Shown: one piece after another, positions 1 through 64,000 of the stretch
How the letters are laid out: every line of letters starts with the position of its first letter
Position numbering within the stretch: the stretch's first letter is position 1
From: Planctomycetota bacterium
Lineage (GTDB): Bacteria > Planctomycetota > UBA1135 > GCA-002686595
Length of the DNA stretch: 64,000 bases
Direction: 5' to 3'
NCBI GenBank assembly: GCA_016795205.1
Contig: JAEUHZ010000069.1
Coordinates: 1-64,000 of the forward strand
Translations under genes and position numbers: made by a program
The notes under the pieces: generated by a model
The model's input: only the letters and a program-made list of their open reading frames with translations
The model's database searches: none
What the model was told of the DNA's origin: nothing

Positions 1-1134
1 CTTGTCCTCGGCGTACGCGATGAAGAGCAAGCGGAACAACACGACGAGCGCCATCTCGTACGTGTCGTGGAGATCCTGCGCCGTGGGCTTCTTGAGCTGG
101 CGAGCCGCGACGAGACCCTGCGCGATCTTCGGCACGACGGACAGGTAGATGCGCTCCCGCAGCTCGGCCGCGAGGTCGCCGGAGAAGCGACCCGAAGCGG
201 CGATCAGGTCGTCGAGGCTGCCGCCGGGCAAGAGGGCCTCGGCCGAGCAGAGCAGCCAGAGCAGCGCCGCGTTGTCCTCGTGCAGGAGCCCGGCGTGGCA
301 CTCGACGTAGGTCTCGGTGCGTCCGCGACGGCCCACACCGACACCGACGCGCGCGGGGTACACGCGCACCTTCGCGCCGTGCTGAATGACAACGTACGGG
401 AGGTTCTCGCGGTCGGCGACAGCGAGCGCGTAGCTGACCGGGGAGATGTCCGCGAAGCGGCCTGCTTGCAGCTCGGGTGATTCGTCGCGGTTGAGCAGGA
501 CGGCCACGGCGACCTTGCGATCCTTCGATCGCAGGATCGACGTGACGCGATCGCACGACTCGATCTGGAATCCGAGGGCCTTGAGCAGGTCGGTTCCCTT
601 GCGGTCGAGGATGCGAGACGCCTTGGCCGCCGCATCGCGCCAGTCGGCGCGCTGTCGCGCTCCCGCGCGCAGCTCGTGCGTGGCGAGGAAGCCCTCGTTG
701 CGAAGTCCGCCCAGGACGGTGTCGAGCGCGGGTAGTGAGTCGCGCAGCGCGCGGAGCGCCGTGTGCCGGTCGGCTTCGCCGAGCGCCTCGCGGCAGATGC
801 GGTCAACCTGTCGCAGATCGAGTTCGAGCCGAGCGGTCGGCTCGTCACCGGCTGGGCCGCAGAGCGCTGCCTTGCCTTCGTAGAGGACAACGAGGAGGAG
901 CGGGGCCGCGCGCCCTCCGTGTCGCGCCTTCCATGCCGAGCGGAGGTCCTGCGCGCTCGGAGCGCGCGGGTGCGTTGCGATGAGGACCTCCAAGCCGGAG
1001 GCTCCGCCGCCGAGCGCGAGGCCCGTCGGGGTGAACGGCCAGCGGTCGGCGAGCGTCACGCGGCGGAGCGGGACACCGTCGAGGAACGGCGGCTTCTCGT
1101 CCGTGTGCGATGTGGGGGAGCTGCGAGCGGTCAT
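1..1134 (-). CDS. Eco57I-like DNA methyltransferase (type IIG R-M or related), N-terminal part; cut by window edge
   Basis: The frame is open from the ATG at 1134 down to base 1 without a stop, giving the first 378 residues; the rest lies outside the window. The end of the visible part reads FRLLFIAYAEDK (residues 367-378), the helix motif that in Eco57I-like and other type IIG methylases comes just before the Rossmann SAM-binding domain. The SAM motif and NPPY motif would be beyond the edge, so catalysis cannot be confirmed. The region before it (residues about 100-360) is a mixed N-terminal domain containing LDRKGTDLLKALGFQIE, compatible with the nuclease/recognition part of such enzymes but without a motif I can name. 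It starts 9 bp after the stop of the HTH gene at 1144-1329, so the two are probably one transcript. Such enzymes methylate adenine and often also cut foreign DNA. BREX PglX or DISARM methylases are alternatives. Confidence 0.6.
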   Translation of the reverse strand, partial: MTARSSPTSHTDEKPPFLDGVPLRRVTLADRWPFTPTGLALGGGASGLEVLIATHPRAPSAQDLRSAWKARHGGRAAPLLLVVLYEGKAALCGPAGDEPTARLELDLRQVDRICREALGEADRHTALRALRDSLPALDTVLGGLRNEGFLATHELRAGARQRADWRDAAAKASRILDRKGTDLLKALGFQIESCDRVTSILRSKDRKVAVAVLLNRDESPELQAGRFADISPVSYALAVADRENLPYVVIQHGAKVRVYPARVGVGVGRRGRTETYVECHAGLLHEDNAALLWLLCSAEALLPGGSLDDLIAASGRFSGDLAAELRERIYLSVVPKIAQGLVAARQLKKPTAQDLHDTYEMALVVLFRLLFIAYAEDK

Positions 1135-1143
1135 GAGCGCGTG

Positions 1144-1329
1144 CTACGCGGGTGCTTTCTCCCGGAGCTTCGCGGCGATCCACGCGCGGAGTTCCTTCTG
1201 GGGGACGCGCCAGGACGACGCGATCTTCACGGCCGGGATCTTCCTGTCCCTGGCGAGGCGGTAGACGCTGCGCTCGGACATGTTCAGGAAGTCGGCGACC
1301 TGCTTGATGCTCAGGAGGTGTTCCTTCAT
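1144..1329 (-). CDS. Excisionase-type helix-turn-helix protein (61 aa)
   Basis: A 61-residue protein starting MKEHLLSIKQVADFLNMSER. The pattern 'SIKQVADFLNMSERSVYRLARDRKIPAVKI' followed by 'WRVPQKELRAWI' is the classic HTH_17/excisionase (MerR-like winged helix) domain: helix-turn-helix at residues 7-26, wing with W-R-V at about 40-43. These small proteins bind DNA as recombination directionality factors or as simple regulators of linked genes. An upstream in-frame start would add 18 Arg/Pro-rich residues and is less likely. It sits 9 bp ahead of the methyltransferase gene, so it may control that gene or belong to the mobile element that carries it. No integrase gene is visible next to it. 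Confidence 0.75.
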   Translation of the reverse strand: MKEHLLSIKQVADFLNMSERSVYRLARDRKIPAVKIASSWRVPQKELRAWIAAKLREKAPA

Positions 1330-1440
1330 GGGAGTGGTCCGTCTCCGGCGGGCCGGGTGCCCCGTGAGCTTGGCGAGCGGGTACAAGGATTGCCAGCCCT
1401 TCCCCCCGAGGTCGGGGCGGTTTCGGAAGGCGGGGTCCTG

Positions 1441-1457
1441 CTAGACAGCGTGTCTGC
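1441..1457. repeat. Inverted-repeat site, copy 1 (imperfect)
   Basis: Sequence CTAGACAGCGTGTCTGC. Core AGACA-GCG-TGTCT is a perfect inverted repeat; the outer bases are imperfect. It lies between the divergent HTH gene (start 1329) and the FxLYD lipoprotein (start 1569). Two better copies are at 3594-3610 and 5292-5308. Confidence 0.6.
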
Positions 1458-1568
1458 TCTGCCTGCGAAGTCCTCGCCCTGGCAGGAGTCACTCGTCTAC
1501 CGAGGGCAGCCGGTGGTCGCTGGGAGCAAACCCTCAAGCCCAGCTTCGAGGGAGTCGATGGCGAAGGG

Positions 1569-2408
1569 ATGATCCCCTGCCGCGCTCTTCCGCTGCTCCT
1601 CGCCGCCGTCGTTGGCTCATGCACTTCGGTCGCGCCGAAGCTCGACCTGCCGTCGCCCGTGGTCATCAACGATGTCCGCGTCGAGGTGACGGGCGTGCTC
1701 TCGCACTACGGACGCGGAGGATTGAGCGGGCTCAGGGGCACGGCGACGAACACGTCCGGCGAAGCGCTCTCGTACTGCATCGTCACCCTGGAACTGCTCG
1801 ATCCGTCGGGCGCGAAGATCGGCGATGCGATGGCGACGACCACGCACCTCGCCGCCGGGCAGACGTGGCGGTTCGACGCGCACAACGCCAACACGATCGA
1901 CTCGTCCGTCGAGCGGGTCAGGGTCGTGCAGGTGCAGACCGACAAGAGCCTGCTCGCCGATATTGCGCGGCCGAAGGGCACGGGGGGAGCAGCACGAGCG
2001 CCGAAGCTCGAAGTAGCCACCTCTGTCTCGGAGACCCAGCCAGCGACCACGTTCTCGGCCGACGAGCAGGCCGATCGCGTAGAACGCGCCATCGAGCGCG
2101 TCGGTGAGACTCGGCCGGTCTTCGGAGCCGCAACCGAGCCTTTCACGTTCACGATCCAGCTCGCCAAGCAGAGGGACGACGGCACGTTCGCCGCCAACTT
2201 CCAAGAGGTCGCGTTCGTCCACACCGTGGCGGGGAACCTCAAGGATGGCGTCGCGCTCTACCGCGTCGGACTCGTCGCTGGCGAACCCAGAATCGTGCTG
2301 CGCGGCAGGATGAACTCGCGGCGCTACGAGGTCTTGTGGGAGACGTGGCCCGAGAACTGGCGACGCGCGGGGAGCCCTGTCTCCGAGTGGATCAGGTTCG
2401 ACCACTGA
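1569..2408 (+). CDS. FxLYD-domain lipoprotein, 279 aa
   Basis: The N-terminus MIPCRALPLLLAAVVGSC is a lipoprotein signal with cleavage before the Cys at residue 18. Residues about 35-110 contain 'LRGTATNTSGEALSYCIVTLELLDPSG...HLAAGQTWRF', which matches the FxLYD fold (a beta-sandwich of secreted bacterial proteins in which a hydrophobic strand is followed by a Leu-Asp/Tyr motif). A Ser/Thr-rich linker (about 140-180) leads to a second, unassigned domain with several Trp residues near the C-terminus. The role is unknown; FxLYD proteins are usually cell-envelope proteins. It lies inside the island bounded by inverted-repeat copies 1 and 2 and has no partner in an operon. Confidence 0.7.
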   Translation: MIPCRALPLLLAAVVGSCTSVAPKLDLPSPVVINDVRVEVTGVLSHYGRGGLSGLRGTATNTSGEALSYCIVTLELLDPSGAKIGDAMATTTHLAAGQTWRFDAHNANTIDSSVERVRVVQVQTDKSLLADIARPKGTGGAARAPKLEVATSVSETQPATTFSADEQADRVERAIERVGETRPVFGAATEPFTFTIQLAKQRDDGTFAANFQEVAFVHTVAGNLKDGVALYRVGLVAGEPRIVLRGRMNSRRYEVLWETWPENWRRAGSPVSEWIRFDH

Positions 2409-2571
2409 CCTTGCGCATCCGTGCGCAGTGGGGCGGCTCGCGCAGCGTCTCGGACACACCCATGGGAGTGCCTACCTCCCCCCGGCGATCAGGCCCACGC
2501 AGGTGCGGTAGACAACGAGTTCGCGGGACACTCCTGCCGCGCCGCGAGCTGCGGTCGCAAGGTCTCGGCGG

Positions 2572-2862
2572 TCAACGTTTCGGTCGGCCCGCTTCTCGAA
2601 GTGCTGCCCGACTGACCCTTCGAGACCCTGCCGTCCGCGTCACGAAGTAGTCGAGCGGAAGCTCGTACACGGCCGCGAAGTCCTCCAGCTCGACGAAGTC
2701 CACGCGGCGTTCACCCAGCTCGCACTTCGAGACGTAGGTCTGGGGCTTCCCGAGCACGTCGGCCACTTCCTCCTGCGTCTTGCCGCTGTGGCGTCGCGCC
2801 GAGCGGAGACGTTCGAGGAAGGCCGCGTAGCGGTCGGTGTGAAGTGCGTGCTTTGAGCCCAT
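2572..2862 (-). CDS. XRE-family transcriptional regulator (96 aa)
   Basis: Residues about 13-70 ('FLERLRSARRHSGKTQEEVADVLGKPQTYVSKCELGERRVDFVELEDFAAVYELPLDYFV') are a complete XRE/Cro-C1 helix-turn-helix domain: Q/E-E-V-A in helix 2 and T-Y-V-S-K in the recognition helix. I chose the ATG at 2862 because a longer frame (to 2991) would read through the palindrome at 2907-2923, which is better placed as the promoter/operator. The gene is divergent from the membrane protein starting at 2990. It most likely represses its own gene and that neighbour. Proteins of this kind control prophage, plasmid and restriction-modification genes. Confidence 0.85.
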   Translation of the reverse strand: MGSKHALHTDRYAAFLERLRSARRHSGKTQEEVADVLGKPQTYVSKCELGERRVDFVELEDFAAVYELPLDYFVTRTAGSRRVSRAALREAGRPKR

Positions 2863-2906
2863 TGCCCGGCTTCGGAACCGGGCGGAGTCTGCACCCCAGG
2901 ATGGCG

Positions 2907-2923
2907 TACCCCAGTGTGGGGTA
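2907..2923. promoter_or_regulatory. Probable operator of the XRE regulator (17-bp perfect palindrome)
   Basis: TACCCCA-GTG-TGGGGTA: perfect 7-bp arms around a 3-bp centre, in the 127-bp gap between the divergent XRE gene (start 2862) and membrane-protein gene (start 2990). A half-site-like ACCCCA also occurs at 2893-2898. Size, symmetry and position are those of an XRE dimer site. Confidence 0.65.
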
Positions 2924-2989
2924 AAGGTCTGCGGGTCGTCCGTCGATAGGTGCCTCGCCGGAGGTCCCTTCCTCCGCAGGAACCAGCCC

Positions 2990-3565
2990 ATGACGAACGC
3001 AGATCAGCCCGCTCGCCCCGTCAAGCTCAAGCACCTGATCGCTGGCTCGATCGCCCTCCTTGCGATCCTGGCCGTGATGGGCATCCCGATCCTCTATGGG
3101 CTCCGCAAGGTCGGGCTGATCCACGTCGGCGGTGTCGTCGAGAGCGTGGCTTCGGACCGCGACGCCTACGACCCGGCCAACCCGCTCACGATTCGGGTTG
3201 CCGTCGAGAAGAACCGTGGACTGGACCGCTACGCGAAGGTCGAGATCCGGGCGCGCGCGTTCGTCGAGGACGGTGGCGCACGCACGCAGGTCGCCGAGTT
3301 CCGGCAGATTCCACAGGGTCGCACGCACTCGAACCTCGTGCAGTCGTGGCCGGGCACCATGGTGCCGCTCGAAGCCACAGCTCTCGACGAGGACGCGCTC
3401 AACGCGATGCGCCGCGCCGGGGAGATCGTCGTGGTCGTGGACGAGTACGAAGCCGGGAACTGCGTGGATGACGCCGTGGGCGAGTTCACCGTTCGCGTGA
3501 GCTTCTCGCTCTTCGACAAGCTCGGCAGCGTGTTCGCCTCGGAGCCCGTGTCGTCGCGGAGATGA
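2990..3565 (+). CDS. Membrane-anchored protein of unknown function, 191 aa
   Basis: I do not recognise a family. Residues 1-14 are charged, residues 15-40 ('HLIAGSIALLAILAVMGIPILYGL') form one clear membrane segment, and the remaining 150 residues read like a beta-rich outer domain ('LTIRVAVEKNRGLDRYAKVEIRARAFVED'). The orientation is probably cytoplasmic N-terminus with the large domain outside. It is transcribed away from the XRE regulator and the palindrome at 2907-2923 lies in the shared promoter region, so it is likely repressed by that regulator. It could be a structural or host-surface protein of the mobile element, but that is inference. Confidence 0.6.
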   Translation: MTNADQPARPVKLKHLIAGSIALLAILAVMGIPILYGLRKVGLIHVGGVVESVASDRDAYDPANPLTIRVAVEKNRGLDRYAKVEIRARAFVEDGGARTQVAEFRQIPQGRTHSNLVQSWPGTMVPLEATALDEDALNAMRRAGEIVVVVDEYEAGNCVDDAVGEFTVRVSFSLFDKLGSVFASEPVSSRR

Positions 3566-3593
3566 CCGCTGGGTGTGCCCGACTCGTGACTCG

Positions 3594-3610
3594 CTAGACA
3601 CCGTGTCTAG
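3594..3610. repeat. Inverted-repeat site, copy 2 (perfect)
   Basis: CTAGACAC-C-GTGTCTAG, perfect 8-bp arms around one base. It lies between the 3' ends of two convergent genes (stops at 3565 and 3646), where a promoter operator is not expected. There is no T tract, so it is not a standard terminator. Confidence 0.75.
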
Positions 3611-3645
3611 CTCCACGGCGCAGCACCCCCCTGTCTGGGCGGGCC

Positions 3646-4113
3646 TCATCTGCTACCTCCCTCCATCGCGTCGATGCCGCCGAGCTGCTTGCGGATCGAC
3701 TGCCGAATCGCCTCTGCGGTCGTCGATGCACGCGAGCGACACTCGCCGGACGCCACGCGCGAACTGTGGTTACTCCGATGGCGGTCGATCGCGTTCTTGC
3801 CCTTCGCACTGATCGGGGCGCAGAGCGCCACTTGACTGCGGAATGAGCGCGCGGGCGAGAACACCGGGCGCATGATCGGACGGCCATGCTTGCGGACGAC
3901 GCTTCGGCGCTCGTCCTTCCATGCGGCGACGACCCCGAGCCCCGGAACGCGGAGGACGTTGCCCCGCGAGACTTCGTCCACGGCAGCCTCGACCGCGTAG
4001 CTGAGCAACGTGATGACTTCATAGCGGGAGATGCCTGAGCGTCGAGCCACCGTATCGACGACGGAGTTGAACGTCTCGGCGGCCTCGGCAGTCGGAAATC
4101 CGGGGAGAGTCAT
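3646..4113 (-). CDS. HU/IHF-fold DNA-binding protein (155 aa), coupled to the replication protein
   Basis: Residues 17-97 follow the HU/IHF pattern: N-terminal helices 'VVDTVARRSGISRYEVITLLSYAVEAAVDEVSRG', the conserved 'GNVLRVPGLGVVAAW' beta turn, an arm with basic residues (RRSVVRKHGRPI) and the closing 'PVFSPARSFRSQV'. A basic, Ser/Arg-rich C-terminal tail of about 55 residues is not part of normal HU. The ATG at 4113 overlaps the stop of the replication gene (4110) as ATGA, so the two proteins are translationally coupled. HU-fold proteins bend DNA and assist replication initiators and recombinases, which fits the context. Divergence from house-keeping HU, plus the tail, suggests a phage or plasmid version. 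Confidence 0.65.
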   Translation of the reverse strand: MTLPGFPTAEAAETFNSVVDTVARRSGISRYEVITLLSYAVEAAVDEVSRGNVLRVPGLGVVAAWKDERRSVVRKHGRPIMRPVFSPARSFRSQVALCAPISAKGKNAIDRHRSNHSSRVASGECRSRASTTAEAIRQSIRKQLGGIDAMEGGSR

Positions 4114-5327
4114 GTTGCGATCCGGGATCGTGTGGCGGCGAACTGGCTGGTGGGCCACGCGAGCTGGAGCATGTCCGTCTCCTGCTCGCGCAGGAAGTGC
4201 GCGGCAAGCAAGCGGCGGTACTTCCGAACCGTCGGGCGCGAGTGCGTGCTCCCCAGCACCGCAATCAGCTCGGGGTGGTCCGCAAGATGAGCGACCGCGC
4301 AGCGCTGGATGAACGAGCCATCGCACTCCGGGACGAGCAGCGAGCGCCGACCCGTCAGGGCGAGGACTTCGCTCGCCAGCGCCTCATTCAGCAACCAGTT
4401 TCGGACCGGCGCGTAGGAGATCGTTGTTCCGCGATCGGCGCGGAAGGTGGCGAACGGAAGCGCGACCGTCGGCCCGATGCCCAACTGCTCTGCCCTCGCG
4501 CGGATCGCGCTGAGAGCCGTGCGAACGGACTTCGCGCACTTGTACCGGAACTCGAACCGCATCGTTCCAGGTGGAGATAGTTCGATCAGCTTGTGTCGCA
4601 CGCGGATAGCGAGCTTGTTCCGACGAGGTCGCTCGTGCGCGTCGTAGACGATGAAGTCTCGGTCGGAGCCGAAGATGGCGACTCCGGTATTGCCGTAGAT
4701 GTCCGGGGCCTTGCGGATCAAAGGGTGTCGCACGTGTCGCAACGCTTCTATGAGCAGCCCCTTCTCTGCGGCGAAGTTCACCGACAGGTCCAGCCGAGTG
4801 ACGTGCCAGCGCTGGCCGTACCGCTCCATCTCGCAGCGATCGGTCGTCCTCGGCAGAAGGGAGAATCGGGCGTGAGTCAGCAACTCCACGGCGTCGTGAT
4901 CTCCGGCTTCTGCTTGTGTCACGTTCGTGAGTCCGAGCACGCGCGGAAGCGAGCCCTCGACGGTGATGCACTCCTCGTAGAACGAGATGCGAACGCCGTC
5001 TTCGTGTCGAATGAGCCGGTGCTGCTCGCGGTGCCTCGTGTTCCACGGAACGTGCGCGCGGAAGCAGCGCCCCGACCGGAGTAGGTCCTCGATGTCGCGC
5101 TCGATGACGGCGTCGCGTCGCTCGTCACGAAGTCGTCGGATGTCGAGACGCAGCTTCATCGTGTCGATGACTCCGTCGTCGGTGCGAGGGATCGGTGAGT
5201 CGGTGATCCCGGCAACGCGAGAAAGGATCTTTCTCGCTGCTCGGGAGTTACTTGCACCACCGGGCGGCGTGGTGAAGCGCGTGGCCGTGTACTGGACACG
5301 GTGTCTAGTCGTGGTGTAGGTTGCCAT
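4110..5327 (-). CDS. Probable replication initiation protein, phage/plasmid gene II/X-like family
   Basis: A 405-residue protein with the layout of filamentous-phage gpII/gpX and related plasmid Rep proteins: 'VIDTMKLRL' near the start (residues 53-61), 'VEGSLPRVLGLTNV' (123-136) and 'WHVTRLDLSVNFA' (174-186), then a basic C-terminal half ('MRFEFRYKCAKSVRTAL'). In the family such proteins nick one strand at the origin for rolling-circle replication. I do not see an unmistakable catalytic Tyr motif. The ATG at 5327 gives a 56-residue leader containing inverted-repeat copy 3; the ATG at 5159 is an alternative, but the family-typical IDT just before it argues for an upstream start. Coupled by a 4-bp overlap to the HU-like gene. 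Confidence 0.5.
   Translation of the reverse strand: MATYTTTRHRVQYTATRFTTPPGGASNSRAARKILSRVAGITDSPIPRTDDGVIDTMKLRLDIRRLRDERRDAVIERDIEDLLRSGRCFRAHVPWNTRHREQHRLIRHEDGVRISFYEECITVEGSLPRVLGLTNVTQAEAGDHDAVELLTHARFSLLPRTTDRCEMERYGQRWHVTRLDLSVNFAAEKGLLIEALRHVRHPLIRKAPDIYGNTGVAIFGSDRDFIVYDAHERPRRNKLAIRVRHKLIELSPPGTMRFEFRYKCAKSVRTALSAIRARAEQLGIGPTVALPFATFRADRGTTISYAPVRNWLLNEALASEVLALTGRRSLLVPECDGSFIQRCAVAHLADHPELIAVLGSTHSRPTVRKYRRLLAAHFLREQETDMLQLAWPTSQFAATRSRIAT
5292..5308. repeat. Inverted-repeat site, copy 3
   Basis: CTGGACAC-G-GTGTCTAG on the plus strand (on the minus strand CTAGACAC-C-GTGTCCAG), one mismatch between the arms. It lies at the 5' end of the replication gene: inside the first codons if the 5327 start is used, upstream of the gene if a later start is used. 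Confidence 0.65.
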
Positions 5328-5709
5328 CCGGCTTGTCCTTCACCGCGCGGCGTCGTCCCTGAGAAGTCGGAGCCGCTACGGTTGGAGATCAGTCGAGCGC
5401 GTCGAGTCACGAAGCTGTGGCCCGACGCGCTCGCGTTTCGGCACAGCGACCACGAGCAGGGCTCGTTGGTCGTGCATTGCGTGGTGCTCGTCCCGTCGAG
5501 CGCACGCACCGCGACCTCGCCGTCGTCGAGACCCGTGGGGGCGGCGCGCAGCCAGGGCTCAGCGGGTTCGTGGACTGCGTGCGGTTGGGGCGGGGGCGGC
5601 CGAGTCGCGTCGAGCGTGGTGGCTCGGCGACCGCGAAAACGGCTTCCTACCGGGCAGGGAGGGGCGATCGTCATGCGGCCAGCAACCTCCGCAGGGCCAG
5701 CGGGTCCAA
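5328..5709. other. Gap between the island and the chromosome-like region
   Basis: No convincing gene. On the minus strand a short frame ending at 5671 reads 'ETRIELFVQGAAQLDPLALRRLLAA' and could be the tail of a broken protein, but no family is recognisable. The base composition changes around here from the slightly lower GC of the island to the very GC-rich chromosome, so the right end of the island probably lies here. No tRNA or direct-repeat attachment site was seen. Confidence 0.4.
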
Positions 5710-7584
5710 TTGCGCTGCCCCCTGCACGAAGAGTTCAATCCGCGTCTCGTTCCCCCGACCATCTCCTCGTCCCGAGGCTGCTGCACCTGCGGCGCACGCG
5801 CGCCGCCCCAGACCCCTGTGGACCCCGCGACCGCTCCCGTCGCCGCCGGGCGCCCCAGCGCGCGCCACCCGGTCGTCCTGGCCGCGCTCGTCGCGCTGAT
5901 CCTGGCCGCGGCCGGACTGCGCTGGGTGGCCCTCGACGCCGGGCTGCCCCACGTGCGCGAGGCTGACGCGGCCATGGTCCACTTCGCCGCCTTCCACGCC
6001 AGGCCACCGGGGGCTCCCGTCACGGAGGCCGTGTACCCCTCGCGGGTCTATCCCCAGTTTCTGGGACGGTTGCTCGGCGTGCTGCCGGGGTCCAGCTACG
6101 CCGAAGAGGCTCCGCCTGGGGCCCAGCTCGGGGCGCACCAGGCGGCTGCTGCCGAACCCTACTGGCGCGCGCGGCTGCTCATCGCGCTGCTGTCGCTGCT
6201 CGCGATCCCGTTCACCTACCTCTTTGCGCGCAACTGGCTCGAGCCCGGCTGGTCGCTGTTCGCGGCCTGCCTGCCGGCGACGAGCATGAACTTCCTCGAG
6301 GTGTCCGTGGTCGCCAAGCCGCACGGCGCCTTGGCCGGCCTGGCGGCCGTGGCCCTGTGGGCGATCGTGCGGCTGGTCCGGGAGGCGGGTTGGCGCGCCT
6401 ACCTCGCGGCCGGCACGGCCACCGGCGCCGCCCTGGCCACGCTGAACAGCGGTGCGTTCCTGCTGCCCGCGCTGGGGCTCGCGCACGTCCTCGGGTGGCG
6501 TTCCGACCGGGTCCGCGCGCGCTGGGCGCGCGTCGGCCTGGCGGTTGCCCTGTGCGGTGGGTTCTTCCTGCTCGGCTATGCCTACCTGTTCGCGCCACGC
6601 CCGGAAGCGGAGCGCGTCGCAGGAGCGCTGCAGTTCGGCGAGAACGCGATCTACTGGCACACCTGGGGCCTCGGGAACATCCGGAACGTCGCGCCACGCC
6701 TGTTCGCGTTCGAGCCGGTGCTCACGATCCTCGCCGGCGTCGCGCTGACTTGGCTCACGCTGAAGTTGGCGTTCGACCCTGGCGCGCGCCGCGCGGCGCG
6801 GCGCCCCGAGGTCCTGGTCGTCGCGCTGTACTTCGTGATCTGGTTGATCCTGTTCGGGCTCCACGAGCGTTTCTTCCCGCGCTACGCCCTGCCCGTCCTG
6901 CCGGTGCTGTGCGTGCTCGCCGCGCACCCGCTGCGCGCGTTGGCTCGAGCACTCGCGGCGCGGGTCCGCGCGCCGGTGGCGAGCCAGCTCGTCGCGCCCG
7001 CGCTGGCGCTCTTCGCGCTGGTCTACCCGGCGCGCGCCACGTGGCAGGCCGCCTGGATCCGCGCCGTGCCCGACACGTACGAGCAGGCGGCAGCCTGGAT
7101 CGAAGAGCACCTCGACCCTGCCCACGGTCCGGTGGCGGTGGACATGACGCTGGGCCTGCCCTTGGTGGCACGCCGCGAGAGCCTCGCGGCCTGGCCGTCC
7201 TGGTCGCTGCAACCCTGGCAGCGCTACCAGCTCGAGATCCTGACCCGCGAGCTGCCAGGCCCCGCCTGGGATCTGCGACCGATCCACTTCCGGGGCATCC
7301 AGCACGACCGCCGCATCGACGCCGGGGAGATCGACCAAGTGCTCGCGCTCGTCCGACCGCGCTACGTCGTCGTGTCCGTCCCGGACCCCGACTCCGCCAC
7401 GCGGGACGCGACCCGGGAGGCCGTGCGCGCGCGCTGCGGTCCACCGCTCGCGAGCTTCTCGCCGCTGCGCGCCGGGCGTGCCGAGGCGGCCTTCCGGACC
7501 CGCGATTTCCACCTGGACCACCTGGCCCACGTCCTGGCCTCGGCCCGCCTGGGGCCACCCATCGAGGTCTACGCCGTGCCCTGA
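5710..7584 (+). CDS. GT-C fold membrane glycosyltransferase (ArnT/PMT-like), 624 aa
   Basis: A polytopic membrane protein with about 9-11 hydrophobic segments (first at 'VVLAALVALILAAAGLRWVAL', residues 55-75) followed by a C-terminal soluble domain of about 170 residues. The early acidic motif 'HVREADAAMVHF' after helix 1 sits where GT-C transferases of the ArnT/PMT/DUF2723 kind carry their metal- or catalysis-related Asp/Glu. Such enzymes move a sugar from a polyprenyl-phosphate donor on the outer face of the membrane. A His-Glu-Arg-Phe-Phe-Pro-Arg-Tyr stretch ('HERFFPRYALPVLPVL') is typical of the late loop. The true start is uncertain: the first 36 residues look non-coding in character and a GTG at about 5818 is a good alternative. 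A second GT-C protein lies beyond rho. Confidence 0.75.
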   Translation: MRCPLHEEFNPRLVPPTISSSRGCCTCGARAPPQTPVDPATAPVAAGRPSARHPVVLAALVALILAAAGLRWVALDAGLPHVREADAAMVHFAAFHARPPGAPVTEAVYPSRVYPQFLGRLLGVLPGSSYAEEAPPGAQLGAHQAAAAEPYWRARLLIALLSLLAIPFTYLFARNWLEPGWSLFAACLPATSMNFLEVSVVAKPHGALAGLAAVALWAIVRLVREAGWRAYLAAGTATGAALATLNSGAFLLPALGLAHVLGWRSDRVRARWARVGLAVALCGGFFLLGYAYLFAPRPEAERVAGALQFGENAIYWHTWGLGNIRNVAPRLFAFEPVLTILAGVALTWLTLKLAFDPGARRAARRPEVLVVALYFVIWLILFGLHERFFPRYALPVLPVLCVLAAHPLRALARALAARVRAPVASQLVAPALALFALVYPARATWQAAWIRAVPDTYEQAAAWIEEHLDPAHGPVAVDMTLGLPLVARRESLAAWPSWSLQPWQRYQLEILTRELPGPAWDLRPIHFRGIQHDRRIDAGEIDQVLALVRPRYVVVSVPDPDSATRDATREAVRARCGPPLASFSPLRAGRAEAAFRTRDFHLDHLAHVLASARLGPPIEVYAVP

Positions 7585-8123
7585 CGGCCCGCGGGCGGGG
7601 AGGGAAATCGGATTTCCAGTCGCTTCGGGGGGGGTGAGGAGGCATCCTAGACGTTGTGCGGGCGCCAGGTGCCGCCCGCAGGCGGACGCCGGCCGGAGCC
7701 GGCTCGCCAGCCCGGCCACGAGGCCGGCGCCTGGGCGAGCGAGAGCCTCCGGAGGCGCGTCCGAGCCGCCGGCTGGAGGAGCCCGTCCCATCGGGCGTTC
7801 GGACTCCGCCACGGCTCCACGGTCCCCGCGCGGGGCCGTCGGGGGTCAACTGCGACCTCCCGGCACCTCCCACATGCTGCCGCCCGGCCGCCTCCGCGAG
7901 AGGCTGGCCTGCCAGCGCGGCGTGTGGACCCGCCGGCCCGCGGGCGAGACCTGCGGTGCCCGGCTCCGAGCGTCGTCCGGCCTGCGAGCCGAGCGCCGCT
8001 CGGCGACAGGGCGAGCGCGGGACACCCTCGCGCGGACCCACCCGGAATCGGCGGCCTCAGGCGGCGCGGAGCTGCCGCGGGGCGGTCCGTCCCGGCGATC
8101 CTGGACACGCACGAGAGATCCAC
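7585..8123. other. Long leader region of rho
   Basis: 539 bp without a convincing gene between the glycosyltransferase and the chosen rho start. It contains the 15-bp perfect palindrome GGAAATC-G-GATTTCC (7603-7617) and a -10-like CATCCT at 7639-7644 region, then a C-rich stretch. The frame in front of rho stays open to about 7656, so a longer Rho cannot be excluded, but the predicted residues there are Arg/Pro/Ala low-complexity. A long C-rich, G-poor stretch could serve Rho autoregulation, which is known for rho leaders in enterobacteria; this is inference. Confidence 0.4.
7603..7617. repeat. 15-bp perfect palindrome after the glycosyltransferase gene
   Basis: GGAAATC-G-GATTTCC, 7-bp arms around one base, 19 bp after the stop at 7584. 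No T tract follows, so it is either a weak terminator stem or a regulatory site for the rho leader. Confidence 0.45.
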
Positions 8124-9782
8124 GTGGCATCCGACGAGACGACCCCGAACCGACGCCCGCGCCCGAACCGGGCCGGCACCCCTGCGGCCACGCCGCGCCC
8201 CTCCGCGCCCTCCGAGGACGGCGGTGGCGAGGCGCCGCGCCCCGAGGTTGGCGTGGCCGGTGAGGGCGGCGCGGACTGGCGTCGCCCCGAGCGGCGCCGG
8301 GGCCAGGGGCGGCGTGGCGGCCGACGCCGGCGGCGCCAGCGCGCAGGCCCCGAGAGCGGCGGCGACGCGGCGGGGACGCAGGCCGCGGTCGTCGAGGAGT
8401 CGGGCACCGAGGCCGCGCCGGAGTCGCCCGGGCAGGGGCGCTTCGGCTTCGGCGAGGACGCTTCCGCGGAGGAGGGTGCCGTCCAGGTCGAGTTCGACGA
8501 CGGTCTCGAGGGCGAACTCGACGAGGCTTCCGGCGAGCCGCGCCGCGAGGCCGCGCCGCGCGGGTCGCGACCCGCGCAGGGCGGCCGGCCGGGCCCCGGC
8601 CGGGCCGGTGGTCCGCGCGGCGAGCGCCCGGGGGCCGCCCGCCCGCCGCAGCCTCCCGCCGAGCCGCTGCCGGCCGAGCTCTCCGGCGTCCTGATCCTGG
8701 AGCACGGTGGCTTCGGCACGTTGCGCCAGGAGCAGACGAACTGGCTGCCCGCGCGCACGGACGTGTTCGTTCCGCTGCGGCTGATCCAGCAGCACAAGTT
8801 GCGCGAGGGCTCCCTGGTCGCCGGGCGCGTGTCGCGCGGGCAGAAGCACAAGTATGCGCTCGTCGAGGTGACGACCGTCGACGGGAAGAACCCCAACGAG
8901 GTCAAGAACGCACCCGCGTTCAAGAACCTCACGACGATCGACCCCGACTTCCACTACGCGACGGGTGACGTGACCGGCGAGGTCTCGATGCGCATCGTCG
9001 ACCTCTTGTGCCCGATCGGTCGCGGCCAGCGCGGCCTGATCGTCGCGCCGCCGCGCACGGGCAAGACCACGCTCTTGAAGCAGTTCGCGAAGGGCATCGA
9101 GCTCGGCTACCCCGACGTGCACCTGTTCGTGCTGCTCGTCGACGAGCGCCCCGAGGAGGCCACGGACTGGCAACGTTCGACCAAGGGCAAGGTCTTCGCC
9201 AGCACCTCGGACGAGTCCGCCAAGACGCACGTGCAGCTGGCCGAAGCCGTGTGGACGCGCTGCACGCGGCTGGTCGAGCTGGGTCACGACGTCGTGCTGC
9301 TCCTCGACTCGCTCACGCGCCTCTCGCGCGCCTACAACAATCTCTCGGCCGGCAGCGGCCGCACGATGTCGGGCGGCCTCGACAGCCGCGCCATGGAGCG
9401 TCCGCGCCAGATCTTCGGCAGCGCGCGGAACACGGAGAAGGCCGGCTCCCTGACGATCCTGGGCACGGCGCTGATCGACACGGGCAGCCGCATGGATCAG
9501 CTCATCTTCGAGGAGTTCAAGGGCACGGGGAACATGGAGCTCGTGCTCTCCCGCCGCCTGGCCGACCGCCGCATCTTCCCGGCGATCGACATCGAGAAGT
9601 CGGGCACGCGCAAGGAGGAGAAGATCCTCTCCTCGAAGAAGCTCAAGAGCGTCCACATCCTGCGGCGCGTGCTGCAGCGCATGAACCCCTACGAGGCCAT
9701 GGAGCTCCTGATCACGAAGCTCGACGAGGTCGCGCAGACGGACGACTTCCTGAAGCGCTTCGAGGTCGATCCGGAGGCCTGA
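8124..9782 (+). CDS. rho: Transcription termination factor Rho with long disordered N-terminal extension
   Basis: Rho is the hexameric RNA helicase that ends transcription. The C-terminal 370 residues are unmistakable: RNA-binding cold-shock-like domain at about 185-240 ('GVLILEHGGFGTLRQEQTNWLPARTDVFV'), Walker A APPRTGKT (308-315), 'DERPEEATD' (340-348), Walker B VVLLLDSLTR (390-399), then the R-loop and 'GSARNTEKAGSLTILGTALIDTGSRMDQLIFEEFKGTGNMEL'. Residues 1-180 are a low-complexity Arg/Gly/Pro/Glu-rich arm instead of the short N-terminal helices of E. coli Rho; similar arms occur in actinobacteria and planctomycetes. I chose the GTG at 8124 (VASDETTPNRR) because GAGAG precedes it and because the residues upstream are atypical. 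Total about 552 aa. Confidence 0.96.
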   Translation: MASDETTPNRRPRPNRAGTPAATPRPSAPSEDGGGEAPRPEVGVAGEGGADWRRPERRRGQGRRGGRRRRRQRAGPESGGDAAGTQAAVVEESGTEAAPESPGQGRFGFGEDASAEEGAVQVEFDDGLEGELDEASGEPRREAAPRGSRPAQGGRPGPGRAGGPRGERPGAARPPQPPAEPLPAELSGVLILEHGGFGTLRQEQTNWLPARTDVFVPLRLIQQHKLREGSLVAGRVSRGQKHKYALVEVTTVDGKNPNEVKNAPAFKNLTTIDPDFHYATGDVTGEVSMRIVDLLCPIGRGQRGLIVAPPRTGKTTLLKQFAKGIELGYPDVHLFVLLVDERPEEATDWQRSTKGKVFASTSDESAKTHVQLAEAVWTRCTRLVELGHDVVLLLDSLTRLSRAYNNLSAGSGRTMSGGLDSRAMERPRQIFGSARNTEKAGSLTILGTALIDTGSRMDQLIFEEFKGTGNMELVLSRRLADRRIFPAIDIEKSGTRKEEKILSSKKLKSVHILRRVLQRMNPYEAMELLITKLDEVAQTDDFLKRFEVDPEA

Positions 9783-9880
9783 GCGGGGCTGGGGTCGAGA
9801 GTGCGGCCCCGGCCCAGGGTCGGTCGGGCGAGCTTCGGACCCTGGCACCCCTCTGGACAGCCTGCCAGACTCGCCTGTCG

Positions 9881-11611
9881 ATGCCCGAGTCGAAGACCCT
9901 GCGGTTCGCCGCGCTCCTGCTCCTGGTCCTGCTCCCGCTCGCGCTGCGTCTGTTCCCGCTGAAGCACGGCGGCGAGCGCGGCTACGTACCGGACGCGCAC
10001 ATGGTGCGCCAGGCGCTGGGGATGGCGCGCGACCGCGATCCCGTGCCGCCCGTGGGGCAGTACTCGACCTACCCGAACCTCGTGCCGTACCTCGCGCTGC
10101 CGCTCTACGGGGCGCAGTTCGCGGCCGGCGCGCTGCGCGGGGAGTGGAGCGGCGCACGCGAGTACGGCGAGCACGTGCTCGAGCACCCGCAGCGCGCCGC
10201 GCACGTCATGCGGCTCGTGGTGGCGCTGTGTGGCGCGCTGACCGCCTGGGCCGCGTTCCGCGCGGCGCGCGCCGCGGGGCTGCGCGCGGGTGCCTGGGCC
10301 GCGGCTTGGCTGGTCGCGACCAGCCTGCTCCACCTGCAGTTCTCGACCCACGAGCGACCGTGGGTGCCCATGGTCCTGTTCATCACGCTCTCGGCTTGGG
10401 CCGCGATCGTGCATGCGACGAGCGCACGCCCGCTGCACCTGGCGCTCTCCGGCCTCGCCGCGGGGCTGGCCTTCGCCTGCCACCAATCGGGCCTCGCCGC
10501 GCTCGGCATCCCGTTCCTGGCCTGGCTGCTCGGACCGCCGGGCTGGGGCCCGCTCGCGCTGCGCGAGCGCCTCGTGGGGGGGACACTCGCCGTCCTGTCG
10601 TTCGCCGCAGCCGGGCTCGTGCTGGGACATCCCTATCTGCTCGTCCACGGCCGCACGCCGACGGAGGCGGTCGTCGGGGAGGGCGCGGCCGACGCCAGCG
10701 TGGGCGGGATGAGCGTGGTCTTCGGCCTGCGCTTCGAGTCCCTGGCGCGGCTCGCGCCGGTGCTCTGCGGCTACGACCCGGTGCTCGTCCTGCTGGGCCT
10801 CGGCGGGCTGGCCTGGGCGCTGCGCGACCGCCGCCTGCGCGCCGTGGTGCTCTTCGCGCTGGCCTGGGGCGCGTTCTTCCTCTTGAACCCGAGCGATCAC
10901 GTCCGCTATCTGCTGCCGTTCGCGGTGCTGCTCGCGCTCCCGGCGGGGATGTGCGTCGAGCGGTTGCTCGAGCAGCCGCTGGGCCGCCTCGCGACGCCCT
11001 TCGTGCTGGCCGTGCCGCTCGTGCAGGCCGTGCGCTTCGTGGTCGTGCTCGCGCGGCCGGACACGCGCGCGATCGCGGAGGTCAAGCTCGCGTCGCTCGC
11101 CACGGGAGCGCGCGTGGCGATCGACCGCTACGGTCCGTACGCGGACCTGGATCTCGCCGGCCTCGCCGTCCTGGAGCGGGTGCGCGCGACCTGCGGCGAG
11201 GGACTGCGGCCGCGCGAGCAGCACCGCAAGCTCGAGCTCGCCGCCGGCCGCGCGCGGGGCGGGGTCGACGCCGTGCGCGTCGAGGAGCTCCTGAGCTTCG
11301 ACGAGCGCGCGGGCACCGTGGGCGTCCGGGACTGCCTGCGTCGCGAGCTGGGTGACGACCCGCGCGCGCTGCTCGCGGCGTTGGGCGTCACCCACGTGCT
11401 GCTCGTCGATCGGCGGCCAGGTGACGGCCAGCCGAGCCTCTGCGCCGCGGTCGCGGTCGCGGGCCGCCCCCTGTGGGTCGTGGATCCCGCGCGTTCCCCG
11501 GCCGGGACGCGCGAGGCGTTCCTGCCGACCGAGATGGACTTCCCGCTCACGGCGCTGTGGAGCGTCGACCGGCCCGGGCCGCGGCTCGAACTCGTCGCGC
11601 TGGAACGCTGA
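9881..11611 (+). CDS. GT-C fold membrane glycosyltransferase, 576 aa
   Basis: A polytopic membrane protein starting MPESKTLRFAALLLLVLLPLALRLF with about 10 membrane helices and a C-terminal soluble part from about residue 400. After helix 1 it has 'YVPDAHMVRQALGMARDRD', the Asp-containing outer loop expected of ArnT/PMT-like transferases that use polyprenyl-linked sugars. It shares overall layout with the protein at 5710-7584, so the two are likely paralogues. The ATG at 9881 lies 98 bp after rho and is preceded by CCAGACT, a weak -10 match. Acceptor and donor cannot be told from sequence; protein or lipid glycosylation in the cell envelope is the general expectation. Confidence 0.75.
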   Translation: MPESKTLRFAALLLLVLLPLALRLFPLKHGGERGYVPDAHMVRQALGMARDRDPVPPVGQYSTYPNLVPYLALPLYGAQFAAGALRGEWSGAREYGEHVLEHPQRAAHVMRLVVALCGALTAWAAFRAARAAGLRAGAWAAAWLVATSLLHLQFSTHERPWVPMVLFITLSAWAAIVHATSARPLHLALSGLAAGLAFACHQSGLAALGIPFLAWLLGPPGWGPLALRERLVGGTLAVLSFAAAGLVLGHPYLLVHGRTPTEAVVGEGAADASVGGMSVVFGLRFESLARLAPVLCGYDPVLVLLGLGGLAWALRDRRLRAVVLFALAWGAFFLLNPSDHVRYLLPFAVLLALPAGMCVERLLEQPLGRLATPFVLAVPLVQAVRFVVVLARPDTRAIAEVKLASLATGARVAIDRYGPYADLDLAGLAVLERVRATCGEGLRPREQHRKLELAAGRARGGVDAVRVEELLSFDERAGTVGVRDCLRRELGDDPRALLAALGVTHVLLVDRRPGDGQPSLCAAVAVAGRPLWVVDPARSPAGTREAFLPTEMDFPLTALWSVDRPGPRLELVALER

Positions 11612-11744
11612 CGCGCGCGGCGTGCGGCGCGCCGCACTCGCGGGCGTGCGCCACGATCAGAGCTCCGCAACGCACGCGCGCCGCGCTCCCCCGGGGAGAG
11701 CGCGGCGCGCTTTGCGATGCACGGGCGCCGAGCGCCCGCGAACC

Positions 11745-12221
11745 TCAGTAGCGGTCGTCGTATCCGCCGCCGCCGCCACGGCCGCCGCCGTAGCCGCCGC
11801 GACCGCCGCCGCCGCCACCGTAGCCGCCGCGACCACCGCCGCCGCCGCCACCGTAGCCGCCGCCGCCACCGCCGTAGCCACCGCGACCACCGCCGCCGCC
11901 GCCACCGTAGCCACCGCCGCCGCCGCCGTAGCCGCCGCGACCGCCACCGCCGCCGCCGCCGCCGCGCGCCGGCCGCTCTTCCGCTTCGTTGACACGCAGC
12001 GGACGACCGTCGAGCTGCTGGCCATCGAGCTCGGCGATCGCCGCCTTGGCGTCCTGTTCGTTCGCCATCGTCACGAAGGCGAAGCCCTTCGGACGGCCCG
12101 TTTCACGATCCGTGATCATGGCGATCTCGCGCACCTGACGACCCCCGTTTTCGAGCGCCGCGCGCAGCGACGCCTCGGTGGTCTGGAAGTTGAGATTGCC
12201 GACGTAGAGACGCGTACCCAT
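11745..12221 (-). CDS. RRM RNA-binding protein with Gly-rich tail (158 aa)
   Basis: One RNA-recognition motif fills residues 3-80: RNP2 is LYVGNL (5-10) and RNP1 is KGFAFVTM (45-52), with the aromatic residues that stack on RNA bases. The rest (86-158) is almost only Gly, Tyr and Arg in repeated GGYGG and GRGGY units, ending YDDRY. This is the layout of cyanobacterial Rbp proteins and of many bacterial cold-induced RNA-binding proteins that act as RNA chaperones. The start at 12221 is fixed by the RRM; a 12-bp palindrome TTCGAATTCGAA (12221-12232) overlaps the start codon, and GAGG lies 11 bases upstream. Confidence 0.92.
   Translation of the reverse strand: MGTRLYVGNLNFQTTEASLRAALENGGRQVREIAMITDRETGRPKGFAFVTMANEQDAKAAIAELDGQQLDGRPLRVNEAEERPARGGGGGGGGRGGYGGGGGGYGGGGGGGRGGYGGGGGGYGGGGGGGRGGYGGGGGGRGGYGGGRGGGGGYDDRY
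11757..11965. repeat. Triplet-rich repeat encoding the Gly/Tyr/Arg tail
   Basis: On the plus strand the region is runs of CCG, CCA and TAG-CC units; on the coding (minus) strand it is GGN/TAC/CGC codons. It explains the low-complexity pattern and is likely to vary in length between strains. Not a CRISPR array. Confidence 0.8.
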
Positions 12222-12232
12222 TCGAATTCGAA
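12221..12232. promoter_or_regulatory. 12-bp palindrome over the RRM gene start
   Basis: TTCGAATTCGAA is a perfect palindrome whose last base is the A of the ATG at 12221 (minus strand). In RNA it can fold on itself or dimerise at the ribosome-binding region. Regulatory function is a guess from position. Confidence 0.35.
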
Positions 12233-12527
12233 CCTCGGTCACTTGCCTGCCCAACCGACGCGAGGTCCATTCCCAGCGCGTTCGGCGAGCACGAACGGAA
12301 GAGAATGGGTGCGGGGGCGGGGGCTGACCAGGGAAAAGTGAAGATTCCACAAGGCGGCCCTCCACAGCCCCGCGGGCGGCCTGGAGCGCTCGACCGCGGC
12401 CTCCGAGCGGCCGCATCCGGCGTTGCCCCCGAGCCGCTCGGGGCCGGTCGCGGGCAGCGCGGGCCCTTCCCGGCCCCGGGCGCGGCGCCGCGGGGAGCCC
12501 AGGCCGTCAACATCGGCCGCGGCGGCC
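12222..12527. other. Gap between NUDIX and RRM genes
   Basis: 306 bp, G/C-rich, containing the 5' leader of the RRM gene and the end of the NUDIX transcript. A possible -10 (CATTCT on the minus strand, about 80 bases before the RRM start) is the only promoter-like sequence. No small gene seen. Confidence 0.4.
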
Positions 12528-13091
12528 TCAGCGCGCGGGCTCGCGCCGCAGATGGTAGAGGAGCGCGAGCGCAGTGAACCCGTCGGCGCAGCGCCCCGCG
12601 TCGAGCAGCGCCTCGACCTCGGGGCGCGTGAAAGCGCGCACGACGATCTGCTCGAGCTCGTCGTGCTGGGGCTCGCCCGCCGGGACGCAACCGCGCGCGA
12701 CGAACAGGTGCGCCCAGTGCGCGCTGATGCCGTTGATGGGGTAGAAGCCCGGCAGCGGCTCGAACGAGCGCGCCGTCCAGCCCGTCTCCTCGCGCAGCTC
12801 GCGCGCCGCGCCGGCCTCGGCGCACTCGCCGGCGTGCAGGCGGCCAGCCGGCACCTCCCAGTGCGTGCGGCCGTGGGGGTAGCGGTACTGCCCCACGAGC
12901 ACGATGCCGCCGTCGTCGCACACGGGCACCACCGCGACCGCGTCGCCGATCTCGACGACGTGGTGGTCGCGCTCGGGCCCACCCGCGCGCCGCACGACGT
13001 CGCGGCGCAGGCCGACCCAGGGCGAGTCGTAGAGGCGCAGCGAGCGGACGCGCTCGAAGGGCGCGAACGGCGGCGGATCGTCGGGGATCAC
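12528..13091 (-). CDS. NUDIX hydrolase, ADP-ribose pyrophosphatase-like (187 aa)
   Basis: Residues about 82-104 contain the NUDIX box: 'GRLHAGECAEAGAARELREETGW' fits GX5EX7REUXEEXG. The preceding 'QYRYPHGRTHWEVPAG' is the substrate-side signature of the ADP-sugar/ADP-ribose pyrophosphatase group (NudF/MutT subfamily with Q-Y-R and E-V-P-A-G). It would split a nucleoside diphosphate linked to another group, such as ADP-ribose. The start is a GTG at 13091 that overlaps the TGA stop of the pyruvate dehydrogenase-like gene (GTGA), so it is translationally coupled to that enzyme. No other NUDIX gene is in the window. Confidence 0.88.
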   Translation of the reverse strand: MIPDDPPPFAPFERVRSLRLYDSPWVGLRRDVVRRAGGPERDHHVVEIGDAVAVVPVCDDGGIVLVGQYRYPHGRTHWEVPAGRLHAGECAEAGAARELREETGWTARSFEPLPGFYPINGISAHWAHLFVARGCVPAGEPQHDELEQIVVRAFTRPEVEALLDAGRCADGFTALALLYHLRREPAR

Positions 13092-15919
13092 GCGCCGTGC
13101 GCGCCCGCATCGGGCCACAGCTCGCGCCAGTCCCGCCGCGGCGCGGCGGAGCGGCCGGCGAGGCGCTCCAGCAGGGCCGGGGACACGCGCAGGTCCTCCA
13201 GCGCGGTCTCCGCGAGCACCTCGCCGGCCGCCGCGACGATGCTCGCGGTGTCGAGGTGCTGGTAGGCGTAGACCTCGTCGGGACGTCCGCACTTGCTGAA
13301 CTTGCGCACGGCCAGCGTCTGCTGCTTGACGCCCACGATCGAACCGATGTTGTCGAGCAGTCCGGCCTCGCCGTCGCAGACCGCGACGATCGGCACGCGG
13401 CGGCCGGCGATCGACAGCAGTCCGGCCTCGTGCTCGCCCGCGCCCGCGGTGGCGAACAGGTCGCCCGTGACGCCCAGGCGTTCCCTGAGGTGGCGGTAGC
13501 CGTCAGCTTCGCCGAGGATCCCGAGCAAGAGCTCGGGCGAGCTGACCAGGGTCACGTTGGCGTAGACGCCCCGCTCGAGCAGCGCCCAGGACGCCTCGCA
13601 GGCCTCGGGGGCCAGGGCTCCCATCGCGAAGATCTCGACGACGTTGTCGCCCGGCTCGTAGCCCTGGTAGCCGCTCCAATCGATCAGGCGGTAGCCACCG
13701 GCCAGGCAGTCTGCGCGCACGCGGGCCAGGAGCTCGGCGTCGGAGCGCGCGGGCAGCGTCGACTCGTCGTGCGCCGCGCCCCACTCCGGGCCCCCGCCCT
13801 CGGGCTTGAGCGGGCCCGTCACCGCGCCGTCGACCTTGGAGCGCGCGTGCATCCGCACGTGCTTCAGGAGCAGCGACTGCTGGACGCCGCGCGTGACGGC
13901 GCGCACGAGCACGCCGCGGCGGCCCTCGTTGTCGTCCAGCATCTGCCGGCGCAGCGCGTCGGACAGGATCCAGTCCATCTCGATCGCGAACGTGGGTTCC
14001 CACGTGACGAGGTTGGGGATCTGGATGTCGCTCTTCCAACTGTGCTGGGCGCCCTCGGACGAGAGCGTGGTGCCGCTGGGCGTGCCGAGGATCACGAACT
14101 CCGAGCCCCAGTACAGGTTGTAGTAGAGCTGGTCGAGCGCGCGTTTGATGAAGAAGTCGTAGACGGTCATCATCGGCATGAGCGGGATGCCGACGTAGTG
14201 GCCCATCTTGCCCAAGGCACCCGCCGCGCTCATGCAGTTCGCCTCCGCGATCTCGAAGCGGATGTGGCGCGTCCAGGGATCGTCCTGGGGCGTGAGCTCG
14301 GGGTGCTTGTACTTCACGTGCAGCTCGCCCTCGAGCTCGCCGTGGTAGTCCGGCCCGTAGATGCGCTTGTCCATCCCGGGCGAGATGTTCGTGCTGGTGC
14401 CGACGTCCGGCGAGAGCGTCAGCACCATGTCCGCCGCGGTCTTCCAGCGCGACTCGTCGGAGGACAGCGACTTGGCGCTGACGGCGGTCTGCGGCCCGCC
14501 CTCGTCGTTCGTGCCGATGCGCACGAGCTTGGCGGCGATCTGGCCCCACATCCACTGCGTGTGGGCCAGCGGGAACAGCGACAGGTCGATGCCCAGCATC
14601 TCCGGCAGCCCGCCGTCGGCTTCGATCCGGCGGCGGACGTCGGTGCGGTTTTCCCGGCGCAGCCGCTCGTGGGCCTCGATGCCGGCGCGGAAGCGCTCGC
14701 GGCGCGCCGCCAGGTAGCGGCCCTCGGGGCTCGACTCGGGGAACAGCGCGAAGGCGTCCTCGAACGTCAGGCCGCGATCCTGGAGCAGCTTCTTGAGCTC
14801 CTCCTCGCTGGGCAGCGCGGAGTGGTTCGAGGGATCCGCGGCGCACTCCAAGCCGTAGCCCTTGATCGTGTGCACGATGACCAGGTAGGGCGCGCTGTCG
14901 TCGCCGCGGCACTGCTCGAACGTCGCGACCAGCTTCTCCATGCAGTGCCCGCCCAGGTCGGCGAAAGCGCGCAGGACGTCCTGGTCGGAGAGGCCCTTCA
15001 GGAACTTGGCCGCCTCCGCCTGGCGCGCCCCGACGCGCCGCCGGATCTCGGCCGCGTCGCCCTTGAAGAGCAGCATCTGGTACTCGTAGTCCGACAGCCC
15101 GCCTTCGAAGAGCTGCTTGAGGGCCGCGCCACCGGGGCGGGCGAAGAGCTCGTCGCGGAAGCGACCGTGACGGACCTGGATCACCTTCCAGCCGTGCGCC
15201 AGCGCCGTCTTCTCCATGCGATCGCAGTCGCTGCCCTGGAGTCCGCGCTCGTTCGGGATGCGCGTGCCGTCGAGGTTCTGGCGGTTGTAGTCGACGATCC
15301 AGGTGCAGTTCGTGAGCCCGCGCTCGGCGACGTCGGGCAGCGCCTCGAGCACGGAGCCCTCGCGGAACTCGCTGTCGCCCATCATCGACCAGAAGTGCGC
15401 GTTCTCCGGCACCTTCCAGCCATGGTCCCGCGCGTAGCGGTAGGCGAGTGCCAGGTAGATCGAGGCGACCTGCGGGATGCCGACCGAGCCCGAGGGCAGG
15501 AAGTGGAACGAATCCGGATCCGAGCGCGCGTGGTAGCTCTGGAAGACGGTTTCCTCGCCCGGCAACGGGAACTTGCGCAGGCGCGTCATGATCCGCTTGG
15601 CCTCCTCGATCCCGATCCAGGTCGCGCTGCGCGGGTCGCGGAAGAGCTGCAGGAGGTGGTGGTAGGTGTGGTCCACCGGCGAGGCGTGCGGCTTGCAGGC
15701 CACGAAGTCCTGGGGCTCGCGCACCGCGAGGTGCAAGGCCCCGAGCAGGTGGATCGAGCTGGCGCAGGAGGCCGGGTGCCCGCCGACCTTGGGGTCGCCC
15801 TTGCGCTTGTCCGGGCGGTGGTTCGCGTGGTGGATGACCGCCATCGTCTGCGCGAAGGCGCGGTCGGCGATGCGCTGGAGGACGGCCACGGGCGGCGGGG
15901 CGATCGTTTCGAGGGTCAT
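13088..15919 (-). CDS. Pyruvate dehydrogenase E1-like (homodimeric AceE/transketolase type), 943 aa
   Basis: A full-length thiamine-diphosphate enzyme of the AceE kind (E. coli AceE 887 aa): the N-terminal domain has 'HPASCASSIHLLGALHL' and the ThDP/Mg motif 'GDSEFREGSV...YNRQNLDG' (residues 181-218; E. coli reads GDGEMDEPE...NCNLQRLDG); the middle domain has 'TKGYGLEC'-like 'HTIKGYGLECAADPSNHS'; the third domain has 'YHGELEG', 'YDFFIKRALDQLYYNLYWGSEFVILGTPSGTTLSSEGAQHSWKS', close to AceE 'GTTLNGEGLQHEDG'. It would decarboxylate pyruvate or another 2-oxo acid. No E2 or E3 gene is adjacent. The substitution of Ser for the second Gly in GDG is worth noting and could alter substrate use. A TATCCT hexamer 56 bp upstream supports the ATG at 15919. 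Confidence 0.82.
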   Translation of the reverse strand: MTLETIAPPPVAVLQRIADRAFAQTMAVIHHANHRPDKRKGDPKVGGHPASCASSIHLLGALHLAVREPQDFVACKPHASPVDHTYHHLLQLFRDPRSATWIGIEEAKRIMTRLRKFPLPGEETVFQSYHARSDPDSFHFLPSGSVGIPQVASIYLALAYRYARDHGWKVPENAHFWSMMGDSEFREGSVLEALPDVAERGLTNCTWIVDYNRQNLDGTRIPNERGLQGSDCDRMEKTALAHGWKVIQVRHGRFRDELFARPGGAALKQLFEGGLSDYEYQMLLFKGDAAEIRRRVGARQAEAAKFLKGLSDQDVLRAFADLGGHCMEKLVATFEQCRGDDSAPYLVIVHTIKGYGLECAADPSNHSALPSEEELKKLLQDRGLTFEDAFALFPESSPEGRYLAARRERFRAGIEAHERLRRENRTDVRRRIEADGGLPEMLGIDLSLFPLAHTQWMWGQIAAKLVRIGTNDEGGPQTAVSAKSLSSDESRWKTAADMVLTLSPDVGTSTNISPGMDKRIYGPDYHGELEGELHVKYKHPELTPQDDPWTRHIRFEIAEANCMSAAGALGKMGHYVGIPLMPMMTVYDFFIKRALDQLYYNLYWGSEFVILGTPSGTTLSSEGAQHSWKSDIQIPNLVTWEPTFAIEMDWILSDALRRQMLDDNEGRRGVLVRAVTRGVQQSLLLKHVRMHARSKVDGAVTGPLKPEGGGPEWGAAHDESTLPARSDAELLARVRADCLAGGYRLIDWSGYQGYEPGDNVVEIFAMGALAPEACEASWALLERGVYANVTLVSSPELLLGILGEADGYRHLRERLGVTGDLFATAGAGEHEAGLLSIAGRRVPIVAVCDGEAGLLDNIGSIVGVKQQTLAVRKFSKCGRPDEVYAYQHLDTASIVAAAGEVLAETALEDLRVSPALLERLAGRSAAPRRDWRELWPDAGAHGA

Positions 15920-15974
15920 GGGCGTAGCGGCGGGGGCGGTCCCCGGGGATCCCGGGGCTCCGGCCCATCCCGCC

Positions 15975-15980
15975 AGGATA
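15975..15980 (-). promoter_or_regulatory. -10-like TATCCT for the AceE-like gene
   Basis: Minus strand GTTATCCTGG, 56 bases before the ATG at 15919. The same hexamer precedes the genes starting at 26449, 29448 and 33004. No clear -35. Confidence 0.45.
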
Positions 15981-16038
15981 ACGGACGCTCGCCCGCCGCG
16001 CCTCGCGCGCGGTGGGCCAGCGGGCCTGACACACGCGC

Positions 16039-18243
16039 CTAGCGCGGCTGGCGCTCGACCCGCCCCGAGCCCTCGGTAATGCTGAGCGCGGCGTCGAGCG
16101 GCACGTCGGTGAAGGTCTCCACGCTGCCGCTGCGCGGCCAGCGCACGCGCAGGGCCGTGACCCGCTCCGCGCGACCGAGCCCGATCTCCTGCCGCAGCGG
16201 ATTGCAGCCGAAGCTCCCCCCGGTGCCGACGGTGCGGTGGATCGTGCGCCGCGCGCCGGCCGCCTCGACCTCGACCTCGATGCGCGCGCCGACGCCGAAC
16301 CGATTCGCGTCCGCGCCCACGAGGCGCACCTTGATCCAGCGGTTGCCGAAGCCGGGATTCCTGAACAGCACGTTGCCGTACGCATCGCCGGGGTACGCGC
16401 CGCCGACGCGCTCGAACAGGTCGAGATCGCCGTCCCCGTCGAGGTCCGCGATCACGACCCCGTGCCCCTTCTGGAGGTGGCCCGTCCCGGACGCCGTCGT
16501 GACGTCCGCGAACCGCCGGCCGGCGACGTTCTTGAGGAGCAGGTTCGGCACGAGGCCCTCGTAGAACGGGTAGCCCGTGCCGAGGTAGAGGTCCTCGTAG
16601 CCGTCGCCGTCGACGTCGCCGCAGTTGATCCCCATTGGAAGGGGTGCGCGCGCGAGTCCGGCCGACTCGCCGACTTCGGTGAAGCCCCCGCGACCATCGC
16701 CGCGGTAGAGGCGCATGCGCTCGCCGCGCTGGGGGAGTCCCAGGTAGCCGGCCGCCACGTCGGCAACCGACGGGGGGGAATTCGGTCCGCCGAAGCCGGC
16801 GACCCACAGGTCGAGGTGGCCGTCCTGGTCCTGATCGAACGCGATGCAGCCGAAGCCTGAGAACGGCAATCCGACCCCGGCCGCGCGCGCGACGTCCTCG
16901 AACGTGCCATCACCGCGGTTGCGGTAGAGGCGGTTGGGGGCCGCCATGTTCGACACGTACAGGTCGGGGAAGCCGTCCTCGTCGAAGTCGGCCCACACGG
17001 CGCCCTTCGCGTAGCGGTCGTTGGTGACGCCCGCCTCGCGCGCCCGGTCGACGAAGCGCCCGTCGCCCTGGTTCTGGAAGAGTTGGCTCGGGTACTTCCC
17101 GCCCTCGGACTCGTGCCCGACGAAGAGGTCGAGATCGCCGTCGCGGTCGTAGTCGGCCCAGCACGCGGTCTGCCCCGGCGCCGCGAGCACGCCGAGCCCC
17201 GCCGCGTAGGTGACGTCCACGAAGCGCCCGCGCCCGTCGTTCTGCAGCAGCGAGTTGACGTGCTCGCCGCCGTCGCGCCACCACGCGCCGCGCATCACGT
17301 AGACGTCCACGTCCCCGTCGCCGTCGTAGTCCGCCGTCGCCACGTTGAGACCGCCGAAGAGCCCGGTCAGGTTGGCCTCCGCGGAGCGGTCGACCCACGC
17401 ACCCTCGGAGGTGCGCAGGTAGAGCCGCGGCGCGCCGGCCGTGTCCGAGTTCGTGACGAGGAGGTCGGTGAGGAGGTCGCCGTCGAAATCCTCGGCCGCC
17501 GCGCCTCCGGCCAGCATCTCGTCGTCGAGGCCGAGGTCCGTGGCGACCTCTTCGAAGTGCGGGAACTCGGCCTCGGACGCGAACGCCGAGGGCGGGACGC
17601 GCCAACGCTCGGGCACGCCCACGGGCCACGACCCGAGCGTCATGTGCGCCAAGTTGAGCGTCCAGCGCGCCTGCAACGCTTGCATCGAGCTCGGCGGCGA
17701 CAGCTCCAGCACGCGCGTGAAGTCGCGGATCGCGGCCTCGGAGCCGGCGCGCTCGGAATGACGGCCGCTCTCCTGGATCGGCAGGATGCAACTGCCCTTC
17801 GTCCTCCGCGCGCAGCAGTTGCGGTCCTCGCCGCGCCGCAGGTGCGCGACTCCGCGGCGGAAGTGCGCCTCGGCCACGGTCTCCGACGGCACGCCTGCTC
17901 CAACTCGCCCGAGGACCGCGAGCGCCAGGTCGTAGCGCGCGATCGCCTCGTCGACGCGGCCCAGGCGCAGGAGCTCGAGCCCCAGCGCGAGCGCGAGCCG
18001 GAAGCGCTCGCTCTCGCGCTCCCCCCCGGGGATCGCGTCGAGGTCGCGCGCGAGGTCCTCGACGACCTTCTCGCCCAGGTACAGGTTCGTGCGCCGAGCG
18101 ACGGCCTCGTAGCGCGCCAGCGTCTCGAGCATCCTGCGGTGACCGGCTGCTGCGGAGTCGGGGCCGTCGCCGAGCGGCGGTCCCGGATCTTGCGCGAGGA
18201 CGGCCAAGCCGGTGAGGAACAGCAGGCAGATGGAGTGGGTCAC
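16039..18243 (-). CDS. CRTAC1-family secreted protein: TPR, FG-GAP/VCBS repeats and ASPIC/UnbV domain (734 aa)
   Basis: A secreted protein with signal peptide MTHSICLLFLTGLAVLAQ. Residues 40-200 are tetratricopeptide-like helices with the inserted Cys motif 'RNCCARRTKGSCILPI' (Cys 143, 144, 152) followed by 'GRHSERAGSEAAI', which matches the Cys/His insert (NC..C/H...SC..PI...G.H) found in this protein group. Residues 230-640 hold about seven FG-GAP/VCBS beta-propeller repeats with Ca-binding loops such as DYDGDGDVD, DYDRDGDLD, DFDEDGFPD and DLDGDGDLD. The C-terminus (about 645-720) is an ASPIC/UnbV domain ('RWIKVRLVGADANRFGVGARIEV'). The family is very abundant in planctomycetes and acidobacteria; function is unknown, probably binding of glycans or proteins outside the cell. 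Convergent or tandem partner genes are not obvious. Confidence 0.92.
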   Translation of the reverse strand: MTHSICLLFLTGLAVLAQDPGPPLGDGPDSAAAGHRRMLETLARYEAVARRTNLYLGEKVVEDLARDLDAIPGGERESERFRLALALGLELLRLGRVDEAIARYDLALAVLGRVGAGVPSETVAEAHFRRGVAHLRRGEDRNCCARRTKGSCILPIQESGRHSERAGSEAAIRDFTRVLELSPPSSMQALQARWTLNLAHMTLGSWPVGVPERWRVPPSAFASEAEFPHFEEVATDLGLDDEMLAGGAAAEDFDGDLLTDLLVTNSDTAGAPRLYLRTSEGAWVDRSAEANLTGLFGGLNVATADYDGDGDVDVYVMRGAWWRDGGEHVNSLLQNDGRGRFVDVTYAAGLGVLAAPGQTACWADYDRDGDLDLFVGHESEGGKYPSQLFQNQGDGRFVDRAREAGVTNDRYAKGAVWADFDEDGFPDLYVSNMAAPNRLYRNRGDGTFEDVARAAGVGLPFSGFGCIAFDQDQDGHLDLWVAGFGGPNSPPSVADVAAGYLGLPQRGERMRLYRGDGRGGFTEVGESAGLARAPLPMGINCGDVDGDGYEDLYLGTGYPFYEGLVPNLLLKNVAGRRFADVTTASGTGHLQKGHGVVIADLDGDGDLDLFERVGGAYPGDAYGNVLFRNPGFGNRWIKVRLVGADANRFGVGARIEVEVEAAGARRTIHRTVGTGGSFGCNPLRQEIGLGRAERVTALRVRWPRSGSVETFTDVPLDAALSITEGSGRVERQPR

Positions 18244-18367
18244 GTGCGCGAGGTCGGGGAGCGTGCGAAGTCCCCGGTCGTAGACTCAGCGTGATCCGAC
18301 GCGCAGCACGCGCCAGTGCAAACACGCGAGATCGAGATCATAGATGCCCGCCGCGCACGCGTACAGT

Positions 18368-19525
18368 CTATGCGTTGGCCGGGCTGCCTCGCGCGGCCGA
18401 GCGCCACACCTCGCGGTGCGCGGCGAGCATGGTCTCGAACCCGTAGTCGCGCAGCGCCTTCTCGCGGTTCGCGCGACCGAGCCGAGCGCGCTCGTCGGCG
18501 TCGCGGAGCAGTGCGGTCAAGCGCTCGGCCAGCGGCCAGGCGGTCTCGCGCTCGTCGAGGCCGAGCACCCATCCGTCCTGTCCTGGGGCCAGCATCGCGC
18601 GCACGTCGCCCACGTCGGTCGACACGACCGGCAGCGCGCTGGCCATGGCCTCGACGAGCGCGATCGGCATCTGCTCGGTGTCCGACGAGATGCAGAACAG
18701 GTCGAGCGCGCGGTAGTGCTCGCGCGGGTCCTGGACGTGCCCCGTGAAATGCGTGCGGCCGTAGAGCGTCGGCGTCTTCGCGGCCAGCTCCTCGCAAGCC
18801 GCACGCTCGGGCCCGTCGCCCAGGACCAGGAAATGGGCCCCGAGCTCCGGGTCCACGCGTGCGGCGGCCTGCAGGAAGCGCAGCGGGTTCTTCTCGGGCC
18901 GCAGGTGCCCGACCCAACCCACGAGCGGCGCGCGCGCCGGGATGCCCAGCCGGTGCCGCAGCGACGGTCGCCCATCCGCGGGCTGGAAGCGCGCCAGGTC
19001 GATCCCGTTGGGGATGCACGCGACCTGCTCCGCAGCGAGCTTCCAGCGCTCGCGCGCGATGTGCTCCAGCCGGCGCGAGGGCACGATCACGCGGTGCACG
19101 CGCGGCAGCACCAGGCGGCGCGCCCACACCCGGCGCGCCTTGAACTCGCGCGCCTCGTCCTGGTTGAAGCCGTCCTCGTGGTGGATCACGCGGCCGTAGC
19201 GCAGCGAGCGCGCCGCGATCACGGCGTCGAACGCGCCCCAGTTGTAGGTCAAGAGCGCGCTGGGACGCAGCTCGACGAGCAACGCGCGCATGCGGCGCAG
19301 CGTCGCCCAGGACCCGGCGCGTGGCGGCGCCTCGAGCAGCCGCACGTCGTACTTGCCCGAGAAGAGCGCGGCCGCGTCGAGACGCCCGTCCATGGCCACG
19401 ATCGAGTGCCGGAACTCGTGGCCGGCACCCTCGATGAGCCGCACTGCGCGCGTCTCGGGGCCCGCGGGCACGAAGGTCGAGAAGACGTGCAGGAGGTGCG
19501 GCTGGGTGCGGGCCACGCGGGGCAC
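18368..19525 (-). CDS. GT4-family glycosyltransferase, 385 aa
   Basis: Two Rossmann-like halves typical of GT-B retaining transferases. N-terminal acceptor half: 'HVFSTFVPAGPETRAVRLIEG' and 'VIHHEDGFNQDE'. C-terminal donor half: 'IPNGIDLARFQP', 'VGWVGHLRPEKNPLRFLQAAA', 'LVLGDGPERAACEELAA' and the EX7E motif region 'FCISSDTEQMPIALVEAMASALPVVSTDVGDVRAML'. These are clear GT4/WcaJ-associated signatures. It would transfer a sugar from a nucleotide donor, probably in exopolysaccharide or glycolipid synthesis. It stands alone, divergent from the small nucleotidyltransferase module. Confidence 0.9.
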   Translation of the reverse strand: MPRVARTQPHLLHVFSTFVPAGPETRAVRLIEGAGHEFRHSIVAMDGRLDAAALFSGKYDVRLLEAPPRAGSWATLRRMRALLVELRPSALLTYNWGAFDAVIAARSLRYGRVIHHEDGFNQDEAREFKARRVWARRLVLPRVHRVIVPSRRLEHIARERWKLAAEQVACIPNGIDLARFQPADGRPSLRHRLGIPARAPLVGWVGHLRPEKNPLRFLQAAARVDPELGAHFLVLGDGPERAACEELAAKTPTLYGRTHFTGHVQDPREHYRALDLFCISSDTEQMPIALVEAMASALPVVSTDVGDVRAMLAPGQDGWVLGLDERETAWPLAERLTALLRDADERARLGRANREKALRDYGFETMLAAHREVWRSAARGSPANA

Positions 19526-19567
19526 TTCCTACCAGGACGGGGGCCTCGATCCAGCCTCCGGACTGGC

Positions 19568-19573
19568 TAGAAT
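19568..19573 (+). promoter_or_regulatory. -10-like TAGAAT before the AbiEii-like module
   Basis: TAGAAT ends ten bases before the CTG codon at 19583, and TG lies two bases upstream of it. Transcription would start at about 19580, nearly at the first possible codon of the small frame, so its mRNA may be (almost) leaderless. Confidence 0.4.
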
Positions 19574-19582
19574 CGAGGCACC

Positions 19583-19822
19583 CTGCAGGCACACGACACG
19601 ACGAGCCCGCCCCCCGGCTACGAGCTCCAGTCGCCGGACTCGTCGTACTGGGCCGAGGCACTCCAGTTCCGCCGCTGGCGCTCCATGGATTTCGAAGCCA
19701 AAGCACGGCTAGCCGAGGACTGGCACCGCGCCGTGCACGAGCTGCAGATCGAAGCCCTGCGCCGCTCCCATCCTGGCGCGAACGAGCGCGAGCTCGAGCG
19801 CCTTGCGGCTGAAGCGCGCTAA
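19583..19822 (+). CDS. Small helical protein preceding an AbiEii-like nucleotidyltransferase (possible antitoxin or partner)
   Basis: The frame ending at TAA 19822 reads 'GYELQSPDSSYWAEALQFRRWRSMDFEAKARLAEDWHRAVHELQIEALRRSHPGANERELERLAAEAR'. The part 'AKARLAEDWHRAVHELQIEALRRSHPGANERELERLAAE' matches the short helical protein, pattern 'LRRxHPxAxExEIxR', that regularly stands just before DUF6036/AbiEii-type nucleotidyltransferase genes. In-frame stop TAG is at 19568, so the protein can only start at a non-ATG codon (CTG 19583 gives 79 aa) or at the ATG 19685 (45 aa); homologues I remember include residues before that ATG, favouring the longer version. Likely partner of the next gene, 50 bp downstream. 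Role as antitoxin is inference. Confidence 0.6.
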   Translation: MQAHDTTSPPPGYELQSPDSSYWAEALQFRRWRSMDFEAKARLAEDWHRAVHELQIEALRRSHPGANERELERLAAEAR

Positions 19823-19864
19823 GGGCGCGAGTTCCTGGCTGGCTTTCTCGTGAGCGGACGATCC

Positions 19865-19888
19865 GGAACATCGTGAGGACGATGTTCC
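19865..19888 (+). promoter_or_regulatory. Hairpin over the ribosome-binding site and start of the nucleotidyltransferase
   Basis: Perfect inverted repeat: arm GGAACATCGT (19865-19874), loop GAGG (19875-19878), arm ACGATGTTCC (19879-19888). The loop is a Shine-Dalgarno-like GAGG, and the ATG at 19882-19884 lies in the right arm. In RNA this would hide the start codon; in DNA it is a good operator palindrome. Either would autoregulate the gene. Confidence 0.65.
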
Positions 19889-20457
19889 AGGCCGCGCTCG
19901 ATGCGGCCGCGCTGTTCGAACGACTGGGCGTGCCCTACGTGCTCGTGGGCGGCTTGGCGACCATCGTGTATGGCGAGCCGCGCTCGACCCTGGACGTCGA
20001 CTTCGCCGTGCACATGAACGCCGAGCAGGCGCGGCGCCTGCCCGCGCTCGCGACACCGCAGTTCCTGGTCCAAGGGGAGTCGGCGCTCGAGGCCACGGCG
20101 CAGCACTCGCAGTTCAGCCTGGTCCATGCCGAGAGCTACGTGAAGGTCGACGTGCACGTGGTTCCGAGGAGCGGGATCCGCCAACTCGAGATCCAGCGCG
20201 GTCGTTGGCAGCGCCTGGGTCCGGGTCATCCCGACGAGATTCGCATCGCCACGCCCGAGGACGTCCTGCTGCAGAAGCGGCGCTGGTTCGCGGACGCCGA
20301 CGAGACCTCACAGAAGCAGTGGCGCGCTGTGCTGGGCATCCTCAAGGCGCGTGGCCACTCCTTGGATTCTGCGTACTTGCGAATCTGGGCGCGGGACCTG
20401 GGGATCGGCTCCGTGCTCGAACGCGCGGTCATCGCGGCCGGGCTGGGTGGCGCCTGA
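19873..20457 (+). CDS. AbiEii/DUF6036-type nucleotidyltransferase (191-194 aa)
   Basis: The N-terminus has the minimal nucleotidyltransferase core: 'YVLVGGLATIVYGEPRSTLDVDFAV', that is GG-x-A followed by D-x-D (DVD). The C-terminal part 'ATPEDVLLQKRRWFADADETSQKQWRAVLGILKARG...LDSAYLRIWARDLGI' is typical of the AbiEii/AbiGii toxin-like and DUF6036 families. Relatives act as toxins by adding nucleotides to tRNA or other targets; most members are untested. Two starts are possible: GTG 19873 and ATG 19882; I favour 19882 because GAGG in the hairpin loop precedes it, although the spacing is short. It follows a small helical partner gene by 50 bp, a toxin-antitoxin-like arrangement. Confidence 0.78.
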   Translation: MRTMFQAALDAAALFERLGVPYVLVGGLATIVYGEPRSTLDVDFAVHMNAEQARRLPALATPQFLVQGESALEATAQHSQFSLVHAESYVKVDVHVVPRSGIRQLEIQRGRWQRLGPGHPDEIRIATPEDVLLQKRRWFADADETSQKQWRAVLGILKARGHSLDSAYLRIWARDLGIGSVLERAVIAAGLGGA

Positions 20458-20669
20458 GGCGCGAGCGGGCCGCCGCCCTGGTCGCGCAACGGGGGGCCAC
20501 TCGGGTGCGCCCGAGTCGACCCGCCAGCGGGCTCCTGAGTCTCGGGTCCGCCCGTGACCAGACCGCGCGTCGGCGCTCGGCGCATGGGAGCATGGAGCGC
20601 ACAGCTCGACCCGGCTTCGGGCGGCGCGGACCGCGCCCGATCCGGCGGCCCACAGCCCACCCAACCACG

Positions 20670-21905
20670 ATGCGAACCCTGACCGCTCTCGCCTGCGCCG
20701 CGGCGTGCGCCGCTGCGGCGGCCTGTGCCACGTCCGCGCCTGCCCCGGGTTCGACGCGCCTCGACCCTTCCAAGCAGCAGGTCGTGCTCTCCGAACGTGC
20801 CGGCTGGCGTGCCGACCTCGTCCACGACCAGGGCGACGTCGGCATCTGGACCGTCAAGGCCTTCGACCTGTTCCCGCAGTACGGCACCCCCGAGCTCGTG
20901 AGCCTGGACGACCGGGGCCGCGCGCTGATCCATGTCTCCTACAGCGGCAAGTGGACGACCACCACGCTGCAGGCCGACGGCGCCTGGCTCGGCGGGCTCG
21001 ACCTCGGCGACGTCGACCCGCGCGTGACGGGTCGCGAGCTCTACACGGGCGGGAAGAGCGGGAACGTGTACGAGATCGTGCCCTACCCAGACGGCGGCTT
21101 GGACCAGCGGCGCATCGCCAACCTGGGCCGGCGCGAGGTCCACACGCTGGTCGTGGCCGACGTGCTGCCGCGCGCGGGCCTGGAGCTGTTGGCGTTCACG
21201 AGTCCCGGCGGGCTGTACGTCCTGGCGCCGCGGACGGACGGGCTCGACGGCTTCGAGACGCTGCTCCACGAGGAGCTCGGCGGGCGCGTGCGCGATGCGC
21301 TGCTCTTGCCCGTGATCGCAGGCGCTGCGCCGGAGATCGCCACGGTCAGTCGTGCCGGCGCGCTCGAGATCCTGAGCTTCCCGGGCGAAGAGCCGCGCTG
21401 GACGCGCGTGCACTCCCTCGCACAGGGACGCGGGCGGCTGGCACTCGCACCGGGCTCGACGCCTGCGCGCTGCGTGCTCTACACGACGGCCGACGACGGC
21501 ACGATCTGGCGCCACGAGCGTGCAGCCGGCCTGTGGCACGACGAGCTCGTGTACGCCGGCCCGCCGGGACCGCGCGGCCTCGCCGCGGGTCGGTTCGCAG
21601 CCGACCCGGCGCTCGAGACGCTGGTCGTGTGCGGCTACGGCGCGGAGGTCGAGCTCCTGACGCGCGGCCCCGACGGCTGGACCGTCGAGACGATCTTCGT
21701 CGACCGCGACCAGGGCCATTGGATCACGACCTGCGAGGTCGATGGCCGCAATGGCACCGACGAGATCGCCCTGTCCGGCTACGGCGGACGCGTCGTGCTC
21801 CTGTCGCGGGCCGCCGGTTTCGGGCTCGGCCACGCGCTGGCGCGCCCCGGCCCGGCGGAGCGCGCCGTCGCGTCTCCCGCCGCGCCGCAGGGCGCGCAGC
21901 GCTGA
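20670..21905 (+). CDS. Lipoprotein with beta-propeller-like repeats, unknown function (411 aa)
   Basis: The N-terminus MRTLTALACAAACAAAAACATS is a signal with a likely lipidated Cys at 19. The body shows repeated stretches such as 'LVSLDDRGRALIHVSY', 'GLDLGDVDPRVTGRELYTGGKSGNVYEI', 'LVVADVLPRAGLELLAFTSPGGLYVL' and 'TTCEVDGRNGTDEIALSGYGGRVVLLSR', which look like degenerate FG-GAP/VCBS propeller blades (D-x-D/N-G-x-x-E-L pattern). No enzyme motif is visible. It stands between the nucleotidyltransferase module and the convergent S9 peptidase gene; 18 bp separate the two stops. An outer-face binding or sensing role is only a guess. Confidence 0.65.
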   Translation: MRTLTALACAAACAAAAACATSAPAPGSTRLDPSKQQVVLSERAGWRADLVHDQGDVGIWTVKAFDLFPQYGTPELVSLDDRGRALIHVSYSGKWTTTTLQADGAWLGGLDLGDVDPRVTGRELYTGGKSGNVYEIVPYPDGGLDQRRIANLGRREVHTLVVADVLPRAGLELLAFTSPGGLYVLAPRTDGLDGFETLLHEELGGRVRDALLLPVIAGAAPEIATVSRAGALEILSFPGEEPRWTRVHSLAQGRGRLALAPGSTPARCVLYTTADDGTIWRHERAAGLWHDELVYAGPPGPRGLAAGRFAADPALETLVVCGYGAEVELLTRGPDGWTVETIFVDRDQGHWITTCEVDGRNGTDEIALSGYGGRVVLLSRAAGFGLGHALARPGPAERAVASPAAPQGAQR

Positions 21906-21923
21906 AGCGCTCCGGCGCGCCGC

Positions 21924-24386
21924 TCAACGCCCGCCGGGGCGCGAGGGCGTCGGCGACGCGGCCTCGACCGGTGCCGGTTCCGGCGCGCGCTCCGTGCGCG
22001 GCGGCGCGTCGCGCACGTGCGCGTCGAGCCACTCGATCGTCTCCGCCACGCAGTGCAGGACCGACTCGCGCGCGCGGTAGCCGTGCGACTCCTCGGGCAG
22101 CATGACCAGACGCGCCTTGCCGCCATTGCCCTGGATCGCGGCGAACATGCGCTCGGACTGCAGCGGGAACGTGCCGGTGTTGTCGTCCTTCGCCCCGTGG
22201 ATCAGGAGCAGCGGCTCGTCGACCTGGTGGGCCGCGAGGAACGGTGACAGCTCCAGGTAGCTCCGCGGTGCCTTCCACAGCGTGCGGCGCTCGCTCTGGA
22301 AGCCGAACGGCGTCAGCGTGCGGTTGTAGGCGCCGCTGCGCGCCACGCCGGCGCGGAACAGGTTCGTGTGGGCCAGGAGGTTCGCGGTCATGAAGGCCCC
22401 GTAGCTGTGCCCGCCCACGGCGCAGCGCTCTGGATCGACGATCCCGCGCTGTGCGAGCGCCGTGATCGCGGCCTCGGCGTTCCAGGCGATCTGCGCGAGG
22501 AACGTGTCGTTGACGGTCTCGGGGTCGCCGACGACCGGCATCGCGGCCTCGTCGAGCACGGCCCAGCCGTGCAGCGCGAGCAGGATCGGCGACGGCCCGC
22601 GCACGCGCACGAAGCGGTGGGGCGAGCCGGCGACCTGTCCAGCGGTCGACGCGTCCGTGAACTCGTTGGGATAGGCCCACAGGAACAGCGGCAGGCGCTG
22701 GCCCTCCTCACGCTGCCGCGGCAGGTACAGGCGGCCCGAGAGCGTGACGCCGTCCTGGCGCTGGAAGCGCACGAACTCGACCTGCAGCGTCCGCAGGCGC
22801 GGTTGCGGGTCGGGGAAGCTGGTCAGCGCGCGCAGCGCGCCCGTCTCCAGGTCGCGCAGGCGGAAGTTGGGCGGCTCCGTCGGGCTCTCGTGGGACGTGA
22901 CGATCGCGGGCTTGCGCACCGCCGAGCTCGTGGCGATCGCCGTCACGGTCTCGTAGACGCCCTCGCCACAGCGCCACAGCCGCTCGGTGGCGCGCGACTG
23001 CAACGAGTAGCGGTCCAAGAACGGCCGAGCGCCGTCGTCCGTCGCGCCCTGGCCGACGCGGTAGAGGTACTCGCCATCCTGCCGCACGATCCGCGTGCCG
23101 AGCGGGCCCAGCGTGCTGGCGAACGCGCCGGGATCCGCGTAACGGTCGTTCTGGTTGCGGTCGTCGACCGTGATCGACTCGCCGGTCGCGGGGCGCACGA
23201 TGCGCGCGCGGGTCCAGCGCCGGTCGCGGTCGTACTCGGTGGCCAGGAAGACCTCGGGGTTGGCGAAGAAGCGCAGGCCGCGCGCGCGCCACTCCAGCGT
23301 CAGGAACGGCCGCGCGGCCGAGCTGAACGGCGTGGGTAGGCGGAACCAGCGATCGCGGTGCTCGGCCTTGGCGGCTGGGTCACCGCCGTCCAACGCTTCG
23401 ACCCACACGAGCGTGGCGGGCTCGCTGGACGCCCATTGGACGTCGCGCGGACCGAGCGGCACGCCCTCCATGGGGATCGCGTCGGACAGCGGTCGCTTCA
23501 CGACGGTGGCCAGCACCCGGCCCTCGAGGTCCCAGACCTCGATCGTCTGCGGGAAGCGCGACCAGGGCAGCACGTAGGAATACGGCCGCTCGAGGCGCGT
23601 GACGAGCAGGTGCACGCCGTCGGGCGACGGCTCGACCGCGACGTGCAGCGCGGCCTTGCCGATGGCGCGCACGCGGTTCGCATCGAGCTCGACGAGCGCC
23701 ACACGGCTGTGGGCGTGCCAGTCGAACAGGCGCTCGTCCTCGGCATCCTTGAGCAGGTCCTGGTACGTGCGCAGCGGCGTCGCGCGCCCGGCGGACTCCT
23801 GCACCGCCGGTCCGCGCGGCGCGGCGGGCCGCACGGGGGCCGGCTCGCGCTCGGGCGGGACGAGCTTGACGACCAGGCCCTCGCCGTCGGCGAACCACTC
23901 GAAGGCCGAACCCAGGACGCCGTTCAGCCCCGCGACGATGCGCTTGGGCGCGAGCTCGCGCATGTCCTGCGCCCACAGCTCCGTGCCGGAGTCGGTCGCG
24001 ACCGTGAACGCGAAGCGCGACCCGCGCGGCGACCACGAGACGCCGCCGATGCGCGTGCCCTCGGGGAGCGGCACGCGCCGTTCCGTGCCCTCCGCGATCG
24101 ACTTCAAGACCAGCCCGCGGGCGAACGAGACCTGGTGCGGCATGGACAAGGCCGGGTCGATGCGCGACCCGGCCAGCGGGACCCACGGCCGCGCGACCTC
24201 CGCGATCGAGGGCATCGCCGGTCGCTCGACGAGCAGCATCCAGCGCCCGTCGGGCGAGACCTCGACGTCGGGCGTGGGCGCGGCGTCGAGGACCTCGACG
24301 ATCTCCGGCGGGGGCTCGCGGTAGCCGTCCTGGGCGGATGCGGCGGGCGCGGCGGCGAGCAGGGCGAGGAGGGCGCGTGTGTGCAT
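21924..24386 (-). CDS. S9D-type glutamyl endopeptidase (prolyl oligopeptidase family), secreted, 820 aa
   Basis: Signal peptide MHTRALLALLAAAPAASA, then a beta-propeller half and a C-terminal alpha/beta-hydrolase half. The catalytic triad is visible: Ser661 in GHSYGAF, Asp734/735 in 'LIHGAKDDNTGTFP', His768 in 'PEESHGYR'. The stretch 'VARSGAYNRTLTPFGFQSERRTLWKA' is specific to the glutamyl endopeptidase (GEP, S9D) subgroup known from chloroplasts and many bacteria. It would cleave peptides after Glu in the periplasm. The ATG at 24386 is supported by the signal peptide and by a TACAGT -10-like hexamer only 8 bp upstream, which suggests a leaderless transcript. Confidence 0.93.
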   Translation of the reverse strand: MHTRALLALLAAAPAASAQDGYREPPPEIVEVLDAAPTPDVEVSPDGRWMLLVERPAMPSIAEVARPWVPLAGSRIDPALSMPHQVSFARGLVLKSIAEGTERRVPLPEGTRIGGVSWSPRGSRFAFTVATDSGTELWAQDMRELAPKRIVAGLNGVLGSAFEWFADGEGLVVKLVPPEREPAPVRPAAPRGPAVQESAGRATPLRTYQDLLKDAEDERLFDWHAHSRVALVELDANRVRAIGKAALHVAVEPSPDGVHLLVTRLERPYSYVLPWSRFPQTIEVWDLEGRVLATVVKRPLSDAIPMEGVPLGPRDVQWASSEPATLVWVEALDGGDPAAKAEHRDRWFRLPTPFSSAARPFLTLEWRARGLRFFANPEVFLATEYDRDRRWTRARIVRPATGESITVDDRNQNDRYADPGAFASTLGPLGTRIVRQDGEYLYRVGQGATDDGARPFLDRYSLQSRATERLWRCGEGVYETVTAIATSSAVRKPAIVTSHESPTEPPNFRLRDLETGALRALTSFPDPQPRLRTLQVEFVRFQRQDGVTLSGRLYLPRQREEGQRLPLFLWAYPNEFTDASTAGQVAGSPHRFVRVRGPSPILLALHGWAVLDEAAMPVVGDPETVNDTFLAQIAWNAEAAITALAQRGIVDPERCAVGGHSYGAFMTANLLAHTNLFRAGVARSGAYNRTLTPFGFQSERRTLWKAPRSYLELSPFLAAHQVDEPLLLIHGAKDDNTGTFPLQSERMFAAIQGNGGKARLVMLPEESHGYRARESVLHCVAETIEWLDAHVRDAPPRTERAPEPAPVEAASPTPSRPGGR

Positions 24387-24393
24387 GACGCGT

Positions 24394-24399
24394 ACTGTA
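24394..24399 (-). promoter_or_regulatory. -10-like TACAGT for the S9D peptidase, probably leaderless
   Basis: Minus strand GGCTACAGTACGCGTC then ATG: seven bases separate the hexamer from the start codon, which places the transcription start at the ATG. -35 is not clear. Confidence 0.4.
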
Positions 24400-24502
24400 G
24401 CCAGGCGGGGTGAGGGTGCTCGACCCGGGCCCGCGGCCGGCAGTCCACTCTGCCGCTGCGCGCGCGGAATGGAGCCCGCGCCGCCGCTCGGCGGCGCGTC
24501 CC

Positions 24503-26449
24503 TCAGCGCGCGGCCTGCGCGTCGCGTTCCGCGTTGAGCGCGGCGTCGGTGTACTGCGCCGGGTTGCTCATGCCCGTCGTGTGGCACCAGCCCGTGACGT
24601 GCGCCATCGACTGCGCGCCCGGGAGCTGGCCGCGTTCACGCTCCACGGTGCCGTCGTTGGGCTGCCCCAGGACGAAGTTCGCGAGCACGTTGCAGGCCGA
24701 GCCCGAGTTCTGCGTCGTCCAGTACCAGACCTCGGCGCGTGCCCAGCTCGGGATGCCCGCGAGCCACGTCGCCGAGCCGCTGGGCGTCATGTTCGCGTTG
24801 ACGCCGCAGGCGAAGAAGCCCAGCGAGGCCAGCGGCGTGCCCTGGTACGGCGCGCCGACGCTCTGGATCCGGCGCGGGCCCTGGGCCCGATCGAGCCCGC
24901 TCACGTAGTACGTGTAGAGGTGCAGCGCCGCCATGCCGCCCTGGCTGTGGGCGACGACGCCGAACGAGCTGCGCGCGCTGCCGAGGTCGCGGAGCAGGAG
25001 CGCGAACTGGTCGTGCGTGCGGTTCTGGTTGGGGTCCTGGAACTCGAGCTTCGGCTGGCTGAAGTGCGCCGGGGGCCAGATCGAACCGCCCGAGCAGTAG
25101 CCGTGCGCCAGGATCAGCGCGGGGTTCAGGAGCACCGGGCTCGCGGGCTGCAGCGGCGGCACGCGCCAGGCCGCCGCGAGCGGGCCTTGGAGCATGTCGA
25201 GCGTGGGGGAGGCGGGCGCCGGGGACCGTCCGGCCGGCAGCGCGGGCAGCGCGAGCAGGATCCCGTCCGCAGTGTCCTGCGGCACGAGCGTGTCCGCGTC
25301 CTGGACGCGCACGCGCCGCAGCAGGAACGGCGCGCGCGCGCCGGAGAGCTCGATCCAGCGCGGGTCGAGGTGCAACGCGAGCGCCAGGGCCGCGTCGCGC
25401 TCGCGCGGCTCCTGCATGCGCGCCAGCCAGCACACGGGCAGCGGCCTGCCCGCGGCGTCGACGCCCCACAGCTCCGCCGCGACGAGCACCTTGGCCTGCG
25501 GGCCGGCCGCCAGCGCCGCGAGCTCGATGCGCACGCGTCCGTCGTCGCAGAGCGCGCTCTCGGCTGCGCCGGTGAGCACCAGCCGGCGCTCGACGATCGG
25601 GAACGTGAGCTGCGCGCCGCGGGAGAGCGGCGCGCCATCCACGGCGCGCCCCGCGAGCGTGACGCGCACGCGCACGTCGCCGCTGGTCCAGCGCGGGAGC
25701 CAGGCGCCGAAGATGCCGTCGTCGGCCGCGCCGTCGCCGCTCGCGCCGTCGTCCTGGAACACGAGCTCCACGTCGCCGGTGGCGAGCGCCGCGGCGCCAC
25801 GCACACCCGTGATCCGGGCGCCGTCCGCGCCCGCGAGGCGCGCCACGATCGCGATCGGCTCGTCGCTGCGCGTCGCCAGCGTCGAGGTGTGCACGACGAG
25901 CCGTGGCGCGCCCGCCGTCCTGGCCAGGAGCCAGGTCTGGCCCGGGCTCCTTGGCGCGGGACCATCGGCGCGCGCGCGCACCGTCCAGCGGCCCGGCTCG
26001 GCGTCCGTGAGGTCGAGCCGGTCGATGCTCGCGCCAGCCAGGCCGCTCGCGGCGTCCTCGAGCGCGCGCCGGGCGCGGTCCGCGGCGACGAGCGCCTCGA
26101 CGTCGAGCTCGATGCCCGTCGGGTCGATCAGGGACCAGCGCCAGACCTGGGCGGAGTCCGTGACGAGCGCCAGCGCCAGGGGCCCGCGTGCGTCGACGTC
26201 GACCTGGGCCTCGACGCTGGAGCCCGACTCCCTGCTCCAGCGCGGCGCGAGCGCGAGGATCTGCAAGGGCGAGTCGACGCCCGTGGCCGACGGCTCCGGC
26301 CAGCCGACGCGCCCCGACAGGATGTCCGCGGGCGGTGCCGTCACGTCCTTGGCGAAGCTCTCCGTCGCGCCGGGCGGAGCGAAGCTCTGGGCCGGGCCGA
26401 GCGCGGACAGCGCCCAGCTCGCGAGGAGCACGCGGAGCGGGGTGATCAT
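24503..26449 (-). CDS. Secreted alpha/beta-hydrolase, lipase-like, with N-terminal sandwich domains (648 aa)
   Basis: Signal peptide MITPLRVLLASWALSALGPAQS. Residues 30-400 are beta-rich and look like two sandwich domains; 'VELVFQDDGASGDGAADDGIFGAWL' is the Asp-Gly rich D-D-G-x-x-GD...DDGIFG motif found in choice-of-anchor and invasin-like domains. The C-terminal 210 residues are an alpha/beta-hydrolase: oxyanion region 'LILAHGYCSGGSIW', nucleophile elbow 'GVVAHSQGGMAALHLY' (G/A-H-S-Q-G-G), then 'SVGAPYQGTPLA', as in triacylglycerol lipases. A late His is present in 'MAHVTGWCHTTGM'. It is probably an extracellular lipase or esterase. TATCCT lies 39 bp before the start. Confidence 0.82.
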   Translation of the reverse strand: MITPLRVLLASWALSALGPAQSFAPPGATESFAKDVTAPPADILSGRVGWPEPSATGVDSPLQILALAPRWSRESGSSVEAQVDVDARGPLALALVTDSAQVWRWSLIDPTGIELDVEALVAADRARRALEDAASGLAGASIDRLDLTDAEPGRWTVRARADGPAPRSPGQTWLLARTAGAPRLVVHTSTLATRSDEPIAIVARLAGADGARITGVRGAAALATGDVELVFQDDGASGDGAADDGIFGAWLPRWTSGDVRVRVTLAGRAVDGAPLSRGAQLTFPIVERRLVLTGAAESALCDDGRVRIELAALAAGPQAKVLVAAELWGVDAAGRPLPVCWLARMQEPRERDAALALALHLDPRWIELSGARAPFLLRRVRVQDADTLVPQDTADGILLALPALPAGRSPAPASPTLDMLQGPLAAAWRVPPLQPASPVLLNPALILAHGYCSGGSIWPPAHFSQPKLEFQDPNQNRTHDQFALLLRDLGSARSSFGVVAHSQGGMAALHLYTYYVSGLDRAQGPRRIQSVGAPYQGTPLASLGFFACGVNANMTPSGSATWLAGIPSWARAEVWYWTTQNSGSACNVLANFVLGQPNDGTVERERGQLPGAQSMAHVTGWCHTTGMSNPAQYTDAALNAERDAQAAR

Positions 26450-26487
26450 CGGAGTGTCTCGACCGGGAAGCCTGCTGCGTCGAGTTC

Positions 26488-26493
26488 AGGATA
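26488..26493 (-). promoter_or_regulatory. -10-like TATCCT for the lipase-like gene
   Basis: Minus strand GGTATCCTGA, 39 bases upstream of the ATG at 26449. Confidence 0.45.
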
Positions 26494-26600
26494 CCTCGAC
26501 CCTGCTGCGGCTTGCTGGGTGATCGGCGTGCGGCTCGCGAGGGCCCGGGACCGACCGGGCTGGCTGTCGCTGCGAGACCGGTCGGCAGGCGGCGCTCCGC

Positions 26601-27260
26601 TCAGGGGCCCGCCAGCCGCTTCCCGACCTGCTTGTGGATCTGCTCCGCGACCTGCTCGGGGCTGTAGCCGCCGGTCAAGCGCACGACGGGCTTGCCGTGC
26701 CGCTTGCACAGCCCGGGAATCTCCTCGGTCACGCCGTGGCGGTTCAGCTTGATGAGCAGCAGCACGAGCGCCACCTCGGGCCGCGCCACGTAGGGCTCGA
26801 GCACGGCCACCGACGGGTTCGTCTCGCTGGTTTGCGGCCACAGCACCTCGGCCAGCCCGAAGGCCGCGCGCAGGCGCTCCTGGTGCTCGCGGCGCGGGTC
26901 GCCGCCGATCACGAGCAGCGTGCGTCCGGCGAGCCGCGCAGCGAGCTCCTCGACCGGCGTTCGCGGTGCGCTCGGCGTCGGAGGCTTGTGCGCGCCGGCC
27001 TTCGCGACGCGCTCCAGCTCGCGGTTCAGGCCGAACACGTCCTCGGGCAGCCGGCGCTCGGCGAGGCGCGGCTCGAACTCCACGAGCCGCCGCCGCAGGT
27101 CGCGACCGTCGGCCGGCGCGGGCCCGGCCAGCGCGGCGCGCACCAGCGTCGCGAGCTTCTCCCAGTCCTCCTCGGGGTCCGTGCTCGTGGCCTGCACGAG
27201 GCGCTCGAGATGGAAGCGCAGCCGGTTCAGCGTCTTCGCGTCCATGGCCACCGAGAGCAT
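26601..27260 (-). CDS. DUF2325-like protein (214-219 aa)
   Basis: The C-terminal half 'RTLLVIGGDPRREHQERLRAAFGLAEVLWPQTSETNPSVAVLEPYVARPEVALVLLLIKLNRHGVTEEIPGLCKRHGKPVVRLTGGYSPEQV' resembles the DUF2325 Rossmann-like fold: an N-terminal G-G strand-turn and a late 'H...P...L..G..' segment. The N-terminal 100 residues are helical and charged. The function of the family is unknown. The start may be the first ATG (27260) or MDAKTLNRLRF at 27245, which has GGTGG close upstream; I keep the longer one for coverage. It is 31 bp downstream of the Gfo/Idh/MocA-SDR fusion gene (27292) and probably shares its transcript. Confidence 0.6.
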   Translation of the reverse strand: MLSVAMDAKTLNRLRFHLERLVQATSTDPEEDWEKLATLVRAALAGPAPADGRDLRRRLVEFEPRLAERRLPEDVFGLNRELERVAKAGAHKPPTPSAPRTPVEELAARLAGRTLLVIGGDPRREHQERLRAAFGLAEVLWPQTSETNPSVAVLEPYVARPEVALVLLLIKLNRHGVTEEIPGLCKRHGKPVVRLTGGYSPEQVAEQIHKQVGKRLAGP

Positions 27261-27291
27261 CGCGCGCCCGGCCGCGCCATGGAAGCGCGGA

Positions 27292-29448
27292 TCAGTCCCG
27301 CGGTCGGTAGACGCGCACGCAGCGCTCGAGGAGCGCCTCGCGGTCCTCGACCGGCTTCCAACCCAGCATCAGGCGCGCCACGTCGCAGGCGAACGTCACC
27401 GAGAGCGAGCGCGCCTGGAGGTCGCGCCAGCTCGGGAACGTGACGCCCGGCCGGCGGCCGGCCTTCTTGACCAGCCACTTCCCGATCTCCAGCGCCTGGG
27501 AGAACTCCAGCCGGCGCGGATGGAAGTGCAGGTCGCGGCCCGTGACGCGCCGCAGCTCGGCCACGATCTCGGCCGCGGTGAGCGGCGCGCGCGCGCACAA
27601 GTTCATGGCCCGGCCGTCGATCTCGCGGCCCGGGTGCCGCGCGGCACGACACAGGGCGTCGGCCACGTCGTCGACCCACACGATCGGCAGGGGGACGTCC
27701 CCGCGGCCCCAGCCGACGCAGTGGTTGTCGCGGTTCCACACGCCGAGCCCCGAGTGCTGCAGCGGCGTTCCGGCGCCCATGACCACGCCCGGGCGCGCCA
27801 CGACCAGCGGCAGGCCCCGCGTGCGGTAGAGCTCGAACAGCGCGCGCTCGGCCGCGATCTTCCCGCGCGAGTAGAGCGAGCGTTCCGCGCCGCGCGGATC
27901 GAGCGGCGTGGCGTCCAGCAGCTCGCGCCCGGCGTCGGGGCCGGTGTAGAGCGCGGCGATCGAGCTGACGTACACGAAGCGTCGCACCCCGGCCGCGAGC
28001 GCCGCCTCGGCGGCCTGCACGGAACCGCGCACCATGCCGCGCTCGACGGCCTCCCAGGTGTCGCCGTTGCCGGTGGCCAGCGAGATCACGGCGTCCGCGC
28101 CGGCGCAGGCCGCTTCCAGCGCCGCGCGATCGGCCAGGCTGCCGCGGAAGAAGCGGATCGCGCCCGAGCGCACACCCTCGGCGACCACCGGCGGCAGCGC
28201 GTGCGCGCGGCGCGCCACGACCGTGACGGGCGCGCCGACGGCCAGCAGCCGCGCCACCGTGCGCGTGCCGATGAAGCCCGTCGCGCCCAGCACGACGACC
28301 TCGCCCGCGCGCGCCGGCCCGGGCGCAGGCGGCGGCGGGGCCGGCGGCGGCGCGGCCGGCGCGGCCGCGGCCAGCGCGTCGCACCACGAGAGCACCTCGG
28401 CCGCGCGCGCGGCCGAGCTGGGCGGCTCCGTCCCGGCCCGGGAGGCGGCGTGGAAGCCCTCGATCGAGGCCCGCATCCCGACGTAGAACGCGTCGAGGCG
28501 CGGAGCGAGGCCCAGCGTGGTCCGGAACCAGCGCGCGCACACGGCGCGCGCGTCGCGGCGCAGCTGGGCCCCGCGGCGCGCGCTCGCCAGGTAGCTGTTC
28601 CAGAAGTCGAGCCAGACCGTCTTGCGCTCGCCCGAGAGCGTGTTGTGGAACAGGTCGGCTTCGAGCGCGCCGTCCGTGCCGAGCACCTGCAAGGTGTTGC
28701 GCGTGAACCCCTGTCCGAACGCGCAGTAGAGCTGCAGCGATCCGCGTTGGCCCGTGCCGGAGGCCGACCAGCGGTCGACGAACACCTGGCCGGGGTGCAG
28801 CTCGCGCGTCGAGACCAGGGTCGTCTCCACGCGCCGCGGCGCGCCGATCAGCGCCTGGACCTGACCCAAGGGGTGCACGGCGGCCTCGTAGACGATGTTG
28901 CGCGGCTCACGGAACATCCAGTGCGCGAAGTCGCCCGCGTCGAGCTGCGCGAGCGGCACGCTGAGCGTCACCTGGACGTGCTCGACGCGCCCGATCTCGC
29001 CCGCCGCCACGCGCGCGAGGAGCCGCGTGAAGGCCGGGTGGTGCACGTTGTTGTGGTTCACCGCGAGGACCAGGCCCAGGCGCGCCGCCTCTTCCGACAG
29101 CGCGCGGGCCTCGGCCGCGGACAGCACCAGCGGCTTCTCGACGAAGGCCGACACGCCCAGCGCGAAGAGCTTCCGGATCAGCGCCGCGTGCGTGTCGGGC
29201 GGCGTCAGGACGTGCGCGACGTGCACGCCGAGCTCCGCCAGGCCGTCCAGGTCCGCCAGCACGCGCGGCACGCCGTAGCGCCGCGCCAGCGACTCGGCGC
29301 GCACGCGGTCGGGGTCGACCAGCGCGCAGATCTCGACGTCGGGCAGCCGGCCCAGGATCTCCAGGTGATAGTCGGCGATGTAGCCCGCGCCGAGGAGCGC
29401 CACGCGCGTCGTCTCGCCCGGTCGTCGCGCTGTCGTCGGAGCCGGCAT
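27292..29448 (-). CDS. Fusion protein: Gfo/Idh/MocA oxidoreductase + NAD-dependent epimerase/dehydratase (718 aa)
   Basis: Two NAD(P)-binding enzymes in one chain. Residues about 13-350 are a Gfo/Idh/MocA dehydrogenase: Rossmann 'VALLGAGYIADYH' (GxGxxA), 'EKPLVLSAAEA' with the conserved EKP, and the C-terminal alpha/beta domain. A Pro/Ala linker ('APAAPPPAPPPPAPGPAR') leads to residues about 385-718, an extended SDR: 'VVVLGATGFIGTRTV' (GxxGxxG), Ser in 'YVSSIAALY' and the YxxxK motif YSRGK. Such enzymes act on sugars or sugar nucleotides; a two-step oxidation plus epimerisation or reduction is plausible. I chose ATG 29448, because a TATCCT hexamer lies between it and the earlier in-frame ATG at 29541. 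Confidence 0.88.
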   Translation of the reverse strand: MPAPTTARRPGETTRVALLGAGYIADYHLEILGRLPDVEICALVDPDRVRAESLARRYGVPRVLADLDGLAELGVHVAHVLTPPDTHAALIRKLFALGVSAFVEKPLVLSAAEARALSEEAARLGLVLAVNHNNVHHPAFTRLLARVAAGEIGRVEHVQVTLSVPLAQLDAGDFAHWMFREPRNIVYEAAVHPLGQVQALIGAPRRVETTLVSTRELHPGQVFVDRWSASGTGQRGSLQLYCAFGQGFTRNTLQVLGTDGALEADLFHNTLSGERKTVWLDFWNSYLASARRGAQLRRDARAVCARWFRTTLGLAPRLDAFYVGMRASIEGFHAASRAGTEPPSSAARAAEVLSWCDALAAAAPAAPPPAPPPPAPGPARAGEVVVLGATGFIGTRTVARLLAVGAPVTVVARRAHALPPVVAEGVRSGAIRFFRGSLADRAALEAACAGADAVISLATGNGDTWEAVERGMVRGSVQAAEAALAAGVRRFVYVSSIAALYTGPDAGRELLDATPLDPRGAERSLYSRGKIAAERALFELYRTRGLPLVVARPGVVMGAGTPLQHSGLGVWNRDNHCVGWGRGDVPLPIVWVDDVADALCRAARHPGREIDGRAMNLCARAPLTAAEIVAELRRVTGRDLHFHPRRLEFSQALEIGKWLVKKAGRRPGVTFPSWRDLQARSLSVTFACDVARLMLGWKPVEDREALLERCVRVYRPRD

Positions 29449-29488
29449 CGTGAGCGCGTCGCCCGCTCCGTCCTGAGCGGGGCGGCGT

Positions 29489-29494
29489 AGGATA
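29489..29494 (-). promoter_or_regulatory. -10-like TATCCT for the Gfo/SDR fusion gene
   Basis: Minus strand GCTATCCTAC, 41 bases upstream of the ATG at 29448; this helps to fix that start. Confidence 0.5.
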
Positions 29495-29495
29495 G

Positions 29496-31307
<1,812 letters not shown>

Positions 31308-31331
31308 GCCCGGCCGGGAGTCGCAGCGCGC

Positions 31332-32900
31332 ATGCACGCATCCACGGACCCGACCGCCGCGCCGCGCGGCGTCCTCGTCGTCGACCTCGGCACGCAGTAC
31401 GCGCAGCTCATCGCGCGCCGCGTGCGCGAGGCGCAGGTGTGGTGCGAGATCGCGCCGCCGGCGCGCGCCCTCGAGGTGGCGCGCCGCATGGATCTCTCCG
31501 GCGTGATCCTCTCGGGCGGCCCGGCCTCGGTCTACGCGCCGGACGCGCCCCGGGTGCCGCGCGAGCTGCTCGAGCTGGGCGTGCCCGTGCTGGGCATCTG
31601 CTACGGCATGCAGTGGATGTCCCAAGCGCTGGGCGGCGAGGTCCGCCCGGCCCGCGAGCGCGAGTTCGGCCGCACGTCGCTGGCGATCACGCGGCCGGAG
31701 GGGCTGCTCGAGGGCCTCGACGGGCGCACGGTCGTGTGGATGAGCCACGGCGACCAGGTCGAGCGCCTGCCGGCCGGCTTCGAGGTCTACGCGGGGAGCG
31801 ACACCTGCCCGTACGCCGTGGTCGGCGATCCGCGGCGTGGCTTCTGGGGCGTGCAGTTCCATCCCGAGGTCAGCCACACCGTGCGCGGCACGGAGGTCCT
31901 GGCGAACTTCCTGCTGCGCGTCTGCGGTCTCCCCGGTGACTGGCGACCCGACAGCATCGTCGAGCGCGAGGTCGCCAAGGTGCGCGCCCAGGTCGGCGAG
32001 CACGGCGAGGTCGTGCTGGGCCTCTCGGGCGGCGTCGACAGCTCCGTCGCCGCCGTGCTCCTGCACCAGGCGATCGGCGACCGGCTGCACTGCATCTTCG
32101 TCGACAACGGCTTGTTGCGGCACGGCGAGCGCGAGCAGGTGGAGCGCACCTTTCGCGAGCGCTTCCACATGGACCTCACGGTGGTCGACGCCGCCGACCG
32201 TTTCCTCCTGAGCCTGGCCGGCGTCACGGACCCGGAGCGCAAGCGCAAGCTGATCGGCCGCGACTTCGTCGACGTGTTCCGCCAGGAGGCCCGACGCTTC
32301 CGCTCGGCCAGGTTCCTGGCGCAAGGCACGCTCTACCCGGACGTGATCGAGTCCGTGAACGTGCACGGCGGCAACACGGCGGTGATCAAGAGCCACCACA
32401 ACGTGGGCGGGCTGCCCGAGGACCTCGACCTCGACCTGGTCGAGCCGCTGCGCGAGCTGTTCAAGGACGAGGTCCGCGCCATCGGCCGTTACCTGGGGCT
32501 CGACGCCGCGATCGTCGACCGGCAGCCGTTCCCTGGACCCGGCCTGGCCGTGCGCATCGTGGGCGAGGTCACGCCCGAGCGCTGCGATCTCCTGCGCGCG
32601 GCCGACCGCATCGTGACCGGCGAGGTCGAGGCCGCCGGCGCGGCCGCCGCCCTGTGGCAGTACTTCGCCGTGCTCCTGCCGGTCAAGTCGGTCGGGGTCA
32701 TGGGCGACGCCCGCACCTACGAGAGCTGTGTCGCGCTGCGGATCGTGGAGAGCCAGGACGGCATGACCGCCGACTGGCACTACCTCGACCGCGAGCTCCT
32801 GGGCCGCATCTCGAACCGGATCATCAACGAGGTCCGGGGGGTGAACCGGGTCGTCCTGGACGTGACCAGCAAGCCGCCCGGCACGATCGAGTGGGAGTGA
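31332..32900 (+). CDS. guaA: GMP synthase (glutamine-hydrolysing)
   Basis: Converts XMP to GMP using glutamine and ATP. N-terminal class I amidotransferase: 'GICYGMQW' with nucleophile Cys90, and 'FHPEVSH' with His177 and Glu179. ATP-pyrophosphatase domain: PP-loop SGGVDSS (232-238) and 'FVDNGLLRHGE'. C-terminal dimerisation domain: 'RQPFPGPGLAVRIVGEVTPER' and the final 'RVVLDVTSKPPGTIEWE', the family's standard C-terminus. Length of 522 aa is normal. It follows guaB by 24 bp in the same direction. Confidence 0.98.
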   Translation: MHASTDPTAAPRGVLVVDLGTQYAQLIARRVREAQVWCEIAPPARALEVARRMDLSGVILSGGPASVYAPDAPRVPRELLELGVPVLGICYGMQWMSQALGGEVRPAREREFGRTSLAITRPEGLLEGLDGRTVVWMSHGDQVERLPAGFEVYAGSDTCPYAVVGDPRRGFWGVQFHPEVSHTVRGTEVLANFLLRVCGLPGDWRPDSIVEREVAKVRAQVGEHGEVVLGLSGGVDSSVAAVLLHQAIGDRLHCIFVDNGLLRHGEREQVERTFRERFHMDLTVVDAADRFLLSLAGVTDPERKRKLIGRDFVDVFRQEARRFRSARFLAQGTLYPDVIESVNVHGGNTAVIKSHHNVGGLPEDLDLDLVEPLRELFKDEVRAIGRYLGLDAAIVDRQPFPGPGLAVRIVGEVTPERCDLLRAADRIVTGEVEAAGAAAALWQYFAVLLPVKSVGVMGDARTYESCVALRIVESQDGMTADWHYLDRELLGRISNRIINEVRGVNRVVLDVTSKPPGTIEWE

Positions 32901-32970
32901 GCCCCGCTCCCGCTGGTCAAGGATCCGTGAGCCCGCCGGTCGGCTCCCGGAGCGTGCCCCCAGACCGTGC

Positions 32971-32976
32971 TATCCT
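32971..32976 (+). promoter_or_regulatory. -10-like TATCCT before the secreted protein at 33004
   Basis: GCTATCCTCC, 27 bp upstream of the ATG at 33004 and 71 bp after the guaA stop; the gene therefore probably has its own promoter. Confidence 0.45.
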
Positions 32977-33003
32977 CCGCCCGCGGTCCCCGCGCCCGAA
33001 CCC

Positions 33004-34038
33004 ATGAACACCACCCGCCTGCGCCTGCTCGCCGTCCTGGCCGTCCCGTTCACCCTGGGCCTCGCGCTCGTCGCCGACGAGCTGGCCTTCAAGCCCGCGA
33101 AGGACTCGAAGTCGCAGAAGGAGCTGCGCATCGAGGCCGAGTTCCGCGTGCGCGATGCGTCGCTGTCCTTCAACGGCGAGCCCGTGCCCGCCGACGTGAT
33201 CTCCCAGGTCACCTCGCAGGACCTGCTGCTCACGATCGGGGTCGAGGTCACCGAGACGTTCCTTTCGACCAAGGACGGCGCGCCCACCGACCTGCTGCGC
33301 TCGTACGACGCGCTGAGCACGCGCTTCGAGGTCGGCGACGAGGTCCAGGAGCCCGAGAGCGGCCCCAACCTCGAAGGCAAGACGGTGCGCTTCCGCTGGA
33401 GCGAGAGCGACTCGGCGTTCAAGAAGACCTTCCACGAGTCGACCGGCGACGAGGACCTGCTCGAGGCCCTCGACGACGACATGGAGCTGCGCGCGCTGCT
33501 GCCCACGAAGAAGGTCGCGAGCGGCGACATCTGGGAGGTCAAGGGCGAGAAGATCGCGGCCCTGTTCTTCCCCGGCGGGCTGCCCGGTGGCGGTGGCGGC
33601 GACGAGGGCGGTCCGGACCTCGAGGCCGTCGGCCGCGAACTCTCCGAGCAACTCGAGCGCTCGTTCCGCGACTTCAAGGTCGTCTGCACGTACAAGGGCG
33701 CGCGCGACGAGACTGGCACCCAGGTCGGCGAGGTCGGCTTCGCCTACGAGGGCAAGGCCAGCCTGGACCTCGCGCCGGTGCTCCAGCGGGTGATCGACTC
33801 GCTGGGCGAGCAAGCACCCGACTTCGACCTGTCGGCGACCGCCTCGATGACGCTCGACGGCGAGGGCCGCATGCTGTGGGACCTCGCCAGCGGGACGCTG
33901 CACTCCTACGAGATGAAGGCCGACGTCACGTTCGGGATCGCGGTGGAGGTCTCCGGCGAGCAGCAAGGCCAGCAGATCGAGATCGCGCTCTCCGGGACGC
34001 TGGGGGGCGACGTGACCTGGGAGATGAAGCGCAAGTGA
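33004..34038 (+). CDS. Secreted protein of unknown function (344 aa), DUF6263-like
   Basis: Signal peptide MNTTRLRLLAVLAVPFTLGLALVA. The rest is acidic and beta-rich with alternating hydrophobic strands ('LLLTIGVEVTETFLSTKDGAPTDLLRSYDALSTRFEVGDEV', 'VCTYKGARDETGTQVGEVGFAYEGKASLDL'), and a low-complexity Gly-rich patch near residue 198. The pattern of a repeated cystatin-like or lipocalin-like strand set, ending 'MLWDLASGTLHSYEMKADVTFGI', recalls DUF6263 periplasmic proteins, but I cannot confirm it. The function is unknown. It is a single gene with its own likely promoter at 32971. Confidence 0.65.
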   Translation: MNTTRLRLLAVLAVPFTLGLALVADELAFKPAKDSKSQKELRIEAEFRVRDASLSFNGEPVPADVISQVTSQDLLLTIGVEVTETFLSTKDGAPTDLLRSYDALSTRFEVGDEVQEPESGPNLEGKTVRFRWSESDSAFKKTFHESTGDEDLLEALDDDMELRALLPTKKVASGDIWEVKGEKIAALFFPGGLPGGGGGDEGGPDLEAVGRELSEQLERSFRDFKVVCTYKGARDETGTQVGEVGFAYEGKASLDLAPVLQRVIDSLGEQAPDFDLSATASMTLDGEGRMLWDLASGTLHSYEMKADVTFGIAVEVSGEQQGQQIEIALSGTLGGDVTWEMKRK

Positions 34039-34132
34039 ACGCCGGGCCCCGGCCACGCCGGGCCCGCCAGCGCCGGCGCGGGGCTGGCCGCGCGCGCGCC
34101 GCGCGGGCGCGGGCCGAGGAGGGCCGCGCGCC

Positions 34133-36646
34133 TCACGGTGCGTCGAGCGCGACGTCCGTCGTCCGGCCGGCGGCCACGATCACCGCCCGCTCGATCGTGC
34201 GCGGGCCGATCGTGGCGCGCACGACGTAGGCCCCGGGCGCGAGCAACGAGCTCGTCCCGTGCGCGCCGAAGGGCAGCGCGCCGGGCGTCGTGACCCGCCC
34301 GTGCCGCGCGTCGCCACGCAGGACCAGGCTCGTCACGGCGATCGGCACGGCGCCGCCGCGCTCGTCGAGGAGCTCGAGCGCCACGCGCTCGGCTCCTGGC
34401 TGGGCCGCGACCGGCGCGAACCGCAGGCGACCGAGGAGCTCGGGCTCGAGCGGGACGCGCGTCGTGCCGCGCGGGGCGACCTCGACCTCGGCGACGAGCG
34501 GCCGGGCGTGGGCCAAGAGGCCCTCGGTCGCCTCGCGCCGCGCGGTGATCAGGATCCACACCCGGCCCGCCGGCGCTGCGAGCGCGCCGTCGGCACCCAC
34601 CTCCCGCCGCAGGACCTCGGCGCCCGGTGGCACCTCGCCGCGCCGCAGCGCAGCGACCGCCTCCAGGTCGAGCCCCTCGGCGGGGAGCACGCGGCAGAGC
34701 GCGTCCGTCCACACCACCCCGGGTGCCGCGAGCACGATCGTGCCGCTCTCCGGCGCGGCGGTCCCGTCGTCCGGCACAGCCTCCGCGAGCAGCACGACCC
34801 CGACGGCCGGCGCCTGGACCTGCAGCTCGCTCGGCGACGGGTCGTGCACGGCCGCCGCGTGCGCGGGCTGCGCGGCCTGCTCCGGCCCGGCGAGCACGCG
34901 CAACGCGCACTCCGCGCCGGGCGCCAGACCGCCGATCGCGAAGGAGCCGTCGGCCGCGATCGGCGTCGCGTCGCCCGGCCGCTCGAAGCGGCCGCTCGAC
35001 CAGGCCAGCGGGGTCCCGTGCACGGCCAGGAGCCGCGGCGCGCCGAGCAGTCGCCAGGACACCCAAGCCGTCCGGGATCCTGCGCGCGGCGCGGTCGAGA
35101 CGCGCCCGGCGATCGACGCGCCGGCCTCCAGCACGACGAGCCCCACGTCGCGCTCCGCCCCCGCGAGCAGATCGAGGGCCAGCGTGGCCGGGCGGCCGTC
35201 GCCGTTCGCGGGCGCGGCCACGAGGATGTGGCGGCCCGCACGCACAGCGCGCAGCGCGAAGCTCCCATCCGGCGCCACGCGTCGGCCTTCCACCGGGTCG
35301 GCCCCCGGGTCGCCGGCAGCGTCGGCCTCGAACAGCGCCACGACCGCGCTCCGGTCGGCGGCGGCGGGTCCCAGCGCGGGGGCCCAGGCGAGCCGGCCGT
35401 GGACGCGCGCGACCGGCGGGGTCAGCACGAGGTGCACGGCGAGCTCGCTCCGACCCGCGCCGGCCGCAGCGGCGCGCGCGCCCGCCAGGCCCTCGTCGTC
35501 CAGGCGCACTGCGCCGCGCGCCGGGAGCGCGTGGGGGTGGTCGGCCTCGACGAGGAACTCGCGCGGGGCCGGACCCCCGGCGCCGAACCAGGGCGCGAGG
35601 TCGACCTGGGCCGGGCTCCCGGCCACCTCGACCCGCCACGGGGTCTCACCCTGCCGTCGCAGGACGAGCGCGGTCGCAGCGCGCGGCAGCGCGGTCAGAC
35701 CCTCGAGCTCGACGACGAGCCACACGCCGTCGCGCGCCGGGCTCACGCTCCCGGTCTCGGCGGCCGCTCTCCGCGCGGAGGCCGAGCCCGCGTCCTCGGG
35801 TCCCGCCAGGCTCGCGCCGCGCTCCGCGCCCGGCGCCGCCGGCGCGGTCGGGCCGCGCGCCCACGCGTCGGTCTCGTTGCTCGGCGCGCGCAGCGCGAGC
35901 CAGGCTCCGAGGCCGAGCGCGGCGAGTACCGCCGCACCCGCGGCCCACGCGCCCCAGGCCGCGGCCGGCGCCGCGCCGAGCACGTCCCCCGGCCAGGCCG
36001 GCGCCCCGGGTGCTCCGTCCGCGGCCTCGTCGAGGACGCGCGCTGCGCGCGCGGCCTCGCCGCGCGGCGCGAGGCCGGCGAGCGCCGCGCCCAGGGACAA
36101 GCCCGCGGGCAAGTGCCGGCGCAATTGCGCCAGCCCGCGGAACACCTGGACGCGCACCGTGCCCGGCTCGCGCCCCGTGCGCGCCGCGATCTCGGCGTGC
36201 GAGAGCTCCTGGAGGAGGTGCATGTCGAGGACCTCGCTGTAGATCCCCGGCAGGCCCCGGAGCCGCTCGCGCACGACGCCGAACAGCTCGCGCGACTCCG
36301 CCAGCGTGGCGGCGTCGGCGGGCTCCGCGCGGTGCAGGCGGTCCGGCTCGACCGAGCGCGCGGCGCTGCGGCGGGCGCGGCGCGCCTCGATCTGGAGCAG
36401 CCCCACGAGCCACGGCATGAGCCGCTGCTCCGCGTCCCAGCGCCGCGCCTGGGCCACGACCGTGCGCCAGGTCTCCTGGACCAGATCGAGCGCGGCCTCG
36501 GCGTCCGGCGCCCGCCGGCGCGCGAGCGCGAGGAGCTCGTCCTCCGTGCGCGCCAGCACCTCGGCCAGGGCCTCGCCGTCCCCGGTCTCGCGCCAGCGTC
36601 GGAAGAGCTCCTCGAGCGGCGTCTCGCGGCCTGCGTCGTGTTCCAT
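34133..36646 (-). CDS. Membrane-anchored ECF sigma factor with large extracytoplasmic domain (837 aa)
   Basis: One chain joins three parts. Residues 1-180 are an ECF sigma-70 factor: region 2 with 'AALDLVQETWRTVVAQARRWD' and 'RLMPWLVGLLQIEARRARR', region 4 with 'LPGIYSEVLDMHLLQELSHAEIAARTGREPGTVRVQVFRGLAQLRRHL'. Residues about 230-252 are one membrane helix ('WGAWAAGAAVLAALGLGAWLAL'). Residues 260-837 are beta-rich and resemble carboxypeptidase-regulatory-like / SpaA-like domains ('GSFALRAVRAGRHILVAAPA', 'GSFAIGGLAPGAECALRVLA', 'LLAPGAYVVRATIG'). Planctomycete ECF factors with C-terminal extensions are known. Here the sigma domain would stay at the membrane, and release by proteolysis or direct membrane-bound action would be needed. 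No separate anti-sigma gene lies nearby. The start at 36646 gives a complete region 2. Confidence 0.88.
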   Translation of the reverse strand: MEHDAGRETPLEELFRRWRETGDGEALAEVLARTEDELLALARRRAPDAEAALDLVQETWRTVVAQARRWDAEQRLMPWLVGLLQIEARRARRSAARSVEPDRLHRAEPADAATLAESRELFGVVRERLRGLPGIYSEVLDMHLLQELSHAEIAARTGREPGTVRVQVFRGLAQLRRHLPAGLSLGAALAGLAPRGEAARAARVLDEAADGAPGAPAWPGDVLGAAPAAAWGAWAAGAAVLAALGLGAWLALRAPSNETDAWARGPTAPAAPGAERGASLAGPEDAGSASARRAAAETGSVSPARDGVWLVVELEGLTALPRAATALVLRRQGETPWRVEVAGSPAQVDLAPWFGAGGPAPREFLVEADHPHALPARGAVRLDDEGLAGARAAAAGAGRSELAVHLVLTPPVARVHGRLAWAPALGPAAADRSAVVALFEADAAGDPGADPVEGRRVAPDGSFALRAVRAGRHILVAAPANGDGRPATLALDLLAGAERDVGLVVLEAGASIAGRVSTAPRAGSRTAWVSWRLLGAPRLLAVHGTPLAWSSGRFERPGDATPIAADGSFAIGGLAPGAECALRVLAGPEQAAQPAHAAAVHDPSPSELQVQAPAVGVVLLAEAVPDDGTAAPESGTIVLAAPGVVWTDALCRVLPAEGLDLEAVAALRRGEVPPGAEVLRREVGADGALAAPAGRVWILITARREATEGLLAHARPLVAEVEVAPRGTTRVPLEPELLGRLRFAPVAAQPGAERVALELLDERGGAVPIAVTSLVLRGDARHGRVTTPGALPFGAHGTSSLLAPGAYVVRATIGPRTIERAVIVAAGRTTDVALDAP

Positions 36647-36758
36647 GACCGTGCTCCGCGCGGCGCGCCAGGGCGTTACGCGACGCTCCCAGTCCGCGCC
36701 CAGCGTCCTGGGACGTCAAGCCCGAGGCGTCGAGCCCGGGGCCTCTGGCGCGGCGCGC

Positions 36759-38261
36759 TCAGGCCGTCTCGCGCACGAGCCGCTCCAAGGTGGCGCGCAC
36801 GAGCGCGGCGTTGGCCTTGCCGCCGGAGGCCTTCATGACCGGTCCGAGCAAGGCGTTCAACGCGTTGGGCTTGCCGGCCCGGACGTCGGCCACGATCTGC
36901 GGCTTCTCGGCGAGCACGGCGCGGCACCAGGCCTCGATCTGGGAGGCGTCCGAGACCTGCTCGAGCCCGAGTTCCTGGACGAGGATCCGCGCGCTGCGGC
37001 CGGTGCGTGCCATTGCGCCGAGCAGCGTGCGGCCGGCGGCGTTCTGGATGGTGCCCGCGCCGACCAGGCGCACGACCTCGGCCAGGTCGTGGGGCTTGAG
37101 CGGGATCTCGCCGAAGTGCGCGTAGCCCGACTCGGCCTCGCCGACCATGCGGAACAGCTCGTTCTGGATCCAGTTCGCGCACTCGCGCGGACGCTCGGAG
37201 AGGCGCGCGGCGGCCTCGAAGAAGTCGGCCACCACGCGCTCGGCGGTCAGCGCGGCGCAGTCCTTGTCGGACAGCCCGTACTCGGCCGCGTAGCGCGCGC
37301 GCCGCGACGCCGGCAGCTCGGGGATGGCCCCCCGCGCGCGCTCGCGGAAGGCGGCATCGACGCGGAACGCGGGCAGGTCCGGCTCGGCGAAGTAGCGGTA
37401 GTCGTGCGCCGATTCCTTCGAGCGCATGGCGCGCGTCACGCCGCGCTCGGGGTCGAAGAGCCGGGTCTCCTGCCGGATCGAGCCGCCGGTCTCGTAGACC
37501 TCGACCTGCCGCGCGAGCTCGTGCTCGATCGCGGCGGCGACGTGCCGGAACGAGTTCAGGTTCTTGACCTCGACCTTCGTGCGCCAGGGCTCTGCGGGCT
37601 GGCGCACGCTGATGTTCACGTCGCAGCGCAGCTCGCCCTTCTCCATGTCGCAGTCCGAAGCGCCCGTGTACTGCAGGATCTCCTTGAGCGCGCCGAGGTA
37701 CTCGACGGCCTCGGCGGCGGTCTCGATGTCGGCCTCGGAGACCGCCTCGACCAGCGGCACGCCAGCGCGGTTCAGGTCGACGAGCGTCATGTCGCCGCGA
37801 TCGTGGATGGCCTTGCCGGCGTCCTCCTCGAGGTGGATGCGCGCCAGGCGGATGCGCTGGCCCGAGGCCAGCGTGAGCCCGCCGCCGTGGCAGAAGGGCT
37901 GGTCGTACTGGCTGATCTGGTAGCCCTTCGGCAGGTCGCAGTAGAAGTAGTGCTTGCGGTCGAACTTGCTGCGCTCGGGCACGGTCGCGCCGATCGCGAG
38001 CGCCACGCGCACCGCCAGCGCCAGCGCCTCGCGGTTCAGGACCGGCAGCACGCCGGGCTGCGCCGTGCACACCGGGCAGGTGATCGAGTTCGCCGGCGCG
38101 CCGAAGCGGTACTCGCAGCCGCAGAACAGCTTGGTGCGCGTCGCGAGCTGGACGTGGCACTCCAGTCCGATCACGGCCACCCAGGCCGCGCCGGTCGTCG
38201 GCGAGCGGTACACGGCGCTCGGCTTCTCCGGCGCGGGACGGGCGGCGGGTTGCGTGCTCAC
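36759..38261 (-). CDS. gatB: Asp/Glu-tRNA amidotransferase subunit B
   Basis: GatB activates the tRNA-bound Glu or Asp by phosphorylation and passes ammonia from GatA, making Gln-tRNA or Asn-tRNA. Family features are complete: 'AVIGLECHVQLATRTKLFCGC', 'CPVCTAQPGVLPVLN', 'KHYFYCDLPKGYQISQYDQPFC', 'HLEEDAGK', 'DLNRAGVPLVE', 'KVEVKNLNSFR', 'RSKESAHDYRYFAEPDLP', and the C-terminal YqeY-like tail 'GKPNALNALLGPVMKASGGKANAALVRATLERL'. 500 aa. Cys in CPVC and earlier CGC may hold zinc as in some GatB proteins. The start is GTG 38261, overlapping the TGA of gatA (GTGA). Last gene of gatCAB. Confidence 0.97.
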   Translation of the reverse strand: MSTQPAARPAPEKPSAVYRSPTTGAAWVAVIGLECHVQLATRTKLFCGCEYRFGAPANSITCPVCTAQPGVLPVLNREALALAVRVALAIGATVPERSKFDRKHYFYCDLPKGYQISQYDQPFCHGGGLTLASGQRIRLARIHLEEDAGKAIHDRGDMTLVDLNRAGVPLVEAVSEADIETAAEAVEYLGALKEILQYTGASDCDMEKGELRCDVNISVRQPAEPWRTKVEVKNLNSFRHVAAAIEHELARQVEVYETGGSIRQETRLFDPERGVTRAMRSKESAHDYRYFAEPDLPAFRVDAAFRERARGAIPELPASRRARYAAEYGLSDKDCAALTAERVVADFFEAAARLSERPRECANWIQNELFRMVGEAESGYAHFGEIPLKPHDLAEVVRLVGAGTIQNAAGRTLLGAMARTGRSARILVQELGLEQVSDASQIEAWCRAVLAEKPQIVADVRAGKPNALNALLGPVMKASGGKANAALVRATLERLVRETA

Positions 38262-39739
38262 GCCAGGGCTCCGGCATGGATCGGCGGCAGCGCGCGCGCG
38301 AAGTCGGTGGCGGCCTCGAAGGCGCGCGCGACGCGCAGCACGCGCGCGTCGGCCCGCTGTGGCCCGACGATCTGCAGGCCGACGGGCAGGCGCGCGCCGT
38401 CGGCCGTGACGAAGCCGCAGGGGACGCTCGCCGCCGGGAGACCGGCCAGGCTGACGGGCACGGTCAGGACGTCCGAGAGGTACATCGCCAGCGGGTCGCT
38501 GGACCTTTCGCCCAGGCGGAAGGCGGCCTCCGGCGAGGTCGGCCCGGCCAGCACGTCGACATCCTCGAAGGCGGCCTCGAAATCGCGCCGCAGCAGCGTG
38601 CGCACCTTGAGCGCCCGCCCGTACCAGGCGTCGTAGTAGCCCGCGGACAGCACGTAGGTGCCGAGCAGGATGCGGCGCTTGACCTCGGGTCCGAAGCCGG
38701 CTTCGCGCGTGGCGGCGTACATGGCCTGGAGCGAGCCCGAGCCCTCGACGCGCGCGCCATAGCGCACGCCGTCGAAGCGCGCCAGGTTGCTCGAGGCCTC
38801 GGCGGTGGCCACCACGTAGTACGTGGGGATCGCGAGCTGGCTGTGCGGCAGCGAGACCGGAACGAGCGTCGCGCCCAGCTCCGCGAGCGTCTGCAGCGCG
38901 GCCTCGGTCCTCGCGCGCACCTCGCGCGGCAGCGACTCCGGGAAGTGCTCGCGCGGCACGCCGACCCGCAGGCCGCGCAGGCCGCCCTCCTCGGCGTCGA
39001 GCGCCGGCTCGTCCAGGCAGGTCGAGTCGCGCGGGTCCCTCCCCGACATGACGTGCGTGACGAGCTCGAGGTCGCGCACGCTGCGCGCGAACGGCGACAC
39101 CTGGTCGAGCGAGCTCCCGAACGCGATCAGCCCGTAGCGCGAGACGCGCCCGTAGCTGGGCTTGAAGCCGTGGATCCCGCACAAGGCCGCCGGCTGGCGC
39201 ACGGAGCCGCCCGTGTCCGAGCCCAGCGCGATGGGCACCACGCCGGCCGCCACGGCGACCGCCGAGCCCGAGCTCGAACCGCCCGGTGTGCGCGCCTCGT
39301 CCCAGGGATTGCGCGTGGGGCCGAAGGCCGAGTTCTCCGACGAGCTGCCCATGGCGAACTCGTCCATGTTCGTCATGCCGATCGGGTTCGCGCCGGCGTC
39401 GAGCAGGCGCTCGACGAACGTCGCGGTGTACGGCGGCCGGTAGCCGCGCAGGATGCGCGAGGCGCAGTTCGCTTCGACGCCCGCGAGGCACATGTTGGCC
39501 TTCAGGGCGATCGGCACGCCGTGGAGCGGGCCGGGCGTTTCGCCGCGCGCCCGGCGCGCGTCGAGCTCGTCGGCGCGGCGCAGCGCGCCCTCGCGGTCCA
39601 CCGCGAGGAACACGTTCAGGCGCCGGTCGACGCGCTCGAGGCGCTCGAAGGCCGCCTCGGCCGCGCGCCGCGCGCTGAGCTCGCCGCGGGCGATGCGGGC
39701 GGCGAGCCCCAGGCCGTCCTCGAGCGCGGCGGCGCTCAT
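38258..39739 (-). CDS. gatA: Asp/Glu-tRNA amidotransferase subunit A
   Basis: Amidase-signature enzyme (493 aa) that releases ammonia from glutamine for GatB. The catalytic Ser-cisSer-Lys triad is seen at Lys80 ('PIALKANM'), Ser155 ('TPGGSSSGSA') and Ser179 ('DTGGSVRQPA'), each one position from the S. aureus numbering. Later 'LPVGLQIVGP' is also typical. The ATG at 39739 overlaps the stop of gatC (ATGA), and its own stop overlaps the gatB start, so the three subunits are made in equal, coupled amounts. Presence of gatCAB implies that this organism makes Gln-tRNA and/or Asn-tRNA indirectly. Confidence 0.97.
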   Translation of the reverse strand: MSAAALEDGLGLAARIARGELSARRAAEAAFERLERVDRRLNVFLAVDREGALRRADELDARRARGETPGPLHGVPIALKANMCLAGVEANCASRILRGYRPPYTATFVERLLDAGANPIGMTNMDEFAMGSSSENSAFGPTRNPWDEARTPGGSSSGSAVAVAAGVVPIALGSDTGGSVRQPAALCGIHGFKPSYGRVSRYGLIAFGSSLDQVSPFARSVRDLELVTHVMSGRDPRDSTCLDEPALDAEEGGLRGLRVGVPREHFPESLPREVRARTEAALQTLAELGATLVPVSLPHSQLAIPTYYVVATAEASSNLARFDGVRYGARVEGSGSLQAMYAATREAGFGPEVKRRILLGTYVLSAGYYDAWYGRALKVRTLLRRDFEAAFEDVDVLAGPTSPEAAFRLGERSSDPLAMYLSDVLTVPVSLAGLPAASVPCGFVTADGARLPVGLQIVGPQRADARVLRVARAFEAATDFARALPPIHAGALA

Positions 39740-40038
39740 TCCAGGCCCCCCACGGTCTTCGGCACGCGATAGAAGTCGTCGACGCGCGCGGGCGCGTTGG
39801 AGAGCGCCGCGTCCGGGGCCAGCGAGGGCACGGGCTCGTCGGCGCGCAGCACGTTCTCACCCGCGGCGGCGCTCGTCATGGGCTCGACGCCCTCGACGTC
39901 GACGCCCGCCAGCGTCTGGAACTGGGCCAGGATCGCCGCGAGCTGCGGCCCGAAGGCGGCCGCCTCGGTGGGATCCAGCTCGAGGCGCGCGAGCGCGGCC
40001 ACCTGGAGGACGGTGTCCGTGGGGGAGTCGGCGGGCAT
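39736..40038 (-). CDS. gatC: Asp/Glu-tRNA amidotransferase subunit C
   Basis: Small scaffold subunit (100 aa) that wraps GatA and GatB. Helical N-terminus 'VLQVAALARLELDPTEAAAFGPQLAAILAQFQTLAGVDVEGVEPM' is the family hallmark (K/Q-V-A-x-L-A-R-L-x-L...I-L-x-x-x-L-D-V-x-x-V-E-P), and the tail 'LRADEPVPSLAPDAALSNAPARVDDFYRVPKTV' matches the conserved 'LREDxV...LxNAPxxxxxxFxVPxVL'. First gene of the operon gatC-gatA-gatB. Confidence 0.96.
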   Translation of the reverse strand: MPADSPTDTVLQVAALARLELDPTEAAAFGPQLAAILAQFQTLAGVDVEGVEPMTSAAAGENVLRADEPVPSLAPDAALSNAPARVDDFYRVPKTVGGLE

Positions 40039-40147
40039 CCCGCGGATCGTACGGTTCGAAGCGGGGCGCCGACACGCCCGGCGCGCGGGGGAGCGCGCCC
40101 GGTCGCACGATTCCGCGCGCGCCTTTCGGCCGGCACCCGCCCCCCGC

Positions 40148-40153
40148 TACGCT
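40148..40153 (+). promoter_or_regulatory. -10-like TACGCT for the lipoprotein operon at 40163
   Basis: GCTACGCTCC, the same ten bases as in the guaB promoter, here 10 bp before the ATG at 40163, so the leader would be only a few bases. TTTCGG about 18 bp upstream could be the -35. Confidence 0.45.
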
Positions 40154-40162
40154 CCGCGCCCC

Positions 40163-40546
40163 ATGCGTCTCGTCCCGAGCCTCGCCGCCACCGCCCTGCT
40201 CGCGGCCTGCACGGCCACGGCGAGCGTCTGGTCGCCGATCCCCAGGCCCTGGACTCCCGAGGTCGTCGACGTCCAGCGCCGGGTGCGCGTCCTGCCGCGC
40301 GCCGGCCCGGCCTTCGAGGTCGAGCGTCCGCGCCTCGAGCCCGAGGGACAGCCGGTGCTGGCCTGGCGCGGCGCGGGGCCCGACGAGCGCTACCCGGCGC
40401 GCTCGATCCCGCTGGCCGAGGTCGCGGACCTCGAGGCGGTCGCGCCCAAGCCCGGGAGCGTGGGCGGCGATCGCCTGTACCAAGCCGGCCTGGTCACGGT
40501 CGGCGTGATCCTGTGGGCCTTGATCTTGGTCGCGATCTTCACGTGA
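40163..40546 (+). CDS. Small lipoprotein with C-terminal membrane helix (127 aa)
   Basis: The N-terminus MRLVPSLAATALLAAC has the lipobox LLAAC with lipidation at Cys16. The middle (20-95) is polar, Pro-rich and has no recognised domain. The end 'LYQAGLVTVGVILWALILVAIFT' is a hydrophobic helix that runs to the last residue, so the protein would be tied to the membrane at both ends, or the helix is a tail anchor. Its stop overlaps the GTG start of the next gene. The function is unknown. Confidence 0.65.
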   Translation: MRLVPSLAATALLAACTATASVWSPIPRPWTPEVVDVQRRVRVLPRAGPAFEVERPRLEPEGQPVLAWRGAGPDERYPARSIPLAEVADLEAVAPKPGSVGGDRLYQAGLVTVGVILWALILVAIFT

Positions 40547-41142
40547 TCGCCGTCGCGGCGAGCGCCGAGAACGACGCGGGCCTCTCCACGGACTGGGGCG
40601 CGGCCGGCCTCGTGCTGCTGCTCGCCGGCACGTTCCTGGTGGGCAGCGCGCTGCTCGCCCGCCACCCGCGCGACCTGGTCGCGGAGCGTTTCGGCGTGCG
40701 CAGCGCGCGCCTGGTCGCGATCAAGGAGCACATCTTCCAGCGCCTGCAGGTCATGATCGGCGTCCTCTACCTGCTGGCCGGGTTCGCGCTGGAGCTCGTG
40801 GGCCGGCTGCGGCCTGCCGCGGAACCGGCCTCGTTCCCGGGCCTGTGGGTCGCGGCCGTGGCGCTCTCGACCGTGCTCCTGCTCGCCGCCGGGTGGTGGT
40901 GGACCGCCAGCGCGTTCCGGCGCTACGTGCGCGAGCGCCTGTCGGCCTCGCCGGGCGACCTGGAGTCCGACCCGGCGCTGGCGCGCGAGGTCGGCGAGCT
41001 GTTCGGCGTCGACGCCGCGCCGGGCGACTCGGTCGCGTCCTACGCCGAGCGCGTGCGCCGCGCGACCGGGCTGCCACCCGCGCCGCGCACGGGCCCGCGC
41101 GAGACGAGCGCGCGCCGCGTCGAGCCCGAGGAGGACGGCTGA
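40543..41142 (+). CDS. Membrane protein of unknown function (199 aa)
   Basis: Starts at GTG 40543 in a GTGA overlap with the lipoprotein stop; an ATG further upstream lies inside that gene. Three membrane segments: 'WGAAGLVLLLAGTFLVGSALLA', 'VMIGVLYLLAGFALELVG' and 'LWVAAVALSTVLLLAAGWWW'. The C-terminal 75 residues are a soluble, Arg/Glu-rich tail ('RRYVRERLSASPGDLESDPALAREVGELFGV') facing the cytoplasm. I do not recognise a family. It is followed after one base by the CorC/HlyC gene, so the three genes 40163-42430 form a tight operon and this protein could assist the transporter. Confidence 0.65.
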   Translation: MIAVAASAENDAGLSTDWGAAGLVLLLAGTFLVGSALLARHPRDLVAERFGVRSARLVAIKEHIFQRLQVMIGVLYLLAGFALELVGRLRPAAEPASFPGLWVAAVALSTVLLLAAGWWWTASAFRRYVRERLSASPGDLESDPALAREVGELFGVDAAPGDSVASYAERVRRATGLPPAPRTGPRETSARRVEPEEDG

Positions 41143-41143
41143 C

Positions 41144-42430
41144 TTGAGCGTCTGGGCGGAGCTCGCGGTGCTGGTGGGCCTGATCCTGGCCAACGGGCTG
41201 TTCGCGGGGGCGGAGATCGCGCTGGTTTCCGTGCGGCCCACGCGGCTCGCCGAGCTGGCCGACGCGGGCCGCAAGACCGCCCAGGCGGCCTTGCGCCTGA
41301 AGCGCGATCCGGAACGCCTGCTCGCCACGGTCCAGGTGGCGATCAGCCTGGTCTCGGCCGGCGCGGGCGCCTTCGGCGGCGCCGCGTTCGCGGCGGATCT
41401 CGTGCCGGTCGTGGCGCAGTTCGAGCCGCTGGCCAAGGCGGCCCCGGAGATCGCGCTGGTGCTCGTGGTGGCCGTGGTGGCCTACCTGTCGCTCGTGCTG
41501 GGCGAGCTCGTGCCCAAGTCGCTGGCGCTGCGCAGCGCGGAGGGCTATGCGCTGATCGCGGCGCGGCCCATCGAGTGGCTCTCGGTCCTGGCACGCCCGG
41601 CGGTGTGGTTCCTGATGCGCTCGTCGAACTCCGTCCTGCGGCTGTTCGGCGACCGCACGACGTTCATCGAGGGCCGCATTTCGCGCGAGGAGCTGATCGC
41701 CATCGTGGACGAGGCCGCCGAGCGCGGCGGCGTCGATCCCGAGGCGGGGGAGATCGCCTCGCGCGCGCTGGACCTGTCCGAGCTCACGGCGCACGACGTC
41801 ATGGTCCACCGCCGCTACGTCGTGGCGCTCCCCGAGGACGCGACGGCGGACCGGCTGCGCGAGGCGCTGCTCGTCGAGGGCCACCGGCGCGTGCCGATCT
41901 ACGGCGAGAACATCGACGACGTGAAGGGTTACGTCTCCTGGCGCGACGTGCTCGAGCGGCTGTGGGACGGCCGCCCCGTGGACCTCGCGGCGCTCGTCCG
42001 TCCGTGCTGGTTCGTGCCCGAGTCCACCGGCGCCATGGATCTCCTGCGCGAGATGCAGCGGCGCCGGACGCAGCTCGCGGTCGTGGTCGACGAGCACGGC
42101 GGCACCGCCGGCATCGTGACGCTCGAAGACCTGCTCGAGGAGCTGGTCGGGGAGATCGAGAGCGAGCACGAGACCGGCGCCGACTGGCTGGTGCGCGAGC
42201 CGGGGGGCGCTGTCCTCGTCCAGGGGACGGCCTCGATCCGCGACGTGAACCGCGCGCTCGAGCTCGAGCTCGACGAGCCCGACGACGTGACCACGATCGG
42301 CGGCCTGCTCGTGCGCCTCGCGGGCGGTCGCCTGCCCAAGAAGGGCGAGGTGCTGCGCGCGGAGGGTGTCGAGCTCGAGGCCGCCGACGTCTCGAACCGC
42401 CGCGTGCGCAGCGTGCGCATCCGGCGCTGA
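41144..42430 (+). CDS. CNNM/CorC (HlyC) family membrane protein, probable metal (Mg/Co) exporter-type transporter
   Basis: Domains in order: CNNM transmembrane domain (about 1-190; 'LAVLVGLILANGLFAGAEIALVSVRPTRLAELAD' and 'AVVAYLSLVLGELVPKSLALRSAE', with the conserved GE-L-V-P-K), CBS pair (about 210-335; 'VMVHRRYVVALPEDATADRL', 'RTQLAVVVDEHGGTAGIVTLEDLLEELVGEI') and the C-terminal CorC_HlyC domain ('GTASIRDVNRALELELDEPDDVTTIGGLLVRLAGGRLPKKGEVL'). The family includes Mg2+ transporters and was once called hemolysins. The start is TTG 41144, one base after the previous stop; no ATG fits. 428 aa, complete. Confidence 0.92.
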   Translation: MSVWAELAVLVGLILANGLFAGAEIALVSVRPTRLAELADAGRKTAQAALRLKRDPERLLATVQVAISLVSAGAGAFGGAAFAADLVPVVAQFEPLAKAAPEIALVLVVAVVAYLSLVLGELVPKSLALRSAEGYALIAARPIEWLSVLARPAVWFLMRSSNSVLRLFGDRTTFIEGRISREELIAIVDEAAERGGVDPEAGEIASRALDLSELTAHDVMVHRRYVVALPEDATADRLREALLVEGHRRVPIYGENIDDVKGYVSWRDVLERLWDGRPVDLAALVRPCWFVPESTGAMDLLREMQRRRTQLAVVVDEHGGTAGIVTLEDLLEELVGEIESEHETGADWLVREPGGAVLVQGTASIRDVNRALELELDEPDDVTTIGGLLVRLAGGRLPKKGEVLRAEGVELEAADVSNRRVRSVRIRR

Positions 42431-42488
42431 CCGGCACGGGGAACCTGTCGGGCCTGCGACCGCCGCGCGGCCCGCGCGTCGAGCGGAC

Positions 42489-43241
42489 ATGGGCGCTGGC
42501 ATCGGACCGCTGCACTCGATCCGCGCCGCGCTGGCGGCCGCGATCTGGCCCGAGCGCTGCTCGCTGTGCGCGGCGCGCGACGCCGGCGACGGCCTGGGCT
42601 GCGCCGCGCACCGCTTCGTGACCGGCTGCGCGGGGCCGCGCTGCGGGCGCTGCGCGAGAGCGCTCGCGGGCATGCTGGCGCCGGGCGAGCGCTGCCCGGC
42701 CTGCCGCGCGCGCGCGCCGGGCTTCGCCTGCGTCGCGGCCGTCGGCGACTACCGCGCGGGCGCGAACGCGACCTGGCTCCTGGCGCTCAAGTACGGGGGA
42801 CGCCGCGACCTGGCTCAGTCCCTGGGCGCCCTGCTCGCGGCGCGCCTCGCGCTGGAGCCGGAGCCGCGCGATGGCGCGCCGCGCGTGCTGGTGCCCGTGC
42901 CGCTGCACCTCGCGCGGCGTCTCGAGCGCGGCTACGACCAGGCCCACCGGCTGGCCGCGGCCTGCGGGTTCGCGTCGGGAGTGCCGGTCGTGCGCCCCCT
43001 GCGGCGCGCGCGCGCTACCGGCGTGCAGGGCGCCCTCTGGAGCACGAGCCGCGCGGCGAACGTGCGCGGCGCGTTCCGGCCGGCGTTCGGCGCGCGGCTC
43101 GTTGCGCGGCGGGTGCGGGGCGCCGAGTGCTGGCTCGTCGACGACGTGCTCACCTCGGGCGCGACCGCGGCCGAGTGCGCCCGCGTGCTGCGCCGCCTGG
43201 GCGCGGCGCGCGTCGGCGTGCTGTGCGTCGCGCGGGCGTGA
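42489..43241 (+). CDS. ComF family protein (phosphoribosyltransferase-like, DNA uptake), 250 aa
   Basis: N-terminal zinc-finger-like part: Cys pairs in 'ERCSLCAARD', 'CAGPRCGRCARALAG' and 'RCPACRARA'. C-terminal PRTase fold: 'VLVPVPLHLARRLERGYDQAHRLA', then 'TGVQGALWSTSRAANVRGAF' (R-x-x-N-V-x-G-A-F is diagnostic) and the PRPP loop 'CWLVDDVLTSGATAAECA'. In competent bacteria ComF links DNA uptake and recombination. No other competence gene is adjacent. ATG 42489 follows the CorC stop by 58 bp; larC follows 13 bp downstream. Confidence 0.94.
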   Translation: MGAGIGPLHSIRAALAAAIWPERCSLCAARDAGDGLGCAAHRFVTGCAGPRCGRCARALAGMLAPGERCPACRARAPGFACVAAVGDYRAGANATWLLALKYGGRRDLAQSLGALLAARLALEPEPRDGAPRVLVPVPLHLARRLERGYDQAHRLAAACGFASGVPVVRPLRRARATGVQGALWSTSRAANVRGAFRPAFGARLVARRVRGAECWLVDDVLTSGATAAECARVLRRLGAARVGVLCVARA

Positions 43242-43254
43242 TACCGTCCTCGCC

Positions 43255-44466
43255 GTGGACGAGACCGTGCTCTACGTCGAGCCCTTCGCCGGGATGGCGG
43301 GGGACATGTTCCTGGCGGCGCTGCTGGACCTGGGGGACCCACGCTTCACCTTGGACGACCTGCGGGCGTTGACGGCGCGCCTCGTGCCGGGCGAGGCGCG
43401 CATCGAGCTCGCGACCGCCTGGCGCGGCAACCTGTCGGGCAAGCTGCTCACCGTCACGACGTCCGAGTCCGAGCGTGCGCCGCACCGCGGCTACCGCGAC
43501 ATCGAGCGCCTCGTGCGCGCCGTGGACCTGCCCGAGAGTGTCGTGGCGCGCGCCCTGGCCGTCTTCCGCCGCATCGCCGTCGCCGAGGGCCGCGTGCACG
43601 GCTGCGATCCCGACGAGGTCCACTTCCACGAGGTCGGCGCCGTCGACACGCTCGTCGACGTGGTCGGCGCCGCGTTCGCGCTGGAACGACTGGGCGTCGC
43701 GCGCGTGGAGTCCTCGGCGCCCGTGACCGGCACCGGCACGGTGCGCTGCGCGCACGGCGAGATGCCCGTGCCCGCGCCGGCCGTCGTCGAGCTCCTGCGC
43801 GGCCGCGCGCTGCTCGTGACCGGCGGCGCCGGCGAGCGCCTGACGCCGACCGGCGCCGCGATCCTCGCCGAGTACGTGACCGAGTTCGGGCGCCTCGCCG
43901 CGTTCGTGCCCGCGCGCGTGGGCTACGGCGCCGGCCACCGCGATCCGAAGGACGGCCCGCCGAACGTGCTGCGCGTGCAGCTTGGCACGCTGCCCGCCGC
44001 GCCCGCGCTGCGCGCGACCGCGCTGCTCGCCGAGACGAACCTCGACGACCTGAGCGGCGAGGAGATCGCCTACGCCGTCGAGCGCCTGTTCGCCGCCGGC
44101 GCGCTCGACGTGTGGACCGCGCCGATCGGGATGAAGAAGGGCCGTCCCGGCGTCGTGCTCTCCGCGCTGGCGCGCCCCGAGCAGCGCGAGACGCTCGAGC
44201 GCGCGTTCCTGGAGTCGACCAGCACGCTGGGCCTGCGCTGGCGCGAGGTCGAGCGCACGGAATGCGCCCGCCGCGTGATCGAGGTCCTGGTCGAGGGCCG
44301 CACCGTGCGCGTCAAGCTGCGCGAGCGGCCTGGCGCACCCCTGTCCGAACGCGACCTGTCGCCCGAGCACGACGACCTCGCGGCCTGGGCTGCGGAGTCG
44401 GGCCGGTCCCTGCGAGAACTCGAACGCGCCACGGTCGCCGCTGCGCTGTCGCGCCTCCAGACCTGA
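43255..44466 (+). CDS. larC: LarC, nickel insertion protein for the lactate racemase-type pincer cofactor
   Basis: LarC inserts nickel into the pyridinium-dithiodicarboxylate (NPN) cofactor. The protein starts 'VDETVLYVEPFAGMAGDMFLAALLDLG' (the N-terminal 'D...GA/M-A-GDM-x-L-A-A-L-D-G' motif), contains 'VHFHEVGAVDTLVDVVGAA', 'GTGTVRCAHGEMPVPAPAV', 'TGGAGERLTPTGAAILAE', 'GYGAGHRDPKDGPPNVLRV' and the C-terminal 'LLAETNLDDLSGEEIAYAVERLFAAGALDVWTAPIGMKKGRPGVVLSALA'. In some bacteria the two halves are joined by a programmed frameshift; here it is one uninterrupted frame of 403 aa. Start GTG 43255 is chosen because it gives the conserved N-terminus. larB, larE and larA are not in the window. Confidence 0.94.
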   Translation: MDETVLYVEPFAGMAGDMFLAALLDLGDPRFTLDDLRALTARLVPGEARIELATAWRGNLSGKLLTVTTSESERAPHRGYRDIERLVRAVDLPESVVARALAVFRRIAVAEGRVHGCDPDEVHFHEVGAVDTLVDVVGAAFALERLGVARVESSAPVTGTGTVRCAHGEMPVPAPAVVELLRGRALLVTGGAGERLTPTGAAILAEYVTEFGRLAAFVPARVGYGAGHRDPKDGPPNVLRVQLGTLPAAPALRATALLAETNLDDLSGEEIAYAVERLFAAGALDVWTAPIGMKKGRPGVVLSALARPEQRETLERAFLESTSTLGLRWREVERTECARRVIEVLVEGRTVRVKLRERPGAPLSERDLSPEHDDLAAWAAESGRSLRELERATVAAALSRLQT

Positions 44467-44548
44467 CGCGCCGGGAGGCTCACCGGTCGCAGGCCCGCGC
44501 GTCCCCGGGGTACCCTCGCCCTGCCACCTGCGACCGGAGGAGAAGCCC

Positions 44549-44899
44549 ATGCAGCTCGAGCGCGTCTTCGCGATGTCCTTCGCGACCATCTACCCCCTCT
44601 ACGTCAAGAAGGTCGAGAGCAAGGGCCGCACGCGCGCCGAGCTCGACGATGTCCTCCGCTGGCTGACCGGGTACGACGCGCAGCAGCTCGCCAAGCAGAT
44701 CGAACGCGAGGTCGACCTGCGGACGTTCTTCAAGGCAGCCCCGCGCCTCCACCCCAAGGCCAAGCTGATCACCGGCACGATCTGCGGCGTGAAGATCGAG
44801 GAGATCGAGGACCCGCTGATGAAGAAGATCCGCTGGATGGACAAGCTGGTCGACGAGCTGGCCAAGGGCCGGCCGATGGCGAAGGTGCTGCGGAGTTAG
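44549..44899 (+). CDS. DUF2200 family protein (116 aa)
   Basis: Matches the DUF2200 family over its whole length: 'FAMSFATIYPLYVKKVESKGRTRAELDDVLRWLTGYDAQQLAKQIEREVDLRTFFKAAPRLHPKAKLITGTICGVKIEEIEDPLMKKIRWMDKLVDELAKGRPMAKVLRS'-type order of motifs, with the hallmark 'SFAxxYPLYVxKxExKGRT' near the start and 'ICGVxxEEIEDPLMxKIRxMDKLVDELAKG' at the end. The function is unknown; members occur widely in bacteria. A strong GGAGGAG lies 7 bp before the ATG. A fragment of a second copy is at 50068-50160. Confidence 0.93.
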   Translation: MQLERVFAMSFATIYPLYVKKVESKGRTRAELDDVLRWLTGYDAQQLAKQIEREVDLRTFFKAAPRLHPKAKLITGTICGVKIEEIEDPLMKKIRWMDKLVDELAKGRPMAKVLRS

Positions 44900-45568
<669 letters not shown>

Positions 45569-46027
45569 ATGACCACCATGCAGATCGCCCGCTCGTGTGC
45601 GTCTGTTCTTCTCGCAGCACTGGCGCTCTCACCCTCGACGGCGGCCGGAGATCCAGACTGCCCGATTGCGTGTCCGGCCCATGACAACACGACCACCGGA
45701 GGTGCGGTGCCGCAGGGCGTCACGTGGAGCCTCATGTTCCAGACGCCCACCCCGGGCAGCGGCACGCTGGCGTGCGCGACCTGCACGAGCTGCGAGATGT
45801 CCGGGAGCGTCATCTTCAACGGCAATCAGACGGGCGTCTGTGTGCGCGTGAACTTGGGTGGCATCGGCAGCTCGCAGCCGTTGCCCTCGTACGCTCGACC
45901 CGGCAAGCTATCCTCCCTGTGCGACGGTTCCTACTGCGTCTACTTCGACTTCGTGTCTTGTTCGACGGGGCAATCGGCTGGCTTCAACGTCTTGGCGTGT
46001 GTCGTGTGTGGCTGTGAAGCGCGGTGA
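45569..46027 (+). CDS. Cys-rich secreted protein of unknown function (152 aa)
   Basis: Signal peptide about residues 1-26 ('MQIARSCASVLLAALALSPSTAAG'), then a mature part of about 125 residues with 12 Cys (even number, so likely disulfides): early pair 'DPDCPIACPAHD', cluster 'LACATCTSC', and late 'LCDGSYCVYFDFVSC' and 'LACVVCGCEAR'. No known family. ATG 45569 is chosen; ATG 45578 is possible. The last 14 bp overlap the GTG of the membrane-anchored protein at 46014, so the two are probably made together. Small secreted Cys-rich proteins serve as toxins, adhesins or spore/coat proteins in other bacteria; nothing here decides that. Confidence 0.65.
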   Translation: MTTMQIARSCASVLLAALALSPSTAAGDPDCPIACPAHDNTTTGGAVPQGVTWSLMFQTPTPGSGTLACATCTSCEMSGSVIFNGNQTGVCVRVNLGGIGSSQPLPSYARPGKLSSLCDGSYCVYFDFVSCSTGQSAGFNVLACVVCGCEAR

Positions 46028-46715
46028 CACCGTCCGACCCTGGGGTCTGATCGCGATCGCCCTCGGGATCGTGGTGATTCTGGTGGCCGTGTGGACCTTG
46101 CGGGGTGCGCCGGGCGACTCGACTTTCCCCGAGGCCGCTGTAGGGGAAGCCCCGGTGATGGCGACCCCGGATCCAGACCTCGACGGGGCGAGCTCCCGGA
46201 GTCTGGAGCGAGGCTCTGTTCCGATCACGGAGCCTCCGCGTGCGACGACCGAGGTCCCTGTGACCGTTGCGGAGCTCGAGCCGTGGCGCGAGGGGAGAAT
46301 CGCCGAGGTCGACCGTCAACTCGGCGTCCTGGCGCAGGGTAAAGACCCCATGATGAGGCAGACCGACCTGCAGTACCTCTTCGCGATCTGCATCAGTCCG
46401 ATCGCGGATGAGATGGGTCTTTCGGAACGGACGATCGCGGACAACGTCACACGTCGAGTCCTTCGCAATCCCCAGGAGCACCTCTACACGTTCGGAAATC
46501 GGGAGTACCGGATCCCGGAAGGGCTGTTCCCTGCGTTCGACGAGTACCAGCGCGTCTGGACCGAGCGTGACCGCAGGTTGAGCGCGCTCCCGCCCGCGGA
46601 GGCGGCGCGAGGGCTGCCCGATCCTTGGCCCCTGGATCCCTCGTATCTGGCCGAGCTTGGTGCGCTGGCAGCCCGAGCGAAAGCAGCGATTCTCCAGCGC
46701 TCGGAAGCGTACTGA
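46014..46715 (+). CDS. Membrane-anchored protein of unknown function (233 aa)
   Basis: Start GTG 46014 (VKRGDTVRPW), overlapping the previous gene by 14 bp. Residues 11-30 ('GLIAIALGIVVILVAVWTL') are a single membrane helix; residues 35-90 are a Pro/Thr/Glu-rich spacer; residues 95-230 form a charged, largely helical domain ('WREGRIAEVDRQLGVLAQGKDPMMRQTDLQYLFAICISPIADEMGL', 'RVWTERDRRLSALPPAEAARGLPDPW') on the outer side. No family recognised. It probably works with the Cys-rich secreted protein. Confidence 0.6.
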   Translation: MKRGDTVRPWGLIAIALGIVVILVAVWTLRGAPGDSTFPEAAVGEAPVMATPDPDLDGASSRSLERGSVPITEPPRATTEVPVTVAELEPWREGRIAEVDRQLGVLAQGKDPMMRQTDLQYLFAICISPIADEMGLSERTIADNVTRRVLRNPQEHLYTFGNREYRIPEGLFPAFDEYQRVWTERDRRLSALPPAEAARGLPDPWPLDPSYLAELGALAARAKAAILQRSEAY

Positions 46716-46907
46716 ACGAGAGACCCCGTGCCGACCGAAGCCGAGCCCTCCGCTCGCCGCGTCATGCAGCGCTCCAGCGGCACGGCGCGACGTTCGCGCG
46801 CACCGGCCACCAGCGCTCGATGAGGTGTTCGACGCCCCGCCCCAGGGCGCGAACCAGGCGCCAGCCCCCGCGCGATACCACTGGCGATCTGGCGCCGGCG
46901 CGCGGAG

Positions 46908-49904
46908 CTACTTCGTGCCCGGGGGCGCGGCCAGCCTCTCGCGCCACGCGCCGAGCTGCGCTGCGCGCTCGGCCGTCGGCTCGACCGCGCTCCACGCCGT
47001 GTAGAGGTCGACGAGGCTCTGCACGGCCCTGCGTCGGGCCTCGCTCGGCGCGCCGGCATCCGCCTCGATCGAGCGCTGGGCCGCGACGAGCAGCGGCTCG
47101 GCCTCGGCGAAGCGCGCGAGCTTGGTCAGGCACACGCCGAGCGAGCGGCGCGAGTCGTCGAGCAGGCCGCGCCGGCTGCCGGGCGCGACCTCGAAGCGCG
47201 CCAGCGCCTCCTGCAACGGCCCGAGCGCGCCGGCCGCATCGCCGCGCGCGAGGCGCAGCACGCCCAGGCTGCCGAGCGCCATCGCGACCTCTGGGGCGCC
47301 GTCGCCCAGCGTCTCGCGCCAGGACTCGAGCGCCAGGAGGTACAGCCGTTCGGCCTCGTCGAACCGGCCCGAGTCGCGCAGGACCCCGGCCGCGGCGTAA
47401 CGCGCGGCCGCCGTGTCGGGATGCCGCGCGCCGTACACGCGCTCGAACCGGGCGGCGACCTCCGGCGCCAGCGCCAGCGCGTCGTCGCGGCGGCCCAGGG
47501 CGCGGTAGGTGTGCATCAGGTTGTGCTCCGTGATCGCGACGTCGCGGTCGTCCGCCGGGTAGGCGCGCAGCAGGGTGTCGAGCGCGCGCTGCGTCCACTC
47601 GCGACATTCCTCGAGCCGTCGCGCGCGGCTGAGCCACTGGCCATAGGAGTTGTAGAGGACCGCCGTCTCGCGCTCCTTCAGGCCAAGGACGCGCGGCAGC
47701 GCGTCGATCAGGGCGCGGAACTCGGTCTCGGCCTCGCCGGACTGGCCGGCCGCGACGAGCGCGTTGGCCAATTGCGTGCGCGTCGTGATCGTCCTCTCGT
47801 GCTCCGGACCGAGGACGTCGCTGCGGACCTGGACGATGTGGCGCAGCGTGCGCAGAGCTCCCGCGGCGTCGCCCACGCGCGTCTGGAGCCGCGCGAGCTC
47901 GGCCTCGTAGTCGGCGACCTGCAGCGTGTGCTCGCCCTGGACGCGCACCACGATGCGCACGGCCTCCTCGGCGAGTGGCAGCGCCTCCCGCCAGTCGCCG
48001 CGCCGCGCATGCAGGATCGCGAGCTGGTTCACGACCGTGGCCGTCTTCAGGTGCGCGTCGCCGAAGACGCGCCGGAAGCGCGGCGCGAGCTCGAGCATCC
48101 CTGCCTCGGCCTCCTCGTTCCGGCCCAGATCGCGCAGCGCGCCCGCCAGGTTGAACGCCGCCGTCAACGTGTAGTCGTTGTCCGGGCCCCACAATCGCTC
48201 GCCGATCTCGGCCGACTCGCGGTAGAGCGGCTCGGCCTCGGCCACGCGACCCGTGTCCTGGAGCAGCACCGCCAGGCTGTTCAGGGCGATCTGGGCCCCG
48301 CGGCTCGCCGTCCCGTCCCGATCGCGGTGCACGCGCACGAGGTCACGGTAGAGGGCCTCCGATTCCTCGCTGCGGCCGAGCTGGCGCAGCTCGTTGGCGA
48401 GCTCGGCAGTCAGCTCGAGCGTGGTCGTTCCCCGCGGACCCTGCTCGGCGGTGGTCCGCTCCAGCGCTTCGCGGTAGATGCGCTCGGCGGCAGCGTGATC
48501 ACCGCGCGCGCCCTGCACCTGCGCCAGGCTGCGCGTGCCCGCCTCCACCTGGAGACTCTTGACCCCCGGCAGCCGCTCGTGGAGCTCGATCCAGCGCAGC
48601 GCGTGCGGCTCGGCCTCGTCGTACATGCCGAGCGAGACGTACGTCCGCGCCAGGACGTCCTGCACGCCCAGCTCGACCTCGGGCTGGCCCGCGAACGACG
48701 ACTCGACCTTCCGCGATGCGGCGTCGAGCGCCTGCGACACCTTGGCCTCGCGCCCGAGCTTCTGCAGTCCGGGCGCGGCCAGGATCTCGAGGAGGAAATC
48801 GTTGATCGACAGCGCGCGCCCTTCGTTGGTCTCGGCGAGCTTGCGCCGGGATTCGGCCAGGTCGCGCGCCTCCGCGGCGTCGACGTACATCCGCGCGCTG
48901 ACCACGAGGCCCGCCGCGAGCGCCACGAACGTCGTCGCGACGCCGCCGACGAGCACCCGGTTGCGCCGCGCGAACCTCGCGACCTGGTACCACGTGCCCG
49001 CGGGCCGCGCGAGGATCGCCTCGTCGCGCAGGAAGCGCTGGATGTCGGTGCCCAGTTCTCCCGCCGAGGTGTAGCGCCGCTCCTTGTCCTTCTCGAGCGC
49101 CTTGCCGACGATCGTCTCGACGTCGCCGCGCAACGTGCGGTCGATCGACGAGAGCCGCGAAGGCTCGTCCTCGCGGATGATGCGCAGCGCCTCGTGCACG
49201 ACCTGCTTCTTCAGGTCGTGCGGCAAACGTCGAGCGAGCAGCTCGTAGCACAAGACGCCCAGCGCGTAGACGTCGCTGCGCGTGTCGAGCTCCTCCGGCC
49301 GGCCCGAGGCCTGCTCGGGGCTCATGTACGGCAACGTGCCGATGATCTGGCCGACGTCGGTGTGCATCGTCGTCGTCTGCACGTCCGAGTCAGTGAGCCG
49401 CGCCACGCCGAAGTCGAGGATCTTCGGCTGCCCGAGATCGTCGACCAGGATGTTCGCCGGCTTCAAGTCACGGTGGATGACCGCGCGCTGGTGCGCATGC
49501 TGGACCGCCTCGCAGACCTTGACCATGAGCGCGAGGCGCTGGCGCGTGTCGAGCTGGTGCTCGTCCGCGTAGCGCGTGAGCGACGGCCCGCGCACGAGCT
49601 CCATCGCGAAGTACGGCTGCTGGCCGCCGTCCGCGGTGTCGAACGTGCCCGCCTCGTGGACCTGCGCGATGCCCGGGTGCTGCAAGCGCGCGAGCAGCGC
49701 CGCCTCGTGCTCGAAGCGGCGCAGCATCTCGCCCGAAGCCAGGCCCGGGCGGATGACCTTGAGCGCGACGCGGCGCCGCGGGCGCTGCTGCTCGGCTTCG
49801 TAGACCGCGCCCATGCCGCCCTCGCCGAGGAGCGCGAGGACGCGGTACTCGCCGAAGCGTTCGGGGAGCGGCGGTGACGGGGGGGCGTCGTCCGGGTGAG
49901 GCAT
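46908..49904 (-). CDS. Serine/threonine protein kinase with TPR repeats (998 aa)
   Basis: Cytoplasmic Hanks-type kinase at residues 20-285: G-loop GEGGMG (27-32), Lys49 in VALKVI, catalytic HRDLKPAN (144-151), DFG (164-166) and 'YMSPEQ'. A membrane helix follows at about 318-337 ('VGGVATTFVALAAGLVVSA'). The remaining 650 residues, outside the membrane, are tetratricopeptide repeats (for example 'NSLAVLLQDTGRVAEAEPLYRESAEIGERLWGPDNDYTLTAAFNLAGALRDLGRNEEAE'), about 12-14 units with the kinesin-light-chain-like pattern. This kinase-TM-TPR layout is very common in planctomycetes. The TPR part probably senses or binds a partner. Start ATG 49904 gives MPHPDDAPPSPPLPERFGEY directly before the kinase fold; a TAGTCT -10-like hexamer lies 71 bp upstream. 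Confidence 0.95.
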   Translation of the reverse strand: MPHPDDAPPSPPLPERFGEYRVLALLGEGGMGAVYEAEQQRPRRRVALKVIRPGLASGEMLRRFEHEAALLARLQHPGIAQVHEAGTFDTADGGQQPYFAMELVRGPSLTRYADEHQLDTRQRLALMVKVCEAVQHAHQRAVIHRDLKPANILVDDLGQPKILDFGVARLTDSDVQTTTMHTDVGQIIGTLPYMSPEQASGRPEELDTRSDVYALGVLCYELLARRLPHDLKKQVVHEALRIIREDEPSRLSSIDRTLRGDVETIVGKALEKDKERRYTSAGELGTDIQRFLRDEAILARPAGTWYQVARFARRNRVLVGGVATTFVALAAGLVVSARMYVDAAEARDLAESRRKLAETNEGRALSINDFLLEILAAPGLQKLGREAKVSQALDAASRKVESSFAGQPEVELGVQDVLARTYVSLGMYDEAEPHALRWIELHERLPGVKSLQVEAGTRSLAQVQGARGDHAAAERIYREALERTTAEQGPRGTTTLELTAELANELRQLGRSEESEALYRDLVRVHRDRDGTASRGAQIALNSLAVLLQDTGRVAEAEPLYRESAEIGERLWGPDNDYTLTAAFNLAGALRDLGRNEEAEAGMLELAPRFRRVFGDAHLKTATVVNQLAILHARRGDWREALPLAEEAVRIVVRVQGEHTLQVADYEAELARLQTRVGDAAGALRTLRHIVQVRSDVLGPEHERTITTRTQLANALVAAGQSGEAETEFRALIDALPRVLGLKERETAVLYNSYGQWLSRARRLEECREWTQRALDTLLRAYPADDRDVAITEHNLMHTYRALGRRDDALALAPEVAARFERVYGARHPDTAAARYAAAGVLRDSGRFDEAERLYLLALESWRETLGDGAPEVAMALGSLGVLRLARGDAAGALGPLQEALARFEVAPGSRRGLLDDSRRSLGVCLTKLARFAEAEPLLVAAQRSIEADAGAPSEARRRAVQSLVDLYTAWSAVEPTAERAAQLGAWRERLAAPPGTK

Positions 49905-50067
49905 CGGGGGGGGCGCGCTCCGGCCCAACGCCGGGCGCGCGGACCCACGGCTGCGCGCTCGGACGTGGGCCGTCAGACTAGCGAAACCGCGTCGCGCCGC
50001 GACGGGCGACCCCCGCGGCGCTCGCCCGGGCCGATCCGCTCGGCGTCCCCGCGAAGCGCGACCGCCG
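49905..50067. other. Kinase leader and gap
   Basis: Contains the minus-strand -10-like TAGTCT (49975-49980) for the kinase gene and a short G/C-rich stretch that meets the DUF2200 fragment. No gene. Confidence 0.4.
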
Positions 50068-50160
50068 GAGGTCGATGACTCGTGGTCGAGGAAGCTCCGC
50101 TGGATGCAGGAGCTGGTCGACGAGCTGGCGAAGGGGCGGCCGATGAAGAGTGTGCTGCAA
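50068..50160 (+). pseudogene. Fragment of a DUF2200 gene (C-terminal 31 codons)
   Basis: The frame reads EVDDSWSRKLRWMQELVD ELAKGRPMKSVLQ, closely like the end of the intact DUF2200 protein at 44549-44899 (PLMKKIRWMDKLVDELAKG RPMAKVLRS). Upstream residues do not match the family, so the first two thirds of the gene are gone. It is a remnant of a second, diverged copy rather than a recent exact duplication. Confidence 0.75.
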
Positions 50161-50213
50161 TGCCAAGCTAGCCGTGAGACGACGGGCGAGAGCACACTCG
50201 AGGGAGCATGGTG

Positions 50214-50552
50214 ATGGGTGCAGCCGCGGTGATTCCCAGTCTTCTTCCGCTGTTCATGGTGATCGCGATGCGGCGATCCGAAGCACGCATCTACCAACAA
50301 CTGGTCGACGCTGGAGGGTTCACCGCCGAGTCAGCCATCCCTCTCTCGCTCGGTCGTTCGCTCGATCAGAGACGTCTTCAGAGCTTGATTCGCGGGGGCG
50401 CCGTACGTTTGACCACCGACAGGCGCCACTATCTCGACGCTGACGGTTGGACCAGGCACCTGGCCAGGCGGCGCCGACGCGCGTTGCTCGCGGTGTCGAT
50501 CGTCGCGACGCTTCTCGCCGTCGGTGTCGCCGTGATCCTCGTCATGCGGTGA
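50214..50552 (+). CDS. Small membrane protein with two helices (112 aa)
   Basis: Helix 1 is N-terminal ('MGAAAVIPSLLPLFMVIAM', residues 1-19) and helix 2 C-terminal ('RALLAVSIVATLLAVGVAVILVMR', residues 88-111). Between them lies a cytoplasmic part that looks like a small winged-helix or coiled domain ('IYQQLVDAGGFTAESAIPLSLGRSLDQRRLQSLIRGGAVRLTTDRRHYLD'). The latter resembles the short DNA-binding-like repeats seen before membrane helices, but I cannot name it. The ATG at 50214 is favoured over 50208 because GAGGGAG is well spaced from it. Unknown function. Confidence 0.55.
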   Translation: MGAAAVIPSLLPLFMVIAMRRSEARIYQQLVDAGGFTAESAIPLSLGRSLDQRRLQSLIRGGAVRLTTDRRHYLDADGWTRHLARRRRRALLAVSIVATLLAVGVAVILVMR

Positions 50553-50899
50553 CGCCTCTCCGCAAGTCCGAGGAGCCATCTGGGACCTGTTCGCACGACG
50601 GTCGACGCGACGGTGCGGTGATCATGCCGACCGCGCAGTCGACGCCGTGTCCGTCGCGCGGCAGAGGGGGGCGCGAGCTGTCTGAGTCGCCGGCGCGCCA
50701 AGGAGCGAAGTGCTCCAGGCCATCAACGCCGTGACGCCGATGCACAGGATCCGCCTCATTCGCCCCGGTAGGTGCGAGGTGGAACGAGTGCCTTTCACGC
50801 GCCGACCGACCACAACCCGCCGCGCCGATCCAACCTGTTCGAAGCGGACCGGCCGTCGCGCGGGCGCTCAGGACCTCCGGACCACCGCGGGTGACAGGA
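50553..50899. other. Gap with one weak gene candidate
   Basis: 347 bp between convergent genes. Apart from the short minus-strand frame 50622-50759 described separately, nothing recognisable is present. Confidence 0.4.
50622..50759 (-). CDS. Possible small secreted peptide (45 aa) or truncated gene
   Basis: From the ATG at 50759 the frame reads MRRILCIGVTALMAWSTSLL followed by GAPATQTARAPLCRATDTASTARSA: basic start, hydrophobic core and A-P-A cleavage site of a signal peptide, leaving a mature part of about 21 residues. Too short to be sure. It may be the intact start of a gene whose remainder is lost. Confidence 0.25.
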   Translation of the reverse strand: MRRILCIGVTALMAWSTSLLGAPATQTARAPLCRATDTASTARSA

Positions 50900-51598
50900 T
50901 CAGGCGACACGCCGCCGCAACGCGCGCCGCGCCGCGTACCCGATCCACACGAACAGCACGAGCGTCGCCACGACGGCCAACCCGAGCTTCACCGCCCCGG
51001 CCGGCCCGGCCTCTGGATCGAAGGCCGCGAGCTCCGACCCCGCGTAGGCCACGAGCGCCGTGCGCGGCACGACCCCCAGCGCCGTGCCGACGAAATACGC
51101 CCCCGCCCGCACGCGCGCCGCCGCCAGCACGACGCCGACGAGCGCGAACGGCACGACGGGGGAGAGGCGCAGCAGCGCGGTCGTGGTGAGCGCCCCACGC
51201 GGATCGCGCACCAGGGCAGCGTGGATCGCCGCCGCGCGTGGGGAGGCCTCGACGGACGCGAGGAACGCCGGGCCGGTGATGCGGCGCGCGATGAGGAAGG
51301 AGAGGACCGCCGCGCCGAGGATGCCGACGTAGACGGTGCCGAGGCCGGTCCACAGCCCGAGCACGTACCCGGCGAAGAGCGCCAGGACCTGGGTGTTCAT
51401 GAGCGCCAGCCCGCAGAGCACGGCGGTCGCGAGCGCGAGCGCCACGAGGCCCTCGATCCCGGCCGCACGCAGGTGCGGCTCGACGACCGGCGTGTACGCC
51501 AGGAGGACCGCGCTGCCGACGAGCGGCAGCGCCGCCGCCGCGAGGAGGAGGAGGCCGAACGGGCCGAGCTGGCGAAGTCGGGCAATGGGCGGGAGCAT
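50900..51598 (-). CDS. TVP38/TMEM64 (VTT-domain) membrane protein (232 aa)
   Basis: Five to six membrane helices with the VTT/SNARE-associated (DedA-superfamily) core: 'LALMNTQVLALFAGYVLGLWTGLGTVYVGILGAAVLSFLIARRITG' (the G-x-L-x-G...G-x-x-L-x-F-x-I-A-R pattern) and 'LLRLSPVVPFALVGVVLAAARVRAGAYFVGTALGVVPRTALVAYAGSEL' (L-R-L-S-P-x-x-P-F...G-x-x-P). Members scramble or flip phospholipids and polyprenyl carriers. The gene is convergent with the small membrane protein and has no operon partner. Confidence 0.9.
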   Translation of the reverse strand: MLPPIARLRQLGPFGLLLLAAAALPLVGSAVLLAYTPVVEPHLRAAGIEGLVALALATAVLCGLALMNTQVLALFAGYVLGLWTGLGTVYVGILGAAVLSFLIARRITGPAFLASVEASPRAAAIHAALVRDPRGALTTTALLRLSPVVPFALVGVVLAAARVRAGAYFVGTALGVVPRTALVAYAGSELAAFDPEAGPAGAVKLGLAVVATLVLFVWIGYAARRALRRRVA

Positions 51599-52225
51599 TG
51601 AGGGAGTCGAGATCCTGACTTCTCCACGCGTCGGGCAGGAGGATCAGCCCTCGCGAGCTTCGACCGGGGAGCTTGACTCGATGCTGGCCCGGGCGCATCG
51701 CTCACTTCCTCGATGACGCTCGCGCTGGCAGCCCCGGCATCCCCAAACCGCACCTTCCGCAGGCCAGGGCCCGGACGCTGGTGCGCTTCGAGCTCCGACA
51801 AGAGCCCGTCGCACCCCCTGGCCCTTGCCGTGGCAACCTCGCGCGATCTTCGGCGCGCATGCAGGACTCGTCCCGATGGCAGCGTGCGAGGGGCGATCGG
51901 TGAGCGCTGGGGAGTCGACTCGTGGCCGGACCCTCGGGGCAGTCGCGGCGATGGCCTCTGTGAGCCTGCAACAGGGAGCGAGACGGACGTGCCCATCGCG
52001 GCGGGCTGGCGTCGGCGGGCAGGAGTCCGATGTCGACGCCCGGCATGGCATCACTCAGGCCTGTCAGTCGGTGTCGTCTCGACCTGGGCTGACCGCCACG
52101 CATGCCGACGGGCACGATGCGGACCCTATCCAGTACACGTTGGGCGCACGCGCGACCGTCCGTGCCCGGCCATGGACTCGGCAGCTCCGTGCGCTCCGTG
52201 GCTTCCGAGTATATTGCTGAGCACG
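51599..52225. other. Gap upstream of the type I R-M operon
   Basis: 627 bp without a recognisable gene, between the divergent TVP38 and R-M operon genes. A plus-strand frame 51673-51903 (76 aa) and minus-strand frames are open but have no family pattern. A good -10 TATATT (52210-52215) lies 11 bp before the first operon gene. The sequence may be an island border or decayed DNA. Confidence 0.45.
52210..52215 (+). promoter_or_regulatory. -10 TATATT of the type I R-M operon
   Basis: GTATATTGC, ending 10 bp before the ATG at 52226. It is the best AT-rich -10 in the window and implies a very short leader. Confidence 0.55.
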
Positions 52226-53590
52226 ATGGACCTGGTCGAGCTCCTCAAGCGCCCCGAGGGCAAGACCCTGGAGTTCAAGCGTGATCTGTCTTCGCCGGAT
52301 GGGGCGCTCAGGACGATCGTTGCCTTCGCCAATACGGCGGGCGGAACGCTGCTCGTCGGCGTGGAGGACCGCAGCCGCCATGTCCGCGGCGTGGCCGACG
52401 CACTGGACCTGGAGGAGCGACTTGCGAGCCTCGTCAGCGACAGCATCCGTCCCCGTGTCGTCCCCGAGATCGAGATCCTGCCGTGGCGCCGCACGCAGGT
52501 GCTGGCCTTGCAGGTCCATCCCAGCCCGAGCCGTCCGCATCACCTGATCCGGGAAGGGGCACCCGCCGGCGTCTATGTCCGCGTGGGCTCGACGAACCGC
52601 CGTGCCGACGCGGAGCTGATCGAGGAACTCAGCCGGTTCGCGCGCGGCGAGGGGTTCGACGAGCAGCCGCTGCCGGGTCTCGACTCGGAAGCCCTGGACT
52701 TCCGAGCAGCTTCCGAGTCGTTCGCGTCCGTCCGTGTCCTCGCCCGCCGCGACCTGGAGACGCTGCGACTGGTCACGGAGCATCAGGGCCGCAGAGTGCC
52801 GACCGTGGGTGGCATGATCCTCTTTGGCCGGGAGCGTGAGCGGCACTTCCCGGACGCGTGGATTCAGGCCGGTCGCTTCGGGGGCACCGAGAGGAGCCGC
52901 ATCCTGGACCGCACCGAGATCCGCTCCATCCCCGCGCGTGGCGTCGAGGAAGCCGTCGCCTTCGTGCAGAAACACGCTTGGCACGGCGCCGCGATCGGCG
53001 CGGTGCGCCGGAAGGACCGCTGGAGCGTGCCGCCGGAGGCGGTGCGCGAGGCGGTCATCAACGCGGTGGTCCACACCGACTACGCTCAGCGCGGCGCGCC
53101 GATCCGCCTGTCGATCTTCGACGACCGAATCGAGATCGAGAATCCGGGTCTCCTGCCCTTCGGCCTCACGATCGAGGATCTGCCCCGCGGCGTCTCGAAG
53201 CTGCGCAACCGGGTGATCGGCCGGGTCTTTCACGCGCTCGACCTGATCGAGCAATGGGGGAGCGGCGTTCAGCGCATGACCGCTGCGTGCCACGCGGCCG
53301 GCCTCCCCGTGCCGGTCTTCGAGGAGATCGCCACGCGCTTTCGCGTCACGATTCGCACGACCCGAGTGGGTCCGACGGTCGTCGAGGACACGGACCAGGC
53401 CATCCTGGACGCACTCAGCGCGGCCAAGGGACTCGCCACGAGCGAGGTCGCCGCGGCGATCGGTCTCTCTCCGCGCGCGACTCGCACGCGCCTCGCCCGC
53501 CTCGTCGGTCGCGGCCTCGTGCGCGAGATCGGCACCGGGCCGCAGGATCCGCGGCGGCGATACTTCCTGGCAGAGGGAGGCCCCGCATGA
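52226..53590 (+). CDS. Schlafen/AlbA_2-domain, ATP-binding (HATPase_c_4) regulator-like protein (454 aa)
   Basis: Three parts. Residues about 10-125 are the Schlafen AlbA_2 domain ('LVELLKRPEGKTLEFKRDLSSPDGALRTIVAFANTAGGTLLVGVEDRSRHVRGV', with the hallmark E-F-K and A-F-A-N-T-x-G-G). Residues about 265-350 are the HATPase_c_4 region ('VREAVINAVVHTDYAQRGAPIRLSIFDDRIEIENPGLLPFGLT' and 'IEQWGSGVQRM'). The last 65 residues are a winged helix ('AILDALSAAKGLATSEVAAAIGLSPRATRTRLARLVGRGLV'). Proteins of this type are often called transcriptional regulators and are frequent in R-M and defence loci. It overlaps hsdR by ATGA, so it is made with the R-M enzyme; it may control it or add a second nuclease-like activity. 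Confidence 0.9.
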   Translation: MDLVELLKRPEGKTLEFKRDLSSPDGALRTIVAFANTAGGTLLVGVEDRSRHVRGVADALDLEERLASLVSDSIRPRVVPEIEILPWRRTQVLALQVHPSPSRPHHLIREGAPAGVYVRVGSTNRRADAELIEELSRFARGEGFDEQPLPGLDSEALDFRAASESFASVRVLARRDLETLRLVTEHQGRRVPTVGGMILFGRERERHFPDAWIQAGRFGGTERSRILDRTEIRSIPARGVEEAVAFVQKHAWHGAAIGAVRRKDRWSVPPEAVREAVINAVVHTDYAQRGAPIRLSIFDDRIEIENPGLLPFGLTIEDLPRGVSKLRNRVIGRVFHALDLIEQWGSGVQRMTAACHAAGLPVPVFEEIATRFRVTIRTTRVGPTVVEDTDQAILDALSAAKGLATSEVAAAIGLSPRATRTRLARLVGRGLVREIGTGPQDPRRRYFLAEGGPA

Positions 53591-56457
53591 GCCCCACGCC
53601 CGAACAACAGGCCCGCGTCGGCATCGACGCCGCACTGGAGGCCGCGGGGTGGATCGTCCAGGACCGCGCGGCCATGAACCTTGCCGCGGGGCCGGGCGTG
53701 GCCGTGCGTGAGTTCAAGATGGCGTCCGGGCACGGCTTCGCCGACTACCTGCTCTTCGTGAACGGCAAGGCTGTCGGCGTCCTTGAGGCCAAGCCGGCCG
53801 GCTACGCGCTGACCAACGTGGAGCTGCAAGCCGACAAGTACGCGACCGGCCTTCCCGCCGGGCTCAACCCGCCCGTGCACCCGCTGCCGTTCCTCTACCT
53901 CAGCACCGGCGTCGAGACGCGCTTCATCAACGGCCTCGACCCCGACCCGAAGACGCGTGCGATCTCCGCCAACCTCCCGCACATCCACAGGCCAGCGACG
54001 CTCGCCGAGTGGATCGGCGCGGAGACGCTCGATGCCTGGGTGAAGCGCCTGCACGCCGACGGCGGCCTCTATACCGCAGCCGACGACATGCGGCCTGCCT
54101 CCTTGCGCGCCCGGATCACGACGATGCCACCGCTCGAGCGGGGTTCGCTCTACCCGAACCAGATCGAGGCGGTGACGAACCTCGAGTACTCCTTCCGGAA
54201 GAACCGTCCCCGCGCCCTGATCCAGATGGCGACGGGTTCGGGCAAGACGATCGCCGCCATCACCGCCATCTACCGGCTCATCAAGTACGGCGGCGCGCGC
54301 CGCGTACTCTTCCTGGTGGACCGGAGCAACCTCGGCGAGCAGGCCGAGAAGGAGTTCCAGGGGTACCGCGCCCAGGGCAGCCATCGGCTCTTCACCGAGC
54401 TGTACAACGTCCAGCGCCTCTCCTCGAACACCATCATGGACTCGAGCCGCGTCGTCATCTCGACGATCCAGCGCGTGTACTCGATGCTCAAGGGCGAGCC
54501 CGCGCTCGACCCCACCCTGGAGGAGGGCTCGCAGTTCGAGACGGCCGGGGGCGCGATGCGCGAGCCGCTGCCGGTGGTCTACAACGCCGTCTACCCACCC
54601 GAGTACTTCGACGTGGTGGTGATCGACGAGGTGCACCGCTCGATCTACACCCTGTGGCGGCAGGTGGTGGAGTACTTCGACGCCTTCCTCGTCGGCCTCA
54701 CCGCCACGCCCAGCAAGCAGACGCTCGGCTTCTTCAACAAGAACCTCGTCATGGAGTACGACCACGCGCGCGCCGTGGCCGACGGCGTCAACGTGGACTT
54801 CGAGGTCTACAACATCCGCACGAAGATCACCGCGCAGGGCGCCACCGTCGAAGCGCACCCCGACACGATGCTCGGCTACCGCGACCGCCAGACCCGCGCG
54901 CTGCGCTGGGAGTCGCCCGACGAGGACCTCTCCTACGATCCGAACGAGCTGGACCGCCGGGTGGTCGCGAAGGACCAGATCCGCACCATCATCCGAACCT
55001 TCCGCGACCGTCTGCCGGTGGACATCTTCCCCGGCCGCAAGGAGGTCCCGAAGACCTTGATCTTCGCCAAGGACGACAGCCACGCCGAGGACATCGTCGA
55101 GATCGTGCGCGACGAGTTCGGGCGCGGCAACGCCTTCTGCCAGAAGATCACCTACAAGGTCACCGCCGCGAATCCGCGCGATCTGATCCAGGCCTTCCGC
55201 AACCAGTACGAGCCGCGCATCGCCGTGACCGTGGACATGGTGGCGACGGGCACCGACATCAAACCGATCGAGATCGTCATGTTCATGCGCGCCGTGAAGA
55301 GCCGCGTGCTCTTCGAGCAGATGAAGGGGCGTGGCGTGCGCGTGATCGACCCGAACGACCTGCGCGCCGTGAGCGGGGAGGACGCCGTCGCCAAGACGCA
55401 CTTCGTGATCGTGGACTGCGTCGGGATGACCGAGACGCAGCTCGCCGACTCCCAGCCGCTGGAGCGCCAACGGACGGTAGGCCTGAAGGCACTGCTCGAG
55501 CATGTGGCGATGGGCGGCACCGACCCCGAAGTGCTCTCCTCGCTCGCGAGCCGTCTCGCGCGGCTCCACAAGCAGTGCGGACCCGAGGAGCAGGCGCGCG
55601 TCGCGGAAGCGTCGGGCGGGGTGACGCTCCCGGCGATCTGTGGCGCCATCGTGGAGGGGCTCGATCCCGACCGGCAGATGACCGAGGCGCGGCACACCTT
55701 CGCCGTGCCCGCCGATGCGGAGCCGACCGAGGCGCAGATGAAGCAGGCCGCCGAGACGCTTCTCAAGCGCGCCACCGAGCCGCTCGCCACCAAGCCCGCC
55801 CTGCGCACGCTACTCGTGGACCTCAAGCGCGAGCTGGAGCAGGTGATCGACGAGGTGTCCGAGGACGAGCTGCTGGAGGCCGGCGCGAGCCCCGAGGCGA
55901 GGGAGAAGGCGCAGTCGCTCGTGGCTGACTTCGAGCGCTTCCTCTCGGAGCACAGGGACGAGATCGACGCCCTCCAGTTCTTCTACGCTCAAGGCTACTC
56001 GAAGCGGCTCTTGTTCAGGGACATCAAGGCGCTGGCCGAGGCGATCAAGGCGCCGCCGCGCGCGTGGACGCCGGAGAAGCTCTGGCGCGCCTACGAGACG
56101 CTGCGGAAGGACAAGGTACGGGGCGCGTCGGGGAAGCGGCTGCTCACCGACATCGTCTCGCTGGTGCGCTTCGCAACGCACCGGGACGACGAGCTGGTGC
56201 CCTTCGGCGAGCAGGTGCGCGCGCGGTTCGACGGGTGGATGGCGCAGCAGGAAACCCGAGGGCGGACGTTCAGTGCCGAGCAGCGCCGCTGGCTGGAGAT
56301 GATGCGCGACCACATCGCGACGAGCCTGGAGATGACGGTGGAGGACCTGGACTTCGCGCCGTTCGCGGAAGCGGGCGGGCGGGGGAGGGCGGTGCAGGTG
56401 TTCGGGGAGGAGCTGCCCGAGGTTCTGGATGAGCTGAATGGGGTGTTGGCAGCATGA
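53587..56457 (+). CDS. hsdR: Type I restriction enzyme, R subunit (956 aa)
   Basis: Motor and nuclease subunit of a type I R-M system. N-terminal nuclease: D53 ('GFADYLLF') and E67-A-K69 ('GVLEAKPAG') form the PD-(D/E)xK site. SF2 helicase: Walker A ATGSGKT (215-221), DEVH box (347-350; D-E-x-H), 'GLTATPSKQT' (motif III), 'TVDMVATGTDIKPIEIVMF' and 'EQMKGRGVRV' (motifs V-VI). The C-terminal part ('YETLRKDKVRGASGKRLLTDIVSLVRFA') is the EcoEI_R_C-like domain. The length fits the EcoEI-type (type IB) HsdR. ATG 53587 overlaps the stop of the AlbA_2 gene; its own stop overlaps hsdS. Confidence 0.97.
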   Translation: MSPTPEQQARVGIDAALEAAGWIVQDRAAMNLAAGPGVAVREFKMASGHGFADYLLFVNGKAVGVLEAKPAGYALTNVELQADKYATGLPAGLNPPVHPLPFLYLSTGVETRFINGLDPDPKTRAISANLPHIHRPATLAEWIGAETLDAWVKRLHADGGLYTAADDMRPASLRARITTMPPLERGSLYPNQIEAVTNLEYSFRKNRPRALIQMATGSGKTIAAITAIYRLIKYGGARRVLFLVDRSNLGEQAEKEFQGYRAQGSHRLFTELYNVQRLSSNTIMDSSRVVISTIQRVYSMLKGEPALDPTLEEGSQFETAGGAMREPLPVVYNAVYPPEYFDVVVIDEVHRSIYTLWRQVVEYFDAFLVGLTATPSKQTLGFFNKNLVMEYDHARAVADGVNVDFEVYNIRTKITAQGATVEAHPDTMLGYRDRQTRALRWESPDEDLSYDPNELDRRVVAKDQIRTIIRTFRDRLPVDIFPGRKEVPKTLIFAKDDSHAEDIVEIVRDEFGRGNAFCQKITYKVTAANPRDLIQAFRNQYEPRIAVTVDMVATGTDIKPIEIVMFMRAVKSRVLFEQMKGRGVRVIDPNDLRAVSGEDAVAKTHFVIVDCVGMTETQLADSQPLERQRTVGLKALLEHVAMGGTDPEVLSSLASRLARLHKQCGPEEQARVAEASGGVTLPAICGAIVEGLDPDRQMTEARHTFAVPADAEPTEAQMKQAAETLLKRATEPLATKPALRTLLVDLKRELEQVIDEVSEDELLEAGASPEAREKAQSLVADFERFLSEHRDEIDALQFFYAQGYSKRLLFRDIKALAEAIKAPPRAWTPEKLWRAYETLRKDKVRGASGKRLLTDIVSLVRFATHRDDELVPFGEQVRARFDGWMAQQETRGRTFSAEQRRWLEMMRDHIATSLEMTVEDLDFAPFAEAGGRGRAVQVFGEELPEVLDELNGVLAA

Positions 56458-58019
56458 GCGTATCAACTCGCCTGCCCCCGGGCTGGGCTGCGATACCGCT
56501 ACGAGACCTTGGGGAGTGGAGTGGCGGAGGCACGCCGTCGAAGAGCGTCTCTTCGTTCTGGACGGCTGGATCGATCCCTTGGGTATCGCCCAAGGACATG
56601 AAGGTCCCGGTGATTTCCGACTCGCTTGACCACATCACCGATGACGCAGTTCGCGCCAGCACCGTCAAGCTGATCCCAGCGGGCAGCGTGCTCATCGTGA
56701 CTCGAAGCGGCATCCTCGCTCACACTTTGCCGGTCGCGCGCACGGCGGTCGCGGTCACCGTAAACCAGGACATCAAGGCGCTCACGCCAACGCCACCCAT
56801 TGACCCCGACTTCGTCGCTTGGGGCGCGCGGGCACTCGGATGGCCCATCCTGAACGCGTGCAGCAAAGACGGTACTACCGTCGCCAGCGTAGATACCACG
56901 CTGCTTCAAGACTTCCGGCTTCCCGTCGCGCCAGCGGCCGAGCAGCACCGCATCGTCTCTGCCATCGAGTCCTACTTCACCCGGCTCGACGACGCGGTGG
57001 CGACGCTGGAGCGGGTGCAGCGCAACCTGAAGCGCTACCGGGCCTCGGTGCTCAAGGCCGCGGTCGAAGGGCGGCTGGTGCCGACCGAGGCGGAGCTGGC
57101 CCGCGCCGAGGGCCGCAGCTACGAGCCGGCCTCGGTACTCCTCGCGCGCATCCTCGCCGAACGCCGCCGCCGCTGGGAGGAAGCCGAGCTGGCGAAGATG
57201 ACCGCCCGGGGCAAGGCGCCGAAGGACGACAGGTGGAAGGCGAAGTATGTGGAGCCGGTCGCGCCGGATACGAGTGAGCTGCCCGAGCTTCCGGAGGGGT
57301 GGTGCTGGGCGACGGCGGATCAACTCGCAATCGTGGGGACTGGAGCAACTCCGAAGCGCGGAGATGCTCGATTCTGGAGCGGCGGCCAAGTGCCGTGGGT
57401 GACCAGTGCCGTAGTCAACGACTCGCTTGTAGCAACACCCTCCGAGTTCGTCACGCATACCGCGCTCCGCGAAACCAACCTTACCCTATATCCACCCGGC
57501 ACCCTGCTGGTCGCCATGTACGGCGAAGGCAAGACCCGCGGACGCGCAACGACATTGGGGATAGAGTCTGCCACCAATCAGGCCCTAGCCGCTCTTGAGT
57601 TGCGAGGTACCGCCGATTATCTCCGAGACTGGCTGTTGCGCTTCCTAGAGCACAACTACCTCGAGCTCCGTAGAGCGGCTTCGGGCGGGGTTCAACCAAA
57701 CTTGAACCTCGGAATCGTCCGGGCGATCTGCGTGCCGCTTCCTCCGGTAGCAGAACAACGCCGAGTCAGCGAAGAAGCCGATCGGTCTTTGTCGATTGCC
57801 CACGCGACGTACGAAGCGCTGACTGCGAACGAGTTGAAGGCGAGCCGCCTCCGCCAATCCATCCTCAAGTGGGCCTTCGAGGGCCGCCTCGTGGACCAGG
57901 ACCCCACGGACGAGCCGGCTTCCGTCCTCCTCGAACGCATCCGCGCCGAGCGCGCATCCGCCACCGTCACGCCGCCGCGCCGAGCGCGCCGTACGAAGAA
58001 GGGAACCCCGAAGTCATGA
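56454..58019 (+). CDS. hsdS: Type I restriction enzyme, S (specificity) subunit (521 aa)
   Basis: Two target-recognition domains, each followed by a conserved helical spacer. TRD1 about 1-155 ('LPPGWAAIPLRDLGEWSGGGTPSKS', 'LPVAPAAEQHRIVSAIESYFTRLDDAVATLERVQRNLKRYRASVLKAAVEGRLV'), TRD2 about 280-430 ('LPEGWCWATADQLAIVGTGATPKRGD', 'VCVPLPPVAEQRRVSEEADRSLS...KWAFEGRLVDQDPTDEPASVLLERI'). Each TRD recognises one half of a split asymmetric DNA site. The TRD codon usage is less GC-biased than the flanks, usual for exchanged TRDs. ATGA overlap with hsdR and hsdM. Confidence 0.95.
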   Translation: MSVSTRLPPGWAAIPLRDLGEWSGGGTPSKSVSSFWTAGSIPWVSPKDMKVPVISDSLDHITDDAVRASTVKLIPAGSVLIVTRSGILAHTLPVARTAVAVTVNQDIKALTPTPPIDPDFVAWGARALGWPILNACSKDGTTVASVDTTLLQDFRLPVAPAAEQHRIVSAIESYFTRLDDAVATLERVQRNLKRYRASVLKAAVEGRLVPTEAELARAEGRSYEPASVLLARILAERRRRWEEAELAKMTARGKAPKDDRWKAKYVEPVAPDTSELPELPEGWCWATADQLAIVGTGATPKRGDARFWSGGQVPWVTSAVVNDSLVATPSEFVTHTALRETNLTLYPPGTLLVAMYGEGKTRGRATTLGIESATNQALAALELRGTADYLRDWLLRFLEHNYLELRRAASGGVQPNLNLGIVRAICVPLPPVAEQRRVSEEADRSLSIAHATYEALTANELKASRLRQSILKWAFEGRLVDQDPTDEPASVLLERIRAERASATVTPPRRARRTKKGTPKS

Positions 58020-59542
58020 GCGACGCCGCCAACCGTATCGTCCAGAAGCTCTGGTCCTACTGCAACGTCCTGCGCGACGACGGGCTCTCCTATCAGGACT
58101 ACCTGGAGCAGCTCACCTTCCTCCTCTTCCTCAAGATGGCCGACGAGCGCGCGCAGCTCACGGGCGAGCCGCAGCCCATCCCCGAAGGCTATCGCTGGGC
58201 TGATCTCGCCGCGCCGCAGATGGAAGGCATCGAGCTGGAACAGCACTACCGCGAGACGCTGCGGGTGCTGGGGCAGGAGGGCGGGATGCTCGGCCTGATC
58301 TTCGAGAAGGCGCAGAACAAGATCCAGGACCCCGCCAAGCTGCGTCAGCTCGTCGTCGAGCTGATCGGCAAGGAGAGCTGGTCGGCGATGTCGGCCGATG
58401 TGAAGGGCGACGCCTACGAGGGGCTGCTCGAGCGCAACGCGCAGGACGTGAAGGGGGGCGCCGGGCAGTACTTCACGCCGCGCGTCCTCATTGACGCCAT
58501 CGTGGAGTGCGTCCGCCCGCTTCCGGGCGAGATCGTTGCCGACCCGGCCTGCGGCACGGGCGGCTTCCTGCTCTCGGCGCACGAGTACGTGAAGAACCAC
58601 TTCGAGCTGGACCGCGACCAGAAGCGCCACCTGCGCTTCGAGGCGCTGCGCGGGGTGGAGCTCGTGCCCAACGTCTCGCGCCTGTGCGGGATGAACCTCT
58701 ACCTGCACGGCATCGGCCCCGACGGCGCGGACAATCGCGAGCCGCCGATCCGCACCGACGATGCACTGCGCGACGAGCCGGGCACGCACGCCGACGTGGT
58801 CGTCACGAATCCGCCCTTCGGCAAGAAGTCCTCGATCACGGTGGTGAACGAGGAGGGCGAGTCCGACCGGCAGACGCTCACCTACAACCGCCCCGACTTC
58901 TGGACGACGACCTCGAACAAGCAGCTCAACTTCGTCCAGCACGTGAAGTCGCTCCTCAAGGTCCACGGCCGCGCCGCCGTCGTCGTACCGGACAACGTGC
59001 TCTTCGAAGGGGGCGCGGGGGAGACGGTGCGCCGGAATCTGCTCAAGGAGTGCGAGGTCCACACGCTGCTGCGCCTGCCCACCGGGATCTTCTACGCGCA
59101 GGGGGTGAAGGCCAACGTACTCTTCTTCGACCGCCGCCCCGGCGCAAAGGATCCGTGGACGAAGACCGTCTGGGTGTACGACCTGCGCACCAACAAGCAC
59201 TTCACCCTCAAGACCAAGCGCATGACGCGCGCCGACCTCGATGACTTCGTCGAGTGCTACCGCCCCGGTGAGCGGAACCAGCGGGAGGCGACCTGGTCCG
59301 AGGCGACGCCGGAAGGCCGCTGGCGTCCGTACAGCTACGAAGAGATCCTCGCCCGCGACAAGGTGAGCCTCGACCTCTTCTGGCTGCGCGACGAGAGCTT
59401 GGAGGATTCGGCGAGTCTCCCCGAGCCGCACCTGCTGGCGCAGGAGATCGCGGACGACCTGCGCTCGGCGCTGGCGCAGATCGAGGACGTGCTCGGGGAC
59501 CTGGAGCAGCGGGTGGGTTCCGGCGTCAGCAGGGATGCCTAG
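58016..59542 (+). CDS. hsdM: Type I restriction enzyme, M (methyltransferase) subunit (508 aa)
   Basis: N6-adenine methyltransferase of the type I system. N-terminal HsdM_N domain ('VQKLWSYCNVLRDDGLSYQDYLEQLTFLLFLKMAD'), SAM motif I 'DPACGTGGFLLSA' (D176-P-A-C-G-T-G-G183), catalytic motif IV NPPF (265-268), and 'GQYFTPR' before motif I. C-terminal part 'RNLLKECEVHTLLRLPTGIFYAQGVKANVLFFDR' is also diagnostic. The order hsdR-hsdS-hsdM differs from the usual RMS or MSR. The gene ends the operon at 59542. Confidence 0.97.
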   Translation: MSDAANRIVQKLWSYCNVLRDDGLSYQDYLEQLTFLLFLKMADERAQLTGEPQPIPEGYRWADLAAPQMEGIELEQHYRETLRVLGQEGGMLGLIFEKAQNKIQDPAKLRQLVVELIGKESWSAMSADVKGDAYEGLLERNAQDVKGGAGQYFTPRVLIDAIVECVRPLPGEIVADPACGTGGFLLSAHEYVKNHFELDRDQKRHLRFEALRGVELVPNVSRLCGMNLYLHGIGPDGADNREPPIRTDDALRDEPGTHADVVVTNPPFGKKSSITVVNEEGESDRQTLTYNRPDFWTTTSNKQLNFVQHVKSLLKVHGRAAVVVPDNVLFEGGAGETVRRNLLKECEVHTLLRLPTGIFYAQGVKANVLFFDRRPGAKDPWTKTVWVYDLRTNKHFTLKTKRMTRADLDDFVECYRPGERNQREATWSEATPEGRWRPYSYEEILARDKVSLDLFWLRDESLEDSASLPEPHLLAQEIADDLRSALAQIEDVLGDLEQRVGSGVSRDA

Positions 59543-59689
59543 GCGGTGGGCATCGGCCACCCGGGGGCTGGTTCACCCTGTTCACGTAGGCCACCCGGTC
59601 AGCACCGGGCGGGCGACCAACAACATCATGCAGCGGGCGGCGTTGCGCGCCGCCTCGGATCCTGAGCGTTCACCAGACTCCGTAGAGCA

Positions 59690-60820
59690 TCAGTCATCGG
59701 TCAGGTCCGCGTAGAGGGTTGCGAAGCGCTGCATCCGACCAGCGAAGGAGAAGTCGCGCTTGACGCGCTCGAGGGCCGAGTGCGAATGGCCCACGCGCCG
59801 GGTGGGATCGGAAGCCAGGAGCGTGAGGCCGGCTGAGAGCGCGGTGGAGGAACCCGCCGGGACGAGGAGCGCTTCCACGTCATTGCGAACCACGGCTTCG
59901 ACGCCGCCGCAGCGCGTGGCGAGCAGCGGCACCTCGCAGGCCATGGCCTCGAGCACCACGTTCGGCAGGCCCTCGCGCAGCGACGACAGCGCGAAGATGT
60001 CGAAGGCCTCCATCAGATCGCGCACGTCGGAGCGGAACCCGAGCAGCCGCACGCGGCCGGCAGAGCGGGCGGCGAGGGCGTCGAGCTTGGCGCGCTCCGG
60101 TCCCTCGCCCGCGATCCACAACTCCAGGTCGGCGCCGCGCGCGTGGGCGGCGAGGACGGCCTCGATGAGCAGGTCGAAGCCCTTCTCGTCCGACAGCCGG
60201 CCGACGGCGCCGACCACGAGCCGGCCGGGCGGCACGCCGGCGCGCAGCGGCGACGCGCTCGGCGGACCGCGGCGGCGCCAGGCGTCGACGTCGATGCCGT
60301 TCTCGATCAGGCTCAGGCGCTCGGGCGCGACGCCCAGCTTGGCGCAGGCGTCGTGGAGGTCCTGCGACACCGCGACCACGCGCTCGTAGCGGCGCAGCGT
60401 CCAGCGATCGACGGCCCAGTAGAGCGGCGTGCGCGCGGTCTGCTGCACCCAGCCGTGCACGGTCGTCACGAGGCGGAAGTTGCACAGCGGGCGCAGGAGC
60501 AGGCCGTAGAGGTTCGACTTGTAGTCGTGGCCGTGCCAGATGCGCACGTTCTCGCGGGCGCACAGCTCGGCGATCGCGTGCAGCACGCGCACGTCGATCG
60601 GCAGGCGCTCGGGGATCGCGAAGAAGGGGCAGTCGAGCTCGGCGGCGCGCGCGCGCAGCTCGTCGATGCCGGGGTCGCCGGGCGCGTGGAGGTAGAGCGC
60701 CAGCTCGCGCCAGCGCGTGCCGGCCAGGAAGCGCGGCGAGTTCAGGATCGTCTTCTCCGGGCCGCCGCCGCGGCCGGAGACGATGCGGCCGTGCATCACC
60801 GTGACGCGCTCGAGGCTCAT
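59690..60820 (-). CDS. GT4-family glycosyltransferase, 376 aa
   Basis: Full GT-B layout: N-terminal 'VMHGRIVSGRGGGPEKTILNS', 'WHGHDYKSNLYGLLLRPLCNFRLVTTVHGW', C-terminal donor half 'IENGIDVDAWRRRG', 'VVGAVGRLSDEKGFDLLIEAVL', 'LWIAGEGPERAKLDALAA' and E-x7-E region 'ALSSLREGLPNVVLEAMACEVPLLATRCGGVEAVV'. It transfers sugar from a nucleotide donor. ATG 60820 overlaps the stop of the next gene upstream (ATGA), so it is coupled with another glycosyltransferase. Probably lipo- or exopolysaccharide assembly. Confidence 0.93.
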   Translation of the reverse strand: MSLERVTVMHGRIVSGRGGGPEKTILNSPRFLAGTRWRELALYLHAPGDPGIDELRARAAELDCPFFAIPERLPIDVRVLHAIAELCARENVRIWHGHDYKSNLYGLLLRPLCNFRLVTTVHGWVQQTARTPLYWAVDRWTLRRYERVVAVSQDLHDACAKLGVAPERLSLIENGIDVDAWRRRGPPSASPLRAGVPPGRLVVGAVGRLSDEKGFDLLIEAVLAAHARGADLELWIAGEGPERAKLDALAARSAGRVRLLGFRSDVRDLMEAFDIFALSSLREGLPNVVLEAMACEVPLLATRCGGVEAVVRNDVEALLVPAGSSTALSAGLTLLASDPTRRVGHSHSALERVKRDFSFAGRMQRFATLYADLTDD

Positions 60821-61980
60821 CGCGGGGGATCCGATCGGCGGATCCAGGACTCGAACTGGCGGGCTTTCTCGGCCCAGGTCTCGCCGGCCAGGCGCTCGCG
60901 GGCGCGCGCTTGTGCGGCGGGCAGCGCGGCGGCGGCGCGTTCGAGCACGCGCGTGGCGAAGGCGGCGGGCTCGTCGACGAGGTCGGCGGCGTCGGCCCAT
61001 GCGCGGTTCGCGGGCAGCGCGGTGGCGACGACGGGCAGGCCGGTCGCGAGGTACTCCTTGAGCTTCAAGGGCTGCATGGCGCGCGTCACGGGCAGGTCGG
61101 CGTAGGGCATCACGAGCACGTCGGCCTCCGCGGCGAGGCGCGGGAGGTCGGCGTAGGGGACCGCGCCGGTGCGCACGATGCGCGGGTCGCTCGCCACGCG
61201 CGGGTCGGGGTCGGCGAGCGGGCCGACGAGGCGCAGCTCGCAGCGCTCGGCGAGCGCCAGCACGATGGGGACGTCGAGGCGCGCGTCGACGGCGCCCCAG
61301 AACACGGCCACGGGCTGCTCGCGCGCGTGGCCCGCGTCCGCGGCCGCGCGTGCGGCGTGCGCGGCGGCCACGCCGGCCCAGTGCGCGGGGTCGAAGCCGT
61401 GCGTCAGGACGTCGCTCGCGCGGCCCATCGCCTGCAGGCGCGCGCGCAGGTGCTCGCTCACGACCACGATGCGCTGCGCACGCGGGACGAAGTCCTGCTC
61501 GAGCGCGCGCAGCGCCTCGGCGTCCAGGCCGGGCCACTCGGCCAGGTCGTCGACGCAGTAGTAGATCCAGTTCGCCTCCGGGATCCGCGCGGCGAGGTCG
61601 GCCACGATCGGCGCGGTGGCGACGACGGCCTCGGCGCGCTCCAGCAGCGGGCGCAGCGCGCGATCGAAGAGGCGCGCGTTCAACGAGCGCTCCCAACCGG
61701 CGCCGAAGCCGGGCCAGTGCGCGGGCGAGTGCACGGTCAGGTTCGGATGCAGCTTGGGCGCGGCGTGGCCGCCCTCGTCGGCGGGCTTCATCCAGCTCGC
61801 GAGCTTCGCCGCGACCTTTTTCGCGTCGGCGATCGTGAGGGACGGCCGCCGCGTCCCGACCGTGTTGATCCAGTCGACCTTCCAGCGCGGGAGCAGCTCG
61901 CGCACGAGGTGCTGCGCGCTCGAGGGATGCCGGCCCCAGTCGTCGGCGAACACGACCAGGCGGGGGAGTTCCGCGCCCAT
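60817..61980 (-). CDS. Glycosyltransferase, GT4-like (387 aa)
   Basis: N-terminal part with 'VVFADDWGRHPSSAQHLVRELLPRWKVDWINTVGTRRPSL' (a family pattern for transferases whose acceptor domain binds a polyprenyl or teichuronic-type substrate); 'IYYCVDDLAEWPG'; donor part 'THGFDPAHW', 'VAVFWGAVDARLDVPIVLALAERCELRLVGP', 'VPYADLPRLAAEADVLVMPYADLPVTRAMQPLKLKEYLATGLPVVATALP', with K-x-x-E-Y in place of the second Glu motif as in several GT4-like enzymes. It is coupled to the following GT4 gene and preceded by panD at 7 bp. Confidence 0.85.
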   Translation of the reverse strand: MGAELPRLVVFADDWGRHPSSAQHLVRELLPRWKVDWINTVGTRRPSLTIADAKKVAAKLASWMKPADEGGHAAPKLHPNLTVHSPAHWPGFGAGWERSLNARLFDRALRPLLERAEAVVATAPIVADLAARIPEANWIYYCVDDLAEWPGLDAEALRALEQDFVPRAQRIVVVSEHLRARLQAMGRASDVLTHGFDPAHWAGVAAAHAARAAADAGHAREQPVAVFWGAVDARLDVPIVLALAERCELRLVGPLADPDPRVASDPRIVRTGAVPYADLPRLAAEADVLVMPYADLPVTRAMQPLKLKEYLATGLPVVATALPANRAWADAADLVDEPAAFATRVLERAAAALPAAQARARERLAGETWAEKARQFESWIRRSDPPR

Positions 61981-61987
61981 CGCGCGT

Positions 61988-62329
61988 TCACAGATCCCGC
62001 ACGTAGCGGTTCTTCGGGTCCACCAGGATCTGTCGGGGCTTGGACGGACGATCCGTGGTCTGGAACGTCATCACGATGACCTCGTCGCCGGTGCGGATCA
62101 GGTGCGCGGCGGCGCCGTTCATCTGGATCGTGCCGCTGCCGCGCTGGCCCGGGATCACGTAGGTCTCCAGGCGGTTCCCGTTCGTGTTGTCGACGACGAG
62201 CACCTTCTCCCACTCGGCGATGTCGGCCTTCTCCATGAGGTCGACGTCGATCGTGATCGACCCGATGTAGTTCAGGTCCGCGGCCGTCACGCGCGCCTTG
62301 TGGATCTTCGAGCGGAGGTACGTGCGCAT
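61988..62329 (-). CDS. panD: Aspartate 1-decarboxylase
   Basis: PanD makes beta-alanine for pantothenate and coenzyme A. The 113-residue protein contains '[22 protein letters not shown]': the self-cleavage site Gly23-Ser24 that yields the pyruvoyl group, with Lys9 as the catalytic residue. Later '[40 protein letters not shown]' is the conserved core. It lies 7 bp before the glycosyltransferase and 23 bp after the aminotransferase, so it is co-transcribed with them, although no direct pathway link is evident. Confidence 0.97.
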
Positions 62330-62352
62330 CGAGGGTCGGGGGGGAAGCTAGC

Positions 62353-63501
62353 TCATGCCCGCCGCGCGCGCCACGCACCGAGGCCGCGCGCGAGCCGCTC
62401 CAGGGCTTCCGCCAGCCGCTCCGCGGGCAGACCGCAACCGATGCGCACGTGGCCCGCCAGGCCGAAGAACTCGCCCGGCACGACGCCCACGTCGTGCTCG
62501 TGCACCAAGAACTCCGCGAGCGCCAGCGTGTCCGGCGCGCCCGCGATCCGCGCGAACGCGATCAGCCCGTGCTCGGGCACGACGGCCTCGACGCCCTCGG
62601 TCGCAGCCAGCCAACGCGCCCAGACCGGGCGCGCGCTGGCGCACAGCTCGCGGTAGGGCAGGATCAGGTCGTCGAGCCGCTCGTGCGCGGCGAGGCCCAG
62701 CCGCAAGGCCGCGAGCGGCGCGTCGACCCACGCCAGGTAGGTCGCGTCGCGCACGCGGTGCACGTCGCCCGCGACGCCTGCGCCCAGCACGATCCAGCCC
62801 ACGCGCAGCGCTCCCAGGCCGTAGGCCTTGGTCAGCGACCCGATCGACACGGCGTTGGGCGCCAGCCGGAAGGCGTCGACGCGCTCGGCGGCCGGCACGA
62901 ACTCCTCGTAGATGTCGCACGAGACGAGCAGGCCGCCCGCGCGCTCGGCCTCGCGCGCGATCGCCGCCAGCCGCTCGCGCCCGAGCTCGACGCCGGTCGG
63001 GTTGTGGACGTTGGCCAGGAACACGTGACCGCGTCCGGAACCCGCGAGCAGCCGGCGCACGTCCGCGGGATCCACGCTCCAGCCGTCGGCCTGGCGCCGC
63101 TCGAGGAGCACGAGCTCGGCCCCCAGGCGCCGCGGCAGCGCGCGGAAGGGCTCGTAGGACGGCGCGTCGGCGAGGACGCGCGCGCCCGGCCCGAACCAGG
63201 TCCAGGCCGCCGCCAGGAGCCCGCCCGACGCGCCCAGGGTCGCGACGACGCGCTCGGGCGCCACGCCGAAGCGGCGCGCGATGCGCGCCTCGAGCTCGGC
63301 GAGCAGCGGCGCGGCGTGCCCGTTCTCCAGCGGCGGCGGCGGTCCGATGCGCCGCGCGTCGACGGGCGGCATGCCGGACTGGGTCAGCGGGAAGCGCGCC
63401 GCGCCGGACCGCGTCCGCGCCCAGACCATGTAGGGGAAGTCCAGACCCGGGCCCGGCGCGCCAGGCCAGGCGGCGGGGGCGAAGCTCGGCGACGGGGCCA
63501 T
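62353..63501 (-). CDS. PLP-dependent aminotransferase, class I/II (fold type I), about 382 aa
   Basis: Fold type I aminotransferase: 'NPTGVELGRERLAAIA' (N-P-T-G loop), 'CDIYEEFVPA' (D and Y of the cofactor pocket), PLP Lys225 in 'SIGSLTKAYGLGALRVGWIV', and a late Arg for the substrate carboxylate in 'VRIGCGL'. The start at ATG 63501 (MAPSPSFAPAAWPG) is preferred to 63540, whose extra residues are Arg-rich. Substrate cannot be told; it is close to the alanine/aspartate aminotransferase or histidinol-phosphate-type group. First gene of a four-gene minus-strand run (aminotransferase, panD, two glycosyltransferases). Confidence 0.85.
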   Translation of the reverse strand: MAPSPSFAPAAWPGAPGPGLDFPYMVWARTRSGAARFPLTQSGMPPVDARRIGPPPPLENGHAAPLLAELEARIARRFGVAPERVVATLGASGGLLAAAWTWFGPGARVLADAPSYEPFRALPRRLGAELVLLERRQADGWSVDPADVRRLLAGSGRGHVFLANVHNPTGVELGRERLAAIAREAERAGGLLVSCDIYEEFVPAAERVDAFRLAPNAVSIGSLTKAYGLGALRVGWIVLGAGVAGDVHRVRDATYLAWVDAPLAALRLGLAAHERLDDLILPYRELCASARPVWARWLAATEGVEAVVPEHGLIAFARIAGAPDTLALAEFLVHEHDVGVVPGEFFGLAGHVRIGCGLPAERLAEALERLARGLGAWRARRA

Positions 63502-63576
63502 CGGGCGCGGATCCTGACGTCCAGCGCGGCCGCGCGCCACGCCGCGCGCGTCCTGGATCCGGCTTCCCGGGGTTGC

Positions 63577-63582
63577 TAGGGT
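63577..63582 (+). promoter_or_regulatory. -10-like TAGGGT for the gene at 63663
   Basis: TTGCTAGGGTCC, 80 bp before the ATG at 63663. Low confidence because the hexamer matches only TA...T and no -35 is clear. Confidence 0.3.
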
Positions 63583-63662
63583 CCGGCCGTCGTTCGAGCG
63601 CGCACGCGATGGGGACGCCGCGTCCGGCGCCGCGCCGTGCCGCGAACGATCGCGCAGCCACC

Positions 63663-64000
63663 ATGACGCCCTCGCTCACGCTCTCGACCGTCCTCGGACT
63701 CCTCGCGCTCTCCTCGCTGCCGCTCGCGCCCCAGGCGGCGGCCTTCGAGCCCGCGGCTCGTGCTCAAGACGCGCGGCCCGAGCGCTACGTGCGCACGGCC
63801 TCGTCCGCCAAGGTCCTGAACCTGGCCGACGAGAAGGGTCTCCCGATCGGCGAGTTCCCCGCGGGCACGCTGCTCGCCGTGCATGGCGAGCGCGCCGGCT
63901 GGCTGTCGGTCGAGCCGCCGCAAGGCTTGACGGTGTGGGTCTACGGCGAGTTCCTGCGCGCGACCTCCTCGCCCGGCGTGGCCGAGGTGCGCGGCGACGG
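63663..64000 (+). CDS. Secreted protein with SH3-like domain, N-terminal part; cut by window edge
   Basis: The frame is open to the window end (112 codons). Signal peptide MTPSLTLSTVLGLLALSSLPLAPQAAA, then 'ARPERYVRTASSAKVLNLADEKGLPIGEFPAGTLLAVHGERAGWLSVEPPQGLTVWVYGEFL', the pattern of a bacterial SH3b/SH3_3 domain (V-R...SSAKVLN...G..L.V......W..V..P.G...WV...FL). Such domains bind peptidoglycan or stem peptides. The C-terminal function is outside the window. Confidence 0.65.
   Translation, partial: MTPSLTLSTVLGLLALSSLPLAPQAAAFEPAARAQDARPERYVRTASSAKVLNLADEKGLPIGEFPAGTLLAVHGERAGWLSVEPPQGLTVWVYGEFLRATSSPGVAEVRGD

Follow-up and report, generated by a model that had tools for sequence, protein, structure and literature searches.

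A tRNA-Pro island of Planctomycetota carries a predicted Rep_trans-type nickase paired with a tailed HU-like protein

Positions 1–5761 of the 64,000-nucleotide stretch of Planctomycetota DNA analysed here (the window) form the right end of a genomic island of at least 12.5 kb at tRNA-Pro(CGG), and we consider it fairly probable that this end carries a Rep_trans-type nickase and an HU-like protein serving replication or mobilisation of the island after its excision. What this reading rests on was observed directly: the identity and linkage of the genes, the conservation of the active site, the limits of the island and its empty site in a related genome. The host assembly comprises 4.6 Mb in 84 contigs, and the first position of the window is one end of contig C48; genomes, contigs and loci used for comparison are denoted G, C and L. 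The central features are these:

3646–4113, minus strand: tailed HU-like DNA-bending protein, 155 aa, in ATGA overlap with Rep (HU profile, conserved neighbour)
4110–5327, minus strand: Rep, a Rep_trans/Phage_CRI-type nickase-like initiator, 405 aa (profile match, conserved active-site residues)
5328–5470, no strand assigned: candidate origin (dso/oriT), non-coding (conservation against G032, hairpins)
5394–5433, no strand assigned: perfect 11-bp inverted repeat, CGAGCGCGTCG/CGACGCGCTCG, with an 18-nt loop, identical in G032
5652–5761, plus strand: right island end (attR), imitating the tRNA-Pro 3' end, GAGTTCAATCC...CCCCCGACCA; same end in G032, G049 and G004

The boundaries of the island follow from comparison with carriers and a non-carrier. 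Within attR, the core CCCCGACCA (5753–5761) is identical to tRNA-Pro, and outside it the window continues with a glycosyltransferase-like gene (5818–7584) and then rho. The other end lies on host contig C23, where a flank gene is followed by tRNA-Pro, a large serine recombinase overlapping the end of the tRNA gene, and a probable efflux operon, probably a metal-efflux cargo, cut by the contig end; C23 and C48 were joined through the island by synteny rather than by a read. In G032 a single contig, C33, shows this order, flanked by tRNA-Pro on one side and the same att end on the other. In the same-genus genome G001, which has no Rep, homologues of the C23 flank gene and of the glycosyltransferase-like gene, tRNA-Pro(CGG) and rho lie side by side and form an empty site, whose tRNA-Pro(CGG) matches that of the host at 78 of 78 positions. 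G032, G049 and G004 share the att end with differing outer flanks, and G049 (C81 plus C71) and G004 (att end beside rho) appear to use the same tRNA-Pro site. That no integrase was visible, as an earlier note on this DNA remarked, is thus true of the window but not of the island, whose serine recombinase lies on C23. Other loci with Rep or HU carry, at tRNA-Pro, Gly or Met, a tyrosine integrase, which adjoins the tRNA gene in G123, G147, G296, G087 and G127 C6.

A reading of the conserved 112 bp at 5652–5763 as the C-terminus of a recombinase was dropped, there being no long gene at any copy and the empty-site comparison identifying the segment as an att end; Rfam gave no match for it. The att end does encode a short conserved peptide, GNETRIELFVQGAAQLDPLALRRLLAA, on the minus strand (5671–5757), and short ends resembling it occur in G111, G093, G047 and G012, with no longer gene there. 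Further into the window, downstream of rho, an ORF at 11745–12416 (minus strand) combines, by eye, an RNA-recognition-like N-terminal part with a long glycine-rich repeat tail, and positions 53000–60000, with a GC content of 0.66–0.69 against about 0.73, may be a second acquired region.

Judged by its sequence profile, the 405-aa protein is the first member of an unannotated Planctomycetota family whose closest match is Rep_trans. Its ORF has codon-position GC values of 0.65/0.50/0.79. A profile of ten family members matched a profile built from six pT181-type Rep_trans proteins with E=1.4e-5 and a probability of 80%, over 80 columns that cover the catalytic half only; against seven inovirus gene II proteins the same comparison gave a non-significant E=0.38, and integrase, serine-recombinase and column-shuffled controls all gave E>=0.29. 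None of 11 members matches the Pfam Rep_trans model (PF02486), and the window protein matches nothing in Pfam (including PF05144, Phage_CRI) or PHROGs. The G219 member does reach PF05144 weakly (E=0.0099; 17.1 bits, below the cut-off of 21.7) and matches phrog_702, 'replication protein', with E=1.6e-6. The profile HMM search that the earlier note proposed therefore finds nothing with the window sequence itself and a weak Phage_CRI match with one relative. Its description of a gene II/X-like replication protein can be kept at the superfamily level, since profile comparison and active-site conservation make the protein a gene II/Rep_trans-type initiator, with Rep_trans as its closest profile match.

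Conservation within the family points to a specific chemistry. Across 11 divergent members D55, Y228 and E259 never vary and D180 hardly does, and we predict Y228 to be the catalytic residue and D55, D180 and E259 to be metal ligands. In Rep_trans structures (RepDE), D46, D142 and E214 hold the metal and Y191 is the nucleophile (PMC4797284); hhalign places D180, Y228 and E259 of Rep on RepC D142, Y191 and E214, and the correspondence of D55, in the first strand of Rep, to D46 comes from motif order only. Like Rep_trans proteins (PF02486; pT181 RepC/RepD, ICEBs1 NicK/MobT), window Rep would thus combine a catalytic tyrosine with three acidic metal ligands, in the shared motif contexts R-x-D-L, x-x-Y-D/N and R-x-E. 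Unlike them, the family lies below detection by the Pfam model, is linked to an HU gene and is carried by Planctomycetota tRNA islands, and the window subgroup lacks the equivalents of R189 and K193, which help religation in RepD and are I226 and A230 in window Rep; the K193 equivalent is kept in L030, L115, L116 and L118, and distant members have YDKG. No conserved His pair of the HUH type (H-hydrophobic-H) occurs across the 11-member alignment. An AlphaFold model built from an alignment of three sequences reached a pLDDT of 34. Motif order also resembles that of Phage_CRI/gene II (PF05144), to which the G219 match belongs; unlike the setting of filamentous-phage gene II, no phage genes were found nearby.

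The closest copy of Rep, at 86% protein identity, is on C33 of G032, a genome of another genus, and a paralogue with 29% identity lies on C9 of the host genome itself. Divergent members occur in G032 (C11), G049, G123, G127, G147, G152, G219 and G296, the last from another family and 28% identical to window Rep; the copy in G090 is a fragment. The two relatives with named records are Planctomycetota MAGs, and no relative was found among 50,697 phage records, 72,556 plasmids or IMG/VR.

Immediately downstream, the HU-like gene overlaps rep by 4 bp on the minus strand (HU ATG at 4113–4111, Rep TGA at 4112–4110), as the earlier note had seen. The HU fold it proposed is borne out by the family profile, which matches solved HU proteins in the PDB with E=8e-10, and not by the single window sequence, whose Bac_DNA_binding match falls below the Pfam cut-off; the basic tail it called unusual is real and common to the family. 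This C-terminal tail, of about 50–60 aa, carries an RHRSNH motif in which H112, N115 and H116 are invariant. The protein thus shares the core of HU/IHF (PF00216) by profile and differs from chromosomal HU in its tail and in its scores: against a tailed-HU profile, across 141 related genomes, tailed copies score 96–233 bits and chromosomal-type HUs 30–42.

The pair recurs. Where a Rep locus has usable flanks, a tailed HU is present in seven of ten cases, adjacent on the same strand in five and with the ATGA overlap in three: besides the window, these are G032 L025 (Rep 8880–10097, HU 10094–10558) and G296 (Rep 4823–6013, HU 4374–4826), both with the same 4 bp. On C9 and G032 C11 the two genes share a strand with 76–95 bp between them, in G049 they are separated by a lipoprotein gene, and on C42 of G127 they are convergent. 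Counted by genome, Rep and tailed HU are found together much more often than chance predicts, with five sharing both and one carrying each alone (Fisher P=8e-8, 141 genomes; P=5e-6 with the G090 fragment excluded). A Rep_trans profile match and a linked gene pair were therefore both found, and the earlier note's core observation stands on each. Its further idea, a direct coupling of Rep and HU as an origin-opening pair, stays a guess, because three islands with an integrase but no detectable Rep of this family also carry a tailed HU (G032 C2, G087 C29 and G127 C6), which in turn is absent at three Rep loci (G123, G219 and G152).

Those same six loci lend some weight to a different role, in which HU serves the integrase as an IHF-like factor, supplied by the island itself, that bends DNA in the recombination complex, and the place of HU beside Rep is a convenience of the operon. 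IHF is a classical partner of tyrosine integrases, and all three Rep-less islands have a tyrosine integrase, two of them (G087 C29 and G127 C6) with an adjoining tRNA gene and an XRE gene. The ATGA overlap, however, persists across families whose Reps are 28% identical, and three sister islands, including that of the window, use a large serine recombinase, a type that usually needs no IHF. We regard this role as a serious possibility, about one that we would expect to prove right in a minority of such cases, and keep to the reading in which HU and Rep form a replication or mobilisation module.

Upstream of rep, non-coding DNA is conserved more strongly than the genes: relative to the G032 island, identity is 94% over 5328–5462, against 88% for Rep, 84% for HU and 66% for the adjacent non-coding 5463–5650. 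The 11-bp inverted repeat sits 67 bp upstream of the Rep ATG, a second hairpin lies at about 5446–5472, and folding of the candidate origin as DNA gives z=-2.96 for the minus strand and -1.4 for the plus strand. An inverted-repeat arm of at least 10 bp lies upstream of four of ten Rep genes, a modest excess over the 7.8% of random stretches that have one. Most likely, to go by these sequence features, Rep nicks within 5328–5470, and the island, once excised, thereby replicates like a plasmid or is mobilised. The conservation of this segment also weighs against rep being a degenerate remnant that no longer nicks, in an island moved by its recombinase alone. Such decay would fit the fragmentary G090 copy and the missing counterparts of R189 and K193 in the window subgroup; it does not fit the intact 405-aa frame, the 86% protein identity to G032 and the retention of all four predicted catalytic positions, and we think it improbable.

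The remaining genes of the island within the window are as follows:

1–1134, minus strand: N-terminal part of a type IIG restriction enzyme-methyltransferase, cargo, cut by the contig end (PADLOC E=3.9e-68)
1144–1329, minus strand: HTH_17 protein, AlpA/excisionase-like (family match)
1569–2408, plus strand: DUF3426-like protein with a lipobox-like signal, common to three sister islands
2572–2862, minus strand: XRE repressor (HTH_3/HTH_31); the ORF is open from 2991, with a likely start, MGSKHALH, at about 2862
2908–2922, no strand assigned: ACCCCAGTGTGGGGT, the likely auto-operator of XRE, placed likewise ahead of the XRE gene in G032 and G296
2990–3565, plus strand: single-helix membrane protein, island-specific, the only other copy found being in the G032 island

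What follows the HTH_17 gene is a restriction-modification (R-M) or defence operon in three of the islands; in G296 it is Rep. The defence systems directly behind it in sister islands are unrelated, being Hma-like (L091, 11627–18361), type I R-M (L030, 1–6576) and type IIG (window, 1–1329), as if this cargo were swapped from island to island. A palindrome ACCCC-N5-GGGGT lies just upstream of XRE in distant elements (window 2908–2922, L025 at 11264, L119 at 1499) and is probably an auto-operator.

Pfam and PHROG scans found no coat, Zot-like or adsorption gene among the island proteins scanned, a set bounded by the C23–C48 gap, which agrees with the earlier note's remark on the genes neighbouring Rep that no major coat protein or Zot-like ATPase is present. 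An integrated inovirus or other single-stranded-DNA phage genome, to which the distant kinship of Rep with gene II proteins (PF05144, E=0.01 in one member) might point, is so improbable that we reject it, given the lack of coat and Zot matches, a cargo of R-M and probable metal efflux, the absence of Rep relatives from the 50,697 phage records and IMG/VR, and a large serine recombinase at a tRNA-Pro with a known empty site. What had been taken for a small replicon or inovirus-like element is instead a tRNA-Pro genomic island, because its site is found empty in G001.

Integrative elements with their own Rep are a known class, of which the window island is a variation of moderate novelty. Like int-xis-rep elements (pSAM2/AICE, PICI, IME type), the Rep islands have an integrase adjoining a tRNA gene, AlpA/HTH_17, Rep and XRE; unlike them, they add a tailed HU, the window family has a large serine recombinase, and no conjugation gene was identified among the island genes scanned. 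A 5.8-kb element of similar content, with an integrase, HTH_17 and a Rep_trans-like Rep, was also seen in a tRNA-Arg of G298 (L137, 7432–13284), with a 48-bp direct repeat.

A separate DNA signal runs through these islands. The 15-bp palindrome TAGACA-NCG-TGTCTA occurs in five of them and hardly anywhere else in the genomes searched, with three copies in the window:

1442–1456, no strand assigned: TAGACAGCGTGTCTG, between the HTH_17 and DUF3426-like genes
3595–3609, no strand assigned: TAGACACCGTGTCTA, between the convergent membrane-protein and HU genes
5293–5307, no strand assigned: TGGACACGGTGTCTA, inside the first codons of Rep

One more host copy is on C23 at 49712, and clusters occur in G032 (C2, 22923–44079; C33, 158899–175316), G049 (C71 and C81) and G025 (C228). 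The 35 sites share the 15-bp core and no conserved flanks, and are found in front of genes, in the gaps between convergent ones and, in a few cases, within a gene. A serine recombinase is the only gene family common to all five islands. Three candidate binders appear unlikely: XRE, which has its own conserved upstream operator, ACCCC..GGGGT; Rep, since its loci on C9, C11, G123 and G127 have no palindrome and the Rep-less G025 island does; and a host regulator, since no site occurs in G001, from the same genus, and hardly any in other Planctomycetota that do not carry the islands. Nor are the palindromes established as exact cassette boundaries: several breaks in homology lie 6–100 bp from a palindrome without consistently falling at one, and some sites are intragenic. 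It is a speculative suggestion, to which we assign a low probability, that they mark the units of a system not seen before, for cassette exchange or for control of the whole island, in which a recombinase or DNA-binding protein of the island acts. Between two of the palindromes on C33 of G032 lies a gene (L095, 4678–5307) for a 209-aa tyrosine recombinase that has no part other than the catalytic domain.

Taken as a replication or mobilisation module, the Rep–HU pair would work as follows. Excision and integration would be the work of the large serine recombinase that C23 carries at the tRNA end, with the XRE protein keeping the island repressed while integrated; rep and the HU-like gene would be cotranscribed at the far end. 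After excision, Rep may nick one strand at the hairpin origin through Tyr228, becoming covalently attached to it, and the nicked strand could then enter rolling-circle replication, single-strand transfer of the kind performed by the NicK/MobT relaxases of ICEs, or both. HU would let the reaction proceed by bending DNA, either at the origin or in the recombination complex.

These results supply a likely function and a mobile context for a family that Pfam, PHROGs and PADLOC do not recognise, and the TAGACA palindromes give a separate lead to an island-wide DNA signal. They describe a Planctomycetota island family in which a Rep_trans-like nickase is paired with its own HU alongside a cargo of R-M and probable metal efflux, and they make testable the question of whether an island-borne HU serves replication or recombination.

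What the first reader, a model, noticed from the sequence alone, without database searches (positions are those of the whole stretch)
19583..20457. AbiEii-like nucleotidyltransferase with a perfect hairpin over its start and a non-ATG partner gene
A perfect 10-bp inverted repeat (19865-19888) places the Shine-Dalgarno-like GAGG exactly in a 4-base loop and the ATG in the stem. This could hide the start in mRNA, or be an operator. In front lies a small helical protein whose longest form needs a non-ATG start (CTG 19583) about 3 bases after the predicted transcription start. Together they look like a tightly self-regulated toxin/partner unit with unusual translation control.
Basis: partly seen in the sequence, partly recalled or inferred. 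Interest (0 to 1): 0.66.

Follow-up and report, generated by a model that had tools for sequence, protein, structure and literature searches.

The report
A decaying MenAT1-like toxin-antitoxin pair
This planctomycete locus carries a worn-out copy of a toxin-antitoxin pair distantly related to MenAT1 of Mycobacterium tuberculosis: the toxin enzyme has lost a catalytic residue, the antitoxin gene is damaged at both ends, and the striking hairpin at the toxin start is most likely coincidence.

Summary
The 10-bp perfect inverted repeat with a GAGG loop (19865-19888) is real and overlaps the nucleotidyltransferase (NTase) start. It is not more than chance for this window (4 such repeats, 3.0 expected), is unique in the genome and absent from relatives. 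The partner frame has no ATG/GTG/TTG start, as reported.

The pair is a distant MenAT1-type toxin-antitoxin module. The NTase model matches MenT1 first in the PDB, the partner model matches MenA1 first, and the partner family hits Pfam "Rv0078B-related antitoxin". The pairing holds at over 100 loci in many phyla; the two are fused in cyanobacteria.

This copy looks decayed. Its NTase has Ala where 103 of 103 relatives have Asp, the position of MenT1 D152, whose Ala mutant is non-toxic. The partner aligns with its family past its TAA (19820-19822), a premature stop; read through, it ends at TGA 19874-19876, overlapping the NTase's GTG start as GTGA. The sister species keeps an intact partner at this site but no NTase. 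Across the order, 33 of 33 near-complete NTases have a partner, while about 23 partner loci lack an intact NTase. Self-regulation with unusual translation control is not supported.

The parts
19583..19822 (+). Damaged MenA1-like partner (antitoxin) frame: possible CTG start, no ATG/GTG/TTG, ends at a premature TAA
19820..19822 (+). Premature stop TAA, in the column where relatives have Tyr, Leu, Ile or similar before a conserved Gly
   Evidence: the sister G001 reads CTC here
19823..19876 (+). Remainder of the ancestral partner frame (GREFLAGFLVSGRSGTS, TGA), ending in a GTGA overlap with the NTase
   Evidence: profile without the window gives 53.4 bits to the stop, 60.5 with this tail, 0 of 200 shuffled tails as good
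19873..20457 (+). MenT1-like nucleotidyltransferase, GTG 19873 (or ATG 19882) start
19993..20001 (+). Kept DxD metal-binding pair (DVD) of the NTase
20275..20280 (+). Kept catalytic Lys (20275-20277) followed by Arg where 101 of 103 relatives have Leu
20326..20328 (+). GCT (Ala) where 103 of 103 relatives have Asp; equivalent to MenT1 D152
   Evidence: D152A effect in PMC10435456 and PMC11375011
19865..19888 (.). Perfect 10-bp inverted repeat with GAGG loop over the NTase start; probably incidental

Best explanation
A MenAT1-type toxin-antitoxin module in decay. Ancestrally a small helical MenA1-like antitoxin was translated first and ended in a GTGA overlap with a MenT1-like NTase toxin; the antitoxin bound the NTase and kept it inactive (inferred from MenAT1). 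In this genome the toxin has lost the Asp equivalent to MenT1 D152 and is probably inactive, and the antitoxin has lost its standard start and gained a premature stop. In the sister species the toxin is gone and the antitoxin remains alone. The hairpin over the toxin start is most likely incidental. Shown by sequence: family, pairing, Asp loss, stop, sister locus. Inferred: loss of activity, order of events, and that the ancestor was a toxin.
For: MenT1-like: profile E=5e-8; the top five Foldseek hits are MenT1. MenA1-like partner: PF18993 in 20 of 51 members, best 7e-5; top Foldseek hit 8an5_C, prob 0.98. Ala at a column with Asp in 103 of 103 relatives; MenT1 D152A is non-toxic and inactive. 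Homology continues past the TAA to a GTGA overlap typical of the family. The only locus examined without a standard partner start. Sister G001 has an intact orphan partner at the syntenic site. Partner dN/dS 0.75 against 0.19 and 0.36 in flanks. In the order 33 of 33 near-complete NTases have a partner, about 23 partner loci lack an intact NTase.
Against: The NTase frame is intact, other active-site residues are kept, and its third-position G+C is still high (0.88). The D152 equivalence rests on spacing and motif; a profile alignment over that stretch did not recover MenT1. MenA1 residues 1-32 suffice for neutralisation when overexpressed, so the truncated partner may still bind. Each of the two key changes is one base in a metagenome-type assembly.
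Confidence: 0.74

Rival explanations
1. One reading: a functional, tightly self-regulated toxin/partner unit. The hairpin hides the toxin start in mRNA or is an operator, and the partner starts at CTG.
For: The hairpin is perfect and sits on the start, about -15 kcal/mol alone. GAGG lies 4 nt before CTG 19583. MenA1 tolerates C-terminal truncation.
Against: Hairpin at chance level, absent from 83 relatives, unique in the genome. The partner has homology past its stop. The catalytic Asp is missing. MenA1 has no DNA-binding domain (PMC10435456).
Confidence: 0.07
2. A retained pseudoenzyme: the Asp-less NTase still binds nucleotide and/or the partner and is kept for a regulatory or decoy role.
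For: The frame is intact; the Thr, DxD and Lys of the active site are kept. MenT1 D152A still binds NTPs with MenA1 and still autophosphorylates (PMC11375011).
Against: No second genome with this change was found. The partner shows relaxed constraint and damage at both ends. The sister species has lost the NTase.
Confidence: 0.09
3. Sequencing or assembly errors: the gene pair is intact in the organism, and TAA and GCT are consensus mistakes.
For: Each change is a single base; the genome is an 84-contig draft, 90% complete.
Against: Two independent errors at functionally critical codons plus a missing start would be needed. Damaged NTases are common in related genomes, so damage is expected biology here.
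Confidence: 0.1

Closest known systems
MenAT1 (Rv0078B-Rv0078A) of Mycobacterium tuberculosis, PDB 8AN4/8AN5
   Same: Antitoxin-first gene order; small helical partner (PF18993-related); NTase fold with Thr, DxD and Lys of the active site; best structural match for both proteins
   Different: Sequence identity about 20%; the family's partner has extra N- and C-terminal helices; this copy lacks the D152-equivalent Asp and has a damaged partner
AbiE (AbiEi-AbiEii) and MenAT3/4, COG5340-DUF1814 type
   Same: NTase superfamily (PF08843 weak match)
   Different: Partner is not a COG5340 protein with a DNA-binding domain; AbiEii below cut-off
Antibiotic nucleotidyltransferases ANT(2'')-Ia and LnuA
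   Same: Shared NTase core
   Different: Weaker structural match than MenT1; no conserved small helical partner in front (general knowledge)

Membership tests
MenAT1-type toxin-antitoxin | Toxin with the MenT NTase fold | tested here: met
MenAT1-type toxin-antitoxin | Small helical antitoxin related to Rv0078B, encoded directly upstream | tested here: met
   Met at family level; the window copy is damaged and by itself has no Pfam hit
MenAT1-type toxin-antitoxin | Catalytic residues equivalent to D41 (DxD), K137 and D152 | tested here: not met
   DxD and Lys present, D152 equivalent is Ala in the window; present in 103 of 103 relatives
MenAT1-type toxin-antitoxin | Toxic alone, neutralised by the partner; adds cytidines to tRNA 3' ends | not testable with these tools
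   Needs expression and tRNA assays
AbiE (AbiEi-AbiEii) | AbiEii/PF08843 above curated cut-off | tested here: not met
   17.4 bits against 22.5
AbiE (AbiEi-AbiEii) | AbiEi-type antitoxin with DNA-binding domain | tested here: not met
   Partner matches Rv0078B-related antitoxin; no AbiEi model hit
RNA or DNA regulatory hairpin | More frequent than chance and kept in relatives | tested here: not met
   note that the nearest NTase relatives share only about 46% identity
Translationally coupled operon | Stop of gene 1 overlaps start of gene 2 | tested here: inconclusive
   GTGA overlap exists only in the read-through frame; as it stands TAA lies 50 nt before the GTG

The most novel reading that the evidence does not exclude
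The family is a large, largely unannotated branch of MenAT1-like systems whose antitoxin often outlives the toxin and in cyanobacteria is fused to it, so the small protein has a role of its own; the window's Asp-to-Ala NTase would be a natural 'dead toxin' kept as a partner-binding or nucleotide-binding pseudoenzyme.
Probability: 0.12. Interest if true: 0.6.

Novelty: new member of a known kind. Interest (0 to 1): 0.38.

Why it matters
It links a widespread, largely unannotated gene pair (Planctomycetota, Chloroflexota, Cyanobacteria, Verrucomicrobia, Spirochaetes and others) to MenAT1; the MenAT1 paper found only 21 menA1 homologues (PMC10435456). It also shows the module in decay, with toxin activity or gene lost while the antitoxin persists. 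Single-chain cyanobacterial fusions make it testable whether the partner is a releasable antitoxin or a permanent subunit.

Tried and rejected
Hairpin as conserved RNA element or operator: rejected. AbiE proper: rejected by cut-off and partner type. PADLOC: weak AbiEii match (E=7e-4, 17 bits), nothing useful for the partner. NCBIfam: nothing. Single-sequence scan of genome contigs found no relative; the alignment scan worked. Recoding of TAA rather than damage: unlikely, because damaged partners in relatives carry TAA, TAG or TGA. Profile alignment of the C-terminal half to MenT1 to confirm the D152 column failed, so that mapping rests on spacing and motif. The promoter-side inverted repeat 19539-19583 is not kept in the sister. 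One dN/dS line ('partner core') used a wrong frame and is ignored.

Full report
OBSERVATION. The repeat 19865-19888 is exact: two 10-nt arms, loop GAGG. The NTase frame can start at GTG 19873, inside the repeat, or at ATG 19882, in the 3' arm. The partner frame 19583-19822 has no ATG/GTG/TTG before its conserved part. The hairpin is not exceptional: 4 perfect stems of 10 bp or more with loops 3-8 in the window, 3.0 expected; z-score -1.5 for the 101-nt region. It is the only exact copy in the genome. Of 84 unfused loci only the window has such a stem at this place.

WHAT THE GENES ARE. The window lies in a 4.6-Mb draft genome; records of relatives in the same family and order are titled Planctomycetota. 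Relatives of the NTase were collected from the order and from GTDB genomes, giving 105 non-redundant pairs. In nearly all unfused cases a protein of about 75-105 aa lies directly upstream, its stop overlapping or within a few bases of the NTase start. NTase profiles match MenT1 of M. tuberculosis (8an4, E=5e-8; 9e-7 with the larger alignment, where 5uvd is first). The AlphaFold2 model (pLDDT 94) has MenT1 chains as its five best PDB matches. The partner family matches Pfam PF18993 Rv0078B-related antitoxin in 20 of 51 members (best 7e-5). The partner model (TAA read as Tyr) has MenA1 (8an5_C) as its best PDB match (prob 0.98, rmsd 1.2 over 41 columns; E 0.52, weak because the chain is short). 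By sequence profile against the PDB the MenA1 link is only suggestive (E=0.45). With the gene order this places the family beside MenAT1, where MenA1 binds across two MenT1 protomers and blocks tRNA modification (PMC10435456) and induces MenT1 autophosphorylation (PMC11375011).

WHY THIS COPY LOOKS BROKEN. First, in the QWR[D]V motif 103 of 103 relatives have Asp and the window has Ala (20326-20328); next to the catalytic Lys it has Arg where 101 of 103 have Leu. The Asp corresponds to MenT1 D152: the Lys-Asp spacing of 15 in L014 equals K137-D152, and the MenT1 fragment SDLRALV fits once the one-residue numbering offset seen at T39 is allowed for. This mapping is an inference; a direct profile alignment of that stretch failed. 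D152A is non-toxic in vivo and inactive on RNA. Second, the partner's homology runs past its TAA: a profile built without the window gives 53.4 bits up to the stop and 60.5 with the read-through tail, and none of 200 shuffled tails reaches that. The read-through frame ends at TGA 19874-19876, overlapping GTG 19873 as GTGA; the NTase domain then begins 14 nt later, inside the family range. Third, the window is the only locus examined with no standard start codon for the partner.

NEIGHBOURS. In the same-genus genome G001 the flanking genes are syntenic (84% DNA identity over the glycosyltransferase gene), but between them lies a partner gene with an intact C-terminus and a possible GTG start, and no NTase; homology resumes at window 21882. 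Partner dN/dS against the sister is 0.75, against 0.19 and 0.36 for the flanking genes. In the order all 33 NTases matching at E below 1e-49 have a partner beside them (one, in G065, shortened and fused). By contrast about 23 partner loci lack an intact NTase: 15 have no NTase match nearby and 8 have only a fragment, an internal deletion or a broken frame. Some of those partners are damaged too, and draft contigs limit the count. This asymmetry fits a toxin that is lost while its antitoxin is present. It is an argument, not proof.

MECHANISM AND STATUS. Most likely an ancestral antitoxin-first, translationally coupled MenAT1-like module, now with an inactive toxin and a fraying antitoxin. The truncated partner keeps the stretch that matches MenA1's helices, and MenA1 1-32 suffices to neutralise when overexpressed, so residual binding is possible. 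Inactivity, order of events and the ancestral toxin role are inferred. The hairpin now covers the start of a gene whose coupling stop has moved 54 nt upstream and could lower its translation, but nothing shows selection for that.

NOVELTY. A degenerate new member of a known kind. The wider family, with its cyanobacterial fusions (21 of 21 cyanobacterial loci), has only weak matches in Pfam, NCBIfam and PADLOC and is the more interesting lead.

Noticed in passing
L024, L029, L030, L033, L034, L036, L038, L039, L048, L049, L053, L055, L060, L062, L069, L072, L085, L087, L088, L094, L095: All 21 cyanobacterial loci encode partner and NTase as a single polypeptide, a fused toxin-antitoxin whose release mechanism is unclear.
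   Followed up: partly
L169 (G025) and L185 (G063); also L162 (G082): L169 and L185 carry the same in-frame internal NTase deletion (model 28 to 139), removing the DxD pair but keeping the partner intact; L162 has a similar internal deletion.
   Followed up: partly
L171, L172, L174, L177, L178, L180, L181, L184, L186: Orphan partners with open frames and no NTase match nearby, on contigs with room around them; their role alone is unknown.
   Followed up: partly
window 19539-19550 / 19572-19583: Inverted repeat with 11 of 12 pairs flanking TAGAAT in the divergent intergenic region; the right arm is not kept in sister G001.
   Followed up: partly
window 20670-21905: A lipoprotein-like gene beside the NTase is absent from the syntenic region of the sister species, lost or gained together with the NTase segment.
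   Followed up: no
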